This document shows positions 1 through 64,000 of a stretch of DNA of 64,000 nucleotides, piece after piece. The position numbers and the translations under genes are program-made. Origin of the DNA: a virus; IMG/VR virus record IMGVR_UViG_3300031834_001450, positions 19,335 through 83,334 of that record; one strand, 5' to 3'. The notes under the pieces were generated by a model. It searched no databases, was not told where the DNA came from, and saw nothing but the letters and a program-made list of their open reading frames with translations. How positions within the stretch are numbered: position 1 is the stretch's first letter; each line of letters starts with the position of its first letter.

Positions 1-501
1 GGACATGGTGGACAATTAAATGATTGGTCAGTGAAAGAAGTAGAAATAGATTATACTCAAGCAGAATTAGATTCTTTTTATAATGCTCAAATAAATCCAT
101 TACTACTTGATCCTTCTTATGGTTTATTAGCTTATGGAGATCAAACTCTTCAAGTAACGAATAGCGATACAAGTTTTGTAGGAACAAGACGAGTATATAA
201 ATATATGCTAGATGTTATTTCTAAACAAATTCTTAGAAAACAAGAATTTAAAATAAATGATCCTCTTCATAGACTTATGGCAAAAGTTCAAACAGAAGAA
301 TTTGTTGAACCTATTAGAGCGAATGGTTGGATCCGGGAATTCAAAATTGTGTGTGATTCTAGTAACAATACTGATATTGTTTTAAATAATCGTCAATTTA
401 TTTTGGATTTTTACTGTAAAATAACTCCAACAAGTGAGTGGATTATTTTAAGACTTACACGAGTTTCTCAAACAATTTCTATTGAAAGTTTAATAATTTA
501 A
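1..501 (+). CDS. Contractile tail sheath protein, C-terminal part (partial)
   Basis: The reading frame is open from base 1, so the gene begins upstream of the window; the in-frame GTG at 31 has no convincing ribosome site and is probably internal. The visible 166 residues match the C-terminal domain of T4 gp18-like sheath proteins: an FVGTRRVYKYM segment, then NDPLHRLMAKVQTEEF, then a GWIREFKIVCD strand and NNRQFILDFYCKI near the end. In the family this domain packs against the tail tube and contracts during injection. It is followed by a strong terminator and then the tail tube gene, the usual sheath-tube order. Confidence 0.85.
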   Translation, partial: GHGGQLNDWSVKEVEIDYTQAELDSFYNAQINPLLLDPSYGLLAYGDQTLQVTNSDTSFVGTRRVYKYMLDVISKQILRKQEFKINDPLHRLMAKVQTEEFVEPIRANGWIREFKIVCDSSNNTDIVLNNRQFILDFYCKITPTSEWIILRLTRVSQTISIESLII

Positions 502-508
502 AAATAAA

Positions 509-545
509 TTAGTACTGTAAATAAAACTTTTATTTACAGTACTAA
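509..545 (+). terminator. Perfect hairpin terminator after the sheath gene
   Basis: An 18-bp perfect inverted repeat (509-526 with 528-545, TTAGTACTGTAAATAAAA and its complement) starts eight bases after the sheath stop codon. The right arm itself supplies a T-rich stretch. It probably ends or attenuates sheath transcription before the tube gene, letting the two abundant proteins be expressed separately. Confidence 0.7.
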
Positions 546-585
546 TATAAAATAATGAATTTGAAAAAGATAAGAGGTAAAATAA

Positions 586-1098
586 ATGACAATTTCTACT
601 GATCAGATACTTTCGCTTGGTGATGACGCTTTGGCCAGCCAGTTCTCAATTATATTTCCAAATGGTATTCCAGGTGGTGGAGATGCAAATGCAATATCTT
701 TAAGATGTGACCAAACTTTTGATCCACCTGAAGATGTAGTAAATGTATATGAAATATTTAGAAAAGGTTTTAAAATTCCTAAAACAGGTATGTTACAAGA
801 AACTACTAAAGAATTTACAATAGATATAAGACTTGATCAAGCTTGGAAAGTATATGATGATATGCGAAAATGGGCTGATATGTCTTATGATCATAGTAAT
901 GGTACAGCTCTTCCAGAAATAATGGCTAGAAGTACTGTTATAATTCAAGCAGAAGATAGAACACAAGCAGGAGTAAAATCAATTAGTTTTAAATATGCCA
1001 AGCCAAAGTCTGTTAAAATTCAAACATTTGACAATCAATCAGGCGATCCTTTACGAATTACTGTTATTTTTATTTATGTAGTAATGACGGTAGAATAG
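586..1098 (+). CDS. Tail tube protein (gp19-like)
   Basis: The 170-residue product fits myovirus tail tube subunits in size and position, directly after the sheath. It has the long loop-strand start (LASQFSIIFPNGIPG), a KIPKTGMLQETTKEFTIDIR strand pair and an alternating hydrophobic C-terminus (DPLRITVIFIYVVMTVE) typical of the tube beta-barrel. Tube hexamers stack inside the sheath to form the DNA channel. The start at 586 follows TAAGAGGTAAAATAA, an adequate ribosome site. Its TAG stop overlaps the GTG start of the next gene by one base, so the two are probably translationally coupled. Confidence 0.8.
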   Translation: MTISTDQILSLGDDALASQFSIIFPNGIPGGGDANAISLRCDQTFDPPEDVVNVYEIFRKGFKIPKTGMLQETTKEFTIDIRLDQAWKVYDDMRKWADMSYDHSNGTALPEIMARSTVIIQAEDRTQAGVKSISFKYAKPKSVKIQTFDNQSGDPLRITVIFIYVVMTVE

Positions 1099-1730
1099 TG
1101 GCAATAGCAAACAATATTATAAATACTTATAAAAAAGGAGTAGATACTGCAGGAATACTTAATGAAGCTGATATTGCTATATTAAGTAATACTTCTATGC
1201 AGCATAAGTGTTTATTTGAAATGATTATTTATCCAGAAACTTTTCCTTCTACTGCTGGTGGAATTGTTTTAACTTCATTAGATACAATAATCATGAAATT
1301 TAATTTATATTCGATCAATGATATTCCTTTAGTTGGATTTGAATATCAACGATACGGTGGAATGAATTATATAAAAGATATGATATATCCAGATACTTTT
1401 AATTGTACTTTTATTGAGAATGGAACTGGTAGTGTAAAAGGATATTTTAGAAAATGGCAAGATGCAATAGCTGTATATACTCCAGCATTAGGAACATTAA
1501 AGAGAGATTATCTTTTTAAAGATAATCAAGATGATAGTAAAAGAACAGGTTTAATTATTCCTCTTCAAACAGATATGTTACCTTCTCCAGAATGGATAAA
1601 AATAGATGGAATGAAATTTAAAAATATAACGGGTATTGGTTATGATCATACTTCAGGAGAAAATGAGATATTAACTACAGAATTTACTTGTGATAGTATC
1701 AGATTATCATTAGGCACGTCTGCATTATAA
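1098..1730 (+). CDS. Second tail-tube-like protein (tube initiator or baseplate tube)
   Basis: The 210-residue product starts with GTG overlapping the previous stop. It shares the tube-fold look of its neighbour: a PLVGFEYQRYGGMNYIKD segment, DTFNCTFIENGTGSVKGYF strands and a C-terminal TTEFTCDSIRLSL strand. In T4-like tails, tube paralogues (gp48, gp54) start tube polymerisation on the baseplate, and other myoviruses carry two tube proteins. Which role applies cannot be decided from sequence alone. Coupling to the tube gene supports a structural partner. Confidence 0.55.
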   Translation: MAIANNIINTYKKGVDTAGILNEADIAILSNTSMQHKCLFEMIIYPETFPSTAGGIVLTSLDTIIMKFNLYSINDIPLVGFEYQRYGGMNYIKDMIYPDTFNCTFIENGTGSVKGYFRKWQDAIAVYTPALGTLKRDYLFKDNQDDSKRTGLIIPLQTDMLPSPEWIKIDGMKFKNITGIGYDHTSGENEILTTEFTCDSIRLSLGTSAL

Positions 1731-1776
1731 GTCAACATACTAATAAAAAGTATTTAATAATTAAAGGAGAATATAC

Positions 1777-2949
1777 ATGGCTGAAAGTTTTATATTAAAA
1801 CCAGAAGAGGTAGCAAGAAGAAGAAATCAAACAATAGAAAATAAAAAATTAGAAGAACAAACAGAAAAAGAAAATGAATTTCAAAATACAGCAGGATTAG
1901 TTAAAATTAATTATGAATCCCAAGGAAGATTTGGAACACCTACTACTCTTTATTTTGATGATTTTAATGGTCAACACATTAATGATATTGAATTATCTAC
2001 TCAAGATAATCTTCTAGAAAATTTAATTGTTATTCTTAACAATTTAAAAAGAAATGAACCAAATTTTAATATTAAAGATATGAGTGCAGAAGATTTATTA
2101 GAAACACTCATTGCAATAAAACAACAATTTGAAGGTAATACTCATATTCATTATTGGGTATGTAATTGTCAATCTGAAAAAAGCGATAAAGATAGAATCA
2201 TAAATGAACTTATTCTTGAATTATCAGATCTTAATTTTAACTCAATGACTCAGGTTGATGAAGAAATGAAAAAATTCTTAACTGAAAGATTTGCTGAAAT
2301 GACTTCAGATGAATTTAAACAATATCTATTAGTTAAATATAAAACTAATCCTTTAGATGATATTGATACTTATACCAAAGAAGAGGAAATATCAAAAGTA
2401 TTAGTGAAGGAACCCTTCCATATTATTGCACAAAAAGATATATATACAATAAGATATCCTAGACTTGAAGATATAATTAAAGCAAAAAAATATGCAGATA
2501 AATTATATGGATCTAAAATAAAAAATATTCAAAATAGACGAGAAGCAAATGTTCCTCTTTATGAATTAAAAGAAAAAAAAGAAAATGAAATAAAAGAATT
2601 AAAAGACGAACAAGCAAAAGTAATAGTTCTTTATGCAAAATCAATGATGTTAATAACTAAAAATAATTTAATTCTTTCTGATAGTGAAAAATATGAGGAA
2701 TTTAAAAATGTTATTAAACGTAAAACAATGAGAAATATAGAAGATTTATTTGAAAATATTTCTTTTGGTCTACAAACGGAAACAGAGCTGATTTGCCCTT
2801 TATGTGGTGAATCGGAAAAGAGGTTACTTCGGGATTTCATCGATCCAAGACAACTTCTCCCCCTCAATTATCGTAAACAAGATTCAGGAAATGATGCCCA
2901 GAGAAAATCTCAACTCAATTCAGGACTTGATTTTTATTTTGGTATATAG
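1777..2949 (+). CDS. Tail assembly chaperone-like protein (gp26 position)
   Basis: The 390-residue, Lys/Glu-rich product starts after AAAGGAGAATATAC, a strong ribosome site. It has a charged helical N-terminus, a HIHYWVCNCQ segment near 127-136, and a C-terminal CPLCG motif followed by RDFIDPRQLLPLNYRK. It sits between tube and tape-measure genes, where tail assembly chaperones that coat the tape measure are found; in T4-like phages gp26/gp51 play a related hub-assembly role. Its last 146 bases overlap another open frame, the arrangement seen in frameshifted chaperone pairs. The identity rests mainly on position; a direct baseplate role is possible. Confidence 0.5.
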   Translation: MAESFILKPEEVARRRNQTIENKKLEEQTEKENEFQNTAGLVKINYESQGRFGTPTTLYFDDFNGQHINDIELSTQDNLLENLIVILNNLKRNEPNFNIKDMSAEDLLETLIAIKQQFEGNTHIHYWVCNCQSEKSDKDRIINELILELSDLNFNSMTQVDEEMKKFLTERFAEMTSDEFKQYLLVKYKTNPLDDIDTYTKEEEISKVLVKEPFHIIAQKDIYTIRYPRLEDIIKAKKYADKLYGSKIKNIQNRREANVPLYELKEKKENEIKELKDEQAKVIVLYAKSMMLITKNNLILSDSEKYEEFKNVIKRKTMRNIEDLFENISFGLQTETELICPLCGESEKRLLRDFIDPRQLLPLNYRKQDSGNDAQRKSQLNSGLDFYFGI

Positions 2950-3088
2950 AGTTGGATTGTCTGAAACTGAAATACTTAAAATGAAAAGATGGATTCTTAA
3001 AAAAAGACTGAATCAATATGAAATTTATCAAAAAGCTAAACAAGCTGAAATGAAAAAAGCAACAAGTCAAATACCTTCTTTCAAATAG
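2804..3088 (+). CDS. Overlapping frame, probable chaperone frameshift extension (gp51-like position)
   Basis: This frame lies +1 relative to the preceding gene and overlaps its last 146 bases. It could start at GTG 2804 or at the ATGATG near 2894, but neither has good spacing from a ribosome site. Its unique part (VGLSETEILKMKRWILKKRLNQYEIYQKAKQ) is a basic helix, like the extension of long-form tail chaperones. A CTC CCC CTC stretch at 2857-2865 lets a proline tRNA re-pair after a +1 slip. I infer a fusion made by frameshifting; an independent small gene is the alternative. Confidence 0.5.
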   Translation: MVNRKRGYFGISSIQDNFSPSIIVNKIQEMMPRENLNSIQDLIFILVYRVGLSETEILKMKRWILKKRLNQYEIYQKAKQAEMKKATSQIPSFK

Positions 3089-3095
3089 AAGGTAT
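3071..3095 (+). terminator. Hairpin terminator before the tape measure gene
   Basis: ATACCTTCT (3071-3079) pairs perfectly with AGAAGGTAT (3087-3095) and is followed by TATTTTT. The stop codon of the overlapping frame lies in the loop. It may attenuate transcription into the tape measure gene. Confidence 0.55.
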
Positions 3096-3131
3096 TATTT
3101 TTACTAATAAATAAAAATAGGAGGTTTATAA

Positions 3132-4700
3132 ATGGAAGATAGTTTTGTAATGCCTGATTTTAATAAACCTCTTAGTAAGGAATTAAAAAAAGAAGAAATA
3201 AAAGTTAATAAAATATACACCCCTTTTATGATAAAATTTTTTGGTGGCAATGGTATGTTTACTATGGCTATCAAAGGTCTACATAATATGCTTATTACTA
3301 GATTTACTCGTTTAATAGAAATTGTAGAAAAAGTATATGGAGAAACAGAATCAGGAAATAAATTCGATAAAAAAAATGAACCAAAAGATGGAGATAAGAA
3401 AAAACAATCTTGGATAACAGAAAAATGGCAAAAAGTTATTAAATCTAATTTCTTTCAAAAAACTTTAGGATTTTTAAAAGGAATGGCATCAGTAAGTTTT
3501 ATTACTACTCTTATTGCCTTTTTAATATTACTTAGAATGGGAATTATACAAAAATTTCTTCCTTGGTTCCTCAGTATTATTGGAAGTGCTATAACAGGGT
3601 TAATTAAATTTATACCGACTCTCTTAAAATTCTTTTGGAATTTATTAACTAAAATTATACCTAGTATTTTAAAAACAATTTTTAGAACTATTTTTAAAAT
3701 GTTAGGTATAGAAAATAAAACATTACTTAAATTTGCTGATTTTATTGCACAATGGTTACCACTTCTAATAGCAGGTATTTGGTTAATATCTACAATAATG
3801 CCAATAATAACTACTGTAGCTGGTGTTATAGGTGCTCTAAGTCTACCCATTGTTGCATTAGTTGCAGCTGTTGCATTATTAGGATATTTAATATATGATA
3901 ATTGGGCTCTTATTAAACCAATGTTAATGGATATGTTTAATGAAATTAAATCATTTTTTAATAATTATATAGTTCCTATGTTACCATATTTAAAGATAGT
4001 TGGTAAATTTTTATTTAAAATTCTTGGCATTATTTTTATGGGAATAATAAAAGTAATTAAAGCTATTATATTATTTCCTATTAGACTCATTAAAGGATTA
4101 TATACTTTTATAATAGGAGCAATTGCTGTTTTCAAAACAGGATATATTGTACTTAGTAATATATTTAGATCTATTTTTATAGACCCTATTAAAAGATTAT
4201 TTAAAGCATTATCTAAAGCAGCCGCTCCAGTACTTAAAAAATTAACTCCTGTAATAAATATGATAAGTAGTCTTTTTAGTACAGTTGCTAGTGGAGTAAC
4301 TTCTGCAATGTCTACTGTAACTAAAGTTATAAGTGATTTATTAGATTGGATTGGAGCTGTTTCTGATTATGGTATAATGGATTATAAAGAACATAAACAA
4401 CAAATAGAGGCTTCTGAAAAAGAAGCTGCACAATCAATTGTTGTTCAAGCGGCAAAAACAGATGCAACAGAAAAACAATTAGTAGCAACTGGTCAATTAA
4501 CAGCTGCAGAAGCTAGAGATGCATTAAAGTTAAGAGAATTATCAAAAGAAACTGGAATGTCTGCTACTAGATTAGCTGCGGCTAAACAAACTGGTTTATT
4601 ATCAGATTTGGAAATAAGTTCAAAACAAACTCAAACTGTTAAAGCAATGAATTTTTCATTAAGTAAAACAGGAACTTTAAAATTAGCTGAAAAGGGGTAA
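3132..4700 (+). CDS. Tail tape measure protein
   Basis: The 522-residue product starts after AATAGGAGGTTTATAA, a strong ribosome site. Several long hydrophobic segments (roughly 110-350) alternate with basic amphipathic stretches (FLKGMASVSFITTLIAFLIL, LPLLIAGIWLISTIMPIITT), and an Ala/Thr-rich helical tail follows. This hydrophobic, helix-only composition directly after the chaperone genes is typical of tape measure proteins, which set tail length and are ejected into the cell envelope. By the usual 1.5 angstrom per residue rule it predicts a short tail of roughly 75-80 nm, similar to T4 gp29 (590 residues). Confidence 0.7.
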   Translation: MEDSFVMPDFNKPLSKELKKEEIKVNKIYTPFMIKFFGGNGMFTMAIKGLHNMLITRFTRLIEIVEKVYGETESGNKFDKKNEPKDGDKKKQSWITEKWQKVIKSNFFQKTLGFLKGMASVSFITTLIAFLILLRMGIIQKFLPWFLSIIGSAITGLIKFIPTLLKFFWNLLTKIIPSILKTIFRTIFKMLGIENKTLLKFADFIAQWLPLLIAGIWLISTIMPIITTVAGVIGALSLPIVALVAAVALLGYLIYDNWALIKPMLMDMFNEIKSFFNNYIVPMLPYLKIVGKFLFKILGIIFMGIIKVIKAIILFPIRLIKGLYTFIIGAIAVFKTGYIVLSNIFRSIFIDPIKRLFKALSKAAAPVLKKLTPVINMISSLFSTVASGVTSAMSTVTKVISDLLDWIGAVSDYGIMDYKEHKQQIEASEKEAAQSIVVQAAKTDATEKQLVATGQLTAAEARDALKLRELSKETGMSATRLAAAKQTGLLSDLEISSKQTQTVKAMNFSLSKTGTLKLAEKG

Positions 4701-4703
4701 TAA

Positions 4704-5423
4704 ATGAATAGAATGATTATAACTTTTCAAACTCCTGATTTGGCATCTACTTTAACTTATCCTATTATGGAAGATTTTCAAATAGAAACATCAACTGAAT
4801 TTAGTAATTTTGCTGAATTATGTCCAACAATATCATCTCTTGTAGATTTAGGTATTACTTATGAATCTGCCTCTTCGGGTGGAGTTTCTACTGCTGGATT
4901 TAATATAAGATCTATACTAGATGCCCCCAGATGGCGAAAAACTAATCCAGTAAAAATAACTCTTGATTTGTTTTTTTACACAAAAACAAATCCAGTAACA
5001 GATGTACTTATTCCTATGAATGCATTACTTGGAGCTCATTTACCTAGATTTGTAGAAGGAAAAATTAAAGTTCCAGGGCTGAATGCAACAAATGTTAGTG
5101 ATGTTAATAAAATAATTGGTGCGGCTAAAGAAAAAAGTACCGCATTAATTGAGGAATTGGGTGGTGGAAAAACAGGAGAAAAAGAACTTAGAAATATTCT
5201 TGAATCTCAATATAGTGCTTTATTTTCTGTTTTAATTCCTGGAGTTGTTTTTCTTCCTGTAGCTTTTATTTTTGCAATTGCTCCAACATATTCTAAACAT
5301 GTTACAGAAAAAGGATATCCACTATGGGCAAGTGCTAATTTACAAATACAAAGTTTAACTCCTGCATTAGCTGAATATTTTAGAGATGGAATGAATTATA
5401 CTGCTGGTGGAATTGAAAGATAG
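4704..5423 (+). CDS. Baseplate tube-cap protein (gp48/gp54-like)
   Basis: The 239-residue protein begins four bases after the tape measure stop, behind an AAAGGGG ribosome site. It has an N-terminal beta region (SIVDLGITYES to RSILDAPRWRKTNPVKITLDLFF), a Gly/Lys middle with low complexity, and a C-terminal GYPLWASANLQIQSLTPAL segment. The phrase PLWASANLQIQSL with an aromatic-rich end resembles baseplate proteins that join tail tube to hub. Position between the tape measure and a gp53-like gene supports this. The family match is weak, so this is a positional call. Confidence 0.5.
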   Translation: MNRMIITFQTPDLASTLTYPIMEDFQIETSTEFSNFAELCPTISSLVDLGITYESASSGGVSTAGFNIRSILDAPRWRKTNPVKITLDLFFYTKTNPVTDVLIPMNALLGAHLPRFVEGKIKVPGLNATNVSDVNKIIGAAKEKSTALIEELGGGKTGEKELRNILESQYSALFSVLIPGVVFLPVAFIFAIAPTYSKHVTEKGYPLWASANLQIQSLTPALAEYFRDGMNYTAGGIER

Positions 5424-5431
5424 GAATATTT

Positions 5432-5731
5432 ATGAGAGAAAAAGTACAATTAATATTAGATGAAACAGATGGAAATGTAATAAGAGATTCAGTATCTGTT
5501 GTATGGAAAGACTTTAAATGGACAAATGGATATTATAAACATAAAATATCTAAAATAGAGATAGAACGCCCATATTTAATTTCTCAAAGTTATTATGGTA
5601 TAATAGATTATTGGGATATTATATTACTTTTAAATAATATTGAAGATATATTTGAAATTGTTCCTTTAAGTGAATTATTTATTCCAAAATTAGACGATAT
5701 AAAACAATTCATTTTAGATAATCGTAAATAA
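5432..5731 (+). CDS. Baseplate wedge protein (gp53-like)
   Basis: A compact 99-residue protein starting eight bases after the previous stop. The core RPYLISQSYYGIIDYWDIIL followed by LLNNIEDIFEIVPL is characteristic of the gp53 family, whose signature is a YYG-x-x-x-YW-x-I-L-L-x-N-x-I segment and which staples wedges together around the hub. T4 gp53 is about twice as long, so this would be a minimal version. It is immediately followed by a spike-like gene, as in many compact baseplate operons. Confidence 0.65.
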   Translation: MREKVQLILDETDGNVIRDSVSVVWKDFKWTNGYYKHKISKIEIERPYLISQSYYGIIDYWDIILLLNNIEDIFEIVPLSELFIPKLDDIKQFILDNRK

Positions 5732-5743
5732 AAGGAGTTTATA

Positions 5744-6442
5744 GTGCAAGGACCATTTCCAGCTAAAGTTATAAATAATAATGATACAAAAAAGAAAGGA
5801 AGAATTCAAATAAAAATTGAACATCTTCATTATAATATAAAAAATTCTGAACTTCCATGGGCAAAACAGTATTCACTTGCAACAGGTGGAAGCGGTACTT
5901 ATGGTAAATCAAGTATACCTGAAAATAACTCTTATGTATGGATAGGATATGAAGATGTAGATGAGTTAATGAGACAACCCTATTATTTAGCAGATATTCA
6001 TTTTAGTAATTTACATCCTCATAATTTATTTGAAAATAATATTAAATCTTCTATTGGATCAGCAGCAGCATACCCTAATGCTAAATATACTTATTATCCT
6101 AATGGAATATGTATAGGAGTAGATAGTAGTTCAGGAAATAAAGAAATTTTTATTTATCATCCAACAGCTTCTATATTTATAGATAAAAATGGTAAAATTA
6201 AAATAAAAGCTACAGAGATAGAATTACTTGGAGGAACAACTCCTTCTGAAAGTTCTATTTTAGGAGAAACTTTAAAAACTACATTAGAAGCAATACTAGA
6301 TCAAATTATTGCACATACTCATCCTTATATAAATGTTGCTGCACCTGCAGTTACTTCTCCTCCTGGAAATGCTGCTGCATTTACATTAATAAAAACAACA
6401 CAAGTACCAACTACTTTATCTTTAAAAATAAAAAATAATTAA
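5744..6442 (+). CDS. Baseplate spike / hub protein with OB fold (gp5 or gpV-like)
   Basis: The start is GTG at 5744 after AAAGGAGTTTATA. The 232-residue product opens with GPFPAKVINNNDTKKKGRIQIKIEHL, the OB-fold start of gp5/gpV spike proteins, followed by PWAKQYSLATGG and PENNSYVWIGYEDVDELMRQPYYLA. After about residue 120 comes a beta-rich stretch with ASIFIDKNGKIKIKATEIEL, the type of strand that winds into the spike beta-helix. Unlike T4 gp5 there is no lysozyme domain. The protein should sit at the tail tip and pierce the outer membrane. Confidence 0.65.
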   Translation: MQGPFPAKVINNNDTKKKGRIQIKIEHLHYNIKNSELPWAKQYSLATGGSGTYGKSSIPENNSYVWIGYEDVDELMRQPYYLADIHFSNLHPHNLFENNIKSSIGSAAAYPNAKYTYYPNGICIGVDSSSGNKEIFIYHPTASIFIDKNGKIKIKATEIELLGGTTPSESSILGETLKTTLEAILDQIIAHTHPYINVAAPAVTSPPGNAAAFTLIKTTQVPTTLSLKIKNN

Positions 6443-6478
6443 ATTATTACTAATAAATAATATAATTAGGGGTATAGA

Positions 6479-7066
6479 ATGGCGGTTTTTCAAGATATTG
6501 ATTTGTATGGAAGAGATAATGCAGATGGAACTCCTATAACTTATTATTCTGCTGATGCCATTAAAAATGCACTTACTCAATGGGCGAATTCTAAAAGAGG
6601 AGATTATTTAATGGCACCAGGAGCTGGTGGAGCATTAGATAATTTTGTATTTAAAACACTAACAACTGAAAATCTTTTAATTTTAAAAACTCAACTACTT
6701 ACAGCATTAGTAAATCAATTTAGTCCTTCTATTACAGTTATTGATATAACTATTACTCCTGATTATCAAAATAGAATAACAGAAATTGAAGTAACATATT
6801 CTATTCCAGAAGAAGGAATAACTGATTCAATAGCATTATTTATAAATACAGCTTTTAGTACTACTTCTTTTGAATATGAAATTGTTAGTTATATTGAACA
6901 TAATTTATTAGAATTTGTAACAATTAAGAAACCAGATCAAAGCTCTAATCGTTTAATATATGATTATGATATAAATAGTTGGAAATATGGAAAATATAAA
7001 TTTGTTAATCTTTTACCAACAGATCCATATTTTACAGATATATTATTTATTTGCAATGGAAGTTAG
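6479..7066 (+). CDS. Baseplate wedge protein gp25-like
   Basis: The 195-residue product has the gp25 layout: an N-terminal strand (FQDIDLYGRDN), DAIKNALTQWANSKRGDYLMAPGAGGALDNFVF in the middle, where the family normally reads about NAI-x-N-L-L-T-x-x-GE-R, and a C-terminal strand PDYQNRITEIEVTYSIPEEG. gp25-like proteins start sheath assembly and link it to the wedge. It precedes a gp6-like gene by nine bases, the expected partner order. The C-terminal 60 residues extend past the usual family length. Confidence 0.7.
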   Translation: MAVFQDIDLYGRDNADGTPITYYSADAIKNALTQWANSKRGDYLMAPGAGGALDNFVFKTLTTENLLILKTQLLTALVNQFSPSITVIDITITPDYQNRITEIEVTYSIPEEGITDSIALFINTAFSTTSFEYEIVSYIEHNLLEFVTIKKPDQSSNRLIYDYDINSWKYGKYKFVNLLPTDPYFTDILFICNGS

Positions 7067-7075
7067 AGGTTTAAT

Positions 7076-8920
7076 ATGATATACACGTACGATGGGTTAG
7101 TAACAGAAATAAAAAACAGATTATCACTTCTATCTGATTGGAATACAATATTATATTATGGAGTATATCAACGTATAGTAGATATGCTTGCGTATACTGG
7201 AGAAAAACTTGTATATTTAGCAGAATTTTTATATAGGGAAGCTAAGTGGATAACAGCAGAAAAAAGAGATTCTCTTGTTAAACTTGCAATATGGTTAGGC
7301 TATATTCCATATAGAAAAACTGGAGCAATAGGAGAATTAAAATTAAATTATGATCCTACTTTTAATTCAATGTCAATATATACAGGAAAAGAAGTAAATA
7401 TTCCACGATGGGCAATTTTTACAAATACTGATAGTGATTTAATTACATATTGTACAGAAAGTACTTTCTATTATACTGGATTTATAGGTAACGTAATTAT
7501 TCCAGTAAAAGAAGGAACACCCAAAGAATTTTTATATATTGCTCAAGGAATAGTTAATGAATGTGTTTATGTATATTCTGATTCAACTGATAATACGGAA
7601 ATTCAAGTTCAGATAGTTGATACATCAGGTAATTTTTTATATGAAGCTATCATTACAACTAATTTATATCTTATAAATAATGTTGTAGACTATTACTGTG
7701 AAATTTCAAATTCTGCTGCTTATGATTATATTAAAATTTGTTTTGGTGATGGTATAAATTCTAAAAAATTAATTGCTGGAGAAAGAGTTCTTGTAAAATA
7801 TGCAGATACAAAAGGAGCATCAGGAGATATTACATCTAGTAATGTAATAACTGTTCTTGTAACAACTTTAGTTGACGAAGATAATCTTCCAGTTACTTTA
7901 TATGTTACAAATGATGAAGGTATAGTTGGTGGATCTGAAATAGAAAATATTGAATCAATTAGAAATAATGCCCCTAATTTATTTCAAATAGGATCTTTAT
8001 TATCATCTACTGCAAATTGGGAAGCTGCAATTAATCTTGCTTCTTATGTAAATAAATCAATTGTATGGACAATAGAAAGTCTTGGACTATCAACTACTGT
8101 ATCTGATCAAAATATTGTATATTTTACTGCAGTTTCTACAACTGGAGAAAATTTAACTACCATTCAACAGGGAGATATTATAGTAACTTATTTAACACCT
8201 AAAAAATGTTTAACTGAAATGGTAGCATATACAGCCTTGCAAAAAATATATGTACGATTTGATATTACTGCTAAAATTGCACTAACTCAAACTTTTACAG
8301 TATTAGATGCGGTTATTAAAACAGCATTAAATACAGAATATGATATATTAACTACAACATTTCAAAAAAATATATATGAATCTAATTTCTATAGAATTAT
8401 TGATGAAATACCAAATATTATCTATCATACAACTAAAATTTATTATATGGAATCAGATATTAATATAATAACAAGTAATTTAAAATTAAAACCAAGTTAT
8501 ACTTCTATTGACACCCCTAATTTAGATAAACAAAATTATTTAGTTCTTGATAGTTTTGAAATTTGGATAAAACGAAAAATTGCAAATGCTTGGGTTGCTC
8601 CTTTACAAATAGCATATACCTCAGGAATTACTATTTTAGGTATGAATGGATATACAATAACTGGAGGTTTTGTATCATATTCAACAAATCAAGTTTCATT
8701 TACAATAGCAGAAATTGTAGCAGATGTTACTCATGTAATATATGGTATTGCAGATCCAGGAGATTCTGATCCTTTAGGATATAAAATATTTATTTCATAT
8801 AAAATGCAAGATGGTAATACTCCAGCAACTCAACAAAATAGTATTAGACTTCCATATTTTTATCAGATAACAGACATTGAAGATTCATTCATTAATGCTG
8901 ATTTATCTTATATATCTTAA
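7076..8920 (+). CDS. Baseplate wedge protein gp6 / baseplate J-like
   Basis: The 614-residue protein starts after AGAGGTTTAATATG. Its N-terminus (about 1-80) is helical with AEKRDSLVKLAIWLGYIPYRKTGAIGEL, a common gp6/gpJ signature where LA-x-x-LG-x-x-x-x-x-x-x-A is followed by a beta domain. Residues near 225-330 contain ICFGDGINSKKLIAGERVLVKY and GVVGG-like GIVGGSEIENIESIRNNAPNL, another hallmark of baseplate J proteins. In the family this forms the inner ring that triggers sheath contraction. The C-terminal half is beta-rich and less conserved. Confidence 0.75.
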   Translation: MIYTYDGLVTEIKNRLSLLSDWNTILYYGVYQRIVDMLAYTGEKLVYLAEFLYREAKWITAEKRDSLVKLAIWLGYIPYRKTGAIGELKLNYDPTFNSMSIYTGKEVNIPRWAIFTNTDSDLITYCTESTFYYTGFIGNVIIPVKEGTPKEFLYIAQGIVNECVYVYSDSTDNTEIQVQIVDTSGNFLYEAIITTNLYLINNVVDYYCEISNSAAYDYIKICFGDGINSKKLIAGERVLVKYADTKGASGDITSSNVITVLVTTLVDEDNLPVTLYVTNDEGIVGGSEIENIESIRNNAPNLFQIGSLLSSTANWEAAINLASYVNKSIVWTIESLGLSTTVSDQNIVYFTAVSTTGENLTTIQQGDIIVTYLTPKKCLTEMVAYTALQKIYVRFDITAKIALTQTFTVLDAVIKTALNTEYDILTTTFQKNIYESNFYRIIDEIPNIIYHTTKIYYMESDINIITSNLKLKPSYTSIDTPNLDKQNYLVLDSFEIWIKRKIANAWVAPLQIAYTSGITILGMNGYTITGGFVSYSTNQVSFTIAEIVADVTHVIYGIADPGDSDPLGYKIFISYKMQDGNTPATQQNSIRLPYFYQITDIEDSFINADLSYIS

Positions 8921-8934
8921 TGGAGAATGATTAA

Positions 8935-10101
8935 GTGAATTTTTCATTTAAAAAATTTATACCAAAAGTAATGCAAGAGACCAAATGGGGGTCTCTTACT
9001 GAAGTATGGCAATCTATTTATGTAGATATTAAAAATGATAAAATAAAAGCAATTTTTAATCAATATGATTTTGATAATATTACAGAACAAGAATTAAGGG
9101 ATTTAGCTGTAATGTTAGGATTCAATTTAAAAACTTTAAATGGTTATACTTCTACCTTAAATTTTATAAAAAAAGAAATGTTATTTTTAATTCCAAGATT
9201 AAAAACAAAAACAACTCCAACTTGTTATCAATTACAAGGAATTCCATTTAATATAATAGCAAATGGATATTCAATTATTTATGATAATAATTTAGATAAA
9301 TATATTGGAGATGAAACTTTAATTGGATCAGATGTACAAGGTACAGTTACTTTAGATAGAGAAGATAAAAATTATACATATATGGGAAGTCTTATTAATT
9401 TAGACAATTATATTAATTTAGATAACTCTCCATTCTATCATATGGACACTTTATATCGAATATCTATAGGAACATATACTGAATTAGCAGAATCATATTT
9501 AGATTTTTATGAATTTCCAACACTGGATGGATCTTCTACTTTATATTCATTAACAAGAAACATGTTATTTAATTATACGCATAAATTTGTTGAATCTGCG
9601 ACAGAATTTATTTCTTTAAATACGCTTAAAGTTCTTAAAAGTGATATAGATCAATTTAAAAGAATGACAGATAGATGTTATTATGAACCATATTTACATT
9701 TTGATTTAAATTCTGATCATTCAATCACTAATAAAACTTGGACAGATTATTTAGGAGTAGCAACAGCAATACAAAAAAATATTTTAATAGAAAATTCTTT
9801 TACTGATTGGTCTGGTATAAGATTTGGAACAAGCGCGCATTCAGTAATTACTACATCGATTACTGATGTAAATAATTACTCTTTTTCATGGGATTATAGA
9901 AGTGGTACTAATAAAATAATAGAAACAGATATTAACTATACTTTTAGATTATTAATAACAGAAATGCAAAAAATAACAGAATTTACTGAATTAGCTGTTA
10001 TAAATATGTCAGGAACTTGTGTATTATATAGTACATTTCCAAAAGTTCAATGGGATGAAGGAATGTATAATAACTTAAAATTTGAATTTAAAATTATTTA
10101 A
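8935..10101 (+). CDS. Baseplate / tail fibre connector (gpI-like position)
   Basis: The start is GTG at 8935, behind TGGAGAATGATTAA. The N-terminal 100 residues are helical (FKKFIPKVMQETKWGSLTEV, TEQELRDLAVMLGFNL), resembling the start of P2 gpI-type proteins that follow gpJ and attach fibres. The remaining 280 residues are beta-rich and aromatic and match nothing I recognise. Its position between the gp6-like gene and the fibres suggests a fibre connector or wedge component. Function is inferred from context. Confidence 0.5.
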   Translation: MNFSFKKFIPKVMQETKWGSLTEVWQSIYVDIKNDKIKAIFNQYDFDNITEQELRDLAVMLGFNLKTLNGYTSTLNFIKKEMLFLIPRLKTKTTPTCYQLQGIPFNIIANGYSIIYDNNLDKYIGDETLIGSDVQGTVTLDREDKNYTYMGSLINLDNYINLDNSPFYHMDTLYRISIGTYTELAESYLDFYEFPTLDGSSTLYSLTRNMLFNYTHKFVESATEFISLNTLKVLKSDIDQFKRMTDRCYYEPYLHFDLNSDHSITNKTWTDYLGVATAIQKNILIENSFTDWSGIRFGTSAHSVITTSITDVNNYSFSWDYRSGTNKIIETDINYTFRLLITEMQKITEFTELAVINMSGTCVLYSTFPKVQWDEGMYNNLKFEFKII

Positions 10102-10117
10102 ATAAGAGGTTTTTTAA

Positions 10118-11458
10118 ATGTCAGCAACAAATCTAGGGGATCAATATATTACATTTGATTATAAACACCCAGCAAAAGGAAGTGATTTTAATACTCTTCT
10201 TAGAGAAGCAATTACTCCTGGTGTTTATAAAGGTGGTCTTATTACTTATTCTGGTACAGGAATAACAATAGCTCCCTTTGTTATATATATAAATACAAGT
10301 ACAGACAAACTTGTAAGAATTGAAACTAGAGCGAATGTAAATATAACAGTTACAGAATCTACACCAGTAATAGCACTTACGTATACTTGGCAAGATGTTT
10401 CAGAAGATTGGTTAGATTTTAATCAAAGAGCATCTGGATCTGGAGCATTAACAAATGAAGTATGTTTAGGTGAATGTGTATTTGGTGGTGGAGTAATTAC
10501 AAGTATAACTTATGCTAGTAAAACTTGGGGTAAAAAATTTACAAATGATGTTCCTATTGGAACTTCTCCTTTTATAATAACCTCTACAACTAAAGTATCA
10601 AATCTTAATGTAGATCAAGTTGATGGAGCAGATTTAAGTACAGACGTAACTTTTGCTGGAAATAGTGATGTTTTAATACCTAGTCAAAAAGCAGTAAAAA
10701 CATTAACATCACATCCTATAACAGCATATAAACAAGCAACATATCCTATAACAGATACAGATGGATTACAAGTTATCGAAGTAAATACGACAGCGGGGGC
10801 AGTTACAATTACTCTCCCTCTTATGGCTAATAATCTAGGAAGACAAATACGAATCCAATTTGTAAAAAATGATGCTTCTCTTGATGTAGTTACAATCTCT
10901 CCTCATGCTACAGATGCTGGTAAATTATCAAATGATTTACTCGCATCGATTATACTTCCAAAAGTTGGAGATTTTATAGTAGTTCAACAAAGTGTAAATT
11001 CAGATTGTTGGGAGATTGTAAATGAAAGAATTACAAGTCAGTTGAGATTAGACACATATGCGGGTTATGGATCAACTGATACAAAAATTATGAGATTTAC
11101 AACTGTTACTGAAAATTTTGGAAATATGTTTTCAGAAAACCATGTTAGTGGGTATTCTGGTAATGCTAAAGGGTTGGAAATTACTATAAATCGATCAGGA
11201 AGATATGCTTTTATACATTCTGGAGTAGAAAGTGGGACAGCTGCATTTTATGGTCTTTCACTTAATTCAGCACAACGTACAACTGATGTAACATCAATTA
11301 CAGCTAATACTATTTGCTCAATAAGTTTTGGGTCAGCTACAGCTGGAATTGTTATGGCTTATACAGCGTATCTTAAAAAAGGAGATATTATGAGACCACA
11401 CTCAACAGCAATAGCTCCGGGGAATATATTTTTTTCTTGCACATATTTAGGAAATTAA
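10118..11458 (+). CDS. Tail fibre / receptor-binding protein 1
   Basis: The 446-residue product follows AATAAGAGGTTTTTTAA. The N-terminus (DQYITFDYKHPAKGSDFNTLLREAITPGVYKGG) is a baseplate-attachment type domain also seen in the second fibre. The middle contains VTITLPLMANNLGRQIRIQF, and residues about 305-370 form a block shared almost word for word with fibre 2 (NERITSQL, TYAGYGSTD, NFGNMFSENHVSGY, NAKGLEITINRSGRYA). The last 75 residues differ completely and are probably the receptor-binding tip. Its own assembly gene follows after one base. Confidence 0.7.
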   Translation: MSATNLGDQYITFDYKHPAKGSDFNTLLREAITPGVYKGGLITYSGTGITIAPFVIYINTSTDKLVRIETRANVNITVTESTPVIALTYTWQDVSEDWLDFNQRASGSGALTNEVCLGECVFGGGVITSITYASKTWGKKFTNDVPIGTSPFIITSTTKVSNLNVDQVDGADLSTDVTFAGNSDVLIPSQKAVKTLTSHPITAYKQATYPITDTDGLQVIEVNTTAGAVTITLPLMANNLGRQIRIQFVKNDASLDVVTISPHATDAGKLSNDLLASIILPKVGDFIVVQQSVNSDCWEIVNERITSQLRLDTYAGYGSTDTKIMRFTTVTENFGNMFSENHVSGYSGNAKGLEITINRSGRYAFIHSGVESGTAAFYGLSLNSAQRTTDVTSITANTICSISFGSATAGIVMAYTAYLKKGDIMRPHSTAIAPGNIFFSCTYLGN

Positions 11459-11459
11459 A

Positions 11460-11849
11460 ATGAAAAGATATATAAAAATAAATGAAAAAAATGAAATTAT
11501 AGACTTATTTCATGAACATGTTGTTTCTAAGTTTGATGGAACGGAAATATTTTTTGATGAAGTTCAAGAACAATCAATATGGATAGAAAATAAATGTATT
11601 TCAGATGAAATGGGAAATCCAATATTTAAATTTATAAATAAAGAAATTATTGAAATAGATACTTCTGTAAATTTAAAAGAATTTAGATATAATAGAGATT
11701 TAGAAATATGTATATCTCAAAGAAAATCTGCTTATATAAACGAAAGTGATGGATTATTTTTCGATTTTCAACGAGGGGAAATAGAAAAATCAGTATGGAT
11801 AGCTAAAGTTGAAGAAATAAAAACTAGATTTCCAAAACCAATAGAATAA
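11460..11849 (+). CDS. Tail fibre assembly protein 1
   Basis: A 129-residue protein starting one base after fibre 1. The N-terminal half (MKRYIKINEKNEIIDLFHEH, FDGTEIFFDEV, SIWIENKCISDEMGNPIFKF) is nearly repeated in the gene after fibre 2, so the two are paralogues. Position after a fibre gene suggests a fibre chaperone or a small tip subunit. The C-terminus (YNRDLEICISQRKSAYINESDG, FDFQRGEIEKSVWIAKVEEI) differs from that of the second copy, suggesting each is matched to its own fibre tip. Confidence 0.55.
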   Translation: MKRYIKINEKNEIIDLFHEHVVSKFDGTEIFFDEVQEQSIWIENKCISDEMGNPIFKFINKEIIEIDTSVNLKEFRYNRDLEICISQRKSAYINESDGLFFDFQRGEIEKSVWIAKVEEIKTRFPKPIE

Positions 11850-11860
11850 AAAGGTATAAC

Positions 11861-13132
11861 ATGGGAACAACAGATTATGGAACACAGACAATAACTTTTA
11901 GATATAATCAAGCACTTATATCTTCTGATTTAGGAAAACTACTTTATAATATTACTAAACCAGGTATATATGATGGTGGTAATCTTACAATAAATTCTGG
12001 AAATAATGTTAATATAGCACCTCTTGATTTATTGGTAGAAACATCAGCACTACAAATGATGCATGTAAAAACTACAACAAACATAGTATTTCCTATTACT
12101 GAATCTACTCCATATATAACGTGTCAATTTACATGGGTAGATTCTACAACTAATTATATGGATTTTACTGCTAAAGCCGTAGGGGACTTACTTACTTCTG
12201 ATGTAGTTGTTGGTATGGGAGTATATGTAGCAAGTACTTTAACTTCATTTTCTTATACATCTAAAACATGGGGTACATTTGATAGAAGTGGTAATATGAG
12301 AAGTACAAATGTTATTGCTGCTACAGATGTTACTATTTTAGGAGCTAATGGATTATATAATAGTACTAAAGCACTTACAACATATGGTAATACAACAGTA
12401 GCAAAAACAGCTAATTATGTTATGTTAGATAATGATGGATATTCAAGAATTGAGTGTGACACAACTTCTAATGCAATTACTATTACGCTTCCAGCAGTTG
12501 CAACAAACAGAGGTAGACGCATAGAAATTGCCTTGGTTAAAAATGATGCTTCTTTGGATAAGGTAATTATTCAAGGAGCAGCAGGGTCTATAATGTCCGA
12601 AGATTTACTTGCTGCAATTTGGCTTACGAAAGTTGGAGATTTTATTTGCGTGCAAGAATCCGCAACAAGCGGTGCTTGGAATATAGTAAATGAAAGAATT
12701 ACAAGTCAGTTGAAATTAAACACATATGCTGGCTATGGATCAACAGATAATAAAATTATGCGATTTACGAATGTTGTAACAAATTTTGGAAATATGTTTT
12801 CAGAAAATCATGTTTCTGGATATACGGCAAATGCCAAAGGGCTAGAAATTACCATAAATCGATCAGGGAGATATGCTATTTCTTTTTCAGCTCAAGGAGG
12901 AGCTGCGACAAATAATGGATTAAGTCTAAATTCAACAGAACTAACGACTTCATTAGAGACTATCACGGTGACAGATAGACTCGTAATTACTGTGGCATTA
13001 TCCTCCTGTGGTTCAATAACAGTAAATATGTTTTTTAAAAAAAATGATATAATTAGACCCCATACTGCTGGACTAGCTCCAGCTTCAAATAATGCGCTAA
13101 CTCATTTCAACGTAGAATATATAGGAAACTAA
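11861..13132 (+). CDS. Tail fibre / receptor-binding protein 2
   Basis: The 423-residue paralogue of fibre 1 starts after AAAAGGTATAAC. The attachment domain and the central block (about 280-345, TYAGYGSTD to INRSGRYA) are conserved, while the C-terminal tip after SGRYAISFSAQ is unrelated. From about 12480 onward the DNA is visibly less AT-biased at third positions than the surrounding genes, suggesting the tip region was acquired recently. Two tandem fibres with different tips imply either two receptors or a spare used for switching. Confidence 0.7.
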   Translation: MGTTDYGTQTITFRYNQALISSDLGKLLYNITKPGIYDGGNLTINSGNNVNIAPLDLLVETSALQMMHVKTTTNIVFPITESTPYITCQFTWVDSTTNYMDFTAKAVGDLLTSDVVVGMGVYVASTLTSFSYTSKTWGTFDRSGNMRSTNVIAATDVTILGANGLYNSTKALTTYGNTTVAKTANYVMLDNDGYSRIECDTTSNAITITLPAVATNRGRRIEIALVKNDASLDKVIIQGAAGSIMSEDLLAAIWLTKVGDFICVQESATSGAWNIVNERITSQLKLNTYAGYGSTDNKIMRFTNVVTNFGNMFSENHVSGYTANAKGLEITINRSGRYAISFSAQGGAATNNGLSLNSTELTTSLETITVTDRLVITVALSSCGSITVNMFFKKNDIIRPHTAGLAPASNNALTHFNVEYIGN

Positions 13133-13146
13133 AGGGATAAAAAAAA

Positions 13147-13556
13147 ATGAAGCGATACATCAAAACAAACAATGAAAATTTTATAATAGATATTTTTCAT
13201 GAACATCAAAAAGAAAAATTTGATGGAAGCGAAATATTTTTAGACGAAGTAGAAAAGCAATCTGTTTGGATAGATGGAAAAGTAATTTTTGATGAAACTA
13301 ACAATCCAATATTCAAACTAATATCTAATAAACCCATCTTACAACCAGAAAATATTTTATATACTGAATATAAACAAAAAAAATAGACAATAAAAAATTA
13401 CAAGATGCTAAAGATTATCTATTTGAAACTGATCATAAAATTATAAAACAAATAGAACTTGGAGAAGCTTGTCCGCCAGATGTTTTAAACAAACGGCAAG
13501 CAGCTAGAGCAACAATTTCAGAGATAGAAGGAACTGATAAAAAAAAGCTAAAATAA
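13147..13556 (+). CDS. Tail fibre assembly protein 2, frame broken or slipped at A8
   Basis: The first frame (13147-13386) encodes 79 residues paralogous to assembly protein 1 and then stops. A run of eight A (13376-13383) lies just before the stop. In the -1 frame from 13383 the coding continues for 57 residues with KLQDAKDYLFETDHKIIKQI, GEACPPDVLNKRQAARATI, a C-terminal domain that is common in tail fibre assembly proteins, and ends at 13556. So the intended product is a fusion of about 135 residues. Polymerase or ribosome slippage, phase variation, sequencing error or true inactivation are all possible. Confidence 0.6.
13376..13383 (+). repeat. A8 homopolymer at the frame junction
   Basis: Eight consecutive A bases lie where the fibre-assembly reading frame must change by -1. 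Such tracts are prone to replication and transcription slippage. Confidence 0.6.
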
Positions 13557-13566
13557 AAATAATCTT

Positions 13567-13599
13567 AGTTTAAAAAAAGTTTAAAAAAAGTTTAAGAGA
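13567..13599 (+). repeat. Three 11-nt direct repeats upstream of the hub gene
   Basis: AGTTTAAAAAA occurs twice in tandem (13567-13577, 13578-13588) and a third diverged unit AGTTTAAGAGA follows (13589-13599). The array ends 16 bases before the hub start. It could be a protein-binding site or a T-tract-like promoter element; nothing else is visible in this gap. Confidence 0.5.
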
Positions 13600-13615
13600 A
13601 TAATAATTTAAAAAA

Positions 13616-14935
13616 ATGTCAATATCTAAATATGAATTTGAAATGCTCTCAACTCCTAGTTGTATCAATTTTTATAAAGAAGATTATAAAGATGGAGATA
13701 AATTAGGTACACCTATTAGAAATTGGTCAAAGATTCTTTTTAAAGATTCTTTATTTGATTTCTTTCCGTACAGTGAAATATATTTTAAAGATTCTGCTGG
13801 TCAAATAGTTGATAGTGTTTATTTTGTAGAAGGTCTTGAATTTCATTGTAAATTAGGTTTTCAAGAAGAAATAGTAAAAGATAAAGATGATAATGATAAA
13901 AAAATTGGTGGATATCTAGAATATGATTATATTTGGTCTGCTTTTGAAATAAACAATATTACATTTGCCCAATCAATATCTGGTGATAATATGTTTATGA
14001 TGGTATCTAAACATTTTTATAATGATTATCCACAATCTAGAACTTTTAATCATGAAAGTTCTACTAAACAAACAATAAGTAATATACTTATCAATACAAT
14101 ATTACCTGCTTGGGGAATAGATAAAAGTAAATTTAGAGGTGGAGAAAAAGGTAAAGAAATAAATTCTATTACTGATACTACTGGTACGCCATATTTAAAT
14201 CAAAACAATATATCTAATAAATTATTTATTTCTAAATTAGCAGAATATGCATATAGTCAAAATAATAAAGCATCTGGGTTTTATACATTTATAAATTGTA
14301 ATGGTGAATTTTATTTTATGACTATACAAGGTATGTTAAATCAACCCCCTGTTAGAAAATATAAAATAGATTTACATCAAGATATGATGACAGATGAATA
14401 TTATATTAAAGATTATCGAGTATTAAATGGTGGAGTTCCAGTTAATTTTGAAAATTATAAAAGAAAAATATATAGATATAAAGCAGATGGAACGAATATC
14501 GCAGAAATAAAAAATATTCAAACTTATGCAAATGAATCTGAATTAGATACAGCAACTCAACTTCTTATTAGAAAACAATATATACCAACTGTAAATAGTA
14601 AAGTAACATATGGTGGAATACAAGAAGAAGAAAATGGATTAGAATTTTATCAAGGTTTTGTAAATTATTTTTATAGAGATACACTTTTATGTTATAGAAT
14701 GGTAATTGTAGTTGATTTTTATGCTGGGCTAGTATCAGGAAAAACTATAGAAATAGAAGTAGAAAAACAAACTAAAACAAATGAAATAGCTGGAGAGTTT
14801 TCTGGTAAATGGTTAATATGTGAATCAATACATATCATGGATAAAAATGGTATTCCTTATTCACAACTTACAATAAGTAAACCTCAAATAAAAATAGATC
14901 AATCCCATCCATTTAAAAAAGATTTTACTCCATGA
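13616..14935 (+). CDS. Baseplate hub protein (gp27-like)
   Basis: The 439-residue product resembles gp27/gpD-type hub proteins. It has two beta-barrel-like halves: an N-terminal strand with KILFKDSLFDFFPYSEIYFKD, then a central helical linker (TKQTISNILINTILPAWGI, LFISKLAEYAYSQ), and a C-terminal GKWLICESIHIMDKNGIPYSQLTI segment, where hub proteins carry a G-x-Y-x-I-x-x-x-x-H motif before the last strands. T4 gp27 is 391 residues. Hubs connect the spike to the tube. Its stop codon overlaps the next start (ATGA at 14932-14935). Confidence 0.6.
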   Translation: MSISKYEFEMLSTPSCINFYKEDYKDGDKLGTPIRNWSKILFKDSLFDFFPYSEIYFKDSAGQIVDSVYFVEGLEFHCKLGFQEEIVKDKDDNDKKIGGYLEYDYIWSAFEINNITFAQSISGDNMFMMVSKHFYNDYPQSRTFNHESSTKQTISNILINTILPAWGIDKSKFRGGEKGKEINSITDTTGTPYLNQNNISNKLFISKLAEYAYSQNNKASGFYTFINCNGEFYFMTIQGMLNQPPVRKYKIDLHQDMMTDEYYIKDYRVLNGGVPVNFENYKRKIYRYKADGTNIAEIKNIQTYANESELDTATQLLIRKQYIPTVNSKVTYGGIQEEENGLEFYQGFVNYFYRDTLLCYRMVIVVDFYAGLVSGKTIEIEVEKQTKTNEIAGEFSGKWLICESIHIMDKNGIPYSQLTISKPQIKIDQSHPFKKDFTP

Positions 14936-15312
14936 ACAAAAAAACAATACTCCTTGTTGAAGATGAAATTATTATAGCAATAACAACTAAAATAATTCTT
15001 GAAAATTATGGGTATATTGTTATTGTTGTTAATACTGGAGAAGACGCAATAAAAACTATAAAAAATATACCTAATATTCAACTTCTTCTTATAGATATTG
15101 ATTTAGGAAAAGGACTAGATGGTATTGAAACTGCAGAAATAATTTTAAAAAATTATGACATTCCAATAATTTTTCGTTCAAGTCATATAGAACAAGATAT
15201 TATAGAAAAGATTAAAAATATAAAAAAAATAACTTCATATAGTTATATAACAAAAAATTCAAATAATGTCGATCTTGACATCTCAATAAAAATGGCATTT
15301 AAATTATTGTAA
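14932..15312 (+). CDS. Stand-alone response-regulator receiver (CheY-like) protein
   Basis: The 126-residue product is a complete receiver domain: acidic pocket E10/D11/E12, phospho-acceptor D55 in LLLIDIDLG, switch Ser83/Ser84 in FRSSH, and Lys108 in YITKNS. The ending LDISIKMAFKLL and the SSH/TKNS pair match, in my recollection, receiver domains of spirochaetes, so it is probably host-derived. There is no output domain. It overlaps the hub gene by four bases and should be co-expressed with late genes, which suggests competition for host phospho-relays (for example motility or envelope control) late in infection. That role is inference. Confidence 0.85.
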   Translation: MNKKTILLVEDEIIIAITTKIILENYGYIVIVVNTGEDAIKTIKNIPNIQLLLIDIDLGKGLDGIETAEIILKNYDIPIIFRSSHIEQDIIEKIKNIKKITSYSYITKNSNNVDLDISIKMAFKLL

Positions 15313-15317
15313 ACAAA

Positions 15318-15572
15318 TTATATTTTATGTTGATGTTTATGTTTAGAAATTAAAAAAATAGATTTTATAAAAAGTTCTATTTTTTTTTGAATCTTTTTTC
15401 TCATATATCTATTAAATGATTGTCTAAGTAATTCAATTTCTTGTACTATAATTTCTTTAGGTGCATGAAATTCAATTAATTGCAAAAATCTTTTTTTTCT
15501 TCTATTTATTAAATAATTATAGTAGAAATTTCTTTCTCTTCTTATATAATGCTTAATAGTCTTGATGAACAT
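15318..15572 (-). CDS. Small basic protein of unknown function
   Basis: The 84-residue product is very rich in Lys, Arg and Ile (RRKKRFLQLIEFHAPKEIIV, RYMRKKIQKKIELF), probably a helical nucleic-acid or membrane-surface binder. ATG 15572 lies inside the end of the upstream nuclease gene, and an excellent ribosome site AAAGGAGG sits nine bases upstream, which makes the overlapping start credible. Its stop lies only five bases from the stop of the convergent receiver gene. Confidence 0.6.
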   Translation of the reverse strand: MFIKTIKHYIRRERNFYYNYLINRRKKRFLQLIEFHAPKEIIVQEIELLRQSFNRYMRKKIQKKIELFIKSIFLISKHKHQHKI

Positions 15573-16453
15573 TCTTCTGATACCTCCTTTGATAAAATTT
15601 TTTCAATAGAATATTTTTTAAACTTTTCAAGTATTGTTGCTTTTTCAAATTCTTGTTTAAAAGAACTTTCTGTATTTTCTGTTCTTAATAGTTTAATACC
15701 AGCTTCTCTTATATAATAATCTTTATATTTTTCGTATACTAATTTTTTATTTGGTACATTTATAATATTAAGTATATTATTTTTATTTGATGGTTCTTCT
15801 CCATAATTAATAGTTTCATATTGAAAATAAATTGGAACTTTAATAATTTCTATTTGTTTATTATTTATTTTAAATATCTTATGATTTTGATCTTCTAAGT
15901 GTCGAGTGCTTACTGGAATACCTACGATATGATGTTGATTATTATAATTATCAATAAAAGAAGATTGTAGATGATGATGGCCATGAAAAAAACATCCTTT
16001 TAAATTTGGAAAAGATACGCCTTCATCTGCAAATTGAGTTTCTTGTGGCATTAAATGAGTAAAAATAAAATCAAAATTACCTTCTAAATCTTGATATGTT
16101 TTATAATCATATTTAAAAGGAAGCATAAGACAATTCATATTATCTATAATAACAGATGTTGCATCTTCATAAACAAATACATTATCTATTAATTGAAATG
16201 CAGATAAAGCACTCCCTTTGTTTTTTGATAGATCATGATTGCCCTCTAATATATGAGTTATATTTTTTCTTTTCAAAAGAAATTCTTTAAAAATTTTATA
16301 AACTGACCAAACTGGAGTTGAATTATCAAAAATATCACCTAACAAAATTAATTCTTCATTACAATAATTATCATTTAACCAATTTAAAAATTGTTTAGTT
16401 GATTTTAAAAAAGGTTCTTTATTTTTTAAATGTAAATCAGAACAACAAATCAT
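15542..16453 (-). CDS. SbcD/gp47-like metallophosphatase nuclease
   Basis: The 303-residue protein carries the calcineurin-type nuclease motifs in order: SDLHLKN (5-11), GDIFD (about 39-43), GNHD (about 72-75), THLMP (about 132) and HGHHH (about 155-159). These bind two metals. The family works with an SbcC/Rad50 ATPase to process DNA ends, as T4 gp47 with gp46, and the matching ATPase lies far away at 55428-57596. Its start overlaps the stop of a small upstream gene (ATGA). Confidence 0.85.
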   Translation of the reverse strand: MICCSDLHLKNKEPFLKSTKQFLNWLNDNYCNEELILLGDIFDNSTPVWSVYKIFKEFLLKRKNITHILEGNHDLSKNKGSALSAFQLIDNVFVYEDATSVIIDNMNCLMLPFKYDYKTYQDLEGNFDFIFTHLMPQETQFADEGVSFPNLKGCFFHGHHHLQSSFIDNYNNQHHIVGIPVSTRHLEDQNHKIFKINNKQIEIIKVPIYFQYETINYGEEPSNKNNILNIINVPNKKLVYEKYKDYYIREAGIKLLRTENTESSFKQEFEKATILEKFKKYSIEKILSKEVSEECSSRLLSII

Positions 16454-16596
16454 AGTTTATTTTCCTCATATGCCTTATATTTATTAATTAGTTTATCTAT
16501 AACAGGAACAAGACCACTTATACTATTAACATTATCTTCAAAATCTTCAATTAAATATTTTAATATTTCTAAATCTTCTATAAGAGTAGTATTCAT
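16450..16596 (-). CDS. 48-residue acidic protein
   Basis: This small frame starts at 16596 with ATGA overlap to the upstream gene and ends with ATGA overlap to the SbcD-like gene, behind AAAAGGAATAAT. The product (LIEDLEILKYLIEDFEDNVN, then a basic helix NKYKAYEENKL) is a short helical protein. The double coupling in a tight operon supports it as real. Function unknown. Confidence 0.6.
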   Translation of the reverse strand: MNTTLIEDLEILKYLIEDFEDNVNSISGLVPVIDKLINKYKAYEENKL

Positions 16597-16847
16597 ATTA
16601 TTCCTTTTTCCTTATATCTTTGACAAATTCCTTTTAAAGTATTATATAATATATTAAGTTGTATTCTATTCTTTCTAATATATTTCATATCATACTCATT
16701 TAATGCCATACATATTAATTTAGTAGAAAAATTTTTTTGTAAATTTTGTAATAATTTAAGTTTTTGACTATAAGAAATTTCAATTATATTAGACAATATA
16801 TCATTTATATTTTGTTCTCGAATAAAATTATAATATATTTGTCTCAT
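16593..16847 (-). CDS. 84-residue protein of unknown function
   Basis: A helical, Lys/Ile/Asn-rich protein (MRQIYYNFIREQNINDILSN, KYIRKNRIQLNILYNTLKGI). It is the first gene of the operon leading to the SbcD-like nuclease. A strong TAGGAGAAAATAGAA ribosome site precedes it, and the recurrent phage promoter motif lies about 25 bases further upstream. Confidence 0.6.
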   Translation of the reverse strand: MRQIYYNFIREQNINDILSNIIEISYSQKLKLLQNLQKNFSTKLICMALNEYDMKYIRKNRIQLNILYNTLKGICQRYKEKGII

Positions 16848-16867
16848 TTCTATTTTCTCCTATTAAT

Positions 16868-16898
16868 AAAATATAAACTAATTATAAAAAATTAAACT
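16868..16898 (-). promoter_or_regulatory. Recurrent promoter-like motif (copy 1)
   Basis: Read on the minus strand this is GTTTAATTTTTTATAATTAG followed by TTTATATTTTATTAA. The same block (GTTTAAT, about 18 bases, TATA-TAT) recurs upstream of at least eight other minus-strand genes. It overlaps the terminator palindrome of the gene before it. Confidence 0.55.
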
Positions 16899-16931
16899 TT
16901 AAATAAGAATTTAAATTCTTATTTAAAGTTT
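16894..16931 (-). terminator. 38-nt perfect palindrome terminator
   Basis: AAACTTTAAATAAGAATTT (16894-16912) is immediately followed by its exact complement (16913-16931). It lies just downstream of the small membrane protein gene, with T runs on both strands, so it can end transcription in either direction. Confidence 0.7.
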
Positions 16932-16945
16932 TTTTATTATTTAAA

Positions 16946-17239
16946 TTATTTAGTTTTTTTAAACAATAATAAAATAGCTAACAATGTAATAAATTGCCAA
17001 CCATTACTTTTTAGTTCAGTGCTTATAATTGTTATTACATCTTTAGATACTGTAAGAATATATGCTATCATTCCTACTTTACCTGTAAAAATTACATCTA
17101 TTATAAGAGCAGTTACAAAAATTAAAATTAGCGCTCCTTTAAAACTCGCTAATTGTAATGTAATAGAACTTATAATTACATCAAAAACTCCTAAAATCTT
17201 AATACCAAATGCTGTTAACCATGCTACAAGCTTAACCAT
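16946..17239 (-). CDS. Small membrane protein, holin candidate
   Basis: The 97-residue product has a hydrophobic N-terminus (LVAWLTAFGIKILGVFDVII), a central transmembrane helix (GALILIFVTALIIDVIF), a third hydrophobic stretch (WQFITLLAILLLF) and ends in KKTK. Size, two or three membrane segments and a basic tail suit a holin, and the gene is isolated between its own ribosome site (GAGGTAATTTTGT) and a terminator. No lysin is adjacent, so the holin call is only a suggestion. Confidence 0.45.
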   Translation of the reverse strand: MVKLVAWLTAFGIKILGVFDVIISSITLQLASFKGALILIFVTALIIDVIFTGKVGMIAYILTVSKDVITIISTELKSNGWQFITLLAILLLFKKTK

Positions 17240-17344
17240 ACAAAATTACCTCAAAATTAAATTTTAAAACTTAATAATAATTAGTATTTATTTTATTTTA
17301 TTTTAATTTTTAATGAATTATTATAACTTCAATTAAAATAATAA

Positions 17345-18484
17345 TTAACTTCTCCTTCTTATTATATTTCCTTTATTTTGTAATATATCAATTTCAGATA
17401 TTCTTTTTTTAGTTTCATTTTTTTCTTTATTCTGATTAAAAATATCCACTAGAATAAAATCTATTATCTCCTGGTTGACATAGGGATATTTATTTAATTC
17501 GAATAATTTGTTAAGTGCATATTCAACTTGTTGAATACTAATTGTTTTATCTATACCTTGAAGTTGTTGAGTTTGCCAATAGGGAACTTCAATTCCAGAT
17601 AAACTTTTATATATAGTACCTAACATATATCTTAATTTATCTTTTAACTCTATTGTATATTGAATATTAAAAGCTTCTGAATTTCCCTTGAATAAATAAT
17701 TTATACTTGTTATTAAATCACTACTAGATATTATTTCAAGTTCTTTTGTAACTTCATTAACTGTCCATAATTCTGAATAGATAATTCTTTCTAAGTAACT
17801 TAATGCTTGTCTCATACTACCATAACTATTTTCTGCTATAGTTAATAATACATTTATTTTTTCTTCATTATCAATTAATACATTTTCTTGTTTACATATA
17901 AAGTATAATTGTTTAGATATTTCTTCAATAGTATGTGGTTTAAGTTTATAAGTTGTACAACGATTAACAATAGCTTTTGGAATATCTTTCAAATCTCCCA
18001 TTGATCCTAATATCCAATACACATTTTTATAATTTTTTTCAATTGGTTTTAATAAATTATTAAGTGCTGCTTTCGTCTTTGACATTTCTTGTATTTCATC
18101 AAGGCAAAATACTTTAGCATTAGCATTAGAAAAACTTTTAATTTCCGCATTTTCTGCAATTTCTCTAGCAGTATCTATTCCAATATTTGATGAATTGTAT
18201 TCAAAATAAAAATTAGAAATTTTTTCGTCTATAATAGTTTTACAAATATTACAAATATTACAACTATTACCATTTTCATCTTTATCCCTACATAAAATAT
18301 TTTTAGCTATTATTCTTTGTAAGGTCGTCTTACCCACACCAGTATTACCAGTTAATAATAATACTCTTGGTATTGTACTTTCTTTAGATCTTTTTTGTAG
18401 ATCTTTTATTGTTGCTATATGACCAATTACTTCAGATAATTGATTTGGTCTATATTTATTATAGAGTAAAGTATTATTATTCAT
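17345..18484 (-). CDS. DNA polymerase clamp loader, DnaX-like
   Basis: The 379-residue protein has YNKYRPNQLSEVIGH at the start, Walker A GNTGVGKTT (46-54), a zinc knuckle with Cys at 65, 75, 78 and 81, Walker B CLDE (127-130), and a sensor-1 region LGSMGDLKDIPKAIVNRCTTYKL. These are features of gamma/tau clamp-loader ATPases, which load the sliding clamp encoded at 53919-55001. It has the AAA+ domain and collar only, without a tau-like tail. This is a bacterial-type loader rather than a T4 gp44/62 pair. Confidence 0.88.
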   Translation of the reverse strand: MNNNTLLYNKYRPNQLSEVIGHIATIKDLQKRSKESTIPRVLLLTGNTGVGKTTLQRIIAKNILCRDKDENGNSCNICNICKTIIDEKISNFYFEYNSSNIGIDTAREIAENAEIKSFSNANAKVFCLDEIQEMSKTKAALNNLLKPIEKNYKNVYWILGSMGDLKDIPKAIVNRCTTYKLKPHTIEEISKQLYFICKQENVLIDNEEKINVLLTIAENSYGSMRQALSYLERIIYSELWTVNEVTKELEIISSSDLITSINYLFKGNSEAFNIQYTIELKDKLRYMLGTIYKSLSGIEVPYWQTQQLQGIDKTISIQQVEYALNKLFELNKYPYVNQEIIDFILVDIFNQNKEKNETKKRISEIDILQNKGNIIRRRS

Positions 18485-18490
18485 TTATCC

Positions 18491-18805
18491 TTATCCTTTT
18501 TCAATTCCAGAAAATTCGCAATCTGCCAACCCTTGTAAACCTCTAAATTCAATTGTAGATATACAATCAGAAATATTTAAACAATCAATACATAATCGTG
18601 GTAATTTAATATTTTTAAGAATTGGACAATCTTGTACGTATTTTGGACAAATAGCGTTATCTATATTACACCAATTATAATAATCTACTTTTGAAATTGT
18701 TTCATTTATTTTTAATTCAGAATTATATTCAATATGACAATTATTATTTATTTTATGAGAGGATAGATGTATACAATATCGACAAAATGTATCTAAATCT
18801 AACAT
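18491..18805 (-). CDS. Cysteine-rich small protein
   Basis: The 104-residue product has eleven or more Cys, in pairs such as CRYC (8-11), CPKYVQDC and CIDCLNISDC, ending in LQGLADCEFSGIEKG. The spacing suggests zinc or iron-sulfur binding. It lies six bases upstream of the clamp-loader gene and is co-transcribed with it. I do not recognise the family. Confidence 0.55.
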   Translation of the reverse strand: MLDLDTFCRYCIHLSSHKINNNCHIEYNSELKINETISKVDYYNWCNIDNAICPKYVQDCPILKNIKLPRLCIDCLNISDCISTIEFRGLQGLADCEFSGIEKG

Positions 18806-19069
18806 AATAAACCCCTTTTTTATTTTTCAATCTATCTTATATTCTATTAATATTTTTGCAATTTCTACAACATCTATTATTTCCCAATCTTTTTCTCTAG
18901 TTCCTTGCTTTGGAAAAACAACTGCAATTTTTTATAGATATAAAATTCTCATCTTTCTTTTGGAGTCTCACCAATTAATTCTTATATTATTAATCTTTCA
19001 TATAGCATTTCATTTTATTTTATTTCTCCTTTAATAAGTATTAAATTTATCAAAATAAATTTAATAAAA
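18806..19069 (-). pseudogene. Decayed coding sequence
   Basis: On the minus strand fragments of plausible protein are interrupted by stops: MLYERLII then TAA, ELIGETPKER then TGA, and in another frame MRILYL, TAA, then KIAVVFPKQGTREKDWEIID and VVEIAKILIEYKID to a TGA just before the next gene. The last piece looks like real protein. No intact frame joins them, so I read this as a gene in decay; no RNA gene is evident. Confidence 0.4.
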
Positions 19070-19222
19070 TTATTTTTTTTTAATTCCCATTATTTTATAT
19101 ACTTTTCGATCACTGATTTTAGAAATAATATATGCAACGAAAATAACAATAAAATAAAAACCAAGAATTATTCCAAGACAAATTCCAACAAATAATAGTA
19201 CATTCTCATTAATTTCATTCAT
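19070..19222 (-). CDS. 50-residue single-pass membrane protein
   Basis: The frame starts at ATG 19222 behind AGAGGATATTTGCAACT and encodes MNEINENVLLFVGICLGIIL followed by GFYFIVIFVAYIISKISDRK and a Lys-rich end. One long hydrophobic segment and a basic C-terminus suggest an inner-membrane protein with an outside N-terminus. It lies 20 bases after the exported-protein gene, and both may act at the envelope. Confidence 0.6.
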   Translation of the reverse strand: MNEINENVLLFVGICLGIILGFYFIVIFVAYIISKISDRKVYKIMGIKKK

Positions 19223-19242
19223 AGTTGCAAATATCCTCTTTT

Positions 19243-19644
19243 TTAATTTATTGCAGACATCCCCAAAATAAATCTCATTTGTTCTGTATTATTTTCAACA
19301 ATCATTACTTTAAACATAATAGAATTTGCACTAGTGTCGTGTAAAACATAATAAAATTTACAATCTTTCATTAAAATAGTAGTTATTTTAATTCCTTGAG
19401 AATCTATTTTAACTGTTATTGATTTAATTTTTTTAGGTGTTTCATCAATACCTACAACGGTAATTTCATCTGCGTCTATTATAACCATATTTCTCATATC
19501 ACCATTTAAATAAGCTTCACTTCCACCAGCAGAAATACCAAGTAATTGCCAAGTACCTATATACTTAAAATTTAAAAAACTTTCTTCTGTTGCATATAGG
19601 ACAGAACTTACAAATAACAATACTATCATTAAATATGTTTTCAT
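19243..19644 (-). CDS. Exported protein with signal peptide, lipocalin-like start
   Basis: The 133-residue product has a clear signal peptide (MKTYLMIVLLFVSSVLYA, cleavage probable before TEE) and then YIGTWQLLGISAGG, a GTW motif as in lipocalin-type barrels, followed by alternating beta strands up to the end. It would be periplasmic. Exported small proteins of unknown role in phages are often involved in superinfection exclusion or lysis. It is the first gene after a recurrent promoter motif. Confidence 0.6.
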   Translation of the reverse strand: MKTYLMIVLLFVSSVLYATEESFLNFKYIGTWQLLGISAGGSEAYLNGDMRNMVIIDADEITVVGIDETPKKIKSITVKIDSQGIKITTILMKDCKFYYVLHDTSANSIMFKVMIVENNTEQMRFILGMSAIN

Positions 19645-19680
19645 TTTTTAACCATCCTTTTTTTAATTTTAATATCTTAT

Positions 19681-19715
19681 ATATAATATATAAAAAATTT
19701 ATGAAAAATTAAACT
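19681..19715 (-). promoter_or_regulatory. Recurrent promoter-like motif (copy 2)
   Basis: Minus-strand reading gives GTTTAATTTTTCATAAAT then TTTTTATATATTATATA, the same pattern as the other copies, about 40 bases upstream of the exported-protein start. Confidence 0.5.
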
Positions 19716-19756
19716 TTTTTACTTAATTTCTTCTAGTGTAAACTATTATCTCGATT

Positions 19757-19849
19757 CATTTTTTGAATCTTTTAAAAATAAAAAAATATAATTTGTTCTA
19801 TTATTATTATTATAATTAGAATAATAAAAAGAAATATCATTTTTTTCAT
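19757..19849 (-). CDS. 30-residue hydrophobic peptide
   Basis: The ATG at 19849 overlaps the stop of the upstream gene (ATGA). The peptide MKKMIFLFIILIIIIIKNKL ends in FKRFKK: one membrane helix with a basic tail. The coupling supports translation, but low-complexity AT-rich DNA can give such frames by chance. Confidence 0.4.
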
Positions 19850-20085
19850 AAATCTAAAAATTCTTGAATTGTTATTAATTTATGTTCACGTTCTTTTTGA
19901 AAATATTTAATATCATTAGAAAAAAAGATTGTACCATTTTTATTTAAATATAAATAAGAAAAATTAAATTTACAAGATTCATCTTTAATAAGTTGATTTA
20001 CTTCCCAATAATACCCCAACTTAAAACTTTTTAATCGAATTGTATCTAGTACTTCATTATTTATATCTATCTTATATGCAAACAT
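19846..20085 (-). CDS. 79-residue protein of unknown function
   Basis: I choose ATG 20085 because TAGGAAAAAAATA precedes it; an earlier ATG at 20127 would overlap the resolvase by 32 bases with no ribosome site. The product (FAYKIDINNEVLDTIRLKSF, then NFSYLYLNKNGTIFFSNDIK) is mixed alpha/beta and unrecognised. It sits directly after the RuvC-like gene. Confidence 0.55.
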   Translation of the reverse strand: MFAYKIDINNEVLDTIRLKSFKLGYYWEVNQLIKDESCKFNFSYLYLNKNGTIFFSNDIKYFQKEREHKLITIQEFLDL

Positions 20086-20095
20086 TATTTTTTTC

Positions 20096-20611
20096 CTACA
20101 AATTATGTCTTCTTGCCCATTCTGCAATTAATAAACCATCAGCATCTTTATGTAAAGTAATTACCTCTTTATGTTGAGGAAACATTCTAATTCCTATATC
20201 CATAGATGCTTTTTTTTGTTGAGCTGCCCCTTTAATACCTAAAGGTAATAATTCATGTTGCCATAATTTACTATCTACAAAAAAATAGGAAATATTTAAT
20301 TCTTCTAAACAAATTAAAGTACATTCAAATGCTCTTAACGCTGAGGTTGTTGCCTCAAATCTCATTGGATTTACCATTGGTCGTTCTATAAAAACTTTCC
20401 AATTTTTTAATTCATTTTTTGAATAAGTAGTAAATATTTCAACAAGTTTAGGATAATCTATTCGTGTGATATTTTTTGCTTTTGTTTTTTGATAGTTTGT
20501 TACTACTTTTATTGGAGTTTTTCTAAAACTAGAAGTATTATCTGGAAATATAATGCCTATCGTACCAGAACTACCATTATCGATAGCTACATATACAGTA
20601 TTGTTTATCAT
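20096..20611 (-). CDS. RuvC-like Holliday junction resolvase
   Basis: The 171-residue protein has the RNase H-type acidic set of RuvC: D in VYVAIDNGSSGTIGI near residue 10, E in WKVFIERPMVNP near 92, and the C-terminal pair in LHKDADGLLIAEWARR near 155-166. The S/T-rich loop after the first Asp and the GAAQQKKASM helix agree with phage RuvC enzymes that resolve recombination and replication junctions before packaging. It would serve the RecA and SbcC/D-like proteins encoded here. Confidence 0.75.
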   Translation of the reverse strand: MINNTVYVAIDNGSSGTIGIIFPDNTSSFRKTPIKVVTNYQKTKAKNITRIDYPKLVEIFTTYSKNELKNWKVFIERPMVNPMRFEATTSALRAFECTLICLEELNISYFFVDSKLWQHELLPLGIKGAAQQKKASMDIGIRMFPQHKEVITLHKDADGLLIAEWARRHNL

Positions 20612-20650
20612 TATAATACTCCAATTTTTTAATTATTAGTATTAATATTA

Positions 20651-20926
20651 TTATAGTTTATTATTATTTTTTAATTTTTTTTTAATAGAAGGTAATTTAT
20701 CTTCTTTTGTAAAATTCCTAATAAGACATAATTCTATATCTTGGTAATAAATAATAATTTCATCTTCATTTGCAGAAACTAAATGTATATTACCTTTACT
20801 ATCTACTGTAATAAATTGAGAAACATTAATTTTAACTACTTCTAAATATTGAATTTTTAATTTATCTTCTTGATTACTACAAGATATTAAAAATAATACA
20901 ATAAAAATAATAAATAATCTTTTCAT
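20651..20926 (-). CDS. Small lipoprotein, possible outer spanin
   Basis: The 91-residue product begins MKRLFIIFIVLFLISCSN, a lipoprotein signal with lipobox LISC and cleavage before Cys16. The mature part is short, mixed beta, and ends in KKKLKNNNKL. It overlaps the upstream inner-membrane protein gene by four bases. Such an anchored protein plus lipoprotein pair is the layout of i-spanin/o-spanin systems, which fuse inner and outer membranes at lysis. No proline-rich or coiled-coil signature confirms this. Confidence 0.5.
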   Translation of the reverse strand: MKRLFIIFIVLFLISCSNQEDKLKIQYLEVVKINVSQFITVDSKGNIHLVSANEDEIIIYYQDIELCLIRNFTKEDKLPSIKKKLKNNNKL

Positions 20927-21273
20927 TTTTTTAATTCTTCCTTCATTTTTATGAAAATTTCAGGATATATTAAATCTACCCAAGCAGAATTAGAATGCAA
21001 TGTAATTTTACAGTAAAAACTAGAAATAGGATGAAGTCGATTAAGTTCTTCTGGAACATCTTCTAGTAAGCATTTAACAAGTTTCCATTCTATAATATTA
21101 CCTTGAGCAGCCCATTGATTAATAAGTAATTGTCCTTGAAATTGTTGTTGATATTGATATTGTCTTGTATAATTAAAATTATTTATTTCAATACCCTTAC
21201 CACTAAAGAACCAAATATTTATCCCTATTGATACTGCCAATAATAATCCTATTATTACTATTATTTTATTCAT
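20923..21273 (-). CDS. N-anchored periplasmic protein, possible inner spanin
   Basis: The 116-residue product has an N-terminal membrane anchor (IIVIIGLLLAVSIGINIWFF) and a periplasmic part with a Gln-rich segment (YQYQQQFQGQLLINQWAAQG), two Cys, and a Lys-rich C-terminal helix. ATG overlap couples it to the downstream lipoprotein. Size and topology fit an i-spanin, although the Gln-rich helix is shorter than usual coiled coils. Confidence 0.45.
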   Translation of the reverse strand: MNKIIVIIGLLLAVSIGINIWFFSGKGIEINNFNYTRQYQYQQQFQGQLLINQWAAQGNIIEWKLVKCLLEDVPEELNRLHPISSFYCKITLHSNSAWVDLIYPEIFIKMKEELKK

Positions 21274-21300
21274 TTTTTATTCTCCTTTTTATAAAAATTT

Positions 21301-21347
21301 GTTATCATTCATCCACGAAGTTGAAGACTTCGTGGATGAATGATAAC
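21301..21347 (-). terminator. 21-bp perfect stem hairpin
   Basis: GTTATCATTCATCCACGAAG (extended by one T) at 21301-21321 pairs perfectly with 21327-21347 around a five-base loop. T tracts flank both sides. It lies just upstream of the spanin-like pair and just after a small frame, so it likely terminates the upstream operon. Its stem is far more GC-rich and longer than other terminators here. Confidence 0.65.
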
Positions 21348-21350
21348 TTT

Positions 21351-21518
21351 TTAATCATTCCATACTAAACTCCCTTGACTAAAATATTTTTCAACTACAT
21401 TTATGTTAAAATATTCTTTCTTTTTTACATTACCAAACAAAATATATAACCCTTTGTTAAACATTCCCTTACAAGAATATCTCTCACCTTTAGTCCAAAA
21501 TAGATCTAAAGGTTGAAT
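21351..21518 (-). CDS. 55-residue protein lacking a standard start codon
   Basis: The frame reads IQPLDLFWTKGERYSCKGMF, then NKGLYILFGNVKKKEYFNIN and ends SQGSLVWND. The sequence looks like real protein and ends just before the strong hairpin. In frame there is no ATG, GTG or TTG at its beginning; the candidates are ATA 21521 or ATT 21518, right where the upstream gene stops, behind AAGGAAG. It could use an ATT start, be an extension through -1 slippage, or be a remnant. Confidence 0.4.
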   Translation of the reverse strand: MQPLDLFWTKGERYSCKGMFNKGLYILFGNVKKKEYFNINVVEKYFSQGSLVWND

Positions 21519-21766
21519 TATACTTCCTTATATTTTTTTAAAAATCTTTCTGGTGATATAGAATAATATATTCCTAAGATATCTTTAACAATATAATCAT
21601 TAATTTCACCAGTATGAATACCTAATATAACTTGATTATTAATTACTTCACCAAAAATTCCAATAAATTCTTCTATTTCAGTTTTATTTTTTCCTGTCCA
21701 TTGAATAACATTTAATTTTTGAGTAATTTTCATTTTTCCAACTAATTTGACGTATTGTTTTTCCAT
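21518..21766 (-). CDS. Small conserved phage protein
   Basis: The 82-residue product has the layout of a small domain common in phages: an IQWTGKNKTEIEEFIG start, a beta pair (INNQVILGIHTGEINDYIVK) and the ending YYSISPERFLKKYKEV, where relatives read about GD-x-IIKG ... F-x-x-x-Y. No biochemical role is known to me. A good AGAGGATATATGG context precedes the ATG. Confidence 0.5.
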   Translation of the reverse strand: MEKQYVKLVGKMKITQKLNVIQWTGKNKTEIEEFIGIFGEVINNQVILGIHTGEINDYIVKDILGIYYSISPERFLKKYKEV

Positions 21767-21795
21767 ATATCCTCTAATTTTTTAAAATAATATTT

Positions 21796-21903
21796 TTATT
21801 TCTTTATAAAAAATACAATAAAAAATAAACCTATGCATAAACAAGTAATGAATAAATTATTTTGTAACCACATTAACAATTCAACTAAATTATATTGATT
21901 CAT
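21796..21903 (-). CDS. 35-residue membrane peptide
   Basis: MNQYNLVELLMWLQNNLFIT followed by CLCIGLFFIVFFIKK: a short soluble start, one membrane helix with two Cys and a basic end. The upstream ribosome site is weak (ATGGTAAAAAAATAAAA). It fills an otherwise empty 206-base gap. Confidence 0.4.
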   Translation of the reverse strand: MNQYNLVELLMWLQNNLFITCLCIGLFFIVFFIKK

Positions 21904-21972
21904 TTTTATTTTTTTACCATTTTTACCATTTATTTTTTTATCACTTCTTACTAATGAATTCCTTTTATCTAG

Positions 21973-22635
21973 TTATAAAAATAAATATTTATACCAATCT
22001 TCATCTGGCATCATATTTAAACATACCCATTTAGTATTAGTTTTTTTATATATATTTTCTAAATATTTATGCCAATGTCCAAATATCCAAATTTTAGGTT
22101 TATATTTTTGACATATTAAATTTAAAATTTGTCTTGATGGATCATTTACTTCATCATAGCATGGTACTTCAACATTAAAAAATATTGGACATGTATGAGA
22201 TATTACAATATCAGCTTTTTTAACATTTTCTTTAATATATTTAAAATCTTCATATGTTAATATTTCTTGATTCCACCATGAAATTTTAGGAAGTCTATAT
22301 TTTTTATCAATACTATCAGCACCACCTATAAATAAAATAGTTAGTTTGTTTATTATTAATGTAGACCCTATTGGACACATAAATATATTTTTTTCTATTT
22401 CAATTGGGTCTTTACCATATCTTCCAATTTTTTCTTCAAAAAGATCCCAATTGTCATGATTACCTGGAATAAAATATATTTTAGTATTTTGTGGTTTAAT
22501 TACTCCCTTATTCTCTTTTTTCCAATAATAAGCATTATCTCCACATTGTATTATAATATCTGGTTTTTCTAAAAAAATAAATTCATTGAATATATCAAAT
22601 TTACCATGTATATCTCCTACTACTATAATTTTCAT
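21973..22635 (-). CDS. Calcineurin-like phosphoesterase
   Basis: The 220-residue protein has the complete two-metal motif set: GDIHGKFD (8-15), QCGDNAYYW (about 30-38), PGNHDNWD (about 55-62), SHTCP (about 144-148) and GHWHK (about 186-190). Size and motif style match small stand-alone phosphoesterases rather than SbcD. Substrate is unknown; nucleotides, phosphoproteins or RNA ends are all possible. It starts one base after a small zinc-ribbon gene ends. Confidence 0.8.
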   Translation of the reverse strand: MKIIVVGDIHGKFDIFNEFIFLEKPDIIIQCGDNAYYWKKENKGVIKPQNTKIYFIPGNHDNWDLFEEKIGRYGKDPIEIEKNIFMCPIGSTLIINKLTILFIGGADSIDKKYRLPKISWWNQEILTYEDFKYIKENVKKADIVISHTCPIFFNVEVPCYDEVNDPSRQILNLICQKYKPKIWIFGHWHKYLENIYKKTNTKWVCLNMMPDEDWYKYLFL

Positions 22636-22863
22636 TTATTCTATTCCTAAATCAATAAGATACATAGCACTTACAAGACACTTAGTAAATTTACCACAAT
22701 TTTTACAAATAAAAGTATGATAGATAAGAGAAGTGTTTTTTAAAGAAATATTTATATTTTTAATATAAATAGTTCCTTTAGGAAATTTATCCCCAGTTAC
22801 AGAAATTAGTTCTAATTGATTATTACACTCTTCACAATTAATGTGATCAAGTTGTAATATCAT
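22636..22863 (-). CDS. Zinc-ribbon protein, 75 residues
   Basis: Two CxxC knuckles, CEEC (10-13-like) and CKNC near 54-57, flank a beta region, so it is probably a small zinc ribbon. It is tightly linked to the following phosphoesterase gene. Function unknown. Confidence 0.55.
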   Translation of the reverse strand: MILQLDHINCEECNNQLELISVTGDKFPKGTIYIKNINISLKNTSLIYHTFICKNCGKFTKCLVSAMYLIDLGIE

Positions 22864-22895
22864 TATCTACTCCTATACAACTATAGACCTTTTAT

Positions 22896-23129
22896 TTATT
22901 TATATATGTCAAAAATTCCTTTTTCAGAAAAAAAATGATTTTGTAAATTACTAAAATGTTTAATTGCAAATCCATGAAAAATATAAATATGATTTTTTCT
23001 TTCTGCATCATATGAAATATTTTTAATTTCATAAAAACAATCATCCAACTTTCTTTTTAGTATATCACCTATTTTTAAATCTGAATAAGATTTTGTTTCT
23101 TGTAAAATAAAATTAGAACTTAATAACAT
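22896..23129 (-). CDS. 77-residue protein of unknown function
   Basis: A small beta-rich protein with LQETKSYSDLKIGDILKRKL near the start, similar to domains that begin with a DLKVGD-type turn, followed by IYIFHGFAIKHFSNLQNHFF. It ends in a short acidic or aromatic tail. It lies between two zinc-ribbon genes in the same operon. Confidence 0.5.
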   Translation of the reverse strand: MLLSSNFILQETKSYSDLKIGDILKRKLDDCFYEIKNISYDAERKNHIYIFHGFAIKHFSNLQNHFFSEKGIFDIYK

Positions 23130-23130
23130 T

Positions 23131-23388
23131 TTATTTTTTTATCCTTTTTCCTTTAAAATTTCCATATTTACTTGGCATTGGTGTTATATTATTTTCAAAA
23201 CCATTATTACTATTTCCTAACATACCCCCAGCAACAGAAAAATCACCAATTCCCCAAATTCTATAAGTATCAATACTTCCACATAAAGAACATTTGTAAG
23301 AACTTTCAAAATTTTCTTCTATTGTTTTTTTCCAAACATCAAAAGGTTGAGAACATTTTGAACATTTAAAAGTTGTTTGAATAGTCAT
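23131..23388 (-). CDS. FmdB-like zinc-ribbon protein, 85 residues
   Basis: I take ATG 23388, which has a GGAAAAAATATA ribosome site; a longer frame from 23553 would overlap the helicase end by 86 bases and gives a low-complexity N-terminus. The product has FKCSKCSQPFDVWKK and YKCSLCGSIDTYRIWG, two knuckles spaced as in FmdB-type regulators, then a Gly/Asn tail and a basic end KGKRIKK. A role in binding DNA or RNA polymerase is conceivable. Confidence 0.6.
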   Translation of the reverse strand: MTIQTTFKCSKCSQPFDVWKKTIEENFESSYKCSLCGSIDTYRIWGIGDFSVAGGMLGNSNNGFENNITPMPSKYGNFKGKRIKK

Positions 23389-23467
23389 TATATTTTTTCC
23401 ATATTTATTATTTTTAATATTTTTAATTAGTAGTATTAAGAAATTCCTTCTTTTAATTAAAAAATAA

Positions 23468-24850
23468 TTATTTTTTATTTTCTCGATAAGGAAAAAGTTT
23501 AAAAGAATTATCTCCAAAAATAAAGGGAGTTCGACTAAGATAAGGAGAATCATTTTGTTTGCATATATTTACCCAAATTAAATCAGTAGAAATATTCCAT
23601 TCCTCCTCCCGATTTGGAAAATATCTTCTTTTTAAAGTCAATGGTCGATTAATAGCCATTACTACTCGTGATCTTGCTGCATAAACACTTCCACCTTCTA
23701 CCATTTCTGGTTGAAGACAAAAAGTATCACAAACTTCTGGAGTAGAAAACATTTTTCCTCCACGAAAGAGGTTTTCGTTAGATTGTAAAATATTTATAAT
23801 ATGTATTTTATGTTTTTTTGCTATTTGTAATAATCTATTAACTCCAGGTTTTAAATCTGTTCCTGCTTTACCAGATAATTCTTCAATTTGTTCTGTAAGA
23901 TCTATTGTAACTACACAATATCCATCTTCTGGTAATACTCCTGCTTTATTAAATTTTTGTTTACATTTATAAATATAAGTATCTAATTCATTTAATGTTA
24001 ACATTGGTTCTGCGTAATAAGCAAAATTTTTTCTAGTTTCTTTTAATTTTAAATTATCTTCTATTATTTGTTTAGTTTCTTCTGATTTATTATTAGATAA
24101 TAATTCTTCAAGTGATAAATTAGTTTCCATAGAAACAAATCGATCCATATTACTTTCTTCTATCATTTCAAGATTTATTGAAATAACACAAGTACCCTTA
24201 TTAACAAGAATATTTTCTATACATTTACATAGAATACTTTTTCCACTCCCTTTCATACCAAAAATAACTGTCATTTCTCCAACAGCAGCAGGTCTTATTA
24301 ACATTTTATCAATTACTTTAAAACCATAACTTCTTTTATTTAAACCATCTTCTCTTTTTCTTAAAATTTCCCTATATGTTGTAGAAAGTTCATCATAAGT
24401 TCTTACTGTTTTATCATCATCAAGTTTAATAGAATTATAAAGTATACTATCAGCAAGATTTCTGATAATATCATAATTAAGCCCACCATCTGAAACACTT
24501 TGAGTTAAAAATTGTTCAATAGTATTTCCTATTTTTAATTTTATTGTATAATCTTTAATATTTTTAATATATGTTTTAATAATATTAAAATCTATACTTG
24601 GTTTATTAAAAATAGATTCTATAAATTCTTGACTAACTTCTTGACAATATTTTTGGATGGCTCTTTTATCAATTACTTGTACATCTTTTTTTGTATGTAA
24701 ATCAATAATAGTATTATATATTATTTTACTATTTTTATTTATAAAATCTTTTTCAGAAATAAAAAAATAATCTTTAGGAGTTTTTAAAAAATATGACAAT
24801 ACCCATAATTCATCTTCTTCTACAGAGGGAACAAATTTAACAAATGACAT
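23468..24850 (-). CDS. Replicative DNA helicase, DnaB-like
   Basis: The 460-residue protein has a helical N-terminal domain (1-140), then RecA-type core motifs: Walker A GMKGSGKSILC near 198-208, an Asp-rich Walker B region VVTIDLTEQIE, INILQSNENLF (motif like H3) and an arginine-finger region AARSRVVMAINRP. This matches DnaB/gp41-type hexameric helicases that unwind the fork. The DnaC-like loader at 46082-46810 is the likely partner. A recurrent promoter motif lies immediately upstream. Confidence 0.82.
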   Translation of the reverse strand: MSFVKFVPSVEEDELWVLSYFLKTPKDYFFISEKDFINKNSKIIYNTIIDLHTKKDVQVIDKRAIQKYCQEVSQEFIESIFNKPSIDFNIIKTYIKNIKDYTIKLKIGNTIEQFLTQSVSDGGLNYDIIRNLADSILYNSIKLDDDKTVRTYDELSTTYREILRKREDGLNKRSYGFKVIDKMLIRPAAVGEMTVIFGMKGSGKSILCKCIENILVNKGTCVISINLEMIEESNMDRFVSMETNLSLEELLSNNKSEETKQIIEDNLKLKETRKNFAYYAEPMLTLNELDTYIYKCKQKFNKAGVLPEDGYCVVTIDLTEQIEELSGKAGTDLKPGVNRLLQIAKKHKIHIINILQSNENLFRGGKMFSTPEVCDTFCLQPEMVEGGSVYAARSRVVMAINRPLTLKRRYFPNREEEWNISTDLIWVNICKQNDSPYLSRTPFIFGDNSFKLFPYRENKK

Positions 24851-24864
24851 AAAATTTCCTTTAT

Positions 24865-24901
24865 ACTATATAGTATATAAAATTTATTTAAAAAATTAAA
24901 C
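24865..24901 (-). promoter_or_regulatory. Recurrent promoter-like motif (copy 3)
   Basis: On the minus strand: GTTTAATTTTTTAAATAAAT then TTTATATACTATATAG, upstream of the helicase. The TAA in GTTTAA is also the stop codon of the exonuclease gene before it. Confidence 0.55.
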
Positions 24902-25840
24902 AGTCAATACTCTCTTATATCTCTTTCTTTCTAAAAAATTATGTGAATCTCTTTTAGGATCAATCATAAAATTAAAAAATGGAATATCTAAAAGTGCAAA
25001 CCAACTCCTTAATTTTTCAATGTTTAATAAACATTTATAAGCAATATCTGTAAAAGTTAAATCTAAGGTAATAAAATCAACTAATTGATAATTTATTTTT
25101 AATTGAATTTGTGCTTCTTGTATTTTTAATTTCCATTGTTTTGGAATTTCTTCATTTTTCCACATATTAGCAAGTAAGTCATAAATACTATCATAATTTT
25201 CTATAATATGACTTAAAATTATTTTTGGTAAATAAGGTACAGCATTTTCAATGCAATCACTTTTATCTCCATGAATTGCTTTATATATTTTAACACCGTT
25301 ACCAGAAGGATTAAATCCATAATCGTCAATAAAAGTGTCTACATCATATACTTTATGATAATTAAACCAATAAATTCTATTTTCTTGTGAAACGCTTCTT
25401 GCCCAGTCAAGATCAGCACTTATAAGTAAACAAGAATTTTTTACTTTATTAATAATTGGCAATACTAAATCATCTGCTTCACATTTATTATGTGAAACTA
25501 TATAAAAATTATTATCATAAGATTTTAATATTTCTATAAGTTTTTCTAAAGATTTATAAAATACTTGAGGAATATTTTTATTTTTTCTCGCATGTTTATA
25601 AGATGAATCAATTAATTCTCTTTCATTTATTTTTGAAAAGGGATTATCATGCAGTATATATACATTAGTTTCATTATTTCCATAAACATTTTTAAGTTGA
25701 TTTATTCTTTCAAGAGAATCTTGAATAATCATAGAATAAAATTTATCTTCCTCTTCTTGTTCTATAATTTTTTTAATTGTGTTTGTTATAGAACGCCAAT
25801 ATAAATTATTAAGGTCGATTATTACATTAGCAAATTTCAA
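24896..25840 (-). CDS. 5'-3' exonuclease / flap endonuclease (FEN/RNase H-like)
   Basis: The 314-residue protein has FEN motifs: IIDLNNLYWR at the start, EADDLV near 122-127, SADLDWARSV near 141-150 and HGDKSDCIENAVPYLP near 191-206 with the helix-hairpin-helix region. These acidic clusters bind the metals that cut RNA primers and flaps, as T4 RNase H. The polymerase at 29673 lacks a 5'-nuclease domain, so this gene probably supplies the activity. Confidence 0.8.
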   Translation of the reverse strand: MKFANVIIDLNNLYWRSITNTIKKIIEQEEEDKFYSMIIQDSLERINQLKNVYGNNETNVYILHDNPFSKINERELIDSSYKHARKNKNIPQVFYKSLEKLIEILKSYDNNFYIVSHNKCEADDLVLPIINKVKNSCLLISADLDWARSVSQENRIYWFNYHKVYDVDTFIDDYGFNPSGNGVKIYKAIHGDKSDCIENAVPYLPKIILSHIIENYDSIYDLLANMWKNEEIPKQWKLKIQEAQIQLKINYQLVDFITLDLTFTDIAYKCLLNIEKLRSWFALLDIPFFNFMIDPKRDSHNFLERKRYKRVLTV

Positions 25841-26308
25841 TTATTTTTCTCCTTCAGTAAATTCACTTTGTTTTAATTTATTGTGAACATCTATTAGATC
25901 AAGTAATTCCTTGAGTTTTTTAGTTTGTTCTATTGTTACAATTCCATCAAGTCCAAGTAGAGGTTTATCTGGTGGAAACATTTCAGATTCTTTTTCCATT
26001 TTAATAGAAGCTTCTAATATTTTTAAAATTGGAGTAGCTGCTTCAGTTTCTCCTTTAGATAATATTTCAACTAATTTTATTAAAACTCCATAAGGAACAT
26101 CTTCATCTTCTTTTTCTAATTTAGCAAGAAGCAGAGTATCTACTTTTTGTTTTAATACTGAAGTACTTGTTGATTTTTTAATATATGCATTTACAAAATT
26201 AAATATATTTTCCTTAGCAATTTCTTTTATATTATTTCTATCAATTTGAGAATTTGATTCAGTTGTTATATCATCTATTTTTGTTATTAACTCTTTTTCA
26301 ATATTCAT
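25841..26308 (-). CDS. 155-residue helical protein of unknown function
   Basis: An acidic, mostly helical protein with LLLAKLEKEDEDVPYGVLIK and FPPDKPLLGLDGIVTIEQTK. It directly precedes the flap nuclease gene and overlaps the end of the upstream gene by 11 bases, so it is co-translated with replication proteins. No family recognised. Confidence 0.5.
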   Translation of the reverse strand: MNIEKELITKIDDITTESNSQIDRNNIKEIAKENIFNFVNAYIKKSTSTSVLKQKVDTLLLAKLEKEDEDVPYGVLIKLVEILSKGETEAATPILKILEASIKMEKESEMFPPDKPLLGLDGIVTIEQTKKLKELLDLIDVHNKLKQSEFTEGEK

Positions 26309-26780
26309 TTAGTTCTTCTTCCTTAACAGAATTTAAAGTTCTATAAAAATTTACAAATTCTTTTTCATCTATATTATTAAGTGTATTAATTAAATCTTGT
26401 CCTAACGCCTCTTTAATTTTATTTATTTTACCTCCAATACTTATAGAGCTTAATAATTCTTTATGAGAATCAGGAATGTCTAAATAATCTTTTATATCTG
26501 TCCAAGTATACCCTTTAAAAATTTTTAGCCAAAAACATAAAGCAGTAAGAACACTTGTTTTATATGCTTCTCTAGAAGGAAGTCTTAAAATATCTCCATC
26601 ATAATAAATTAAAAGTTTTTGTAGGGATTCATTATCTAAAATTTTAGCAAGTAAATATAAATCATGTTGTTTATGATCTAAAGAATAAATATATAAAGAT
26701 AACTCATTAAATATTTGTTCATTTAATATATTTTCTTTTTTAAAATAATTCTCTAACGTAGCATGCAAAAATTTATTCAT
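26298..26780 (-). CDS. 160-residue protein of unknown function
   Basis: The product is helical, with a conserved-looking centre LRLPSREAYKTSVLTALCFW followed by LKIFKGYTWTDIKDYLDIPD. The motif suggests a nucleic-acid-binding helical domain, but I cannot name it. It is first in the operon with the 155-residue protein, flap nuclease and possibly helicase. Confidence 0.5.
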   Translation of the reverse strand: MNKFLHATLENYFKKENILNEQIFNELSLYIYSLDHKQHDLYLLAKILDNESLQKLLIYYDGDILRLPSREAYKTSVLTALCFWLKIFKGYTWTDIKDYLDIPDSHKELLSSISIGGKINKIKEALGQDLINTLNNIDEKEFVNFYRTLNSVKEEELNEY

Positions 26781-26800
26781 AAAAGTATAATTCCTCTAAT

Positions 26801-26848
26801 TTTTTATATTAGTATTCTTTTGTTTTTCTCAGAACTAATATTAAAAAA
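26801..26848 (-). terminator. Terminator hairpin after the zinc-ribbon/sigma-like gene
   Basis: TTTTTATATTAGT (26801-26813) pairs with ACTAATATTAAAAA (26834-26847) with one bulge. It lies about 20 bases beyond the stop of the gene at 26871-27788 and gives a T run on the minus strand. Confidence 0.5.
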
Positions 26849-26870
26849 GAAGTATTTTTTATGAATAAAA

Positions 26871-27788
26871 TTAAGAAAGTAATTGTTTATTTATTTGAAG
26901 CATTTTATTTAATAGAGGATATTTTAAATTTTTATTTATTGGTATTATTTTTTCTTTTGGATAAAAACAATTTATTGCTTGTCCATAACAAAGTTCAGAT
27001 GAATTTTCTAATTCTTTTCTTAATATTTCTAAAGTATCAAGTGATTTCATTCGGCCCTCTCTTCCAAATGCCTGAAATAATCTATCAAATGAATTTTCTC
27101 CATATTTAAAATTTAAATGCATTGCAATAGTTCTTATATAATCTTCATATGGATTTTTACAATAGTTGCTAACTCCTTCTATAAGATCCATTATTTTATA
27201 ATAAAGTCTTATTGTATCTTCTTCCACTTCTACTTTATGTATTGTATCTTTATCACATGGAATAAGTTCATGTAAATTATTTCCATCTTCAAATTGAAAA
27301 TCAAGGGAGATATCTTTTGATTCTAATTCAGATGGATGAAATATAGCTTGTTTAATTTTCCATATTAAATAACCACCAAAAGAAAAATCAACTTTAAAAT
27401 CATCTCTTGTTAAATATTCTTCTATGAAAACAACAACAGAATTATAACTATAATATTCTAACGCCCCTATCCATGTTAAATATATTTTATAATTTTTTTT
27501 AATAAGTGATTGAGTATATAAATCAAGTAATCTTATAAATGGAGTTATTGTTTTTTCACATCGGTTATTTAAATAATCTGCTTGTAAATATTTTAATTTT
27601 CTTTCAGTTGGTGGTAATATACACCATTGTTCATTGCATTTAGGACAAATACAATTATTATTTTGCCATTGTTTTTTTATCTCAATATTAGAAATTTTAA
27701 ATTCATTATTACAATATTTACATTTAAGAGGTTTTCCTCTATTTTCAATTAATTTAGTTTCTTCAAATAGAATATCTATTTTAAGCAT
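26871..27788 (-). CDS. Zinc-ribbon protein with possible sigma-factor-like region
   Basis: The 305-residue protein begins with a zinc ribbon (CKYCNNEF at 23-30, CPKCNEQWC near 48-56). Residues about 130-165 read VDFSFGGYLIWKIKQAIF and then SLDFQFEDGNNLHELI. That order resembles sigma region 2.4 (F-S-x-Y-x-x-W-x-I-x-Q-A-I) followed by the SLD-EDG-L-x-D-I stretch of region 3. If correct, this is a phage transcription factor that redirects host RNA polymerase, for instance to the recurrent AT-rich promoters. The similarity is short and the call tentative. Confidence 0.35.
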   Translation of the reverse strand: MLKIDILFEETKLIENRGKPLKCKYCNNEFKISNIEIKKQWQNNNCICPKCNEQWCILPPTERKLKYLQADYLNNRCEKTITPFIRLLDLYTQSLIKKNYKIYLTWIGALEYYSYNSVVVFIEEYLTRDDFKVDFSFGGYLIWKIKQAIFHPSELESKDISLDFQFEDGNNLHELIPCDKDTIHKVEVEEDTIRLYYKIMDLIEGVSNYCKNPYEDYIRTIAMHLNFKYGENSFDRLFQAFGREGRMKSLDTLEILRKELENSSELCYGQAINCFYPKEKIIPINKNLKYPLLNKMLQINKQLLS

Positions 27789-27800
27789 TTTTTTTTCCTT

Positions 27801-27837
27801 AAAAAAATTCTTCTATTTAATATAATAGAAGAATTTT
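27801..27837 (-). terminator. Terminator after the small HTH gene
   Basis: AAAATTCTTCTATT (27804-27817) pairs perfectly with AATAGAAGAATTTT (27824-27837), loop TAATAT, with a T run on the minus strand. It separates the HTH gene from the zinc-ribbon gene. Confidence 0.75.
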
Positions 27838-27869
27838 AAGTTAATTTATTTAAATTAAATTAAATTAAA

Positions 27870-28049
27870 TTAACAATAACTACTATCAGAGAATTTACAA
27901 AGATTTTGATTTTCACACCATATCATTACTTGAGCTCTTGGAAGTTTAAGTTTTTCTGCAATTTTTCTTGCATTTTTTGTTGTTTTCCATTCTTTCATTA
28001 CTTCTTTTTGTTCTTTTGTAGTGAGAGTGACTGTTGTTGGTCTTGACAT
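27870..28049 (-). CDS. 59-residue helix-turn-helix protein
   Basis: The ATG at 28049 follows AGGAGACTTTA, a strong ribosome site. The sequence SRPTTVTLTTKEQKEVMKEW, then KNARKIAEKLKLPRAQVMIW, is a compact homeodomain-like/HTH unit (AR-K-I-A-x-x-L-x-L-x-x-x-x-V-x-x-W). It is likely a DNA-binding regulator. It has its own terminator and lies directly upstream of the possible sigma-like gene. AAATT repeats (27851-27870) follow the stop codon. Confidence 0.65.
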   Translation of the reverse strand: MSRPTTVTLTTKEQKEVMKEWKTTKNARKIAEKLKLPRAQVMIWCENQNLCKFSDSSYC

Positions 28050-28168
28050 TAAAGTCTCCTATAAATTTAATTTTATTATTAACTATCTAATGATAGCAAA
28101 TAGTTTATTCATAGTTTATTCATAATCTTTTATAAAAAGGTTTTATAAAATATAACTCATATTTTTTA

Positions 28169-28354
28169 TTATTCTTTAAAAGATCCTTCTGCTTTTAATT
28201 CATCAAGTATATATTCTTTATCTGCAAAAGATAATTTCATAAATTCTTTATCTTTCTTTACATCTTTAAATGAACCATATTTTCCTTTAAATTCTCCTAC
28301 AAGCTCATTTAAATCTTTTTTACTTGCCTCTTTATACTTTACATATTTTTTCAT
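28169..28354 (-). CDS. 61-residue Lys-rich protein with MKKYVKY start
   Basis: The protein begins MKKYVKYKEA and continues with a charged helical region (LNELVGEFKGKYGSFKDVKK). The first seven residues are identical to those of the adjacent upstream gene, and a 35-residue protein at 62591 also starts MKKYV. The gene follows the stop of the 124-residue gene without a gap. Confidence 0.55.
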   Translation of the reverse strand: MKKYVKYKEASKKDLNELVGEFKGKYGSFKDVKKDKEFMKLSFADKEYILDELKAEGSFKE

Positions 28355-28729
28355 TTAATTACCTCGTTTAAATGCTACTTTTTTCTTATCAAAATTAAAA
28401 AATTCATCTGAAACTAAAAATATATTATTTTGTTTTGAATTATCATTAAATGAGGAATCTTCAACAGAAGGTATAATCTTCATTAATTTTCCCATAATCT
28501 CTTTTGCTACTTTTTCATTTTGCTGTTTTTGCTGTTTTAAACTTTGTCCTAAGCTAGTATCTTTATTTCCCATGGAAACAACTTGTCCAGATCCTCCTGT
28601 TATAGTTTTTAAATTAATAAACATAAAATTATCTTCTATTCTATAACTTACTACTTCTTCATAATCTTTTAAATAATTATAAACTTTTAATTCTACAGCA
28701 CTTTCTTCATATTTTACGTATTTTTTCAT
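28355..28729 (-). CDS. 124-residue protein with MKKYVKY start
   Basis: It starts MKKYVKYEESAVELKVYNYL, contains a Gly/Ser patch (TITGGSGQVVSMGNKDTSLG), a Gln-rich helix and ends FFNFDKKKVAFKRGN. No function recognised. Sharing its N-terminal heptapeptide with the next gene suggests duplication or a targeting signal. Confidence 0.5.
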   Translation of the reverse strand: MKKYVKYEESAVELKVYNYLKDYEEVVSYRIEDNFMFINLKTITGGSGQVVSMGNKDTSLGQSLKQQKQQNEKVAKEIMGKLMKIIPSVEDSSFNDNSKQNNIFLVSDEFFNFDKKKVAFKRGN

Positions 28730-28773
28730 TTTTTACCTCAAGTTTATTTTATTTTTCTATATTAATAGAAAAA

Positions 28774-29277
28774 TTAACTATAAAATATTTTTATATCTAT
28801 TTCATTTTCATTACAGTAATCTACAATAAATTCAGGTATTCTATGTATTGGCCATTTACAAAAACCTAGTTTTTCTCCTAAATAATATTGTCTATAGGAT
28901 TTTACAGCATCTTTACATTTATATTGTTCTGGCATAGCTAATTTAAATTGAGTAAGTCCTCTAGATTTTAACTTTGATTGGTTAAAATTATGAATTACTT
29001 GTTCACTTTTATGAACTCTACCATATCTATAAGTATATTCTTTACAAAGTCCTAATGTATATATTTTAAGCCATTCAAAATTATCTAAACTTTCTCTCGC
29101 CCATATACAACAAGGATGATTATAATGTGTCCTTTTATAAAGTACTTCTGATTGATCAAAACAATTACATAGAATTTGAACACTCTCCAATATCATTTTC
29201 ACATTATGTTTATTACAAAGCATAATTGAATTATCTATTGGATTTTCATTTAATACAAAAATATTCAAAATATCCAT
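28774..29277 (-). CDS. Conserved phage/virus protein, pyrimidine-dimer-glycosylase-like family
   Basis: The 167-residue protein opens with IFVLNENPIDNSIMLCNKHN and then VKMILESVQILCNCF, and contains YKRTHYNHPCCIWARES, EYTYRYGRVHKSEQVI and MPEQYKCKDAVKSYRQYYLG. This order (D-x-x-P, KH-x-VKM-x-x-E-x-x-Q, H-x-NHP-x-x-W, EY-x-YRYG-x-xH) is a family I recall from cyanophages and large viruses, sometimes annotated as pyrimidine dimer glycosylase. That enzymatic label is not proven; the family match itself looks firm. Confidence 0.6.
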   Translation of the reverse strand: MDILNIFVLNENPIDNSIMLCNKHNVKMILESVQILCNCFDQSEVLYKRTHYNHPCCIWARESLDNFEWLKIYTLGLCKEYTYRYGRVHKSEQVIHNFNQSKLKSRGLTQFKLAMPEQYKCKDAVKSYRQYYLGEKLGFCKWPIHRIPEFIVDYCNENEIDIKIFYS

Positions 29278-29334
29278 CCTTAGTTAATTTAAAAACAATG
29301 TAAAATAATTATATAAATAACTTTTTAAAAATTA

Positions 29335-29616
29335 TTATGAACAAGTATTACAATTTATAATATTTAAATCTATATTACCAAAAAGTGTAACTTTACATCC
29401 ACAATTACATAAAAAACTTCTTGATAATACTTTTTCTTGTTCAAGAATTTCTTTTTTTTCATCTCGTTTTTCTTTTATTACAGTAAGTACTGCTTGATTT
29501 TCTTCATGTTTAGTAAGTTTTTTATTTTTTATTTTATTATCTTTTTTTAATTTTTCAACTTCTTTTTTAAGTTTTTTTTTCTTTTCTTTTCTTTTTATAG
29601 TTTCTGGTCTTTCCAT
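29335..29616 (-). CDS. Lysine-rich coiled-coil protein with C-terminal zinc ribbon
   Basis: The 93-residue product is a long charged helix (KRKEKKKKLKKEVEKLKKDN and on to about residue 65) followed by FLCNCGCKVTLFGNIDLNII and NCNTCS, four or five Cys forming a probable zinc site. It could bind DNA or RNA. A recurrent promoter motif lies upstream, between it and the polymerase gene. Confidence 0.5.
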   Translation of the reverse strand: MERPETIKRKEKKKKLKKEVEKLKKDNKIKNKKLTKHEENQAVLTVIKEKRDEKKEILEQEKVLSRSFLCNCGCKVTLFGNIDLNIINCNTCS

Positions 29617-29645
29617 TTTAATATCCCTTTTTTAAAAGCTTATAT

Positions 29646-29680
29646 TTATAATATATAAAAAAATTTAAAAAATTAAACTA
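29646..29680 (-). promoter_or_regulatory. Recurrent promoter-like motif (copy 4)
   Basis: Minus strand: GTTTAATTTTTTAAATTTTT then TTATATATTATAAATA. The TAA of GTTTAA is the stop codon of the DNA polymerase gene. Confidence 0.55.
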
Positions 29681-32345
29681 TTATTTTAAAATTATTAGTA
29701 TTTCTTACATTTAATCTTTGTAAACATTCATTCCATTCTTCTTGATGTAAATCCCAATATTGTTTACCATATCCATATTTCCATATTTCACCATATTTAA
29801 TATCAGCCATTAGTTTCACTTGATTATTATCAATATTTTTATAATATGGTATTTCCATCCAATATTTAATAATTTTACAAACTTCTTCTATTTCATTTAA
29901 GTCTAGTTCAAATACAATCTCATCATGTACATTTATAAGTATTTTAGATTTTAGATTTTTTTCTTTAAATTCTTTCCAAATATTAATCATTGCAATAATA
30001 GTAGTTTGACCACTCGTTCCTTGTACTGGAGCATTTATTGCAGCATTTAATAAGTTACCAACATCAAAAGAAGATTGTTTTTTATTATAAAAACTATCTT
30101 TTCCAATATAAGTTAATTGAGGCAATCTTCTTTTTCTTCCTAATAGAGATTTCACCCATCCATATTTTTTAGCATGTTCACGATTATTTGTTATATATGT
30201 TGCTACTTCTGGATATGATTTATAAAATGCATCCAAAAATTTATTTCCTTCATCATTAGAAATATTAAACATATTTGCTATTCCATAATTTGTAGACCCA
30301 TATAGAGCACTAAAATTTAATGACTTGGATTTACCTCTCCATTCTACAAATTCTTTATCTTCTTGACCATCTATTTTAGTTTTTGAAAATACTTCTTCAT
30401 ATGTTGTTTTTTTATTTAATAATTCAAATAATTGTACGCAAGTATAACAATGCATATCTTTATTTTCAAGTATAAGAGATTCAAGAATACCAGGACCTGA
30501 TATTTGAGAAAATATACAAACTTCCATTGCATCATAATCTGCAAAAGCCATAACCATATTTTTTGACGGTAAAAATATTTTTCTAAATTCTTTTGTTTTT
30601 GGCATATTTTGCCAATTTATAGAAGACCCTAAACCACCTCCTCCTGACATTCTACCAGTTTCAGTTCCATGTAATTTATATCCACCATATAATCTATTAT
30701 TATATATAGAAGCTAAAAATCCTTTTTCATTTTCTTCAAGTTCATCTTCATTACCAAATAATGCGTCTCTAGTAGATTCTTTTTGTTGTAATGAATATCC
30801 AAATTGAGAAATTTCTTTTGTAATATGATTATATTCTGCAATTTTTTTCATGAATGGTAAATTAGATTCTTCTGCATATCTTTCTAGTGTTTCTTTATCA
30901 AGTGTTAAATCACCATTTTTATTTAAAAGTTCTTTGCCATCAGAATTTGTTAATACTTTAAAATTTTCTAAATTTCTTAAAACTTTACTTAATTCTTTAC
31001 CACTTTTTAAATTAAAAGTATATCCAGCAATTTTATATAATTCTTGTTCTGTTTCTAATGCTTGTATTTTTAATTGTTTTACATATTCATTTAAATATTT
31101 AATATCAATTTGAACACCAGTCATTTCTATATCTATAATCATTGGTATTGCTGGCATTATAAACTTATAAAAATTATCTTTTATAAATAAATCTTCTAAT
31201 TCTAATCGATTTTTAAAATATACATATAATTGATATGTTATTATACTATCATAACAAGCATATTCAAGTAATAATTGTTCTGGTAATTTTGTAAAATCAG
31301 TATTTTTATTCTGTTTAATATATTGTTTTAACTTAATATCATATCCACCTAATTGTGTATAAATCCAAGTTAATTGTTTTAATCCATTGGGGGTATTTTC
31401 ATTAAGAAGATGAGAAGCTAACATAGTATCAAAAGTACATTTTGCATTATATATTCCATTACTAATTAAAAACTTCAAATCAAATTGGGAATGATGCAAG
31501 CAAAAATCAATATCAGTTCTATTAAATAATTCAATTAATAAATTTTTATCTATTTGATCAAAATAACAAAAATATCCAGATCTACCATCAAAAGAAAATT
31601 GAATACTATACAATTTTCCTTCTATATAATTTAAATTAGAAGTTTCAATATCTATAGCAATTGCAATAATATCTTTATTTTTTATAAGTTCTTTAAGAAA
31701 AGAATTTGGATTTTTTTCTAAAAATAAATTATATTTTGAAATTCTTCTTTTATTTTCTACTATAGAAGATAAAATAAATTTAAATTGTTGAGTAATAAAT
31801 TTATATTCATAGACATCTTTTATAGTGTCACTTATCCATTGATATAAAGCAGGAATTGGAAATATTTTACAATTAAATTCTTGAGAATATAACCAACAAT
31901 CATCTTTTTGATATTCTTGTAATGAATTATTAACTGGAATAAAAAAATGTTCAGCTCGTAATCCTTTACTTTCTGTAATAGAATATAATGCTCTACCTGT
32001 AGTTATAATACATTTTGGATTATATTTTTCTATTATTTTTTTTATATTATATTCTTTACATTTTACGTAAGTATTTATTGTATCTTGTGAAGAAAACCCA
32101 ATAGGAGTACATCCAAGAGCTGGAATAATAGCATATTTTATATTTTTAAAATAATTTTCACATAATTTTAAAAAAGGATTTAATTTATCAAATGTTTCTT
32201 TAAATTCAAGCAATATTAAAACATCTATATTTTCTTGATTTATTGAATTTCCATAATGTTCATTATATGTATTTGTATAAATAGTACTTTTATTTGCAGC
32301 ACAACTACATTTTTGTATTTTCTTTTTTTGTAAAAAATCTTCCAT
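29673..32345 (-). CDS. DNA polymerase, family A, with UDG-like N-terminal domain
   Basis: The 890-residue protein starts with about 180 residues shaped like a uracil-DNA-glycosylase fold (YAIIPALGCTPIGF, CIITTGRALYSI). A DEDD 3'-5' exonuclease follows (IAIDIETSNL near 230, LHHSQFDLKFL, TFDTMLASHLLN, YACYDSIITYQLY). The polymerase domain has FADYDAMEVCIFSQISGPG (motif A), LNFSALYGSTNYGIANMF (O helix), NAPVQGTSGQTTII and INVHDEIVFEL (motif C). It has no 5'-nuclease. It is the replicative polymerase, working with the clamp, loader and helicase in this window. Confidence 0.9.
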   Translation of the reverse strand: MEDFLQKKKIQKCSCAANKSTIYTNTYNEHYGNSINQENIDVLILLEFKETFDKLNPFLKLCENYFKNIKYAIIPALGCTPIGFSSQDTINTYVKCKEYNIKKIIEKYNPKCIITTGRALYSITESKGLRAEHFFIPVNNSLQEYQKDDCWLYSQEFNCKIFPIPALYQWISDTIKDVYEYKFITQQFKFILSSIVENKRRISKYNLFLEKNPNSFLKELIKNKDIIAIAIDIETSNLNYIEGKLYSIQFSFDGRSGYFCYFDQIDKNLLIELFNRTDIDFCLHHSQFDLKFLISNGIYNAKCTFDTMLASHLLNENTPNGLKQLTWIYTQLGGYDIKLKQYIKQNKNTDFTKLPEQLLLEYACYDSIITYQLYVYFKNRLELEDLFIKDNFYKFIMPAIPMIIDIEMTGVQIDIKYLNEYVKQLKIQALETEQELYKIAGYTFNLKSGKELSKVLRNLENFKVLTNSDGKELLNKNGDLTLDKETLERYAEESNLPFMKKIAEYNHITKEISQFGYSLQQKESTRDALFGNEDELEENEKGFLASIYNNRLYGGYKLHGTETGRMSGGGGLGSSINWQNMPKTKEFRKIFLPSKNMVMAFADYDAMEVCIFSQISGPGILESLILENKDMHCYTCVQLFELLNKKTTYEEVFSKTKIDGQEDKEFVEWRGKSKSLNFSALYGSTNYGIANMFNISNDEGNKFLDAFYKSYPEVATYITNNREHAKKYGWVKSLLGRKRRLPQLTYIGKDSFYNKKQSSFDVGNLLNAAINAPVQGTSGQTTIIAMINIWKEFKEKNLKSKILINVHDEIVFELDLNEIEEVCKIIKYWMEIPYYKNIDNNQVKLMADIKYGEIWKYGYGKQYWDLHQEEWNECLQRLNVRNTNNFKIIV

Positions 32346-32362
32346 TTATTTTTTCCTTATTT

Positions 32363-32397
32363 TGATAATATATAAACTAATTATAAAAATTTAAATT
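32363..32397 (-). promoter_or_regulatory. Recurrent promoter-like motif (copy 5)
   Basis: Minus strand: ATTTAAATTTTTATAATTAG then TTTATATATTATCAAA, about 20 bases upstream of the polymerase start. A diverged copy, with ATTTAAAT in place of GTTTAAT. Confidence 0.45.
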
Positions 32398-32819
32398 TTT
32401 TCTACTTCAATCCCTCTATTTTTTAAAAAATCTATTCCAGAAGAATCTCTATATTCTTCTCTATAAAAAACTTTTTTAATACCAGCAGATAGAATTTGTA
32501 AACTACAATTAAAACATGGAGATAATGTTATATAGATTGTTGATCCATTAGGAGAAATACCCTGTTTTACTGCTTTATGTATGGCATTAAGTTCTGAATG
32601 CATTACTTCTTTTCTAGTAACTAATTCTCCCAGTTCATTAATATATTCACATTCATTGTCCATTCCCATGGGCATACCATTATATCCATATGCTATAATA
32701 TTATGATCTTTAACAATAACGCATCCAACCTTATTACGAGTTGCATAAGACATCTGAGATGTATTAACTGCAATAGACATATATAATTGATCATATTGTT
32801 TTATTCGTTCCTTATTCAT
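32391..32819 (-). CDS. dCMP deaminase
   Basis: The 142-residue protein (ATG 32819, overlapping the previous stop; an upstream TTG at 32831 is less likely) has the zinc-deaminase motifs HSELNAIHKA and SPCFNCSLQIL, with a GYNGMPMGMDNECEY substrate loop typical of dCMP deaminases. It converts dCMP to dUMP, feeding thymidylate or modified-pyrimidine synthesis. It ends the operon that includes the thymidylate-synthase-like gene, glycosyltransferase and sugar-nucleotide genes. Confidence 0.85.
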   Translation of the reverse strand: MNKERIKQYDQLYMSIAVNTSQMSYATRNKVGCVIVKDHNIIAYGYNGMPMGMDNECEYINELGELVTRKEVMHSELNAIHKAVKQGISPNGSTIYITLSPCFNCSLQILSAGIKKVFYREEYRDSSGIDFLKNRGIEVEKI

Positions 32820-33531
32820 TATAACTCTCAACTATTTTTTGTAATAAATCAAAATGTCTATCATATATATGAAAAGATCCAAAAAAGAAATTAATAATTC
32901 CCATTTGTAAAGTTGGATATATTTCTTTTAATTCTAAATATAATTTATTATAAACATAACAATGCCAATAAAAATCATTAAAAAAGCCATAAATTCCATC
33001 GCAACTTCTTTGATCTACAAAATATATCAATGAATTATTTCTAATAAAACATTGAACACTATTGGTACATACAAAATCTGACATTCCATTTCTATTATAA
33101 TCTATATGCATAGATGGTCTTGTATATAACATTAATGCTCTTCTTGATAGAGGATTAAATATTAATTCTTGTTTACAATTATTAAATTGATTATAATTCT
33201 CTTCAGAAAAAATTAAATAACCATAATTAGAATTTATTTCTTTTTTTTCATCTTTAGTACAAACATCGTTCCATATTTTAATATCATCAACATAATCAAT
33301 AATAGATAATGATTCTGAAAGATACCAATTTAATTCTTTTTCTACATATTGAATAGAAGTTTTTTTAATTTCATTAAAATTTAAAATTGATTGTACTGGA
33401 TTTAATCCTTCTATTTTACATCCAATAATTTCAACAACTTTAATACCAGTTTTATCTATTACAAACTTTTTATTTTGTATATCACTATATAATTTTTTAA
33501 AACTCGGTAACAATATTTGTTCATTAGTCAT
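32812..33531 (-). CDS. Thymidylate-synthase-fold enzyme, probable dCMP-type hydroxymethylase
   Basis: The 239-residue protein aligns with ThyA through its core: KELNWYL (66-71), IKIWND (84-89), NPLSRRALML (126-135), catalytic Cys155, Gln160, QRS-D (174-178), Gly182 and HIY (221-223). At the position of E. coli Asn177, which selects dUMP, it has Asp186 (in FFND). T4 dCMP hydroxymethylase has Asp at this site, so I infer a dCMP substrate and a hydroxymethyl or methyl product. The usual Cys-His is Cys-Thr here. ATGA overlap couples it to the glycosyltransferase, supporting a base-modification route. Confidence 0.7.
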   Translation of the reverse strand: MTNEQILLPSFKKLYSDIQNKKFVIDKTGIKVVEIIGCKIEGLNPVQSILNFNEIKKTSIQYVEKELNWYLSESLSIIDYVDDIKIWNDVCTKDEKKEINSNYGYLIFSEENYNQFNNCKQELIFNPLSRRALMLYTRPSMHIDYNRNGMSDFVCTNSVQCFIRNNSLIYFVDQRSCDGIYGFFNDFYWHCYVYNKLYLELKEIYPTLQMGIINFFFGSFHIYDRHFDLLQKIVESYNE

Positions 33532-34736
33532 TTTAATAATCCTTCAATATCTTTAATTACATTATTTGAAATTTCTTCAAAAGCTCCTTGATTATTTCTA
33601 ATTTTAATTTCTTTAAATTCATTTGTATTAATATAATCTAAAGAATCTAGTGCATAATTTAATTTTTGTACTATGCTATCAACTATAGGTGAATCACCAT
33701 CATGATCGATATAATAAGGATACTTTTTACCACCTCTTCTAGCATATTCAAAAACCATAGGCATTATAGTAATATTATTACAATAAAGAGACTCCACTTG
33801 ACTACACCCCCCCATTCTCTCAAGAATAAATCCATGAAAGCTAATATCTGCTTTCCATAATAATTCAAAGTATTCTTGTCTATTAAGAGATCCTTCTTTA
33901 TAAATATAGAGAGGTTTAACTAATTCTTTTAATTCATCTATGGAATATTTTCCAGATGGATTTGTAAATATAACTTGAAAATCTTTTCTTTTTTCATAAA
34001 GTTTATTTACTGCTTCAATAAATTCTATGTGATGAGTATAGTTTATACCACTTAATCTATTGAGAAATAATATAGTTTTCTTTTCAAATTTTTCTTCTAA
34101 TTTATAAGTATCAGCCTCTTTTTTAGAAAATCCAAAATCCCAAATAAAACTTTTCTTTTTAATTTGATTTATTTTATTTGATTTAAAAACTAATTTAGCA
34201 TTATTAAAAAAAGCTTCTTTTGTTGATTTACAAGTAAAAATACAAAGATCAGAACATTCATATCCATCAAATTGTCTATATTGATAACTTATTTCAGTAG
34301 CCACTTTTGCTTCATTAATTTCAGGAGTATCCATCCAATAACAACAAGAAATTAACTTTGTTTCTTTTGATTTTTGAAATAAATATGTTTTTATATTTCT
34401 AGAAAGTTCTATAATATTATTCCATACAATATCAATCTTTGGAAGTTCTTTAAAAATAGAATCAAATTCAATAATATTAAAATGTTGTCGTATTGTAAAT
34501 GCATCAATAGGATAAGTATAGGGAATAAAAATAACATTTTTGTGTTTAAAGATATTATCATAAGATTTTATGTCAGCAAAATCTTTAAGTGGTGCAATAA
34601 GAATATAAACTGTCCAATTTATCTTTTCAACAATTTCAGTTAAAATCCCAACTAGCATATTAATGTTACTATCAGCGCTAATCCATTTATTTTCATTATT
34701 ATAAATACTTTGTTGCAAAATATATAAAATATTCAT
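33528..34736 (-). CDS. Glycosyltransferase, GT-B-like
   Basis: The 402-residue protein has a two-lobed GT-B look. The C-terminal lobe starts at KTILFLNRLSGINYTHHIEF, continues with FQVIFTNPSGKYS, YIYKEGSLNRQEYFELLWKA, and the donor-binding stretch HGFILERMGGCSQVESLYCN near 310-330. The N-terminal lobe carries WNNIIELSRNIKT and YWMDTPEINEA. It overlaps its neighbours on both sides by four bases. Given the coupled hydroxymethylase-like gene, DNA glycosylation is the attractive role; protein or surface glycan modification remains possible. Confidence 0.6.
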   Translation of the reverse strand: MNILYILQQSIYNNENKWISADSNINMLVGILTEIVEKINWTVYILIAPLKDFADIKSYDNIFKHKNVIFIPYTYPIDAFTIRQHFNIIEFDSIFKELPKIDIVWNNIIELSRNIKTYLFQKSKETKLISCCYWMDTPEINEAKVATEISYQYRQFDGYECSDLCIFTCKSTKEAFFNNAKLVFKSNKINQIKKKSFIWDFGFSKKEADTYKLEEKFEKKTILFLNRLSGINYTHHIEFIEAVNKLYEKRKDFQVIFTNPSGKYSIDELKELVKPLYIYKEGSLNRQEYFELLWKADISFHGFILERMGGCSQVESLYCNNITIMPMVFEYARRGGKKYPYYIDHDGDSPIVDSIVQKLNYALDSLDYINTNEFKEIKIRNNQGAFEEISNNVIKDIEGLLK

Positions 34737-35419
34737 TTATTATCTCCTATTATATTTTTTAAATGCGCTTCACTTCTATTTCTTAATTTAATTTTATGTT
34801 TTCTAAGTATTTTGCTAATAGGCCCACCATAGACATTATATCTTTTTCCTATTGTATAAGGTGATTCTTTTAAATTTAAATATGAAAAAATTATTTCTTT
34901 TTCTTGCTCATCTGTAAAAAATTTACCACTAGCTTCTTGTAAATTTCTTTTATGCACATTATTTTCTTTTAATATTCTTTCAATAACCGCACCACTAACA
35001 TTAAATATTTTTCCTATATTTTTTAAAGATATTTTGTCATTATACATATTTAAAATAGATATAGTTTGTGATTGAGAAAATTGAATTTTACTTCTTCCAG
35101 GACAATCTGTATTATCTGGATCCTGTTTATTATACCCAAATTCACTATTTTTTGTTTTATAAAAGTCTATATAATATTTTTCCTTTTGTCTAAGAGTATC
35201 TTCATTATATTCTGATAGTAATTCGATAATATAAAAATTAAAATTTTCTTTGCCGTATTTTAATAATGAAAATCTTAAATGTTTATTTATGGCCTCATTT
35301 TTTAAAAATAATTGCATATGATCTTTTAACCTTGACTGAACATATTTAGAACTTCCAATATATTTTTTGTTATTTATTTTATTTTCAATACAATATATTC
35401 CAGGTTGTACAAATAGCAT
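34733..35419 (-). CDS. GIY-YIG endonuclease, probable homing type
   Basis: The 228-residue product has the GIY-YIG nuclease domain at the N-terminus (PGIYCIENKINNKKYIGSS, SRLKDHMQLF, KYGKENFNFYIIELL) and a C-terminal DNA-binding part with two HTH-like repeats (LKNIGKIFNVSGAVIERIL, YTIGKRYNVYGGPISKIL). This is the free-standing Seg-type homing endonuclease layout. It interrupts the base-modification operon but keeps the ATGA coupling, as invading homing genes often settle without breaking neighbours. Confidence 0.8.
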   Translation of the reverse strand: MLFVQPGIYCIENKINNKKYIGSSKYVQSRLKDHMQLFLKNEAINKHLRFSLLKYGKENFNFYIIELLSEYNEDTLRQKEKYYIDFYKTKNSEFGYNKQDPDNTDCPGRSKIQFSQSQTISILNMYNDKISLKNIGKIFNVSGAVIERILKENNVHKRNLQEASGKFFTDEQEKEIIFSYLNLKESPYTIGKRYNVYGGPISKILRKHKIKLRNRSEAHLKNIIGDNK

Positions 35420-35920
35420 TTATTCTCCTATGAATTCTTTTATTTTTAATATTTGATTTTCTAAATTTTCATCTGTAGTATCTAATATAAGATATTCACA
35501 TTTTGTTTTTTTAAGAAATTCAATATAATATTGTTTTATTAATTTTATTTTATTTTGATTAATAACATCATCAATATATATTTTATATTCTTTTTTAAAA
35601 CAATAAATAAGTTTTAATTTCAACTTAGAAAACTCTTCATCTATTTGCCATATAAAATTTTCATTAAATTGTCTATCTAATGCTAAGGAATATGAAAAAT
35701 GACAAGCAATTCCACGATCCATAATTAAATTAGTTGGAACTTGTTTTAAATAATCTATAAAAAATCTACTTTCATATTCTACTGAAAGATCAATTTCATT
35801 ATTTTTAAAATATTCTTTTGTATTATTATTTCTATAATATGAAATATTTAATAACTTAGATATTATTTGAGCAATTGTTGTTTTTGCTGTTCTATCAGGA
35901 CCAATAAATTGAATCAACAT
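35420..35920 (-). CDS. Deoxynucleoside monophosphate kinase-like protein
   Basis: The 166-residue protein has a P-loop FIGPDRTAKTTIA (5-17), a central NLIMDRGIACHFSYSLALDR segment like the DR-x-x-x-S-x-x-A-Y lid of thymidylate kinases, and a C-terminal ILDTTDENLENQI strand-helix. In phages with modified pyrimidines a dedicated kinase (T4 gp1) phosphorylates the modified dNMP. Its position inside the operon fits such a role. The substrate cannot be read from the sequence. Confidence 0.6.
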   Translation of the reverse strand: MLIQFIGPDRTAKTTIAQIISKLLNISYYRNNNTKEYFKNNEIDLSVEYESRFFIDYLKQVPTNLIMDRGIACHFSYSLALDRQFNENFIWQIDEEFSKLKLKLIYCFKKEYKIYIDDVINQNKIKLIKQYYIEFLKKTKCEYLILDTTDENLENQILKIKEFIGE

Positions 35921-35931
35921 TAAATTTTTCC

Positions 35932-36621
35932 TTATATTTTTTCTAAAAAATAAATCACATCTCTACTTAATTTATAATTATTCCAAGCAAATAAAACTCG
36001 TTGAATTTCAATTGGTAAAATAGTAAACTCTTCTATTGCACAATTATTTAAATAATTATCATTTGACATACTCCATCCATGTACATCTAATATTTTGAGT
36101 CCACTTTGATTAAAACAATCTTCAAGTTCTTTATAAGTATATTCATAATTATGATATTTTGGCCAATTTACAATATTTGATATTTGATTTGGTGTACTTA
36201 TAATTAAATATTTAAAAGGTAAATTACAAATTTTATTAAAAATTTCTATTCCTTTTTCTTTTGAATTAAAATGTTCAATTACATCTAATAATAATAAACA
36301 ATCAATTTTATTTTTTAAAATAATTTCTTGAATAGTTAAAAATACATTTTCTGTTTTATAAAAAATTCCATTACTACAAAGATTATCATATATAATTGAA
36401 TCTCTATAATCAATACCAAAATAAGAAATAATTTTATTTGATTCAATTAATAATTTATTAATATATGCTGTATCACAACCCACATCAATAATTGATTCAA
36501 TATTATTTTTAATAATAAATTCTCTAACAGATTGATCTTTAAATAATTTACTTATATATCCAGGATCAAGATCTATTTTAGATAATTGTTGTCTTAATGA
36601 TGACATATCAACAATAGTCAT
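35932..36621 (-). CDS. SAM-dependent methyltransferase, class I
   Basis: The 229-residue protein contains the SAM-binding sequence IIDVGCDTAYINKLLIES near 42-59, an acidic loop YFGIDYRD, and LLLLDVIEHFNSKEKG, the post-I/motif II signature of small-molecule methyltransferases. The C-terminal part (YTYKELEDCFNQSGLKILDV) is also usual. It overlaps the epimerase gene by four bases, so it may methylate a sugar or nucleotide-sugar made by this operon. DNA-methylase target motifs (such as DPPY) are absent. Confidence 0.75.
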   Translation of the reverse strand: MTIVDMSSLRQQLSKIDLDPGYISKLFKDQSVREFIIKNNIESIIDVGCDTAYINKLLIESNKIISYFGIDYRDSIIYDNLCSNGIFYKTENVFLTIQEIILKNKIDCLLLLDVIEHFNSKEKGIEIFNKICNLPFKYLIISTPNQISNIVNWPKYHNYEYTYKELEDCFNQSGLKILDVHGWSMSNDNYLNNCAIEEFTILPIEIQRVLFAWNNYKLSRDVIYFLEKI

Positions 36622-37646
36622 ATTTTTTCTAAATTTACCATTTCAATTACCCATGGTATAATTTCATCTAATGCTTTATTTAATGAAGTTTCTGCTTTAA
36701 ATCCTAATAACTTTTCTGCTTTATCAATAGAAGGAATTCGGCATTGTACATCATATTCATACGGGTTATCTGAAATATAATTAAACTCTACATTAGAATT
36801 TAATCTATCCCAAATAATTTTTGCAAGTTCTAATACAGTATAACTTTCAGGGGTACTTAAATTAAAATCAGTATTTAATGCATTTTCATTAAAAATGGCT
36901 TGATAAATCCCTTCTGCTAAATCTCCTGCATATGTATAATGGCGTATTTGATTTCCTTTTCCAAGAATATGAAGCGGGTTTTGACCTTTAATTATTTTTT
37001 GTATAAGATCAGGTATTACATGGCTAAGAGCTAATTTAATATTACCAGACATAACTACTGTTTCTGTCATAGCTGCTTGTTCCCCAATTCCAGCTGCATT
37101 AAATGGTCTTACAATAGTATATGGAAGTTTATATTGTTCATATGCACCTTTAACAAAATATTCAATTGCAAGTTTTTGAAATCCATATGTTGATAATGGA
37201 GGTGGGCAAATCAATTGATCTCCTTCTTTTGAAGGAAAAGTTTCTGTTGATTCAAAAACCATACTTGAAGATATTGCAATTATTTTTTTAAGAAATCCTT
37301 CTTTATGCGCTTTAATTGCAATATCAAAAATAGATGCGGTAAGTCTTTCATTTTCAGCAAGTAAATCATAAGCCAATTCATGAAAGAAACTTATACCACC
37401 AATCCACGCAGCTCCATGCACAATATAATCTATTTTATTAGAAAAAATTATATTTTCTAAAATATCTTTATTTTTTGCATCACCATAAAAATGAAAATAA
37501 TTTGGATGTTTATCAAAACTTTTTTCTAATGGACCATATTTCCAATCATTATCTACTCCATAAACAATATGACCTTCATTTAATAATTTTTGTATTGAAT
37601 ATCCTGCAATAAAACCTCGATCACCAGTCCAAAATATTTTAGCCAT
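36618..37646 (-). CDS. NAD-dependent sugar epimerase/reductase (GDP-fucose-synthase-like SDR)
   Basis: I choose ATG 37646, with GGAGA six bases upstream, over the TTG at 37658. The 342-residue product has the Rossmann start TGDRGFIAGYSIQKLL, VHGAAWIGGISFFHELAYDL (as in GDP-fucose synthase and related epimerases), the active-site SSSMVFE and YGFQK (Tyr-x-x-x-Lys), and RPFNAAGIGEQ. It acts on a nucleotide-activated sugar. It overlaps the dehydrogenase stop and the methyltransferase start, so these three are expressed together. Confidence 0.8.
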   Translation of the reverse strand: MAKIFWTGDRGFIAGYSIQKLLNEGHIVYGVDNDWKYGPLEKSFDKHPNYFHFYGDAKNKDILENIIFSNKIDYIVHGAAWIGGISFFHELAYDLLAENERLTASIFDIAIKAHKEGFLKKIIAISSSMVFESTETFPSKEGDQLICPPPLSTYGFQKLAIEYFVKGAYEQYKLPYTIVRPFNAAGIGEQAAMTETVVMSGNIKLALSHVIPDLIQKIIKGQNPLHILGKGNQIRHYTYAGDLAEGIYQAIFNENALNTDFNLSTPESYTVLELAKIIWDRLNSNVEFNYISDNPYEYDVQCRIPSIDKAEKLLGFKAETSLNKALDEIIPWVIEMVNLEKI

Positions 37647-38878
37647 TAATTTCTCCAATTATTATATAAATTTTCTTTTAATATATTCCATCCATCAATT
37701 ACTATTTTATCATTAAATTCTTCTTTAGTAAAAGTAAGATATTCTTTATGATTTATTGCTATAATAATAATATCACATTGTTTAACTTCTTCTATTGAAT
37801 AATTTATAAAAATCATATTATTATATTTATCATTATATTCTCCTAACGGAAGATTAGGTTCATTTATTTTAATTTGTTCTGGTAAATTACGTTCTAAATA
37901 TCTAATTAATTTAGGTGTTAAATTATCTCTAGTATCATCAGTATTACTTTTAAATGTAAATCCAAAAATTCCAATAGTTTTATTTTTAATATCATTTTGA
38001 ATTAAATCAACATAAAATTTTGGTGTAAATTCATTAATTTTGTAAGCTTGTAATATTAAATCTGTTTGTGGAAAATTTTCATTAATCATTCCCCAATCTT
38101 TCGTTAAACATGTGCCTTTTGCAAAACCAGGAGTCAATAATCCTTTATTTCTATCATATCCAGGATTCATTAAAGAAAATAATTTATATATATCAACTCC
38201 AAATGATTGTGACATATATGAAAAATAATTAGGAATTGCCATATTTATGTAACGATAAATATTTGTAAATAATTTACTTAATTCAGCTTCAATAAAAGTT
38301 GATTTAAAGATTTGAATTCCTAAAATAGAAAAAATATTTTTTGCAAGATCAAAACTAATATCATCTTTTACTCCAATAACTTGAGGTAATTCTAATAATT
38401 CTTTATATGCTTCGCCTTCAACTATTCTTTCAGGACACATTGCTAAATAAAAATCTTTACCAAGAATATAGTTTGTTTTATTTTCAATAATATTTTTGAT
38501 ATACTCAGTTGTATTAGGTGCAACTGTTGATCTAAGAATAATTAATTTATTTTTAATATCTATTTTAGAAATTAAATCATTAATTACGAATGTTACTTGA
38601 GATAAATCTGTTTCAATATGTTCTCCTAGTGGAGTTCCAACAGTTAGTATATATGCTTTTGCATCAGGGTAATTTTCATATTTTGAATTATAAATTGTAA
38701 AAGTTTCTTTAACTAATTCATCATATCCTGGTTCATAAAATGGCATTTTATTATTTTTAATACCCTCTATCATTTCATCATTAATATCTACACCACAAAC
38801 ATTTAACTTTTTTTCTCGTAAAGATAATGCCAATGGAAGACCAACTCTTCCACATCCTATTACACAAATATCATACAT
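37646..38878 (-). CDS. UDP-sugar 6-dehydrogenase
   Basis: The 410-residue protein follows the UDP-glucose/GDP-mannose dehydrogenase layout: ICVIGCGRVGLPLALSL (4-20), TVGTPLGEH, STVAPNTTEYI, CPERIVEGEAYKEL (a WbpA-type mark), the catalytic Cys in FAKGTCLTKDWGMI near 260, and IGIFGFTFKSNTDDTRDN. The enzyme oxidises C6 of a nucleotide sugar to a uronic acid using NAD. With the epimerase and methyltransferase downstream it could build an unusual activated sugar for the glycosyltransferase. Confidence 0.85.
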   Translation of the reverse strand: MYDICVIGCGRVGLPLALSLREKKLNVCGVDINDEMIEGIKNNKMPFYEPGYDELVKETFTIYNSKYENYPDAKAYILTVGTPLGEHIETDLSQVTFVINDLISKIDIKNKLIILRSTVAPNTTEYIKNIIENKTNYILGKDFYLAMCPERIVEGEAYKELLELPQVIGVKDDISFDLAKNIFSILGIQIFKSTFIEAELSKLFTNIYRYINMAIPNYFSYMSQSFGVDIYKLFSLMNPGYDRNKGLLTPGFAKGTCLTKDWGMINENFPQTDLILQAYKINEFTPKFYVDLIQNDIKNKTIGIFGFTFKSNTDDTRDNLTPKLIRYLERNLPEQIKINEPNLPLGEYNDKYNNMIFINYSIEEVKQCDIIIIAINHKEYLTFTKEEFNDKIVIDGWNILKENLYNNWRN

Positions 38879-38900
38879 ATATTAACTCCATTTTTATTTT

Positions 38901-39395
38901 CTATTTTATTCCCGTACTTCCAAAACCACCACTTCCTCTTGAAGATTCTTTATCTATATAAAGTTCTGAAAATTCTACTTCATATGGTAAAAGATAAGAA
39001 ATAGGAATTAGTATAAATTGAATTATTTTTTCATTTTGTTCTATAACCACTATTTCATTAGAAGAATTAATAAGAGAAATATGTATTTCACCTAAATAAT
39101 CTTCATCTATAGTTTCTGCTGCTTTTATTAAACCTCTTCTTGAACTTATTCCAGATTTATTAAATGCGTTTAACATAAATCCATCTGGTATATTTGCATG
39201 AATACCTGATGGAATTAAACATCTTTCATTTGGATTTAGGATAATTGCTGTATTATTTATTTGAATATTTGAATTTTTTAATTTAAAATCTAATAAAAAT
39301 TGTGAATCAAATACAGGAATAAAAAAATCTATTCCAGCAGATTTTGGAGTTGATCTAATTGGACTTTTTACCTCTCTAATTTTCGAAAATTTCAT
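38901..39395 (-). CDS. dut: dUTPase 1 (trimeric)
   Basis: The 164-residue protein has all five motifs: TPKSAGIDFFIP (I), NKSGISSRRGL (II), ETIDEDYLGEIHISLIN (III), EQNEKIIQFILIPI (IV) and SSRGSGGFGSTG (V). It hydrolyses dUTP to dUMP, which feeds thymidylate-like enzymes and keeps uracil out of DNA. It is longer than minimal dUTPases because of an insert (FKLKNSNIQINN) before motif II. A second paralogue is encoded at 41673-42107. Confidence 0.88.
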   Translation of the reverse strand: MKFSKIREVKSPIRSTPKSAGIDFFIPVFDSQFLLDFKLKNSNIQINNTAIILNPNERCLIPSGIHANIPDGFMLNAFNKSGISSRRGLIKAAETIDEDYLGEIHISLINSSNEIVVIEQNEKIIQFILIPISYLLPYEVEFSELYIDKESSRGSGGFGSTGIK

Positions 39396-39423
39396 TAACT
39401 ATATTCTCCTTATTATTAATTCT

Positions 39424-39708
39424 TTATTTTATTAAAAATCTTATTTGATCAGAATCCCCTTTAGAAGAAATTTTCATAAATGATAAAAATTCAGCAGGTA
39501 GAGACTTATAAGTTTGAGAATAATATCCACTAAGTGTTTTATTACCAATACTATGCCAAATTCCTACACCTTCTTGTATAAATTCTTTTAAACTCTTAGT
39601 TGATTCATATTCAGTATATTCTTTTGAAATAAGGTAAGTACTCAGCATAAAATAAAATTTTAAACTATTTATTATTTCATATCTTGAAGAATCTTCATTA
39701 TTATTCAA
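39424..39708 (-). CDS. 94-residue protein of unknown function
   Basis: I prefer the TTG start at 39708, five bases after AAGGTGG, over GTG 39717, which lies within that ribosome site. The product is helical (LKFYFMLSTYLISKEYTEYE) with a C-terminal LSGYYSQTYKSLPAEFLSFM and SKGDSDQIRFLIK. No family recognised. A recurrent promoter motif sits immediately upstream. Confidence 0.5.
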   Translation of the reverse strand: MNNNEDSSRYEIINSLKFYFMLSTYLISKEYTEYESTKSLKEFIQEGVGIWHSIGNKTLSGYYSQTYKSLPAEFLSFMKISSKGDSDQIRFLIK

Positions 39709-39723
39709 AATTACCACCTTTTT

Positions 39724-39768
39724 AATATATTTTTATATATATAAAATTTTTATAAAAAATTAAACTTT
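39724..39768 (-). promoter_or_regulatory. Recurrent promoter-like motif (copy 6)
   Basis: Minus strand: GTTTAATTTTTTATAAAAAT then TTTATATATATAAAAATATA, upstream of the 94-residue gene and probably of the whole 39.7-32.4 kb sugar/base-modification operon. Confidence 0.55.
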
Positions 39769-39962
39769 TAATTTTCTTTTATTGCATTCGCTGGACATTC
39801 AAAATTTATAATACAAGTTTTACAATTTTTACATTTAGTTTGATCTATAGTACTTTGTAAATATCCTTTCTTAATTATATTTAAATGATCTATTTGAATA
39901 GCTTCAAAAGGACATTCTTCTACACACATCCCACACGAAATACAGTCTTCTATAATTCTCAA
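39768..39962 (-). CDS. 2[4Fe-4S] ferredoxin
   Basis: The 64-residue product has two cluster motifs, CISCGMCVEECP and CKNCKTCIINFECP, the second with a longer gap before its last Cys, as in clostridial-type ferredoxins. It transfers electrons in anaerobic metabolism. A plausible client is the radical-SAM activase of the class III ribonucleotide reductase encoded at 43-46 kb. Its start overlaps the stop of the methylase gene. Confidence 0.88.
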   Translation of the reverse strand: MRIIEDCISCGMCVEECPFEAIQIDHLNIIKKGYLQSTIDQTKCKNCKTCIINFECPANAIKEN

Positions 39963-40786
39963 TCTATTTCTCCTATTTTATAATAGCAAATTTCATTTAA
40001 TACGGTTTCTCTTTTTCTATTAGGACTTATATTTTTTAATTTATTCAAATAGATTTTATTTTTAAAATATTTATTACCTATTTCATTCTCTATATCAAAA
40101 TAAATAATATCATTGGAAATAAAATCTAATTGTTTAAACATTTCTTCCAAATCCTGTATACTCCATCCATTAGAATTAACCATTTTATTTATTTGATAGG
40201 GGGGATCTAAAATATATAAACTATTTTTTAAATTTATAATATTAAAAGCATTATTTGATATAAATAATTTATCTTTAATGAGTTTAAAGTTTTTTAAAGA
40301 ATATTCAAAATCTCTACATGTATAATTACTAATAAACCTGTTCCCAAAACTTTGATTAAATCCATTAGGTCCAAATCTATACATAGTATTTATACAACTA
40401 TTTACTAAAATTATTAAACCAAATGCTTCTTCTTTAGTCTGCTTTTTCCATAAAATATTATTAAAATAATCTCTAAAATTATAATATCCATTATAAGTTG
40501 AAACATTATATTGAAGATTATTTACGTAAGTAGTAAACTCACCTTCATCTATTAAGAATAGATGTTCATAAATATTTAATAAATTAATATCTATTTCTGA
40601 AACATAATAACTATTAAATTGTTTTTGTAAATTTAATAATATTTGTGCAGAACCTAAAAAAGGTTCAACATAAATATTTTTATTTGATTTTTTTACAAGA
40701 TCATTTATCATATCTAAATGAATAAGTTTATTACCCATATATTGGAATAGTCTAGATATAATTTGTTTTCTTTGTAAAAAACTCAA
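39959..40786 (-). CDS. DNA adenine methyltransferase (Dam/D12 class)
   Basis: The 275-residue protein has FQYMGNKLIHLDMI at the start, the SAM motif YVEPFLGSAQILLNL near 39-53, a Dam-type SEIDINLLNIY and the catalytic DPPYQ near 185-189. D12 enzymes methylate N6 of adenine, commonly GATC, to evade restriction or mark replication. The target-recognition part (roughly 80-165) is diverged, so the site is unknown. It overlaps neighbours by four bases on both sides. Confidence 0.82.
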   Translation of the reverse strand: MSFLQRKQIISRLFQYMGNKLIHLDMINDLVKKSNKNIYVEPFLGSAQILLNLQKQFNSYYVSEIDINLLNIYEHLFLIDEGEFTTYVNNLQYNVSTYNGYYNFRDYFNNILWKKQTKEEAFGLIILVNSCINTMYRFGPNGFNQSFGNRFISNYTCRDFEYSLKNFKLIKDKLFISNNAFNIINLKNSLYILDPPYQINKMVNSNGWSIQDLEEMFKQLDFISNDIIYFDIENEIGNKYFKNKIYLNKLKNISPNRKRETVLNEICYYKIGEID

Positions 40787-41079
40787 TCTATTTCCTCCTC
40801 AAAAGTAAGCCAATCTTTTTCAATCATTAGTAATGATAAATAGCCAAATAAATCACAAACATCCGATTTACGTAATCCTTCATTACTATTTTTTATTCTA
40901 TTTAGCTTATCGTCTATTCTTATACATATTGAATTACTTGCATCTAATTTAGAAAATAATTGCATAGGACTTATTGCAGAATCTCCATAACGTTTATTTT
41001 TCTCTTTAAGGAATTCTCCAAAATTAAACATAAGTCTATCTATTTTTTCTTGAGTAGTATATTTTTTTTCTGTTGACAT
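40783..41079 (-). CDS. DUF1599/Nmad1-like protein (nucleotide-modification associated)
   Basis: The 98-residue protein reads KNKRYGDSAISPMQLF, then SICIRIDDKLNRIKN and SDVCDLFGYLSLLMI. The YG-x-S, R-x-DK-x-x-R-I and D-x-x-DL-x-GY pattern matches the DUF1599 (nucleotide modification associated domain 1) family, a MazG-like helical fold named for its co-occurrence with base-modification genes. It is also frequent in phages without known hypermodification. Here it sits between a Dam-like gene and the second dUTPase, near the modification operon. Confidence 0.6.
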   Translation of the reverse strand: MSTEKKYTTQEKIDRLMFNFGEFLKEKNKRYGDSAISPMQLFSKLDASNSICIRIDDKLNRIKNSNEGLRKSDVCDLFGYLSLLMIEKDWLTFEEEID

Positions 41080-41088
41080 AAGCTCTCT

Positions 41089-41511
41089 TTAATTTAAATT
41101 TGAAATTATTGGTGTTTCTTTGTTCTCTGTTAAATTTTTATTCAATATCTCTTTCATAAGAATATCTCTAATATCTTCATAGCTTTTTTTAGTATCAAAC
41201 ATTTTTTCTATTATTGTAGTTTCCCATAATATATCTATGCATACCCCAGTCTCATCAAAAATAGTATAAAAAGAACTATCCATTACACACATAATTTGAT
41301 GATTTGCTAATTCTATAATAATAGTTGAAAATAGAATCATGTCTCTAGGATCAGAGATATAAGCAAGATCAAATGAAATATGCCATTTATTATCAAATTC
41401 TGCTATTATTCCCATAGGTATTTGGAAGCTATTATCTTTTTTATTATAAAAAATATATTCTTCTTCAAAATAGTTCATAAATATAGTTTTTATTATTTTA
41501 TATTCTTGCAT
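41089..41511 (-). CDS. 140-residue protein of unknown function
   Basis: A mixed alpha/beta protein (EEEYIFYNKKDNSFQIPMGI, FDNKWHISFDLAYISDPRDM, HQIMCVMDSSFYTIFDETGV) with a charged helical tail. It lies between a 52-residue Cys-rich gene and the Nmad1-like gene in one operon. I do not recognise the family. Confidence 0.5.
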   Translation of the reverse strand: MQEYKIIKTIFMNYFEEEYIFYNKKDNSFQIPMGIIAEFDNKWHISFDLAYISDPRDMILFSTIIIELANHQIMCVMDSSFYTIFDETGVCIDILWETTIIEKMFDTKKSYEDIRDILMKEILNKNLTENKETPIISNLN

Positions 41512-41514
41512 ACT

Positions 41515-41673
41515 TTATTCCTTTATTTTATTAAATTTTGGACAAACTATTTGTACAACTAAATGAGATTGTTTACATCTTTCTTTACATTTTTTACATA
41601 ATTCTGAAAAATTAGACCAATACCATTTACTATATTGTTTATCTGACATTGAATTAATATTTATATTTTCCAT
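41515..41673 (-). CDS. 52-residue Cys-rich protein
   Basis: The ATG at 41673 overlaps the dUTPase stop (TAATG). The product SKWYWSNFSELCKKCKERCK continues with QSHLVVQIVCPKFNK; CKKCKERC plus a later Cys could bind metal. The overlap and clean composition support a real gene. Confidence 0.55.
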   Translation of the reverse strand: MENININSMSDKQYSKWYWSNFSELCKKCKERCKQSHLVVQIVCPKFNKIKE

Positions 41674-42107
41674 TATTTTGTACCTGTTGACCCAAAACCA
41701 CCTCTTGGATTATCTGTCATATGTTCTACTTCTGTAATAAGTATTTGAGGCATTTTTTCTACTACTCGAAATTGACAAACTCTATCATTCTTTTTTATAT
41801 AAGATTCTCTTGTTGCATATATTGGCATTTTTACAATATCAGATTCTCCACAAAACGATTCATCTAAAATTCCCATAGAATTTATTTGTAAAATTCCCCA
41901 AATTTTAAAAGTAGAAGATCTTGGTAATATATGCATTTCATATCCAGGAGGAACTTTAACAGATACACCTAAATCAATAAGTCTAAAATCACCTTGTTCT
42001 ATATGATAATCATAAGCACTTCTTAAATCTATCCAATCTCCTTTCTCTATTTTTTCTATTTTAATTAAATCTAATACATGATATTTTACTTTTAATTCAA
42101 GAATCAT
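41673..42107 (-). CDS. dUTPase 2 / dUTPase-like
   Basis: The 144-residue protein has the dUTPase fold motifs: GDWIDLRSAYD, LPRSSTFKIWGI (motif II variant), NSMGILDESFCGESDIVKM (motif III with SF-C-GE), DRVCQFRVV (IV) and PRGGFGSTG (V). It is clearly different from dUTPase 1, with CG in motif III and W-G in motif II. It may have altered specificity, for example for dCTP or a modified dNTP, or act as a signalling dUTPase. The arm motif is intact, so it is probably active. Confidence 0.78.
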   Translation of the reverse strand: MILELKVKYHVLDLIKIEKIEKGDWIDLRSAYDYHIEQGDFRLIDLGVSVKVPPGYEMHILPRSSTFKIWGILQINSMGILDESFCGESDIVKMPIYATRESYIKKNDRVCQFRVVEKMPQILITEVEHMTDNPRGGFGSTGTK

Positions 42108-42195
42108 TTTACTTCTCCTAAATCATAGCTTTCAAATCTTTCTTATTATTTAAATTAATCAAAAAATAAAATTCTTATAAAATATCATTTATCTT

Positions 42196-42615
42196 TTAAA
42201 GTACTTCTATTTCTTTTTTTTCTTTAAAGGTCATTTTGTTAATATTTATTAAAGGTATACCTGGTATTACTCTAGTATTCTTTAAAAATATTAAATGAAT
42301 AAGATTTTGAATATTTTTATCTGAAATATCATCAATTTGAGATTTATTTGTTTTTACTATTTTTGGAAAAAGATCTTTAATACCTTCTCTAAGCATATCA
42401 ATATAAATTTCCATTACATTATATTCTAAAGAACTTTCACCTCTAGTTAAAAAAATTTTACTATCTAATTCAGGATAATAAAGAGTTTTAGATAATTTAC
42501 GATTTATGAGTTCTTGTTCTCCTTCTTTAAATTGCAATTCTAATTCTTCTATTATTTTTTTAATTTCAATTAATTCTTTTCCTATCTGTTCAATGGATTT
42601 TTCTAAAATATCCAT
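42196..42615 (-). CDS. 139-residue coiled-coil protein
   Basis: The N-terminal half is a strong coiled coil (IGKELIEIKKIIEELELQFK, EGEQELINRKLS). The second half is mixed (EYNVMEIYIDMLREGIKDLF) and ends in EKKEIEVL. A promoter-like motif precedes it. No function recognised. Confidence 0.5.
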   Translation of the reverse strand: MDILEKSIEQIGKELIEIKKIIEELELQFKEGEQELINRKLSKTLYYPELDSKIFLTRGESSLEYNVMEIYIDMLREGIKDLFPKIVKTNKSQIDDISDKNIQNLIHLIFLKNTRVIPGIPLININKMTFKEKKEIEVL

Positions 42616-42636
42616 AATCTTTTCTCCTTGTTTTTT

Positions 42637-42672
42637 TTATATTATATAAAAAAATTTTTAAAATAAAACTTT
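42637..42672 (-). promoter_or_regulatory. Recurrent promoter-like motif (copy 7)
   Basis: Minus strand: GTTTTATTTTAAAAATTTTT then TTATATAATATAAAAA, just upstream of the coiled-coil gene; a diverged copy (GTTTTAT instead of GTTTAAT). Confidence 0.45.
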
Positions 42673-42685
42673 TAAAAAAATTATA

Positions 42686-43243
42686 TTATATACATAATGA
42701 AGTAAAATAAATAAAATTATTTATATTTATATAATCTTCAAATAAAACTCCAATACCTCTATTAGAAGTATCACTTATGAACATTATCCCATTTATTTTA
42801 TATACAATTAAAGAATGTCTACCAGTTTTTTTAGCATTTATTATTCGTAATGTCCCAATAAATTCTGTTTGTGTTAATGACCAAGTAATAAATTCTTCAT
42901 AATTATTAGATCCAATTACATCTATTCCAAATTTTTTAGCAAATAATATTTGAAAAACTCCATCATAAAAACCAAATGATTCTAAAAGATAACTATCTTC
43001 TGGTTTTATCCAATGATTATTTTTACACTTACTAAGAAAAGCAATAACACTATCTTCAATTAAATTTTTGGATATTGCTTCTAACCCAAATGTAATTAAT
43101 TTACAGATAGATCCTATACTTTTTTTAGCTTGTATATCATTAAATTCGAATGCAGTTTTTACTTCTTTTAAAAGGAGATTTTTTGAATCAAATACAAATT
43201 GATTTCTTGTTGCGATACTATTATTTAATTTTATTATATCCAT
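42686..43243 (-). CDS. 185-residue protein, possible papain-like fold
   Basis: The C-terminal part reads KTGRHSLIVYKINGIMFISD followed by TSNRGIGVLFEDYINI. A His, then a strand, then an Asp with Asn resembles the second half of C39-type cysteine peptidases, and a Cys in SIGSICKLITFGLEAI near residue 47 could be the nucleophile. The match is loose. It directly follows the ribonucleotide reductase gene. Confidence 0.35.
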   Translation of the reverse strand: MDIIKLNNSIATRNQFVFDSKNLLLKEVKTAFEFNDIQAKKSIGSICKLITFGLEAISKNLIEDSVIAFLSKCKNNHWIKPEDSYLLESFGFYDGVFQILFAKKFGIDVIGSNNYEEFITWSLTQTEFIGTLRIINAKKTGRHSLIVYKINGIMFISDTSNRGIGVLFEDYININNFIYFTSLCI

Positions 43244-43258
43244 AATTCCTCTTTTCTA

Positions 43259-45268
43259 TTAATTCACAATTTCACGATCAAAATCTCCATTACTAAATTC
43301 TCTTCTTATTGTATGATCATAAATTTGTTTAAATGTTGACATATCACTTACATCTACGAAAAAACCTACTACTCTAGCAATTTTCTTTTTAATTAATTTA
43401 CCACATTTAGCACAAGTCTCTCTATTACCTATAATTACATGTCCATCAACACACTGACAAAAAGTTCCAGTTATTGCAAAATGTTCTAAATTACATTCTA
43501 TTGCATAATTAATAAGTTTTTCAGCTTGTTTAGATGTAATGTGTTCCCCTGTATTTATATGTGATATACCTCCACCAGTTAAACTATTAAGATATTTACC
43601 ATCTATTTCCATTTTTTCCCATATTGTATGCTTTTGATCAGTTAGTGGCACAAATTGATTAGAGTAAATATTGTAAGGAATATTTTTTTCACCAAATAAC
43701 AATTTATCTATTCTTGGTAATCTATGAGACATAGATTCTCCAGGTACTTGTTCAATATTAAAAGTACATCCAATAAAATTTTCATTATTTGAATTTACCT
43801 CATTATTAAAATAATCAAGAAATTCTTTTAATATATCTATATTTTTTAATTGTTTAAATTTATTTTTTAAAATTTCCTCTGCTTCTACATATCCTAATAT
43901 TCCAAGAGTAGAAAACATTCTTTCTAACCGAATCCAACCAATTTGAAGAAATAATTGAGAATGTTTAGAATCTTCTAATAGTTGTTTATGAGAATATAAT
44001 ATTTTTTTAGCATTATTTGTATGTACTTTTATTAATTCAAAAAATTCTTCATATGTTTTACTCATTAATGCAAATCTAGCAAAATTTAATGTTAGTACTC
44101 TATGACTACCAAGAGATATAGATCCACCTGCACCAAAACTATTTGCTTGAGCAGCTAATTCTATCATTTCTATAGAATTAATTAGGCGGCAACAAGATGC
44201 AATTTTATTTCCTTCACTTACAAAAACATTATATCTATAAATATCTTTTTTACAAACAGATTTAAGAAATGATTTATCTTCTATAACCCATTTTCCTTCT
44301 TTATCTCTTTTCTTAGATATATTTAAAGTCGCGATTGGAAAACGATAAGGAATTCCATCATTCATTGGATCCCCTTTATCGAAAAATTCCATAAAAATAT
44401 TTTGTAATTCTAAAATAAAATCTATCACTGTATCTAAATCATATGGATAATATCCATCTTCTTGCATATAATACCAATTATATTCTTCTTTAACAAGTTT
44501 ATTAAGTTTTTCTCTATCAAATAAAGATATATTTGTAAATGGGCATTCAACTCCTCCACTTCTACTTAAAGAATTAAAGCCATGTATTACTTTTTGATAT
44601 TGATTTTTTATATATTTTCTATAAATGGGATCTTGTAAATCTTCTATTTTTTTATTTTCTTTTAATAAAAGTAGATGCGCAATATCAAGAAAAAAAGTTC
44701 CTACTGCAATTGCACCAGCAAGCGCGTTTGACATTTGATGAATAATTTCATTAAGAAGAGAAGTATATGAATCTAATCTTTTAACAGGACTAGAAGGAAG
44801 TTGACCAAAGTTTTTACCCATAGTAACTAATTTACTTGCATCAAAAGCCCAACAATAAGGAACCATAATATTTGTACTATCTGATAAAGCTAAAGTATAA
44901 TCATACATCAAAGATGTTAAATGTTTTGCTTCTTTCTTACCATATATTTCAGCCATTTTACGATAAAGAAATCTATATCCTGTTATTTTTTCAAAAGGAG
45001 TCATAGATTCTTTCATAATTCCTTTTATTGTTTTTGTTCCTTTATTACTATTATCATCCCAACTTTCATCATTCAATTTACCTATTACTAATTTTTCTAT
45101 TTTATCTATAACAGAAAAATCTTCTTTTCTCATCCCGTGTATTTTAAGAATTTGATCTGTAATTACCTCACTTTCTTCTACTTCAATACCATATGTTTTT
45201 ATAAGTTGATTTTGTAAAGATTTATACACTGAATTTATTGCTTGATTTATTGATGATTTTTCAAACAT
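43259..45268 (-). CDS. nrdD: Anaerobic (class III) ribonucleotide reductase
   Basis: The 669-residue protein has class III features: helical core with NALAGAIAVGTFFLD, SRSGGVECPFTN near 235-246, a CCRLINS stretch at 359-365 and the SFGAGGSISLGSHRVLTLNF substrate region. The C-terminus carries a zinc site (CQC ... CAKCG) and the radical-bearing RVVGFF with Gly635. It makes dNTPs from NTPs without oxygen, so host and infection are anaerobic. The nucleotide-binding ATP cone is reduced to the first 50 residues. The activase gene lies 65 bases upstream. Confidence 0.9.
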   Translation of the reverse strand: MFEKSSINQAINSVYKSLQNQLIKTYGIEVEESEVITDQILKIHGMRKEDFSVIDKIEKLVIGKLNDESWDDNSNKGTKTIKGIMKESMTPFEKITGYRFLYRKMAEIYGKKEAKHLTSLMYDYTLALSDSTNIMVPYCWAFDASKLVTMGKNFGQLPSSPVKRLDSYTSLLNEIIHQMSNALAGAIAVGTFFLDIAHLLLLKENKKIEDLQDPIYRKYIKNQYQKVIHGFNSLSRSGGVECPFTNISLFDREKLNKLVKEEYNWYYMQEDGYYPYDLDTVIDFILELQNIFMEFFDKGDPMNDGIPYRFPIATLNISKKRDKEGKWVIEDKSFLKSVCKKDIYRYNVFVSEGNKIASCCRLINSIEMIELAAQANSFGAGGSISLGSHRVLTLNFARFALMSKTYEEFFELIKVHTNNAKKILYSHKQLLEDSKHSQLFLQIGWIRLERMFSTLGILGYVEAEEILKNKFKQLKNIDILKEFLDYFNNEVNSNNENFIGCTFNIEQVPGESMSHRLPRIDKLLFGEKNIPYNIYSNQFVPLTDQKHTIWEKMEIDGKYLNSLTGGGISHINTGEHITSKQAEKLINYAIECNLEHFAITGTFCQCVDGHVIIGNRETCAKCGKLIKKKIARVVGFFVDVSDMSTFKQIYDHTIRREFSNGDFDREIVN

Positions 45269-45333
45269 AAAGGAACTTCCTTATTTTGTTTAATTTATCT
45301 ATAATAGTAGAAATTATTTATACATCTTAAACT

Positions 45334-45876
45334 TTAAAAATACATCCTACCATCACGAGTACAAAGATTAAAAATAGAATTATATATTTTTTGATTTGTA
45401 GAAGCAAGTTGAAAATAATGTTCAGTTTTCATTGGTTCTTGTTTTAATTCTTCTTGATATTCTCCAGTTTTAAGATATGTAAAACCAAGTATATTTTTTC
45501 TTTTTACTTGTTCAATGGAATCTCCAGTATAAAGACAAATATCAAATAAATTACCATAACTTCTTATAAATAATTTTGTAAATGCTGCATTTTTTTCATA
45601 TAAGAAATCTGCTCCTCCTAATACAAGTTTATTTGTATTATTTTTATAACAAAAAGTATATAATTCAGCATATAACTGTTTTACTGTGAATGTTTTAATA
45701 GTAAGATTTAAATTTTCAGGAATTAAATTATAATCATGTAATATAGTATTATGACATCCTTTACAATAGTGATTACATCCAATACAACTAAGATATGCAC
45801 TATAACTATCATTATCAGGATAATCTAACCAAGTACCTGAAAAAGGATATAAAATTTTTATTACTGGGTTAATCAT
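45334..45876 (-). CDS. nrdG: Anaerobic ribonucleotide reductase activase (radical SAM)
   Basis: The 180-residue protein has the radical-SAM motif CIGCNHYCKGCHNTI (CxxxCxxC) after the start VIKILYPFSGTWLDYPDN, and LVLGGADFLYEKN, the G-G-D/E segment that binds SAM. It generates the glycyl radical on NrdD, using electrons probably supplied by a ferredoxin such as that at 39768-39962. Length is close to bacterial NrdG. Confidence 0.88.
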   Translation of the reverse strand: MINPVIKILYPFSGTWLDYPDNDSYSAYLSCIGCNHYCKGCHNTILHDYNLIPENLNLTIKTFTVKQLYAELYTFCYKNNTNKLVLGGADFLYEKNAAFTKLFIRSYGNLFDICLYTGDSIEQVKRKNILGFTYLKTGEYQEELKQEPMKTEHYFQLASTNQKIYNSIFNLCTRDGRMYF

Positions 45877-45903
45877 AGAAGACCTCTTTTAGCTGTAATT
45901 ATA

Positions 45904-46089
45904 CTATCTTTTGATACTTAATAAATTCTTTTTAATAATTTCTAATTCTGCATATATTTCACCTAATTTATAAAGAATAAATGAAATAGTAATAGCGCTA
46001 GTATTATGAACCCCTAATAATTCTATTTGTTTTCTAAGTTCAGAGGATAAAATTTCTGATTTTTTAAAACTATATTCCAATTTATTCAT
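45904..46089 (-). CDS. 61-residue helical protein
   Basis: I use ATG 46089, which overlaps the stop of the DnaC-like gene (ATGAATAA); a start at 46116 would only add a low-complexity tail. The product (MNKLEYSFKKSEILSSELRK, LGEIYAELEIIKKNLLSIKR) is two amphipathic helices. Function unknown. Confidence 0.5.
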   Translation of the reverse strand: MNKLEYSFKKSEILSSELRKQIELLGVHNTSAITISFILYKLGEIYAELEIIKKNLLSIKR

Positions 46090-46810
46090 TTTTATCTTTA
46101 ATATTAATATTATCAAATATTTTACTTACATTATATTGTCTAAGTTCTTTTATAGATTCCGTTAATTGTACAGAAAAAAAGTTACGATCTATAAGTTCAG
46201 AAATAGACTTACCAAAATGTTGTCTTATATTATTTTTATCATAGTTTGAAGTTGTTATTATTTTTGTTTTTGATGCTAGTACTTCACGAAGAAATTGATC
46301 CCATTCTGAAATGATCATTGTTTTATTATTACTTCCCCACATAAGAGATTTTTCTATATCAAAAATATCATCAATTGCTAATAAATCACAATTTTTTAAT
46401 TCTTGAATATCATCATATATTTCTTGTATAAAATTAAATCCTTGAAGTTTCATAAGCTTATCTATTAAAGTACCAGCTAATATTGTTTTAACTTTCATTT
46501 CATTTTTTATTGCTTGTTTACAGATATTATACATTAAAGCACTTTTTTGTGTTGAATGATTTCCATATAAAAATAAATGTATATGATTAAATTCTTTTTT
46601 ATGACAATTATTTGCATAATATTCTATATATAAATATTCTTTATTTGCTTTATCTCCTTTATAATTTTCAAAATTAATATTCCAATAAAATTCTGGAATT
46701 CCACTTTTTTCTAAATTTATATTATATCGTAATTCTTTTTTAAGTTTTAAAGTTTCTTCAGATTCATATGCATAAATTTCTCCATCTTCATTTTTATATT
46801 GTAATGTCAT
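46082..46810 (-). CDS. DnaC-like helicase loader ATPase
   Basis: The 242-residue protein has IPEFYWNINFENYKGD at the start, as DnaC/DnaI loaders do, then a Walker A HLFLYGNHSTQKSALMY, in which the central GxG is replaced by STQ before the Lys-Ser, Walker B DLLAIDDIFD, sensor KTKIITTSNYDKNNI and an arginine-finger region SELIDRNFFSVQL. It would load the DnaB-like helicase encoded at 23468-24850. The unusual P-loop may still bind ATP because Lys-Ser is kept. Confidence 0.72.
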   Translation of the reverse strand: MTLQYKNEDGEIYAYESEETLKLKKELRYNINLEKSGIPEFYWNINFENYKGDKANKEYLYIEYYANNCHKKEFNHIHLFLYGNHSTQKSALMYNICKQAIKNEMKVKTILAGTLIDKLMKLQGFNFIQEIYDDIQELKNCDLLAIDDIFDIEKSLMWGSNNKTMIISEWDQFLREVLASKTKIITTSNYDKNNIRQHFGKSISELIDRNFFSVQLTESIKELRQYNVSKIFDNINIKDKNE

Positions 46811-46811
46811 G

Positions 46812-47411
46812 TTATTTATTGCTCTCTTTTAAATTTCGTTGTTTTATTGATTTAAAATTTTTAAGTCTTATATTTATATTTTGTTGATCTAACCAAAATT
46901 CTTTTCCTTTCGATACTTCTTTTATTTCTAGTGGAGTTAAAAATCCCTGATATAAAAAATCAGCAATTTTTTTATCTTGTTTAATGATAAAATCAGTGTA
47001 AGATTGCATATCACTAACTTTTCCTTCTAAACTTGAAGACATATTATGTAACATTATATAACCAAATTTAGAAATATTTATTTCATCGCAACATAATGCA
47101 ATTATAACTGCAGCACTACAAGCAACATATATATTTGCAATTGTTTTTGCTTTAGTATTCATTATACTTTCAAAAAATTGAATTGCAGTATCAATATCCC
47201 CGCCTAAACTATTTATATTAAAATATATAATTTCTTCTTTTTTTGCAATTCTCAATATTTCAAAAACTTTTCTATATGTAGAAGGCATATCGATATCAGA
47301 ATCAAGATTTATAATATAATTATTTTTACTTTCTATTATAGGAATTCGAATTATGATTTCTTTTGTATCACTATCTTCGATACTAGAAATATCATCAATA
47401 TCATCTTTCAT
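46812..47411 (-). CDS. ClpP-like serine protease
   Basis: The 199-residue protein follows ClpP: YFNINSLGGDIDTAIQFFES (oxyanion region), VACSAAVIIAL with Ser99 as nucleophile, YIMLHNMSSSLEGKVSDM with His122, and the end GKEFWLDQQ, where the acid residue position holds Glu171 instead of the usual Asp. It has an acidic N-terminal extension of about 25 residues. Phage ClpP-like enzymes often mature the prohead, but this one sits among replication genes, so it may cut a regulatory or defence protein. One base separates it from the loader gene. Confidence 0.75.
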   Translation of the reverse strand: MKDDIDDISSIEDSDTKEIIIRIPIIESKNNYIINLDSDIDMPSTYRKVFEILRIAKKEEIIYFNINSLGGDIDTAIQFFESIMNTKAKTIANIYVACSAAVIIALCCDEINISKFGYIMLHNMSSSLEGKVSDMQSYTDFIIKQDKKIADFLYQGFLTPLEIKEVSKGKEFWLDQQNINIRLKNFKSIKQRNLKESNK

Positions 47412-47444
47412 AAATAAAAACCTTAACTTTAATTATTAGTACCA

Positions 47445-47879
47445 TCAATAAGGTTCTATAATAAGATTTAATTCTGAATAAGTATCTAATATTGTTTGTA
47501 TTAAAATAGAAAATTCTTCAATATCTAGATCTGCTTTTGAGGGTACACATGGTATTTCTTGTCCAAAAATAGTTAGCATTTGACAAGGCCATAAATTTTC
47601 CATAATATAAGTATCTAATGCATTAATTGCATATTTATCAAGAGGAATGTTTAGTTTATTTAATATTTGGTTAAGAAGCATAAAATAAGTTCTTATTTGT
47701 TTTGAGGTTTTTGATTCTTTATATGCTTTTTTAAAAACAAAAGAAAATACTTTATTACTTTTAAAAAGATCAAATAGTATTTCTTTTTTTTCTTCTGTCA
47801 TAAAATTTGTCTTAATTGTAATAATATCTTTATCTGGAGTATAATTTATAATTTGACCTAAAAATCGTTCATCACTCAT
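47445..47879 (-). CDS. 144-residue protein, possibly NinB-like
   Basis: The middle YKESKTSKQIRTYFMLLNQI resembles the KRS-x-x-QN-x-x-Y/F-x-x-LL signature of NinB-type recombination proteins and related phage families. The C-terminal part (YIMENLWPCQMLTIFGQEIP) is unrecognised. The resemblance is short, so identity is uncertain. Location next to recombination and loader genes is compatible. Confidence 0.35.
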   Translation of the reverse strand: MSDERFLGQIINYTPDKDIITIKTNFMTEEKKEILFDLFKSNKVFSFVFKKAYKESKTSKQIRTYFMLLNQILNKLNIPLDKYAINALDTYIMENLWPCQMLTIFGQEIPCVPSKADLDIEEFSILIQTILDTYSELNLIIEPY

Positions 47880-47915
47880 TTATTTATTTAATCCAATTAT
47901 TTTAATTTTTCTTAT

Positions 47916-47990
47916 CTATATTAATAGTTTTTTTAATTCTTTTTTAATTTCAGAAATATATTCATTCATTTTTAATGTAAACATTGACAT
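47916..47990 (-). CDS. 24-residue peptide
   Basis: ATG 47990 follows AAAAAGGAGAAAAAGTTT, a strong ribosome site, and the peptide MSMFTLKMNEYISEIKKELK ends KLLI with TAG. It lies just downstream of a promoter-like motif and may be a leader peptide for the 144-residue gene. Short, so uncertain. Confidence 0.4.
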   Translation of the reverse strand: MSMFTLKMNEYISEIKKELKKLLI

Positions 47991-48026
47991 AAACTTTTTC
48001 TCCTTTTTAACTTTTATTTAATTCTT

Positions 48027-48066
48027 ATATTTATAGTATATAAAAAAGATTTAAAAAATTAAACTA
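48027..48066 (-). promoter_or_regulatory. Recurrent promoter-like motif (copy 8)
   Basis: Minus strand: GTTTAATTTTTTAAATCTTT then TTATATACTATAAATA, four bases after the stop of the DHH gene and about 40 bases upstream of the small peptide. Confidence 0.55.
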
Positions 48067-48069
48067 TTT

Positions 48070-49044
48070 TTATATAAGATGTTTTTTCCCCTCTCTAAAC
48101 TGTAAAAATAAATTATAATCTTCTAATAACATACCAGCAGAATTATGATGTCCACCACCACCATATAAAGTAGTTATAATACTCACATCAGTTTCTCCTA
48201 AAGATCTCAATGAAATAGAAGGTTCAAATATACCTTCTTTATCATTATAAGTACTATGCCCAGCAATGTATTTTAATTCTGAAAAATCCTTCAATAATCT
48301 ATTTGCAATAATACTTAGTTTAGAAGATACTTCAAAATATGCATAATTATTACCTTCATTATCTTTTCGTAAAGAAATATTATTTTTTGCTTTTATATAG
48401 AGTTCTTTTTCTTTATCTTCTGCTACTGAAGCTAATTTTATTTCATATAATGTTAAATAAAAATTTTTACCTTTTTTAAATTTTTCAAGTTGATTTTGAA
48501 TAAATTTATCATATTTATCTAAAATATTTGTTGCATACCAGTTTATACTTCCCCATAATATATTATGTAAAGCTTTTCCATCTTTCCATAAAGCCGAATT
48601 TTCTTGCCATAAATCATAAGTATTACATAATTCTACGAACTGATGAATACATTTTGAAGTTCTTTTTCCTTTTGTCAATTCATCAAAAAATATTTTAGTT
48701 CCACATTTTTCAGTAGAATAAAAATAATCTTCTTCTTTTATTACATTTAATAATGTAGTATATGCACTTTGATGATGATCAAAAATATATACTTCTTTAT
48801 TCATTTTAATTAATATTTCATATAATTCTTTAGTTGGTGTGATATCTGTAAAAATTATTAAATTGAATTTATTTAATTTATCTATTTCAAATTGTTCAAT
48901 ATCACTATAATCACAACTCATTATTAAAGAACTTTTAGCAATTGGTTCAATATAATATTTATAAATTATTATACTTCCAATCCCATCTAAATCGGAGTGA
49001 CTGAATAAAGCAATATTTTTATCTTTAAATTTTTCTAAGGACAA
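48070..49044 (-). CDS. DHH/DHHA1 phosphodiesterase (NrnA/RecJ-like)
   Basis: The 324-residue protein has the DHH motifs FSHSDLDGIGSI, TDITPT, and IFDHHQSAYT, and the C-terminal DHHA1 motif YGGGGHHNSAGM near 290. The acidic and His residues bind Mn. Relatives degrade nanoRNA, pAp, c-di-AMP or linear pApA, while RecJ degrades ssDNA. Size and the GGGGHH motif resemble NrnA/GdpP-type enzymes more than RecJ. It could recycle oligonucleotides or remove a signalling nucleotide of a host defence; neither is shown. Confidence 0.78.
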   Translation of the reverse strand: MSLEKFKDKNIALFSHSDLDGIGSIIIYKYYIEPIAKSSLIMSCDYSDIEQFEIDKLNKFNLIIFTDITPTKELYEILIKMNKEVYIFDHHQSAYTTLLNVIKEEDYFYSTEKCGTKIFFDELTKGKRTSKCIHQFVELCNTYDLWQENSALWKDGKALHNILWGSINWYATNILDKYDKFIQNQLEKFKKGKNFYLTLYEIKLASVAEDKEKELYIKAKNNISLRKDNEGNNYAYFEVSSKLSIIANRLLKDFSELKYIAGHSTYNDKEGIFEPSISLRSLGETDVSIITTLYGGGGHHNSAGMLLEDYNLFLQFREGKKHLI

Positions 49045-49082
49045 AATTAAATTTCCTATGAATATTTTTTATATTAGTAAAT

Positions 49083-50243
49083 TTAACATTTTCTTGAAAT
49101 AAGTAATTGTTCTAAAAAATATTCCATTATTATTTTATATAATTTATTTCCTAATACTAAATCTTCACTTTCAGATTCTATACTTGGATTATCATTTACT
49201 TCTATTATATAACAAATATTATTTTTAACTTTTAAATCAACACCATAAAATCCATTACCAATATGTTTAGTTGTTTTTAACGCAGTATTTATTATTTCTA
49301 ATGGAACATTTTTTATTTTAAATGTTTTAACTTCACCCTCTACTTTTTTTAAAGAATCCCAATTTACAATTTGCCAATGATTTTTTACCATAAAATATTT
49401 ACATGCATAAATAACTTTATTATTTAATATTCCTATTCTCCAATCATAATTAGTTTTAATAAATTCTTGCGCGATTATAAGATCAGATTTTTGTAAAAAT
49501 AAAAATATATTTTCATAATATTGTTCTTTATTATTTATTTTTATTACTCCTTGACAAAAAGAACTATCGGGTAATTTTAATACAAAAGGAAAATTAAAAA
49601 GATTTAATACATTATCAATATTATATTTACTTATTATTATTGTTTTAGGTTGTTGTATATTGTGGTATTTTAATAATTCAGTCAAATATACTTTATTTGT
49701 ACATCTAACAATTGATTTAGGGTCATCAATTACAATTATATTATTATTATATGCAAGTTTTGCAATTTTAAAAGTATGATCTTCTATACTTGTTGTTTCT
49801 CTAATAAATAAAGCATCAAATTTATTTAATCTATTTATATCAGCTTTTGAAATTATTTCTACGTTAAATCCAATACTTCTTCCTTGTTCTACAAATTTTT
49901 CAATTGCAGTATTATCTGAAGGAGGTATTTTTTCTTCTTTATTTAAAAGAATTGCTAAATTAAAAGAGTTACTTTTTCTTTTATTTTTATTTTTATTTTT
50001 ATTTATTTTTAATATATTATCTATACTTGGATAAACAATATGATTTCTTGCTAAAGCAATTAATGATACATAATATCCTATAGATTGATACGTATAACTC
50101 TTACAAAAATTAAAAATTATTATTTTTTCATTTTTATTTCTTTCAAAATTAAATAAATAATCTTTAGCTACTATTATTTTAGCAAAAGAAATATTGAATT
50201 TTAATTCATTAATATCTTCAACAACTATATAATTTAACATCAT
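49083..50243 (-). CDS. RLAN plus RimK-like ATP-grasp ligase
   Basis: The 386-residue protein starts with an RLAN-type domain: IIVAKDYLFNFERN, IIFNFCKSYTYQSIGYYVSL followed by IALARNHIVYPSI. The second half is ATP-grasp: FPFVLKLPDSSFCQGVIKIN, LIIAQEFIKTNYDWRIGIL, CKYFMVKNHWQIVNW, GVDLKVKNNICYIIEVNDNP. RimK-type enzymes attach amino acids (often Glu) to a carboxyl end. Bacterial RLAN/ATP-grasp proteins are predicted to make peptide modifications. A phage copy is unusual. The target could be a ribosomal protein, the neighbouring lipoprotein or a small metabolite. Confidence 0.78.
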   Translation of the reverse strand: MMLNYIVVEDINELKFNISFAKIIVAKDYLFNFERNKNEKIIIFNFCKSYTYQSIGYYVSLIALARNHIVYPSIDNILKINKNKNKNKRKSNSFNLAILLNKEEKIPPSDNTAIEKFVEQGRSIGFNVEIISKADINRLNKFDALFIRETTSIEDHTFKIAKLAYNNNIIVIDDPKSIVRCTNKVYLTELLKYHNIQQPKTIIISKYNIDNVLNLFNFPFVLKLPDSSFCQGVIKINNKEQYYENIFLFLQKSDLIIAQEFIKTNYDWRIGILNNKVIYACKYFMVKNHWQIVNWDSLKKVEGEVKTFKIKNVPLEIINTALKTTKHIGNGFYGVDLKVKNNICYIIEVNDNPSIESESEDLVLGNKLYKIIMEYFLEQLLISRKC

Positions 50244-50373
50244 CTATTTTTCATATTTAAACTATCATACCTTCCAAACAAATTTATTAATATCTAATAG
50301 AAATATTAATATAACTCTAAAAAACTTCATAAATTTTTTATATTTTTTTAAAAAAATATAGAATTTTAAAAAA

Positions 50374-50396
50374 AGTTCTGATTATTAATCAGAACT
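50374..50396 (-). terminator. Terminator after the Cys-rich lipoprotein
   Basis: AGTTCTGATT (50374-50383), ATT loop, AATCAGAACT (50387-50396), followed on the minus strand by a run of seven T. It ends the lipoprotein transcript before the ATP-grasp gene. Confidence 0.75.
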
Positions 50397-50453
50397 AATC
50401 TTCTAAAAAATTTCATTTTACTTTTTAATATTACAATTAATTTTGAGAATTAT

Positions 50454-50762
50454 TTAACAACTTTTTTTTGTAAGCTCTGCTTTTTTTATAGATTCAGTTT
50501 TTTTAACTGCATCACAATCTGCAGTACATTTTATTTTTGCTTTAGTACAAGCATTAATTTTTTTCTTATCTTTAGCAGCATCTTTTATACAAGTATTATT
50601 TTTTTTGTCACAATCAACTTTACATGTACCTTTTAATTCTACTTTTGCAGACTCAATTTTTTTTACAGATTCTTTAACATTTACTTCTTTTTGATCAGAT
50701 GAACAAGCAATAAAATTTAAAGCAAACAACAAAATAAGTGAAAAAATTGAAAATTTTTTCAT
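50454..50762 (-). CDS. Cys- and Lys-rich lipoprotein
   Basis: The 102-residue product has a lipoprotein signal (MKKFSIFSLILLFALNFIAC, lipobox FIAC). The mature part is Lys-rich with Cys in CKVDCDKKNNTC, ACTKAKIKCTADC and a terminal Cys, resembling small Cys-repeat lipoproteins of the host. Own terminator and a 196-base upstream gap make it a single-gene unit. Possible roles are superinfection exclusion or envelope modification; none is demonstrated. Confidence 0.6.
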   Translation of the reverse strand: MKKFSIFSLILLFALNFIACSSDQKEVNVKESVKKIESAKVELKGTCKVDCDKKNNTCIKDAAKDKKKINACTKAKIKCTADCDAVKKTESIKKAELTKKSC

Positions 50763-50871
50763 ATAGTCAGTCCTCCATTGGTATTGTTTAATTTTTTAAT
50801 CAAATTATATTATTATTTGAAATACTCTTATTTAAAAAAGTTCCTATCTTCCAAATTAAAAATAATGAGAT

Positions 50872-50900
50872 TTTATTTTATTAGTAAAAAATAAAATAAA
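50872..50900 (-). terminator. AT-only hairpin, possible terminator
   Basis: TTTATTTTATT (50872-50882) pairs with AATAAAATAAA (50890-50900). It lies about 58 bases beyond the stop of the 99-residue gene. AT-only, so weak. Apart from this I see nothing in the gap 50763-50958 except the probable promoter of the lipoprotein. Confidence 0.35.
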
Positions 50901-50958
50901 TTATTTTTAATTTAATTTATCAAAATATTTTATGCTTTCTGATTTTTTTATATAAGTA

Positions 50959-51258
50959 TTATATTTCCTTAATGTATAATACTTCTTTAAGAGTGAGCAT
51001 TCCATATTTATTATTTTTAGGATTAATAAAAGAAACAAAATTACTGTCTATATCAGGTAATCCTTGTGAATACCAATCACCATATTTAGTTTCAATTTTA
51101 TATAACGTTAATCCTTTATCTATACATATTTGTTTCATTTCTTCAATAAAATCTTCCAGCATAGGAAGTATTATCTCATTTTCTTTTTCTTCTTCTTTTT
51201 TTTCTTTTTTAATTACATTTAAAAACTTTTCTTTAAAATTCATACTATATTTCTCCAT
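50959..51258 (-). CDS. 99-residue protein of unknown function
   Basis: The N-terminal third is a charged helix (FLNVIKKEKKEEEKENEI); the rest is mixed (QICIDKGLTLYKIETKYGDW, LPDIDSNFVSFINPKNNKYG). It overlaps the end of the SNF2-like helicase gene by 14 bases. No family recognised. Confidence 0.5.
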   Translation of the reverse strand: MEKYSMNFKEKFLNVIKKEKKEEEKENEIILPMLEDFIEEMKQICIDKGLTLYKIETKYGDWYSQGLPDIDSNFVSFINPKNNKYGMLTLKEVLYIKEI

Positions 51259-53092
51259 TTAATAATTTATGTAAGTCCGCTTCAGTGATTTCTTCATTCA
51301 TTCTACTATTTAAATTTATTCTATTTAAATTTTTCTTTAAACGTAATTGATCTAATGTATAAGGATAATATAATAATTCTATAATTGAATCAACTTTAGA
51401 AATTGCTCTATCAGTTCTATTTTGTGCTTGCTCCATTAATGTCGCATCCCAAGCTAAAGTATTAAATATAATATTACTTGCTCCATATTGTAAATTTATT
51501 CCTTGAGAACTTGTATACATACTTAATATCATAAGTTTATGTTTTTTATCAAAATTAAATAAATCTTCTTTTTCTTTTCTATCACTATCTCGATCTTTAA
51601 CTTTTAATCCACCATGTACGATTAATGGGTTATATTTAGAAAATTTATTTGCTAAAGAATTTATTGTATCTGGATGTGTATCATATATGATACATTTTTT
51701 ATCTTGTTCTTCTATTATTTCTTCTATTCTACTTTTTAGTATTTGAAATTTAGGATCATTTTCAATTTTCCATTTATTTAAAATATTTGTTATTTCTATA
51801 TCGTCATAGTGTCTTTTTTTAAGAAGTTCTGCATTATCAAAAACTTCAAGTAAAATATGTAATTTTGATAAAAGTAATTTCCATGTTATTTTATCATATT
51901 CTTGTTGTAAAATATATAGTTCTTTTTCAGTCACAAGTTGATATAATCTTTTTTGTTCTTTAGTAATTTCACATTCAATTTTTTTAATTATTTTTATTGT
52001 TTTTATTTCTGATAAATCTTCTTTTCTTTTTTGAATAAAAATATGTTTATATGAATCCATTAACTTTCTAACATTTGTAGTATTATAAGAATTTATAGCA
52101 TATTTATCCCATTTGTTACCAATACTCGTAGATATCCATAATTTAAATGCAGTTTCAGACATTGGTATTATACTGCGATCAATAAATGATAAGGAACTAT
52201 ATAAATCTTCTATACCATTAATTGCAGGTGTTGCAGATAATAATGCTTTATATTCAAAGTATTTTTTTATTGAAAAAAGAACTTTAGTTTTAATTGATTC
52301 TGTGTGCTTAAATCCATGATTTTCATCACTTAATAAAAAAATATTTTTTTTATTCCATATTTTTTTTATATCAACATAATCAGCTATCTTCCATTTTAAA
52401 TTTTTTAATGATTTTTTATTATCATAAGATTTATTATATGATGCAATAACATTAGCAAGTAAGTCTTGTCTTATTATTAATATTTTTTTATTTTGAAATT
52501 TTTCAAATGGTTTTATTTTTAAATCATTATCTATTATTTGTATATCATCTTCTATAAATAAATTAACAAATTCAAGTATTTGACATTTCCAATGAAACCC
52601 CATTCCAATAGGAACAATAATTAAAATACTATCTATAATTCCTAATTTATATAAGGTAGAAAACACACAAATATTTATTATTGTCTTTCCAAGTCCAGCA
52701 TCATGACAATCTAGATATACATTTCTTTGTAGCTCCCAATTAACAGATTCTAATTGATAATTTAAAAGTTTAACGCCCTCATTTAAAATACTTGAATCAA
52801 ATTTTCTATCTCTAAAAAACTTAACTTCTTTTTTATTATATTGCTGCTGTAAAATAATAAGTTGTTCTGCACATTCATCAGATATAGAGTATTCTTGATT
52901 ATCCTTTTCTAACCATAAGATAATCTCATCTATTCTATCTGTGGGTATTTTATATTTCTTACTTTTAAAATCAAAGAATAAAAAAAGTTGAGTCAAGTAT
53001 AATATTACTTGATCAAACTCTTCTTTTTCACAAAATTTATCAAAGATAGGTTCTATATGAAAATTATTATCTTTATAAGACAATAAGTACAT
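51245..53092 (-). CDS. SNF2-type DEAD/H helicase
   Basis: The 615-residue protein has superfamily 2/SNF2 motifs: LNYQLESVNWELQRNVYLDC and DAGLGKTIIN (I), SILIIVPIGMGFHW (Ia), LLSDENHGFKH (II, DENH), ALLSATPAINGIEDLYS (III), then KCIIYDTHPDTINSLA (IV), MYTSSQGINLQYGASNIIFN (V) and EQAQNRTDRA (VI). The N-terminal 100 residues are an extra domain. Such phage helicases are linked to recombination-dependent replication or branch migration, like T4 UvsW. Confidence 0.85.
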   Translation of the reverse strand: MYLLSYKDNNFHIEPIFDKFCEKEEFDQVILYLTQLFLFFDFKSKKYKIPTDRIDEIILWLEKDNQEYSISDECAEQLIILQQQYNKKEVKFFRDRKFDSSILNEGVKLLNYQLESVNWELQRNVYLDCHDAGLGKTIINICVFSTLYKLGIIDSILIIVPIGMGFHWKCQILEFVNLFIEDDIQIIDNDLKIKPFEKFQNKKILIIRQDLLANVIASYNKSYDNKKSLKNLKWKIADYVDIKKIWNKKNIFLLSDENHGFKHTESIKTKVLFSIKKYFEYKALLSATPAINGIEDLYSSLSFIDRSIIPMSETAFKLWISTSIGNKWDKYAINSYNTTNVRKLMDSYKHIFIQKRKEDLSEIKTIKIIKKIECEITKEQKRLYQLVTEKELYILQQEYDKITWKLLLSKLHILLEVFDNAELLKKRHYDDIEITNILNKWKIENDPKFQILKSRIEEIIEEQDKKCIIYDTHPDTINSLANKFSKYNPLIVHGGLKVKDRDSDRKEKEDLFNFDKKHKLMILSMYTSSQGINLQYGASNIIFNTLAWDATLMEQAQNRTDRAISKVDSIIELLYYPYTLDQLRLKKNLNRINLNSRMNEEITEADLHKLLNGEI

Positions 53093-53893
53093 TTATTTTT
53101 CCTTATTTAATTTTTTCATATAAAGTGCAATACAATCATCTCTTAAATTTTTACTTTCAAAAATAATACGAAATATTCCCCAACTATATTGAAATTCATC
53201 TATTGCTATTAAAGGATAAAATTTATTATTATCAAAATTAATTCTAATAAAATTTATCATTTGTTTTCCCGAGTAATTAATAATTATTTCTTTTTCGGCA
53301 GTTCTAAGATTCATAATAAATTTACTATTTTCTTCTATATATACCTTTTTTTCATTATTATCTGAAATTTCTCTTATTCCTTCCATAAATTTAGAAAGAG
53401 GTAATGGAGTTTGTATTCCAAGTCCTGACATTCTTAATTCTTTTATTCCATTTCTAGTAAAAATAAATTCATCTTTCTTAATAAATATTTTTTCTATTAC
53501 TCCTATTTCAATATAAGAATGAGGTTTTTTCATTAAAATCGCATCATTAAGATTTATGCCTTCTTGTACAAATTTCATAATTTCTATATCTGTACATTCT
53601 ATTTCAGTATTTATTTTTACTTCATATTGAGGATAAAACTGTCTTGTCCATTTATCGATAAGAGTTATATAATCATAATATGAAATATTAACATCAATAG
53701 GTAAAAAATGTTTATTCTCTCCAATTAAAAAATAAATAGATTTATGTGAACGATCATATGTAGAACATACTGGTACTGGAACATTTTTTAAAAAAGCTGC
53801 TATCTTAAAACATAAAGTTTCAAGATAATACTTATCATTGAACTCCATTTTAGAAATAAATTGTTCATCTTCTAACCATGTATTTATTTTCAT
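53093..53893 (-). CDS. 266-residue protein of unknown function
   Basis: A mixed alpha/beta protein between the clamp and the SNF2-like helicase genes (KINTWLEDEQFISKMEFNDK at the start, SGLGIQTPLPLSKFMEGIRE in the middle, IAIDEFQYSWGIFRIIFESK near the end). Context suggests a replication or recombination accessory factor. I cannot assign a family. Confidence 0.5.
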   Translation of the reverse strand: MKINTWLEDEQFISKMEFNDKYYLETLCFKIAAFLKNVPVPVCSTYDRSHKSIYFLIGENKHFLPIDVNISYYDYITLIDKWTRQFYPQYEVKINTEIECTDIEIMKFVQEGINLNDAILMKKPHSYIEIGVIEKIFIKKDEFIFTRNGIKELRMSGLGIQTPLPLSKFMEGIREISDNNEKKVYIEENSKFIMNLRTAEKEIIINYSGKQMINFIRINFDNNKFYPLIAIDEFQYSWGIFRIIFESKNLRDDCIALYMKKLNKEK

Positions 53894-53918
53894 ATTACCT
53901 CCTTGTTTTCTCTTTTCA

Positions 53919-55001
53919 TCATTTCTCCAATAAATTTAAAATATAAAAATAATTTTGTGTTTCATCTTCTATCTTCATCGACATAAAATTATCTTCTTCA
54001 TTTGTACAATAGAAAGTAAGAGTATTTCCATCACATTTATCGACTATAGATGCTAAATAATTAACAGAAAGTGGTATTATAGTTTTTTTTATTTCAGGAT
54101 CTAAATAGGTTAGATAAATATCTTCTTGTGCAAATTGCGTATCTGTATTTTTAATTGTTAATACAGGAACATTTTGTATATTTATAATAGGTTCAAAATA
54201 AATTCTACTTTCTTTATTATTTTTTGCAACAATTTTCATTCTAAATAAAGTTTCTTTTATTTCTTTTTTATTAACTGAAAATCTAAATGGATGATTATAT
54301 TTACACATAATTTTTTCTTGAAACATATTAGGAAGAATATAATCTCTCTTTGGTATAAATATAAATGTCTCTTCGAGTTTAAAAAAATAAAAATCATCTT
54401 TAACAAAAATATCAATTTCTTTAATTTTAAATTCAGTTAATAAAGTAAAAGTTTCTTGAGAAAAATAAAAATCTTTTCCAAGAATAAAATTTTTTGTTTT
54501 AGAAAATGCAGTTACATATAATTTATTAGATGTAACAAAATAATTATTTTGATATGATACAGTTTCTAATTTATCTCCATAAGCATAATCCTTTATTTTG
54601 TTAAAACAATCAATATCAGTAAGAATAAATTTATTTATATTATTTTCTTTTGTAATATCTAAAAATTTATCTACATTTCCTAATTCCATATCTGTATTTA
54701 CTATATCATAAGAATTACCAAGAAATTCTATTCCTTTTTCTGTTATAGTAATTTCTGTATTATCTGGAATAGATCGTATAAGAGATACAAACATTATTGT
54801 ATCAAATACTATATTATTTTGATTTATTGATGAATAATCTATACTTGTAATTAAATAACCCATATTGGAACTTTGACTAAAAATAAGTTTATTATCTTTA
54901 TAAGATATTTGGAATTTTTCATTTATTGCCATTTTAGAATCTACACACATTGCATATTTTTCAAGAAACGCTAATTGTTCTTTTTTAAGTATTATTGACA
55001 T
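53919..55001 (-). CDS. DNA polymerase sliding clamp (DnaN-like)
   Basis: The 360-residue protein has the three-domain beta-clamp layout: strands such as GYLITSIDYSS and FDTIMFVSLIRSIPDNTEIT in domain 1, FILGKDFYFSQETFTLLTEF in domain 2, and FSVNKKEIKETLFRMKIVAK, LTFYCTNEEDNFMSMKIEDE and the ending YFYILNLLEK in domain 3. Sequence identity to bacterial DnaN is low, so this rests on fold-like pattern, length (DnaN about 366) and the DnaX-like loader in the same genome. Confidence 0.7.
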   Translation of the reverse strand: MSIILKKEQLAFLEKYAMCVDSKMAINEKFQISYKDNKLIFSQSSNMGYLITSIDYSSINQNNIVFDTIMFVSLIRSIPDNTEITITEKGIEFLGNSYDIVNTDMELGNVDKFLDITKENNINKFILTDIDCFNKIKDYAYGDKLETVSYQNNYFVTSNKLYVTAFSKTKNFILGKDFYFSQETFTLLTEFKIKEIDIFVKDDFYFFKLEETFIFIPKRDYILPNMFQEKIMCKYNHPFRFSVNKKEIKETLFRMKIVAKNNKESRIYFEPIINIQNVPVLTIKNTDTQFAQEDIYLTYLDPEIKKTIIPLSVNYLASIVDKCDGNTLTFYCTNEEDNFMSMKIEDETQNYFYILNLLEK

Positions 55002-55029
55002 TTTATTCTCCTTTTTAATTTTTTAAATT

Positions 55030-55431
55030 CTATATTATTGTATCAATATTTAACTGTTCTGATATTACTACTACTGCATGATGTCCATAATACCCATTAT
55101 GAATATTATAAGCTGTAAACTGTAAAACCCCTTTATTTGTATTAATATTAACAAACATAACACCACCTTCATAAATTCTACCAATTTCAGAAAGATATTT
55201 ATCTTGAGTTAAACAGTCATCTACTATAGTGATAGAATTTATTTCGGCATCGAGAAATTCAACAACATCATCATTTGTAATAAAATATCCCCAAGCCTCA
55301 TAACAGCCTTGACCATTACTTATTCCTAATTTAATTGATTGTTTGTTAGTTATAATAATAAATCCTTCAAAAGTACGATCATTGGTATTAAATGAATCTT
55401 CTTCTATTCTAATTATTTTTTCACCTATCAT
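55030..55431 (-). CDS. Conserved phage protein, DUF7448-like
   Basis: The 133-residue protein reads GFIIITNKQSIKLGISNGQG, then CYEAWGYFITNDDVVEFLDA and INSITIVDD. This order (strand, C-x-E-x-W-G-x-F, D-D, E-F-L/I-x-A-x-I) resembles a small family widespread in phages whose role is unknown. It overlaps the SbcC-like gene start region by four bases, suggesting co-expression. Confidence 0.5.
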   Translation of the reverse strand: MIGEKIIRIEEDSFNTNDRTFEGFIIITNKQSIKLGISNGQGCYEAWGYFITNDDVVEFLDAEINSITIVDDCLTQDKYLSEIGRIYEGGVMFVNINTNKGVLQFTAYNIHNGYYGHHAVVVISEQLNIDTII

Positions 55432-57596
55432 TTTATTTCTCCTTTATCTACATAAAAACTCTTACTTCCTTTTGTATTTTTTAAAAATTCTTTTACTTCT
55501 TCACAATGAGAAATAATAAAAATTTGATAATTTGGTAAGTGTTCTAAAAGAATTTCAAACATATTTACTGCTTTTTCTTCTGAAAGTTGAGAATCTATTT
55601 CATCTAATATCATAAAATTTAATCTATCAAGAGAGGATAAAGCGACTCTAAAACTAAGAGCTAATAAATCTTTTTCACTTCCTGATGCCATACTACATGG
55701 AGTTATACAATCTTGTTCTTTATCAACATAATAAAAATCTATACTATTTTTATCTTGAGAAAAAGTAATAGAATATTTATCATATGCTGATAAAAAGAAA
55801 TAATTCATTTTTTCTTTAATATATTCAGCCCCTTGATCTATTAACCAAGCACTAAAATCTTTATCAAGTACTTGCCTAACTTCTTTTAAAATACTTACCT
55901 TATAAGATATAGAATCAATTAATGAAATTAAACTTTTTATTTTTTGATTATCTTCTTGTTTTTCCTTTTCTATATTTTCATTATAATTAGTAACTCTTTC
56001 TTTTTCTTGTAATTTTTGTTCATATATTATAATTTCTCTATTTAAAATATCATATTTTATTTTATCATAATTTATTGGTTCATCTACTTTTTGAGGTTTT
56101 TTAATATTACTATATTGCTCTTGTAATTTAATAGATGTTTCTATTTTATTTTCTAAATCTTTTATTTGTTCTTTTATATTATTATTATAAATAGTTGTTT
56201 CATTATAGTTTTTAATTCTTTGTTTAAAATTATCTATAGTTCTTCTAAAATCAAAAGTAACTTCTAATTCTTTTTCAACAAAATCAATAAGTAGTTCATC
56301 TAATTCTTTTTGATGATTATCTATATTGTCTTGAATATTTTTTCTTTGTATTTTTATAGTTTCCTGTTCATTAACTAAAGTAGTATATTCTTTTAAGTTT
56401 TCTTTTATTTCTTTAACTTTATTTTTATATTCTAATATTTCTTTTTTACATAATAACAAATCATTTCTTATTTGCTCTATATTACCTTCATAAATAGCAC
56501 CACATGTTGGACATTTTCCTTGTTCTGATAATTGAAAATCTTTTTCAAATTGAATCCTTTCAGATTCAAATCTAATCAATTGTTCTTCAGCTTTTTCTAT
56601 ATCACTATTTTTATATATATAAGGAGATATTTGTTTTAATTGATACTGAGTTAATAATTCATTATTTCTAATTATTCCATCTTTAGCTTTTTTAATTTTA
56701 TCTTTTTTATATAAATATTTTTCATTCTTAGCTAATTGGTTAACTTGTTCTTTTTCTAAATCTATAATTTGATTATTTAAATTATCTATATTAATTTCAG
56801 AATCAATAGTTTTTAATAATTTTTTTAAATTTTCTATTTGTCTTTTAAATCCTAAAATTTGTGCGTCATATATTTCTATCTCTCTATTAGCATTTACATA
56901 AGAAGATAAATCTTTTATGTAAGTATTATAAACTACTGATTGTAATTCATAATTTTTCTTTTCTAATTCTAATATTTCTAATTGTTTTTTTATATCCTCA
57001 ATATTATCAACTGTAGGAACTTCCATAAAATTATATTTTTTTTCTTCAAGTAATTTTAGTTCTCTATCAAATATTCTTATTTCTTCCTGTTGCTTATCTA
57101 TATCAATTTTTATTTCTTCACATACCTCAACAATCTTATCTATACCTAAAATTTCTTTAAGCTTTTTAAGTCTATTAGTTGGAGTATCAAATAATATTTG
57201 AGCTGTTTTACCTTGTTCACTTATAGAGGAATATCTAATAATGTTAGGATCGATTATTTCAGCTAATTTTTTTGTAGCTTCAGAATTTTTATAAATATTA
57301 AAGCTATCATTATTTATAATGAGTTCTTTTTTAGCTGATGCACTAGCAAAAACTTTAATGAGATAATTATCATTATTAATTTCAAATTCCAGTTCAAGAA
57401 AAAACTTCTCACATCCCCATCTTACATACTCAGATATTTTTTCATTAAGATTATCTGTAAGAAGATATTCTATTGCATATAATATAGAAGATTTACCCTC
57501 TCCATTATTACCTGATATAAGATTAACATATTTAGAGGGTTCAATAATTAATTCTTTGATGTTACGAAAATTTTGAATGTATAACTTTTTAATCAT
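55428..57596 (-). CDS. SbcC/Rad50/gp46-like ATPase
   Basis: The 722-residue protein is an SMC-type ATPase: Walker A GNNGEGKSS (30-38), long coiled coils on both sides of a zinc hook CPTCG (362-366), signature MASGSEKDLLALSFRVALSS near 625-650 and Walker B NFMILDEIDSQL. It pairs with the SbcD-like nuclease at 15542-16453 to process DNA ends for recombination and host DNA degradation. The two partner genes are about 40 kb apart, unlike the adjacent pairs in most phages. Confidence 0.9.
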   Translation of the reverse strand: MIKKLYIQNFRNIKELIIEPSKYVNLISGNNGEGKSSILYAIEYLLTDNLNEKISEYVRWGCEKFFLELEFEINNDNYLIKVFASASAKKELIINNDSFNIYKNSEATKKLAEIIDPNIIRYSSISEQGKTAQILFDTPTNRLKKLKEILGIDKIVEVCEEIKIDIDKQQEEIRIFDRELKLLEEKKYNFMEVPTVDNIEDIKKQLEILELEKKNYELQSVVYNTYIKDLSSYVNANREIEIYDAQILGFKRQIENLKKLLKTIDSEINIDNLNNQIIDLEKEQVNQLAKNEKYLYKKDKIKKAKDGIIRNNELLTQYQLKQISPYIYKNSDIEKAEEQLIRFESERIQFEKDFQLSEQGKCPTCGAIYEGNIEQIRNDLLLCKKEILEYKNKVKEIKENLKEYTTLVNEQETIKIQRKNIQDNIDNHQKELDELLIDFVEKELEVTFDFRRTIDNFKQRIKNYNETTIYNNNIKEQIKDLENKIETSIKLQEQYSNIKKPQKVDEPINYDKIKYDILNREIIIYEQKLQEKERVTNYNENIEKEKQEDNQKIKSLISLIDSISYKVSILKEVRQVLDKDFSAWLIDQGAEYIKEKMNYFFLSAYDKYSITFSQDKNSIDFYYVDKEQDCITPCSMASGSEKDLLALSFRVALSSLDRLNFMILDEIDSQLSEEKAVNMFEILLEHLPNYQIFIISHCEEVKEFLKNTKGSKSFYVDKGEIK

Positions 57597-57711
57597 TTAA
57601 TTTCCCTTCTTTAATTATTTCTACTTTATAATCATAATGATATGATTCAGAAACAAATTTAAACTCTGACCCACACTCTTCACAAATGATAATATCTTTT
57701 AAATCAATCAT
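57589..57711 (-). CDS. 40-residue zinc-ribbon peptide
   Basis: ATG 57711 overlaps the previous stop (ATGA) and its own stop overlaps the SbcC-like start by eight bases. MIDLKDIIICEECGSEFKFV continues SESYHYDYKVEIIKEG; one CxxC knuckle and a YHYDY patch. The double overlap strongly supports translation. Confidence 0.55.
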   Translation of the reverse strand: MIDLKDIIICEECGSEFKFVSESYHYDYKVEIIKEGKLND

Positions 57712-57811
57712 ACCATAAATACTTGTACCTGCATATTATTATTACAAATAGGACAAATAAAATGATTGTGAATTATATCACCACACTTTGTTTAATCTCT
57801 TCATATTTCAT
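57708..57811 (-). pseudogene. Small zinc-ribbon frame with a -1 shift
   Basis: ATG 57811 follows AAAAAGGAGAAAATAAG, an excellent ribosome site, and encodes MKYEEIKQSVVI before TAA. In the -1 frame the sequence continues KCGDIIHNHFICPICNNNMQ and ends with TGA overlapping the next ATG. The Cys pattern and end-coupling suggest one intended gene (MKYEEIK then CGDII) with a -1 shift near AAACAAAG, whether programmed, erroneous or broken. Confidence 0.35.
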
Positions 57812-57842
57812 CTTATTTTCTCCTTTTTAAATTGTTTAAACT

Positions 57843-57964
57843 TAGAAAGTAAGGGATTCGACCCTTTAAATACCAACTAGTTAGCAATTAGTTAGCAACT
57901 AGTTAGCAATTAGTTAGCAACTAGTTAGCAACTAGTTGCTTTATATCCTTTTGGTCAACTTTCT
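57843..57964 (-). ncRNA. tRNA-like RNA with tandem anticodon-arm-like repeats
   Basis: On the minus strand AGAAAGT (57964-57958) pairs perfectly with ACTTTCT (57850-57844), a 7-bp acceptor stem with A as discriminator. Next to it lies a T-arm-like AAGGGTCGAATCCCTT with a six-base loop, one short of normal. Between them are six 11-base units whose junctions form ACTAG-TTGCTAA-CTAGT, a five-base-pair stem with a seven-base loop, T before GCT and A after, as in a tRNA-Ser(GCU) anticodon arm. A normal D arm is not evident. The element is about 121 nt, too long for a standard tRNA; no CCA is encoded. Confidence 0.45.
57875..57939. repeat. Six tandem 11-nt units
   Basis: Units on the plus strand: AACTAGTTAGC (57875), AATTAGTTAGC (57886), AACTAGTTAGC (57897), AATTAGTTAGC (57908), AACTAGTTAGC (57919), AACTAGTTGC (57930). 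C and T versions alternate, implying duplication of a two-unit block. They lie inside the tRNA-like structure. Confidence 0.85.
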
Positions 57965-58002
57965 AAAATATAGATAGACTATTTTTAATCTATCTATCTA
58001 TG

Positions 58003-58038
58003 TATATAATATATAAAAATATATAAAAAATTAAATTT
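58003..58038 (-). promoter_or_regulatory. Recurrent promoter-like motif (copy 9)
   Basis: Minus strand: ATTTAATTTTTTATATATTT then TTATATATTATATACATA, about 40 bases upstream of the tRNA-like RNA, so it could drive that RNA and the SbcC-like operon. Confidence 0.5.
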
Positions 58039-58198
58039 TTATTTTAACCTTTTCTTAAGTACCTTAATAAGATCTATCTTAGTGACTATTTCTGATGTTC
58101 CATCAACATAATCTATCATGTAAGTATTAATTTTTCTTTTATTGTATTATTTTTTTATTTATTTTATCCGTTCCATTTTTAGTATTTTCACTGGACAT
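58039..58198 (-). pseudogene. Small frame after RecA, shifted in an A-rich run
   Basis: ATG 58198 overlaps the RecA stop (TAATG) and encodes MSSENTKNGTDKINKK before stops. In another frame the DNA continues NKRKINTYMIDYVDGTSEIV and TKIDLIKVLKKRLK to 58039, which looks like genuine protein. The A-run near 58155 is the probable slip site. Either a broken gene of about 50 residues or two tiny ones (the second starting at the ATG before IDYVDG). Confidence 0.35.
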
Positions 58199-59388
58199 TA
58201 TACTTCTTCTTCATTGACTATTTCTACATCTTTTATTTCATCTATTTTTTCTTCCATTGCTTCTTCTTTTTTACTTCTTCTTTTTGGTTTATCCTCTATA
58301 GAAGATATTACACTATTAAATGAATCTGCAGTGACTCCTATGGCAATATTTCTTGCATCCTGTATTTTTTGAAGAATATCTCCCCTTACTTTTTCAAATA
58401 TTTCGGGTTTCTCATTAAAGAATTTTTTAACATTAGGCATACCTTGACCAAGTTTTTCTTCAACGCTGTCTTTGGGAGTATAAGAAAACCATGAACCTGA
58501 TTTTTTAACCATCTCATATTTAATAGCATATTCTATAAGTTCTTTCATAGTATCTATTCCATATTCACCGTCTTTTCCTGTATTAAGAGTAAAAGAGGCT
58601 TTCTTAGAAGGAATACCTACTTTATTTTTAAATATAGTCATGTTAACATCTACTTTTTCTTGTCCATCATCATCTGTCTTCTCTACTTCAGCCTTAGAAG
58701 TCATAATACGAATACTTGCATAAAATTTCATCGCGTTTCCCACGCCAACAATTCTCGGGTCTCCGTATCCTCCAATCTTACTTCTTATTTGAGATAAAAA
58801 TATTGCGGTAGTTCCAGTATTTGTACATTTAGTTCTTATTATAGGAAGTTCTTGTGAAAATATTCTGGCGGCTAATCCCATTCCTGCATCTCCAGGTTCA
58901 CCTTCAAATAATCGTTTAGGTATCATTGAATTAGTAGAATCTATAACAACCAAACTCATAACACCTGAATCCATTATCACTCTAAGCATACTAAAAGCTT
59001 CTTCACAATAATCTGGTTGTACTACCAAAAGATTTTCTACATCCACACCCATTTTATATGCCCAAGATGCGTCAAAACTTTGTTCTGCATCTACATAAGC
59101 ACATACCATTCCTTTTTTTTGACATTCTGCAATGTTAATAAGAGTAAGAGTTGATTTACCGGATGATTCTTGTCCACCTATTTCTATTATCCTACCTTTT
59201 GGCCAACCACCTATCCCTAAAGCTTCGTCTAAATTTAATGAACCAGAACTACAAATCAGAGGTACTTCTGGAATAACTTTTTTCCCTATATAATAAGAAC
59301 CTTCACCAAATTGTTTATGAAGTTCTTTTAATGCACCTCCTTCAAGTATCTTCATTTTTTCTCTTATTGTATCTTGTACTGTAGCCAT
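58198..59388 (-). CDS. recA: RecA-type recombinase
   Basis: The 396-residue protein is a full RecA: GSLNLDEALGIGGWPKGRII, Walker A GGQESSGKST (71-80), AEQSFDASWAYKMGVD, LVVIDSTNSMIPKRLFEG (Walker B), GDAGMGLAARIFSQELP and FLSQIRSKIGGYGDPRIVGV (DNA-binding loop 2 region), and a C-terminal acidic tail EEAMEEKIDEIKDVEI. It promotes strand exchange and recombination-dependent replication. It is closer to bacterial RecA than to T4 UvsX. Start follows TAAGGAGAATTAG. Confidence 0.93.
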   Translation of the reverse strand: MATVQDTIREKMKILEGGALKELHKQFGEGSYYIGKKVIPEVPLICSSGSLNLDEALGIGGWPKGRIIEIGGQESSGKSTLTLINIAECQKKGMVCAYVDAEQSFDASWAYKMGVDVENLLVVQPDYCEEAFSMLRVIMDSGVMSLVVIDSTNSMIPKRLFEGEPGDAGMGLAARIFSQELPIIRTKCTNTGTTAIFLSQIRSKIGGYGDPRIVGVGNAMKFYASIRIMTSKAEVEKTDDDGQEKVDVNMTIFKNKVGIPSKKASFTLNTGKDGEYGIDTMKELIEYAIKYEMVKKSGSWFSYTPKDSVEEKLGQGMPNVKKFFNEKPEIFEKVRGDILQKIQDARNIAIGVTADSFNSVISSIEDKPKRRSKKEEAMEEKIDEIKDVEIVNEEEV

Positions 59389-59423
59389 CTAATTCTCCTT
59401 ATATTATCTTTTTAATTAGTCTT

Positions 59424-59561
59424 CTATCTTAATTTACAAAATTCTAATATTGTATTTTTACATTGTGGACAAATAGTATCATCATTTCTACTTATCCAGT
59501 CATATCCACAACTACAAAAAAATTCATACGCTTTTACTAGTTTTTCTTTTTCTTGCTTCAT
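59424..59561 (-). CDS. 45-residue zinc-ribbon protein
   Basis: ATG 59561 overlaps the upstream stop (ATGA). AYEFFCSCGYDWISRNDDTI continues CPQCKNTILEFCKLR: a CxC and a CxxC knuckle form a rubredoxin-type zinc ribbon. It lies directly before RecA. Too short to assign, but composition and overlap support it. Confidence 0.6.
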   Translation of the reverse strand: MKQEKEKLVKAYEFFCSCGYDWISRNDDTICPQCKNTILEFCKLR

Positions 59562-59953
59562 ACAATAACTCCTTCAACTTTTTGTATATATTCTTTTAAT
59601 TTTTCTCTTTCTTGTTCTAAATTATCTATTTCTTCTTCTAGATTCTTTACTGTAATGTTTAATTCTTCAATAAAATAATTTGAATCTTCTACTGTTTCTT
59701 TATAGTTTTTTATTTCTTTTTCTGAATCTTCTACTGTTTCTTTATAGTTTTTTATTTCTTTTTCTTGATCCTTTACTGTAATTTTTAATTCTTCAATAAG
59801 ATATTCTAAATCTTCAATTATAACATCTAACTTTTCTTCTTCATCACCATAGGAATCTATTAATTCCATATAACATTCTATAGTTCCATATAAATCTTTT
59901 TTACCTGATTTAATTTCATTAACTACTTCTTCAATAACTGTATTTAATATCAT
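59558..59953 (-). CDS. 131-residue coiled-coil protein with internal duplication
   Basis: A highly acidic protein, coiled coil from about residue 45 to the end. It contains two copies of KEIKNYKETVEDSE (14 residues) encoded by an exact 42-base tandem repeat. Overlaps with neighbours on both sides (ATGA) show a coupled operon ahead of RecA. Function unknown. Confidence 0.55.
   Translation of the reverse strand: MILNTVIEEVVNEIKSGKKDLYGTIECYMELIDSYGDEEEKLDVIIEDLEYLIEELKITVKDQEKEIKNYKETVEDSEKEIKNYKETVEDSNYFIEELNITVKNLEEEIDNLEQEREKLKEYIQKVEGVIV
59682..59765. repeat. 42-bp tandem duplication inside the coiled-coil gene
   Basis: Two adjacent copies of a 42-base unit beginning GAATCTTCTACTG (59682-59723 and 59724-59765) are identical or nearly so, which points to a recent in-frame duplication. 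Confidence 0.8.
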
Positions 59954-60234
59954 AAATTTACCTTTGTAAAATATTTATCATTTATTTCGCAATAATATAC
60001 ATGATGATCTTTATCTTTAGTTAAATACATTGGAACTAAAACCCCATCACCCTGTCTAGAAGTCATAATAATTTTATCAATTACTATTCTACCATTACAA
60101 GATTCTAGTATATCCCCTTCTTTAAATTTTGGTTTATATTTTGTAGAGCACTTTAATACACTATTTACACCACCGTATTTTTTTTCTAATTGTTCATATT
60201 CTTCCGTACTTATTTTAATAGTTTCTATTTCCAT
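59950..60234 (-). CDS. 94-residue protein of unknown function
   Basis: The product starts MEIETIKISTEEYEQLEKKY and has a beta-rich centre (KFKEGDILESCNGRIVIDKI) like a small barrel, ending HHVYYCEINDKYFTKVNL. It is first in the operon before the coiled-coil gene and RecA, behind AAAGAGGAGAAAGAGA. No family recognised. Confidence 0.5.
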   Translation of the reverse strand: MEIETIKISTEEYEQLEKKYGGVNSVLKCSTKYKPKFKEGDILESCNGRIVIDKIIMTSRQGDGVLVPMYLTKDKDHHVYYCEINDKYFTKVNL

Positions 60235-60303
60235 TTCTCTTTCTCCTCTTTAGCTTTTATTTTGAATTTAAAGTTTTTCATAAAATTTTGTGCTGTGGAA
60301 AAT

Positions 60304-60322
60304 GCAATCTCTTTAGAGTTGC
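60304..60322. repeat. Right-end hairpin of the IscB element
   Basis: GCAATCTC and GAGTTGC form a seven-pair stem with one bulged T and loop TTTA. The iscB stop codon TAA lies within the loop and stem. Confidence 0.6.
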
Positions 60323-61533
60323 ATAGGAACAGCACATACCTCCATTATATAATTTTTTCTTGCACTAATTCTCTCTAAATATTTCTTTGCATTCCAACTT
60401 TTATTAAAAATATTTCCTAAAATATCCATTATAACAAATGCTCCTGAACTTCTTTTCCCCTTAATAAAACCAATACCTTCGGGGGTTTTTACTTTGTCAA
60501 ATTTCTTAAATCCAAATAATTTTCCAGTTGGTATTTTCTTTTCACTTCTAATACCCTTCGTTTGTTGATAGTCACCTTTAGCTACATTTTTCTTAATGAA
60601 ATAATAATTCAAATCTTTAATTATTTCACTATCACTACAACAAATAGCAATAGCATCATTACAATGTGATTTAGATAATTGCAATATTTGTTCTCTCTTG
60701 AATTTAGTTTCATACCCAAAAGTTTCAACAAAATCACCAAATTTCTTTTTAAGTTGTGATTTGGTAATCCCAATTTCAGTAGCATGTTTAGTTATAGATT
60801 TTTTACCTTTTATTTCAAATTCACCTTTGTGTAATTTGTCATGACAACCTTCACATAAAGTAATTAAATTTTCTGGAGAATCTGTTCCCCCATTACTTCT
60901 AAAAATAATATGATGAACATGCAGTTTACTTTTTTTAGTTTTACAATGTTGACATGTAAATCCATCTCTATCGAGAATAAACGCCTTTACATTATAAAAT
61001 CCTTTCTGTTGCCCTTTCTGATAATCTTTAACTTCAGAATTACTTATTTTATGAATATCAAAACTTGCTAATTCTAAAATCCATTTAGAGACAGGGAGTA
61101 ACTTTTCAATAAATTTCTTTTCTCTTAAATGAGAATTTAATTTGCTTAAAAGTGAAGGAGCAAGTCTATCTTTTCTAAGGGAATTTGCTCGGTTATTCCA
61201 TCTTGCTTCTCTGTATCTTGTTTTTCTTCCTCTTCTGTTTCTTCTGTACATTTTTCTTTGTTCCATCTTTTTTGAAACATCTTGACGAATAAACGTTTCT
61301 GATTTGTACAAAACTTTACCATTTGAAATACAAGCTGTTCCAATAACCTTGCTTCCTGTGTCCATTCCTGCAATCACTTCTTGTTTATAGTTTGTTGTCT
61401 CTATTAACATTTTAATAGTGAATGGCGTTTTTTTAATTGCTTTAGCTTTACCTTCTTTTAACAATATTCTTGCTATTGATGGTTTTGTGGGCATTAAAGG
61501 TTTCCCTTCTTTGTTTAAAACATAAACTAACAT
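60313..61533 (-). CDS. iscB: IscB RNA-guided nuclease (PLMP, RuvC, HNH)
   Basis: I choose ATG 61533, ten bases after AAAGGAGG; a longer frame from 61596 lacks a ribosome site. The 406-residue protein has the PLMP domain (GKPLMPTKPSIARILL, 10-25), RuvC-I with Asp58 in AGMDTGSK, an arginine-rich bridge helix (91-115), RuvC-II with Glu154 in LELASFDIHK, the HNH domain with Cys194, Cys197, His207/208, Asn222, Cys227 and Cys230, and RuvC-III with His290 and Asp293 in SHCNDAIAI. All catalytic residues are present. IscB uses an omega-RNA guide and is the ancestor type of Cas9; it helps its element persist. Confidence 0.92.
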   Translation of the reverse strand: MLVYVLNKEGKPLMPTKPSIARILLKEGKAKAIKKTPFTIKMLIETTNYKQEVIAGMDTGSKVIGTACISNGKVLYKSETFIRQDVSKKMEQRKMYRRNRRGRKTRYREARWNNRANSLRKDRLAPSLLSKLNSHLREKKFIEKLLPVSKWILELASFDIHKISNSEVKDYQKGQQKGFYNVKAFILDRDGFTCQHCKTKKSKLHVHHIIFRSNGGTDSPENLITLCEGCHDKLHKGEFEIKGKKSITKHATEIGITKSQLKKKFGDFVETFGYETKFKREQILQLSKSHCNDAIAICCSDSEIIKDLNYYFIKKNVAKGDYQQTKGIRSEKKIPTGKLFGFKKFDKVKTPEGIGFIKGKRSSGAFVIMDILGNIFNKSWNAKKYLERISARKNYIMEVCAVPMQL

Positions 61534-61795
61534 CTTAGTTAAATCCTCCTTTCGGGTAATGTGTATCAAAAGCATTGAGGTTACTTTTGAATCCAACGTC
61601 CTCTCGAAGAGATGATGAAGAGTTTAACGACATAAGCACTATTCCTAACACATCAGAATTGTTTAACTTATATCCTAAGAGGTCAGAACTGAGGCGACAT
61701 CCTAACGTTACTATTTTCTTCTCATCGTTTATCAAACTTTCTCCCCCATTTGATCTTCTGGTAAACAAGCATCTTTAATTTTAAATTTTAAAGAT
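61534..61795 (-). ncRNA. Probable IscB omega-RNA
   Basis: The region between the left-end hairpin and iscB, on the same strand, is where IscB omega-RNAs are encoded. Here it is markedly less AT-rich than the rest of the window and can fold: TCTCTTCGAGAGG near 61605-61615 makes a tetraloop hairpin, and GATGTCGCCTC with GTTCTGACCTC forms a structured core near 61680-61700. Its guide would be read from the flank beyond 61813. A 77-residue frame overlapping it is probably not translated. Confidence 0.6.
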
Positions 61796-61813
61796 ACAAC
61801 TCTTTAGAGTTGT
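61796..61813. repeat. Left-end hairpin of the IscB element
   Basis: ACAACTC (61796-61802), TTTA loop, GAGTTGT (61807-61813), a perfect seven-pair stem. With flanking ATAC on one side and GTG on the other it is the exact inverse of the TnpB element end at 62823-62840. Confidence 0.65.
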
Positions 61814-61826
61814 GTTTATTTACTAT

Positions 61827-61907
61827 TTATTCTATATCCTTAGAGTTAGCTACTAAGATAACAAGAATTATAATAGCTAAAATCATAACAATAATCAAAT
61901 CTTTCAT
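61827..61907 (-). CDS. 26-residue single-pass membrane peptide
   Basis: ATG 61907 follows AATAAGGAGAAAAG, a strong ribosome site. MKDLIIVMILAIIILVILVA then NSKDIE: one transmembrane helix. The clear ribosome site makes it credible. It lies in the gap between the IscB element and the HNH gene; the remainder of that gap (61908-62040) shows no other feature. Confidence 0.5.
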   Translation of the reverse strand: MKDLIIVMILAIIILVILVANSKDIE

Positions 61908-62040
61908 CTTTTCTCCTTATTTTTAAATAATAATTTCCATTTTTATACTTTATCAAATTTACAAAACCCCATTTCTTATGGATAAAATTATTGATTTACT
62001 TTTTATCCAATGGACATAAAAGTACAATCTCTTTATAGAA

Positions 62041-62607
62041 TTATATTATTTGAGTTAACATATCTCTATAAAAATCATCATAAGTATAATTAGTAGACCA
62101 TATACCATTAGACCACATTATTTTTTCCCACCATCTCTTACTTCCTTCATATCCAATAAATTCTCCACTGATGAGGTCAAGTCCATTGTCAATTCTGCTA
62201 TGAAAGAAGCGTCCCATAAGGATAACATTCGATCTATTATATATTTGTTTTGGCGCCTGTGCCCGGCTCACAATATGTGCACCATCCGTAAATTTTTGAG
62301 ATAACCAAAATCCTTCTTGTTGCTCTACTATTTTTAATTCTTGAACAGTTAATATCTTCATAACTAAACATGAATAATCGCGTATTATTAAATCTCTTTT
62401 TAATGCTTCCCACTCCCAATCTTTTTCTATGTGTTCTTTTTCATATTCTTTAGTTTTCTTATCTACATATTTTTTATAACATTGAATTTGTTTTGAATCT
62501 TTTTCACATTGTTTAGATTTAAATGTTTGACGTAAACATCTACCTTCCCTACACTTTTCAATAAAATCAACTTCACTTAATATTTTAAGCTTATATAGTT
62601 CTGTCAT
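62041..62607 (-). CDS. HNH endonuclease-like protein
   Basis: The 188-residue protein has a basic, Cys-containing N-terminus (CREGRCLRQTFKSKQCEKDS), a helical middle, and an HNH-like core: DGAHIVSRAQAPKQIYNRSN then VILMGRFFHSRIDNGLDLIS (AH ... N ... H-x-x-ID). This is the pattern of phage HNH nucleases similar to homing enzymes. The zinc-binding Cys pairs of some HNH families are absent. It lies between IscB and TnpB elements in a nuclease-rich mobile segment. Confidence 0.65.
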   Translation of the reverse strand: MTELYKLKILSEVDFIEKCREGRCLRQTFKSKQCEKDSKQIQCYKKYVDKKTKEYEKEHIEKDWEWEALKRDLIIRDYSCLVMKILTVQELKIVEQQEGFWLSQKFTDGAHIVSRAQAPKQIYNRSNVILMGRFFHSRIDNGLDLISGEFIGYEGSKRWWEKIMWSNGIWSTNYTYDDFYRDMLTQII

Positions 62608-62698
62608 TCTTTCTCTTACAATAATTTTTGCAAAATTTTAACACTTGAAAATCTGATAGATTATCTTTCCATTTTTTTACAACCACATACTTTTTCAT
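62591..62698 (-). CDS. 35-residue basic peptide, MKKYV start
   Basis: ATG 62698 has AGGGGAAAGAT just upstream. MKKYVVVKKWKDNLSDFQVL continues KFCKNYCKRKNDRTI, a basic peptide with a CxxxC pair. It overlaps the HNH start by 17 bases. The MKKYV beginning echoes the genes at 28169 and 28355. Confidence 0.45.
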   Translation of the reverse strand: MKKYVVVKKWKDNLSDFQVLKFCKNYCKRKNDRTI

Positions 62699-62717
62699 AT
62701 CTTTCCCCTAGCCACAA

Positions 62718-62820
62718 TTATCTATCTCTTACATCATCATATCTGTTATGAAATTCAGATATAACTTTTAAATATTTATCTACTTCTTCTCTTAAATTTT
62801 GATTTTCGATTGTGAACTTA
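62718..62820 (-). pseudogene. C-terminal remnant of a coiled-coil gene cut by the TnpB element
   Basis: On the minus strand an open frame runs out of the TnpB element end as VKFTIENQNLREEVDKYLKV, then ISEFHNRYDDVRDR and TAA at 62718. It has no start codon; going upstream it enters the hairpin, where a TAG interrupts it. This is best read as the tail of a gene split by insertion, the rest lying beyond the element or lost. Confidence 0.5.
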
Positions 62821-62822
62821 AC

Positions 62823-62840
62823 ACAACTCTAAAGAGTTGT
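62823..62840. repeat. Right-end hairpin of the TnpB element
   Basis: ACAACTC (62823-62829), TAAA loop, GAGTTGT (62834-62840), a perfect stem, identical in sequence to the IscB left end in inverted orientation. Confidence 0.65.
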
Positions 62841-62960
62841 ATCTTCCTGCTCTGAGTGTCTAATAACTTGCTCATATCTAACAGGCGTTAATTTCCTCTG
62901 TTCCGGAGGTATTTAATTTTAAAAGTGGGTAATCCACTTTAGTTAAACCAAAATTCTTAA
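62823..62960 (-). ncRNA. Possible TnpB guide RNA (reRNA/omega-RNA) scaffold
   Basis: TnpB guide RNAs come from the end of the tnpB gene and the adjacent right end. Here the DNA from about 62960 to 62841 contains ACCTCCGGAACAGAGG and CACTCAGAGCAGGAAGA, less AT-rich than the surroundings, before the terminal hairpin. The guide would extend into 62822 and below, which is the truncated gene. Positions are approximate. Confidence 0.4.
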
Positions 62961-63975
62961 TATTTATAGCAGCATTAATATCTCTATCATGAGTTTCACC
63001 ACAATCACAAGTCCATTGTCTATCTGATAATGTCAAATTATTATTTAACATTCCGCAAGAATGACATAATTTAGTTGATGGGTCAAAACGACCAATAGAG
63101 ATTATGGTTTTACCATACCAATTAGCTTTGTAATTTAATTGTCTAACAAACTCAGACCAGCTAACATCACTTATTGCTTTAGCTAATTTGTGATTTTTAA
63201 CCATATTAGATACTGCTAAATCCTCAATACAGATAGTTTGGTTTTCACTAATTATTTTTGAAGAAAGTTTGTGCAAGAAGTCCTTACGCTGATTAGTAAT
63301 TTTTTGATGAGTTCTTGCTACTTTAATTCTACTTTTATTTTTATTATTACTTCCTTTTGTTTTATGACTATATTTTCTTTGAGCTTTCTTTAACTTCTTT
63401 TCTGATTTCTTCAAGTGTTTAGGATTAGAAATCTTTTCTCCATTACTTGTTACTAAAAAATCCTTAATTCCCAAGTCAATACCAATAGTAGTTTTCTCGT
63501 TTACTGTCTTTGGTTCAATTATATTATCTGTTGTCTCAACAAGAATAATAGCAAAATATTGGCCAGAAGGATTTTTAGAAATAGTTAATGTTTTTTCTTT
63601 TCCTTCGTATAATCTGTGTTGAATTATTTTAATTCCTTCTTTTAATTTAGGAATATATAATATTCCTTCTTCTATTTTATAATGTTGAGGAATTTGAAAA
63701 CTTTTATGATTATCGTGTTTCTTTTTAAATTTAGGAAAACCCTTTTTATTACGGAAAAAATTCTTAAAAGCTATATCTAAATTTCTCATTTCCATTTGAA
63801 GAGATTGAGAATTTATTTCATTTAACCAAGGATATTCTTTTTTGAGTTCTGGTATTTTGTTGTTTAATTCAATCCATGATATACTTTTCTTGGTATTAGT
63901 ATAATGTTTAGTTTTAGCGTCAAGACCCCAATTATATAAGAAACGTGTAGAACCAAAGTGTTTAGCTAAAAACAC
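62878..63975 (-). CDS. tnpB: TnpB RNA-guided nuclease, N-terminus interrupted by a stop
   Basis: The visible 365 residues contain Asp167 in TIGIDLGIKD (RuvC-I), Glu251 in TICIEDLAVS (RuvC-II), a zinc finger with Cys304, Cys307, Cys323 and Cys325, and Asp332 in HDRDINAAIN (RuvC-III). The frame opens at GTG 63975, but homology continues upstream: I, TAA, P, N, K, E, Q, K at 63999-63976, where TnpB proteins read YPNKEQK. So the Tyr codon is TAA (63994-63996). The N-terminal strand is missing unless GTG is used. The nuclease core is intact, but full activity is doubtful. Confidence 0.8.
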   Translation of the reverse strand: MFLAKHFGSTRFLYNWGLDAKTKHYTNTKKSISWIELNNKIPELKKEYPWLNEINSQSLQMEMRNLDIAFKNFFRNKKGFPKFKKKHDNHKSFQIPQHYKIEEGILYIPKLKEGIKIIQHRLYEGKEKTLTISKNPSGQYFAIILVETTDNIIEPKTVNEKTTIGIDLGIKDFLVTSNGEKISNPKHLKKSEKKLKKAQRKYSHKTKGSNNKNKSRIKVARTHQKITNQRKDFLHKLSSKIISENQTICIEDLAVSNMVKNHKLAKAISDVSWSEFVRQLNYKANWYGKTIISIGRFDPSTKLCHSCGMLNNNLTLSDRQWTCDCGETHDRDINAAINIKNFGLTKVDYPLLKLNTSGTEEINAC

Positions 63976-64000
63976 TTTCTGTTCTTTGTTGGGTTAAATG

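Follow-up and report, generated by a model that had tools for sequence, protein, structure and literature searches.

A conserved phage gene cassette that may produce glycosylated 5-hydroxymethylcytosine DNA from a donor sugar begun by C6 oxidation

The window analysed here is a stretch of 64,000 nucleotides from an uncultured phage (a metagenomic contig, IMG/VR record IMGVR_UViG_3300031834_001450). Positions 32391-39395 carry nine open reading frames on the minus strand, none with an internal stop and most of them overlapping or abutting. From the highest coordinate downwards they are:

38901..39395, minus strand: dUTPase (PF00692, 2e-16; phrog_135)
37646..38878, minus strand: UDP-sugar 6-dehydrogenase (UGD), UGD/UDP-ManNAc-dehydrogenase superfamily (PF03721/PF00984/PF03720; TIGR03026, 4e-80)
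36618..37646, minus strand: NAD-dependent SDR nucleotide-sugar epimerase (PF01370, 4e-34)
35932..36621, minus strand: SAM-dependent class-I methyltransferase, Hen1/UbiG-like (PF13489, weak)
35420..35920, minus strand: P-loop nucleotide kinase, thymidylate-kinase-like (phrog_761, 5e-5, and TIGR00041, both weak)
34733..35419, minus strand: GIY-YIG homing-endonuclease-like gene (PF01541, 2e-10; phrog_7168)
33528..34736, minus strand: putative GT-B glycosyltransferase (GT), 402 aa (AF2 model, GT4-like structure matches)
32812..33531, minus strand: predicted dCMP hydroxymethylase, T4 gp42 clade (PF00303, phrog_160; PDB 1b49, 4e-52)
32391..32819, minus strand: dCMP deaminase, likely ATG start 32819 (PF00383; phrog_174, 2e-52)

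The preliminary description of this DNA as a coupled nine-gene operon was confirmed. The dUTPase and UGD genes are separated by 22 nt, the UGD and epimerase genes share a TAATG (1-nt overlap) in which the likely true start of the epimerase is the ATG at 37646, and the epimerase and methyltransferase genes overlap by an ATGA (4 nt). A gap of 11 nt separates the methyltransferase gene from the kinase gene, which abuts the GIY-YIG gene (gap 0), while the GIY-YIG/GT and GT/ThyA-like junctions are both 4-nt ATGA overlaps and the ThyA-like and dCMP deaminase genes overlap by 8 nt. No tRNA genes were found in the window and no ThyX in its source record, and a DNA-level search of phage records with the whole operon returned no matches. 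The GIY-YIG gene had been listed with the pathway genes, a membership which was rejected because the gene is missing between kinase and GT in two related lineages (L004 and L008); by this comparison it is a homing-endonuclease-like insertion and a passenger.

The ThyA-fold protein had been proposed to be a hydroxymethylase-type enzyme, and the sequence bears this out. It is 43-45% identical to T6 gp42 (45% over 96%), it matches the dCMP hydroxymethylase 1b49 in the PDB, and in a phylogenetic tree it forms one clade with T6 gp42 (support 100/99), outside which RB69 ORF048c and canonical thymidylate synthases (TS) each lie on a long branch. The protein keeps C155, E66 (the Glu60 equivalent), D186, S176 and R130/R131, and D186 is the equivalent of the cytosine-specifying Asp179. 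Within the ThyA family, Asp at this position marks cytosine-using members and Asn uracil-using ones (PMC5175136). As judged by these comparisons the window protein is a relative of the T4 gp42-type dCMP hydroxymethylases, the modification is very likely hydroxymethyl rather than another C5-hydroxylation, and there is a strong presumption that the acceptor base is 5-hydroxymethylcytosine (hmC). The earlier proposal of hydroxymethyl-pyrimidine DNA thus stands as far as a gp42-type enzyme, a GT and UDP-sugar genes lie in one conserved cassette, but the base would be cytosine-type and not a generic pyrimidine. The reading of the gene as the phage's plain thymidylate synthase was rejected because the residue is Asp-type, the protein falls in the gp42 clade and L004 has a separate canonical TS. 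As L004 carries this second, Asn-type enzyme besides its cassette ThyA-family gene, the cassette enzyme of that lineage would be a dedicated modifier.

The glycosyltransferase gave no matches in sequence searches of Pfam, PHROG, NCBIfam and the PDB, nor in single-sequence and profile searches of phage records and the PDB, and showed no sequence match to the T4 AGT and BGT/PF09198 families (Pfam, PHROG). Its AF2 model (pLDDT 81, pTM 0.80) has a two-Rossmann GT-B fold, for which the nearest Foldseek matches were MshA, PimA, BshA and glycogen synthase. Going solely by this predicted structure, the 402-aa protein would be a glycosyltransferase with a GT-B fold, closest to the retaining enzymes of GT4 type, so that the original glycosyltransferase call survives at the level of fold, with no sequence-family match. 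Enzymes with these nearest folds have small molecules, lipids or glucans as substrates, which speaks against a DNA-glycosyltransferase reading. Members of the GT family were found in six virus lineages (the window, L004, L008, L009, L010 and L024), are 48-57% identical, and have E306, G309, G310, C311 and E315 invariant; the resulting ExxGGCxxxE motif (E306-x8-E315) is one residue longer than the GT4-type E-x7-E. No relatives were detected in 84,980 bacterial and archaeal species genomes by tblastn and pattern scans, which reach fairly close relatives only. The window GT is put forward as a candidate DNA (hmC) glycosyltransferase, from a family found in phages only within the searches made.

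At least five distantly related relatives of the window phage carry the cassette, and its recurrence in five other virus lineages indicates that it is not a chance assembly. In 6/6 GT-bearing lineages the GT is accompanied by a UGD, an SDR epimerase, a kinase and an Asp-type ThyA-family gene; the co-occurrence of ThyA-like and GT genes, which the preliminary description had suggested checking, was therefore upheld, and among the lineages found the GT never occurs without a ThyA-family gene. The GT/ThyA-like ATGA overlap is present in the window, L004 and L008, with ThyA proteins just 34-50% identical to the window's. Among 33 other gp42-bearing viral records the GT was found in none and a UGD above cut-off in one (Fisher p = 2e-6, with records that are not all independent). 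Sugar genes without a ThyA gene, named beforehand as evidence against the proposal, do occur in L013 and L014, but in those two lineages a large glycan-type cluster lacking the cassette GT holds the epimerase together with a short UGD. In another lineage (L003), whose gp42 is 54% identical, the equivalent cassette is ordered dUTPase-GT-MT-kinase-gp42-deaminase and holds a gene of the T4 beta-glucosyltransferase family (PF09198), by which analogy gp42-type cassettes of this sort very probably glycosylate DNA. For the window cassette, too, we consider glycosylation of DNA bases highly probable. Genes for dUTPase near gp42/ThyA were also found in L003, L004, L005 and L010.

Taken together, the operon probably produces hmC DNA that is glycosylated from a phage-made donor, the synthesis of which starts by C6 oxidation. 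In the proposed pathway the gp42-type enzyme would convert dCMP to 5-hydroxymethyl-dCMP, and the kinase, a candidate hm-dCMP (dNMP) kinase of weak family assignment whose gene is present in all six GT-bearing cassettes, would form the diphosphate, the triphosphate then being incorporated by the phage DNA polymerase I. The UGD would oxidise C6 of a host UDP-hexose, most likely UDP-glucose or else UDP-HexNAc, the SDR enzyme would epimerise the product or, less likely, decarboxylate it to a pentose, and we infer that the GT-B enzyme would transfer the sugar to the hydroxymethyl group on DNA. For the window phage and L008, O-methylation at a vicinal diol of the sugar is a possible further step, carried out by the Hen1/UbiG-like methyltransferase. 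A dUTPase keeps uracil out of the nucleotide pool, and together with the dCMP deaminase it would balance the pyrimidine pool.

The UGD contains all three Pfam domains and has K202, N206, C257, K260 and D261 invariant, with the catalytic Cys257 inside a GTCLTKD motif, and is 56-58% identical to the cassette UGDs of L004 and L008. It is nearest to UDP-ManNAc dehydrogenases (nearest PDB entries 4r16 and 3ojl), which makes its substrate ambiguous. The UGDs of L009 and L024 are short and non-orthologous to it, yet are paired with the same epimerase family, and the L009 replacement is nearest to UDP-glucose 6-dehydrogenase. The sugar appears to pass through an oxidised intermediate, probably acidic, of a sort that is not known so far from DNA of this kind; a final sugar that is itself C6-oxidised and uronic-type is the likeliest of the products considered, with about an even chance.

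The methyltransferase was previously placed in the pathway, and this was only partly sustained: the gene is conserved in L008 but missing from L004, L010 and L024, and in L009 an FkbM methyltransferase of a different family takes its place, so that on present comparisons it is an optional, swappable accessory. D113-x-x-E116-H117 and H157 align with the metal-binding ExxEH...H motif of Hen1 (first position E to D), and the protein is a candidate metal-dependent sugar O-methyltransferase; the NCBIfam Hen1 score is far under the cut-off, and the fold search indicated no substrate. It may instead have no relation to the sugar, being a Hen1-like RNA 2'-O-methyltransferase or other passenger, a role that would leave the main reading of the other genes untouched. 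Bacterial Hen1 domains are its closest PDB sequences, Hen1 also ranks high in the fold search, and three cassettes do without the gene, whereas its retention in L008 and the FkbM gene in L009 are as an exchangeable tailoring step predicts, and no adjoining Pnkp/ligase RNA-repair partner was seen. We rate such an unrelated role a little below an even chance. Methylation of the sugar can be suggested only tentatively, and a widespread phage pathway placing an O-methylated hexuronic acid on hmC, with a charged or charge-masked sugar and a previously undescribed DNA GT family, is doubtful as a whole.

The epimerase has the motifs Y158xxxK162 and SSSM (numbered from a TTG start at 37658) and is 55-66% identical to the cassette epimerases of L004, L008, L009 and L010. 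Were UDP-glucuronate the product of the UGD and the SDR enzyme a UDP-xylose-synthase-like decarboxylase, xylosyl- or arabinosyl-hmC would result, an outcome akin to RB69/Thanatos-type pentosylation. UDP-glucuronate decarboxylases (UXS1) are the second-best PDB group for the epimerase profile, NCBIfam returns a UDP-4-keto-pentose/UDP-xylose synthase match, and phages with pentosylated cytosines are known. However, galE/LegB models outscore that match, and the Glu of the UXS/ArnA TSE motif is Met in every cassette epimerase, which is not the residue expected of a UXS. Sequence is no reliable separator of epimerase and decarboxylase activity (PMC7984243), and we hold the pentose outcome to be unlikely, if far from negligible.

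A third possibility is that the base is a C5-hydroxylated cytosine of the RB69/NP kind, glycosylated directly on the ring oxygen. The RB69/NP ThyA-family enzyme makes 5-hydroxy-dCMP (PMC13390438), and the cassette ThyA-like proteins of L008, L009, L010 and L024 are Asp-type but outside the gp42 clade, so that theirs could be another C5-hydroxylated dCMP. For the window, where identity to RB69 ORF048c is only 21% against the 43-45% to T6 gp42, the RB69 protein falling outside the well-supported clade, an RB69-type 5-hydroxy-dCMP synthase was rejected and the alternative is improbable. Least likely, and very improbable, is that the sugar genes and GT act on phage or host surface glycans (LPS/capsule-like) beside an independent gp42 gene, as the epimerase-UGD pairs of L013/L014 and the GT4 folds might suggest, given that in six lineages the GT always shares a cassette with an Asp-type ThyA-family gene (with a 4-nt overlap in three), that genes for a flippase, polymerase or priming transferase were not seen and that L003 has its T4 beta-GT-family gene.

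Should glycosylated hmC made with a phage-supplied donor be correct, the cassette would represent at least one more phage route to glycosylated DNA, with a C6-oxidised donor sugar and a transferase family without sequence relatives in the databases searched. The response of such DNA to restriction enzymes, CRISPR nucleases, type IV enzymes and DNA glycosylases is predicted to differ from that of T4 glucosyl-hmC, and the cassette could supply new enzymes for hmC labelling. Otherwise similar cassettes have exchanged their GT, dehydrogenase and methyltransferase genes, which suggests sugar-module swapping as hosts evolve modification-sensing defences.

Like the glucosyl-hmC systems of T4, T2 and T6 (gp42, gp1 and alpha/beta-GT), the window has a gp42-clade enzyme (45%), a nucleotide kinase and a GT-B transferase, with dCMP deaminase and dUTPase nearby in both. 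T4 draws on host UDP-glucose, whereas the window donor would come from a phage UGD and epimerase; the window GT is outside the AGT/BGT families by sequence, and an optional methyltransferase is added. New relative to T4-type systems, on gene content, is a gp42-type DNA-glycosylation cassette with a phage sugar supply beginning at UDP-sugar C6 oxidation. In the arabinosyl-cytosine phages RB69/NP (Mosigvirus), phage sugar-donor genes likewise adjoin ThyA-family and thymidylate-kinase-like genes, but the RB69 donor genes are of isomerase, NTP-transferase and sugar-kinase types with no UGD in the cluster. Shewanella phage Thanatos, with deoxypentosyl-cytosine, resembles our proposal in a non-glucose sugar, a gp42-like gene and a phage-made UDP-sugar, its donor being attributed to a UDP-xylose pyrophosphorylase (PMC12838424) instead of a UGD and epimerase. 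Bacillus phage SP-15, whose DNA bears glucuronolactone (PMC5977210), also has a UDP-glucose dehydrogenase (24% identical to the window UGD) and GTs in its base-modification cluster, but differs in a dihydroxypentyluracil base, a phosphodiester-linked sugar and the lack of gp42.

The cultured Maribacter phages Molly and Colly share the order UGD, epimerase, 'beta glucosyl transferase', ThyA, although the GT is different (473 aa), the UGD and epimerase are 32% and 27% identical, and the D179 position of ThyA is occupied by Asn (dUMP-type), which makes a different base likely. With an Asn-type ThyA and another GT they were rejected as direct relatives and kept as an analogue, and the words 'glucosyl' and 'thymidylate' do not occur in the main text of the Molly paper. 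The presence of an analogous cassette in cultured phages makes the wider idea directly open to testing. By description, Yersinia phage YerA41 is also similar in carrying a complex glycan on DNA bases and several GT genes, its glycan of about 1 kDa being on thymidine (PMC9023294).

The operon proposed earlier was confirmed as nine intact, closely packed minus-strand genes (32391-39395), with overlaps of 1-8 nt at 5 of 8 junctions. Its ThyA-like protein (32812..33531) has a 45% identity to T6 gp42 over 96% of its length, and the T4 dCMP hydroxymethylase was its only strong PDB match (4e-52). A tree of 13 ThyA-family proteins placed it in one clade with T6 gp42 and proteins of four other virus records (L003, L004, L005 and L025; support 100/99), outside which fell canonical thymidylate synthase and the RB69 5-hydroxy-dCMP-type enzyme (the latter 21% identical to the window protein). 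It was reported that a diagnostic residue is Asp in cytosine users of this family and Asn in uracil users (PMC5175136). The window protein carries Asp186 at this position, as well as deoxy-type Ser and Arg where the ribonucleotide enzyme MilA differs. By sequence the protein is a dCMP hydroxymethylase, and this homology suggests that it would hydroxymethylate its substrate.

The 402-aa protein encoded by the overlapping gene (33528..34736) gave no match in any sequence library searched. Six lineages (the window, L004, L008, L009, L010 and L024) were found to carry its family, with members 48-57% identical to the window protein; an identical copy on a 10-kb contig, L002, was counted with the window lineage. 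The AlphaFold model, built from five members with pLDDT 81 and pTM 0.80, shows a GT-B fold, its nearest folds are retaining GT4/GT5/GT20-type enzymes, and its BFVD neighbours include glycosyltransferases of Arthrobacter phages and SP-15. Furthermore, a GT4-like E-x8-E segment is invariant across the family alignment. Judged by its predicted structure, the protein is a glycosyltransferase (GT). No bacterial or archaeal relatives were found in a pattern scan of one genome each of 84,980 species, whose reach is limited to fairly close relatives.

In all six lineages the GT gene is clustered with those for a UDP-sugar 6-dehydrogenase (UGD), the same SDR epimerase, a P-loop nucleotide kinase and a ThyA-family protein, and dCMP deaminase lies within a few kb. 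The ThyA-family gene is of the Asp type in 6/6, and its association with the GT, noted previously in the window, extends to the relatives; the two genes share an ATGA overlap in the window, L004 and L008. Since L004 has a canonical thymidylate synthase of the Asn type at another locus, its cassette enzyme is, on sequence grounds, a dedicated base modifier. Among 33 other gp42-bearing viral records the GT family was found in none and a UGD above the cut-off in one; the difference in UGD presence (6/6 vs 1/33) gives p = 2e-6, which is indicative and not exact, as some of these records are fragmentary or related to one another. The GIY-YIG gene between kinase and GT, formerly listed among the genes of the operon, is a passenger, as the L004 and L008 kinase genes overlap that of the GT with no gene in between. 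Four of the six cassettes contain a gene of the uracil-DNA glycosylase superfamily:
L004, 7622-8218
L008, 8260-8823
L010, 11146-11739
L024, 9131-9709

Two other kinds of locus bear on whether these cassettes act on DNA:
L003: one run of dUTPase, PF09198 protein, CofD-like/HAD fusion, methyltransferase, nucleotidyltransferase, kinase, gp42 and dCMP deaminase; the PF09198, CofD-like/HAD, methyltransferase and nucleotidyltransferase genes beside gp42 are at 5063-9989
L013 and L014, about 3000-17700: large glycan-type clusters with radical SAM, transketolase-like, several GT, epimerase and heptose-type genes

The best single argument that they would do so is L003, because there a known DNA-glucosyltransferase family, that of T4 beta-glucosyltransferase (PF09198, 1e-18), occupies the same cassette type. 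The L003 gp42 is 54% identical to the window protein, and the locus may encode a further module, distinct from that of the window, that places a sugar or phospho-sugar on 5-hydroxymethylcytosine (hmC). Relatives keeping the sugar genes without a ThyA-like gene, which the preliminary description had held to speak against DNA modification, were found in part: the L013 and L014 clusters pair the cassette epimerase with a short UGD, and have neither a ThyA gene nor the cassette GT. The UDP-sugar thus also serves other glycans, and the sugar genes by themselves do not carry the claim of DNA glycosylation, which is based on the GT and the linkage of its gene to the gp42-type one.

The window UGD has all domains and catalytic residues, and among characterised enzymes it is closest to UDP-ManNAc dehydrogenases. 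The L009 dehydrogenase is short, non-orthologous and nearest to UDP-glucose 6-dehydrogenase, and the L009 epimerase is 63% identical to that of the window. As the same epimerase works beside interchangeable dehydrogenases, the cassettes may share one UDP-uronate, most simply UDP-glucuronate. The chances that the final sugar is of a uronic type are about even. Its main rival is a pentose, against which stands the absence of the UDP-xylose synthase active-site Glu from the cassette epimerase; this favours epimerase over decarboxylase activity, two activities not reliably told apart by sequence (PMC7984243).

The methyltransferase assigned to the sugar pathway is present and kept in L008 (47% identity), beyond which no homologues were found in the other records searched; an FkbM-type enzyme replaces it in L009, and the L004, L010 and L024 cassettes have none. 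Methylation would therefore be an optional, exchangeable step at best. In the PDB, the sequences most similar to the window enzyme are those of bacterial Hen1 domains (8e-7), with whose metal ligands D113, E116, H117 and H157 align. Hen1 and UbiG are metal-dependent and methylate one hydroxyl of a vicinal diol, a chemistry that would suit a sugar diol.

Glycosylation of hmC by phages is known. T4 makes glucosyl-hmC with host UDP-glucose, and RB69/NP and Thanatos attach pentoses, with donors from other routes; SP-15 has a UDP-glucose dehydrogenase and attaches glucuronolactone to a uracil derivative, and YerA41 carries an oligosaccharide on thymidine. The cultured Maribacter phages Molly and Colly have an analogous UGD-epimerase-GT-ThyA cassette, but with an Asn-type ThyA:
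Molly_1 (L018), 12001-16760: UGD, epimerase, 'beta glucosyl transferase', Asn-type ThyA

Molly_1 is a candidate for glycosylated hydroxymethyluracil DNA; in the main text of its isolation paper these genes go unmentioned. The open-access literature searched (subscription papers being outside its scope) yielded no account of an hmC cassette that combines UGD and epimerase with this GT. Two genes near the gp42-clade gene of L005 make that phage a candidate for carbamoylated hydroxymethylcytosine DNA:
L005, 6439-8139: NodU/CmcH-type carbamoyltransferase
L005, 9992-10720: deoxynucleoside-kinase-like gene

The window covers 64 kb of an 83,334-base record. With its baseplate wedge and tape measure genes, the phage is a tailed one, probably with a contractile-type tail, and has a GC content of 24%. 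It also has PolA, UvsX, SbcC-like, clamp-loader and anaerobic ribonucleotide reductase genes, and the reductase, with its activase-like gene, makes an anaerobic host probable. Features outside the operon were:
28774-29277 (-): T4 endonuclease V-like pyrimidine-dimer glycosylase (PF03013)
39768-39962 (-): small 2x[4Fe-4S] ferredoxin, adjoining the operon
39959-40786 (-): Dam-family adenine-N6 methyltransferase, overlapping the start of the ferredoxin gene
41673-42107 (-): second dUTPase-family gene (PF00692, 3e-11)
43259-45268 (-): anaerobic ribonucleotide reductase
45334-45876 (-): 4Fe-4S activase-like gene
49083-50243 (-): RimK/ATP-grasp-like, from a weak match to phrog_2599 (ribosomal protein S6 glutaminyl transferase)
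62878-63975 (-): transposase (phrog_506, 8e-123), close to the record end

With the other dUTPase at 38901-39395, one of the two dUTPase-family proteins might use dCTP, like T4 gp56.

What the first reader, a model, noticed from the sequence alone, without database searches (positions are those of the whole stretch)
57843..57964. tRNA-like RNA with six tandem anticodon-arm-like units
A perfect acceptor stem and T-arm-like sequence enclose 11-base repeats. Each unit junction can form a five-pair stem with loop TTGCTAA, where GCT is in the anticodon place after T33 and before A37. With two units the RNA would be normal tRNA length (about 78 nt), so the array looks like an expansion inside a tRNA-Ser(GCU)-like gene. 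It might be a decoy for an anticodon nuclease (each unit presents an anticodon loop), a degraded tRNA, or a slippage product.
Basis: partly seen in the sequence, partly recalled or inferred. Interest (0 to 1): 0.75.

Follow-up and report, generated by a model that had tools for sequence, protein, structure and literature searches.

The report
Decayed phage serine-tRNA with repeat expansion
A bacteriophage carries the remains of a serine transfer-RNA gene in which an 11-base unit was copied several times, probably by DNA slippage; it most likely no longer works as a normal tRNA, though a working tRNA with an oversized side arm cannot be excluded.

Summary
On the minus strand at 57964-57843 lies a tRNA-like RNA: perfect 7-bp acceptor stem, 5-bp T stem, GCU anticodon loop and an 11-nt tandem array (Rfam tRNA 27.6 bits, E 4.5e-5 per genome, just under the cut-off; the only tRNA match in the 83-kb record). 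The detail and reading need correction. There are five TTGCTAA loops, not six, and only the first makes a perfect five-pair anticodon arm. The other four junctions each carry an A.C mismatch and have near-zero pairing probability. The RNA folds as a type II (serine-like) cloverleaf with ONE anticodon arm, the rest forming one long hairpin in a 53-nt variable region. The D stem is broken (1 of 4 pairs) and the T loop has 6 nt instead of 7. The next gene is frameshifted. A syntenic relative (about 72% nt identity, RecA 86%) has no tRNA there and different odd tRNAs elsewhere. Best reading: a decayed tRNA-Ser(GCU) gene whose anticodon/variable-arm junction expanded by slippage. A working tRNA with a giant variable arm is the main rival. 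An anticodon-nuclease decoy presenting many arms is poorly supported.

The parts
57843..57964 (-). tRNA-like core, 122 nt (RNA 5' end at 57964)
   Evidence: Rfam RF00005 27.6 bits, E 9e-4 / 4.5e-5 per record
57958..57964 (-). acceptor stem 5' half AGAAAGU
   Evidence: pairs 7/7 with 57844-57850; pair probability 0.84-0.999
57844..57850 (-). acceptor stem 3' half ACUUUCU, followed by A at 57843 in the discriminator place; no encoded CCA
57937..57957 (-). D-arm region UGACCAAAAGGAUAUAAAGCA; loop GG kept, D stem 1 of 4 pairs
   Evidence: sequence read directly
57920..57936 (-). the one intact anticodon arm ACUAG-UUGCUAA-CUAGU, anticodon GCU at 57927-57929
   Evidence: five pairs with probability about 0.999
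57867..57919 (-). 53-nt variable region made of the remaining repeat units; predicted single long hairpin
   Evidence: MFE structure, -43.7 kcal/mol for the core
57870..57935 (-). 11-nt tandem array: CTAGTTGCTAA, CTAGTTGCTAA, CTAATTGCTAA, CTAGTTGCTAA, CTAATTGCTAA, partial CTAGTTGGTAT
   Evidence: TRF score 114; 11-nt register 51/58, 22-nt register 43/47 matches
57851..57866 (-). T arm AAGGG-UCGAAU-CCCUU, 5/5 stem, 6-nt loop
57591..57811 (-). adjacent zinc-ribbon-like gene (CPIC...CEEC) split over three frames, starting about 30 nt after the tRNA-like 3' end
   Evidence: three-frame translation

Best explanation
This is the remnant of a phage-carried type II tRNA-Ser(GCU) gene. Its anticodon arm and the start of its variable arm happened to form an 11-nt repeat (a near-palindrome AACTAGTT plus GCT). 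Replication slippage, including at least one likely 22-nt step, added about three units there, growing the variable region from about 20 to 53 nt. The gene has also lost most D-stem pairing and one T-loop nucleotide, so it most likely no longer yields a translating tRNA. Shown: the cloverleaf remnants, the array, the single intact anticodon arm in the predicted fold, absence from one syntenic relative. Inferred: the ancestral state, the slippage steps, the loss of function.
For: Whole-span tRNA covariance match with the array as an insert. Cloverleaf MFE with one anticodon arm and one long variable hairpin. With three units fewer ARAGORN reads a 90-92 nt tRNA-Ser(gct) with a proper variable arm, though only when the T loop is also set to 7 nt; with four units fewer it reads tRNA-Ser(gct) even with the 6-nt T loop. 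GGAGAG order of unit types and better 22-nt than 11-nt register (43/47 v 51/58) fit a two-unit duplication. Broken D stem, 6-nt T loop, no call by ARAGORN. Neighbour gene frameshifted. No counterpart between recA and sbcC in relative G001, where that interval holds 3.4 kb of other genes. No other array of this design followed by a T-loop motif in the viral collection: the single pattern hit lies inside a glutaredoxin-like gene.
Against: The acceptor stem is perfectly paired (7-9 bp), which a long-decayed gene need not keep. The mismatches leave exactly the anticodon arm in the right place intact (1 of 15 placements of two changed units would do so). AGU/AGC are 30% of the serine codons counted (202 of 681), so the tRNA would have use. 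Only one relative was found. The single-base T-loop loss could be a sequencing error.
Confidence: 0.62

Rival explanations
1. A working, diverged tRNA-Ser(GCU) with a giant variable arm: the first unit pair forms the anticodon arm, the rest a roughly 46-nt hairpin, possibly making it a poor substrate for host nucleases that cut the variable loop or anticodon loop.
For: Fold has the type II layout. Engineered tRNAs whose variable arm carries extra hairpins can stay active in E. coli (PMC7590224). Mycobacteriophages carry tRNA-Ser(gct), read as one not targeted by nucleases (PMC10264068), and T5 tRNA-Tyr resists variable-loop cleavage through a distinctive variable loop (PMC13096335).
Against: T loop of 6 nt, D stem broken, A not G in the discriminator place; covariance score just below cut-off. 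Absent from the relative.
Confidence: 0.18
2. Anticodon-nuclease decoy: an RNA displaying five GCU anticodon loops to soak up a host nuclease.
For: Five identical UUGCUAA loops inside a tRNA-like frame. The idea that a phage tRNA may act as a decoy exists in print (PMC13096335).
Against: Four of five arms have an A.C mismatch and pairing probability about 0; the structure with three tandem arms is -15.1 v -43.7 kcal/mol for the MFE. Not conserved in the relative.
Confidence: 0.05
3. A DNA element: 11-bp-spaced near-palindromes AACTAGTT as operator, iteron or partition site, the tRNA likeness being incidental or a landing place.
For: One-turn spacing; other viral contigs hold 11-bp arrays with the same heptamer.
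Against: Those arrays lie in no tRNA-like frame in the flanks read and no tRNA was called in those loci, and their number was not compared with a control word. The array sits exactly at the anticodon/variable junction of a significant tRNA match.
Confidence: 0.07
4. Not a tRNA at all: a chance AT-rich inverted repeat around a simple array.
For: Score is under Rfam's cut-off; acceptor plus T-arm likeness occurs 15 times in 200 simulated windows.
Against: E 4.5e-5 for the record, plus correct anticodon loop and D-loop GG in the right order.
Confidence: 0.06

Closest known systems
Phage-encoded tRNA-Ser(GCU), type II
   Same: Anticodon GCU with U33 and A37, acceptor and T stems, long variable region
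   Different: 122 nt rather than about 90; 53-nt variable region; 6-nt T loop; broken D stem
Degenerate tRNA genes (tRNA pseudogenes)
   Same: Partial cloverleaf, below covariance cut-off, not called by ARAGORN
   Different: Carries an in-register expansion of the anticodon/variable-arm junction; acceptor stem still perfect
Engineered tRNAs with hairpin inserts in the variable arm (PMC7590224)
   Same: Extra hairpin placed in the variable arm of a long-variable-arm tRNA
   Different: Those were designed on allo-tRNA frames and tested; this is natural and untested
Phage tRNAs resistant to variable-loop nucleases (T5 tRNA-Tyr; PMC13096335)
   Same: Altered variable region in a phage tRNA
   Different: Function there is shown by experiment; here it is only a possibility

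Membership tests
tRNA (Rfam RF00005) | score at or above curated cut-off (29 bits) | tested here: not met
   27.6 bits
tRNA (Rfam RF00005) | 7-bp acceptor and 5-bp T stem | tested here: met
tRNA (Rfam RF00005) | 7-nt T loop | tested here: not met
   6-nt loop UCGAAU
tRNA (Rfam RF00005) | D stem of 3-4 pairs | tested here: not met
   1 of 4 pairs in the expected register (sequence)
tRNA-Ser, type II | anticodon arm with 5 pairs, 7-nt loop, serine anticodon | tested here: met
   ACUAG-UUGCUAA-CUAGU, P about 0.999
tRNA-Ser, type II | long variable arm of ordinary size | tested here: not met
   53 nt; 68 tRNA matches of two bacterial genomes span 71-88 nt in total length
tRNA-Ser, type II | G73 recognised by SerRS | tested here: not met
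   A follows the acceptor stem; G73 as identity element from PMC7609411
anticodon-nuclease decoy with several arms | each unit folds as an anticodon arm | tested here: not met
   4 of 5 junctions mismatched, P about 0
tRNA-Ser, type II | expression, processing, serylation | not testable with these tools
   needs infected cells

The most novel reading that the evidence does not exclude
A natural, working phage tRNA-Ser whose variable arm grew by 11-nt steps into a giant hairpin, giving a tunable way to escape tRNA-cutting host defences.
Probability: 0.1. Interest if true: 0.7.

Novelty: new variant of a known kind. Interest (0 to 1): 0.33.

Why it matters
If decayed, it documents an unusual path of tRNA-gene decay: repeat expansion at the anticodon/variable-arm junction, which the standard tRNA finder used here misses. 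If active, it would show that a natural tRNA can carry a variable region more than twice the usual size and would link slippage to escape from variable-loop or anticodon nucleases.

Tried and rejected
Exact-array scan of viral contigs: none. Three-unit TTGCTAA pattern: 14 contigs, arrays with no tRNA frame seen in the flanks and no tRNA called. Two units plus T-loop pattern: one hit, inside a glutaredoxin-like gene. RecA and SbcC single-protein scans: nothing; RecA alignment: 80 loci at 37-44% identity, no helpful synteny. DNA searches of phage and plasmid records: only two chance 22-nt matches. IscB used to guess a host: nearest copies in Methanosarcina, so uninformative for a RecA-bearing phage. 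Possible kinship of the array with the 12-bp NQVx repeat gene in the relative's recA-sbcC interval: best match 8 of 11, reached by 16% of random 11-mers, rejected. RNA ligase of T4 type: no match, but the control also rang nowhere, so uninformative. Assembly error: considered; the array (66 nt) is shorter than ordinary reads and its units differ, so it is unlikely, but the missing T-loop base could be one.

Full report
What is there. On the minus strand at 57964-57843 the sequence reads AGAAAGU-UGACCAAAAGGAUAUAAAGCA-ACUAGUUGCUAACUAGU-(53 nt)-AAGGGUCGAAUCCCUU-ACUUUCU-A. The whole span matches the Rfam tRNA model at 27.6 bits (gathering 29), E 9e-4 against all families in 401 nt and 4.5e-5 for tRNA in the full 83,334-base virus record, where it is the only tRNA match. 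ARAGORN finds no tRNA in the window or in the other 19 kb. A crude scan for acceptor plus T arm alone would find 15 hits in 200 simulated windows, so the covariance match, not the stems alone, carries the case.

The array. Five full 11-nt units and a partial sixth run from 57935 to 57870: unit types G, G, A, G, A, then G in the partial one (CTAG or CTAA before TTGCTAA). It is the second strongest tandem repeat row in the window by score. Matching at 22 nt (43/47) is better than at 11 nt (51/58), which fits a two-unit duplication.

The fold. Only the first junction gives a perfect five-pair arm with loop UUGCUAA; all its pairs have probability about 0.999. The other four each hold an A.C mismatch and have probability about 0. 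The minimum-energy structure (-43.7 kcal/mol) is acceptor stem, one anticodon arm, one long hairpin in the variable region, and T arm; a structure with three tandem arms reaches only -15.1. In that minimum the anticodon stem is drawn longer than five pairs, with U32/U33 and A37/A38 also paired and extra pairs below the stem, so the isolated-RNA fold is a guide and not a tRNA model. Dinucleotide shuffles give -24.5 +/- 3.4 for the slightly longer stretch (-46.4), largely because the unit is nearly self-complementary; the plus strand also folds well. So the layout is that of a type II (serine) tRNA with an oversized variable region, not a string of anticodon arms.

Decay marks. The T loop has 6 nt, the D stem keeps 1 of 4 pairs, A stands where serine tRNAs have G73, and no CCA is encoded. 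The tRNA matches in two bacterial genomes span 71-88 nt against 122 here. As a diagnostic, versions with fewer units were given to ARAGORN: with four fewer it reads tRNA-Ser(gct) as is; with three fewer it does so, with a proper 6-bp variable arm, only if the T loop has 7 nt. The ancestor was thus probably an ordinary tRNA-Ser of about 90 nt; this is inference. The next gene, a zinc-ribbon-like ORF at 57811-57591, is split over three frames.

Relatives. One syntenic relative was found, G001 (IMGVR_UViG_3300032397_000003, 155,573 bases): RecA 86%, NrdD 81%, helicase 70%, SbcC 54% identical, about 72% at DNA level across the window. Its recA-sbcC interval holds 3.4 kb of other ORFs and no tRNA-like RNA. 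Its two ARAGORN calls are elsewhere and of other kinds: one with an 8-nt anticodon loop, one tRNA-Met-like. The element is therefore not conserved at this place in the one relative available. A 99.8% identical fragment (L121) does not reach the locus. In the whole viral collection only one stretch fits two tandem TGCTAA in 11-nt register followed by TCGAATC, and that is inside a glutaredoxin-like gene.

Interpretation. Slippage-expanded, decaying tRNA-Ser(GCU) is favoured (0.62). The main rival is a working tRNA with a giant variable arm: engineered hairpin inserts in variable arms can be tolerated (PMC7590224), mycobacteriophages carry tRNA-Ser(gct) (PMC10264068), and a distinctive variable loop protects T5 tRNA-Tyr from cleavage (PMC13096335). 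AGY codons make up 30% of serine codons counted here, so a use exists. A multi-arm decoy is unlikely because the arms are not predicted to form. No paper found in the held library describes a tRNA with such an array; the library is partial and only titles, abstracts and searched passages were read.

Limits. One genome, one relative, both records possibly incomplete, no expression data, and folding energies of isolated RNA without modifications.

Noticed in passing
L123:1501-1578 (G001:69302-69379): Relative phage has a tRNA with perfect acceptor and T arm but an 8-nt anticodon loop GATACAAA (ARAGORN 'taca'), over the Rfam cut-off (30.6 bits).
   Followed up: partly
L123:1819-1896: tRNA-Met-like RNA (cat) in the relative with an atypical T loop TGCAGTT and no GG in the D loop; missed by the Rfam tRNA model search.
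   Followed up: partly
L122:1628-3280: 550-aa ORF in the relative's recA-sbcC interval with a long array of in-frame 12-bp repeats (NQVx).
   Followed up: partly
60313-61823 (-): IscB-type ORF (RRXRR + HNH) with a HEARO/omega RNA directly upstream (61593-61823, 83.4 bits); nearest genome copies 63-66% identical, in Methanosarcina and other archaeal records.
   Followed up: partly
62878-63975 (-): TnpB/OrfB-type gene (IS605 family); another TnpB-like ORF at L003:2951-4177.
   Followed up: no
57591-57811 (-): Zinc-ribbon-like gene broken by two frameshifts, next to the tRNA-like element.
   Followed up: partly
59681-59779: 42-bp tandem repeat (score 170) inside the coiled-coil-like ORF 59558-59953.
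   Followed up: no
L009, L016, L017 (and L010, L011): Unrelated viral contigs with 11-bp arrays of TTGCTAA in AT-rich stretches; in L009/L016/L017 the array follows a second, 10-bp pyrimidine-rich array (TTCTATTCTT), which looks like a shared non-coding element.
   Followed up: no
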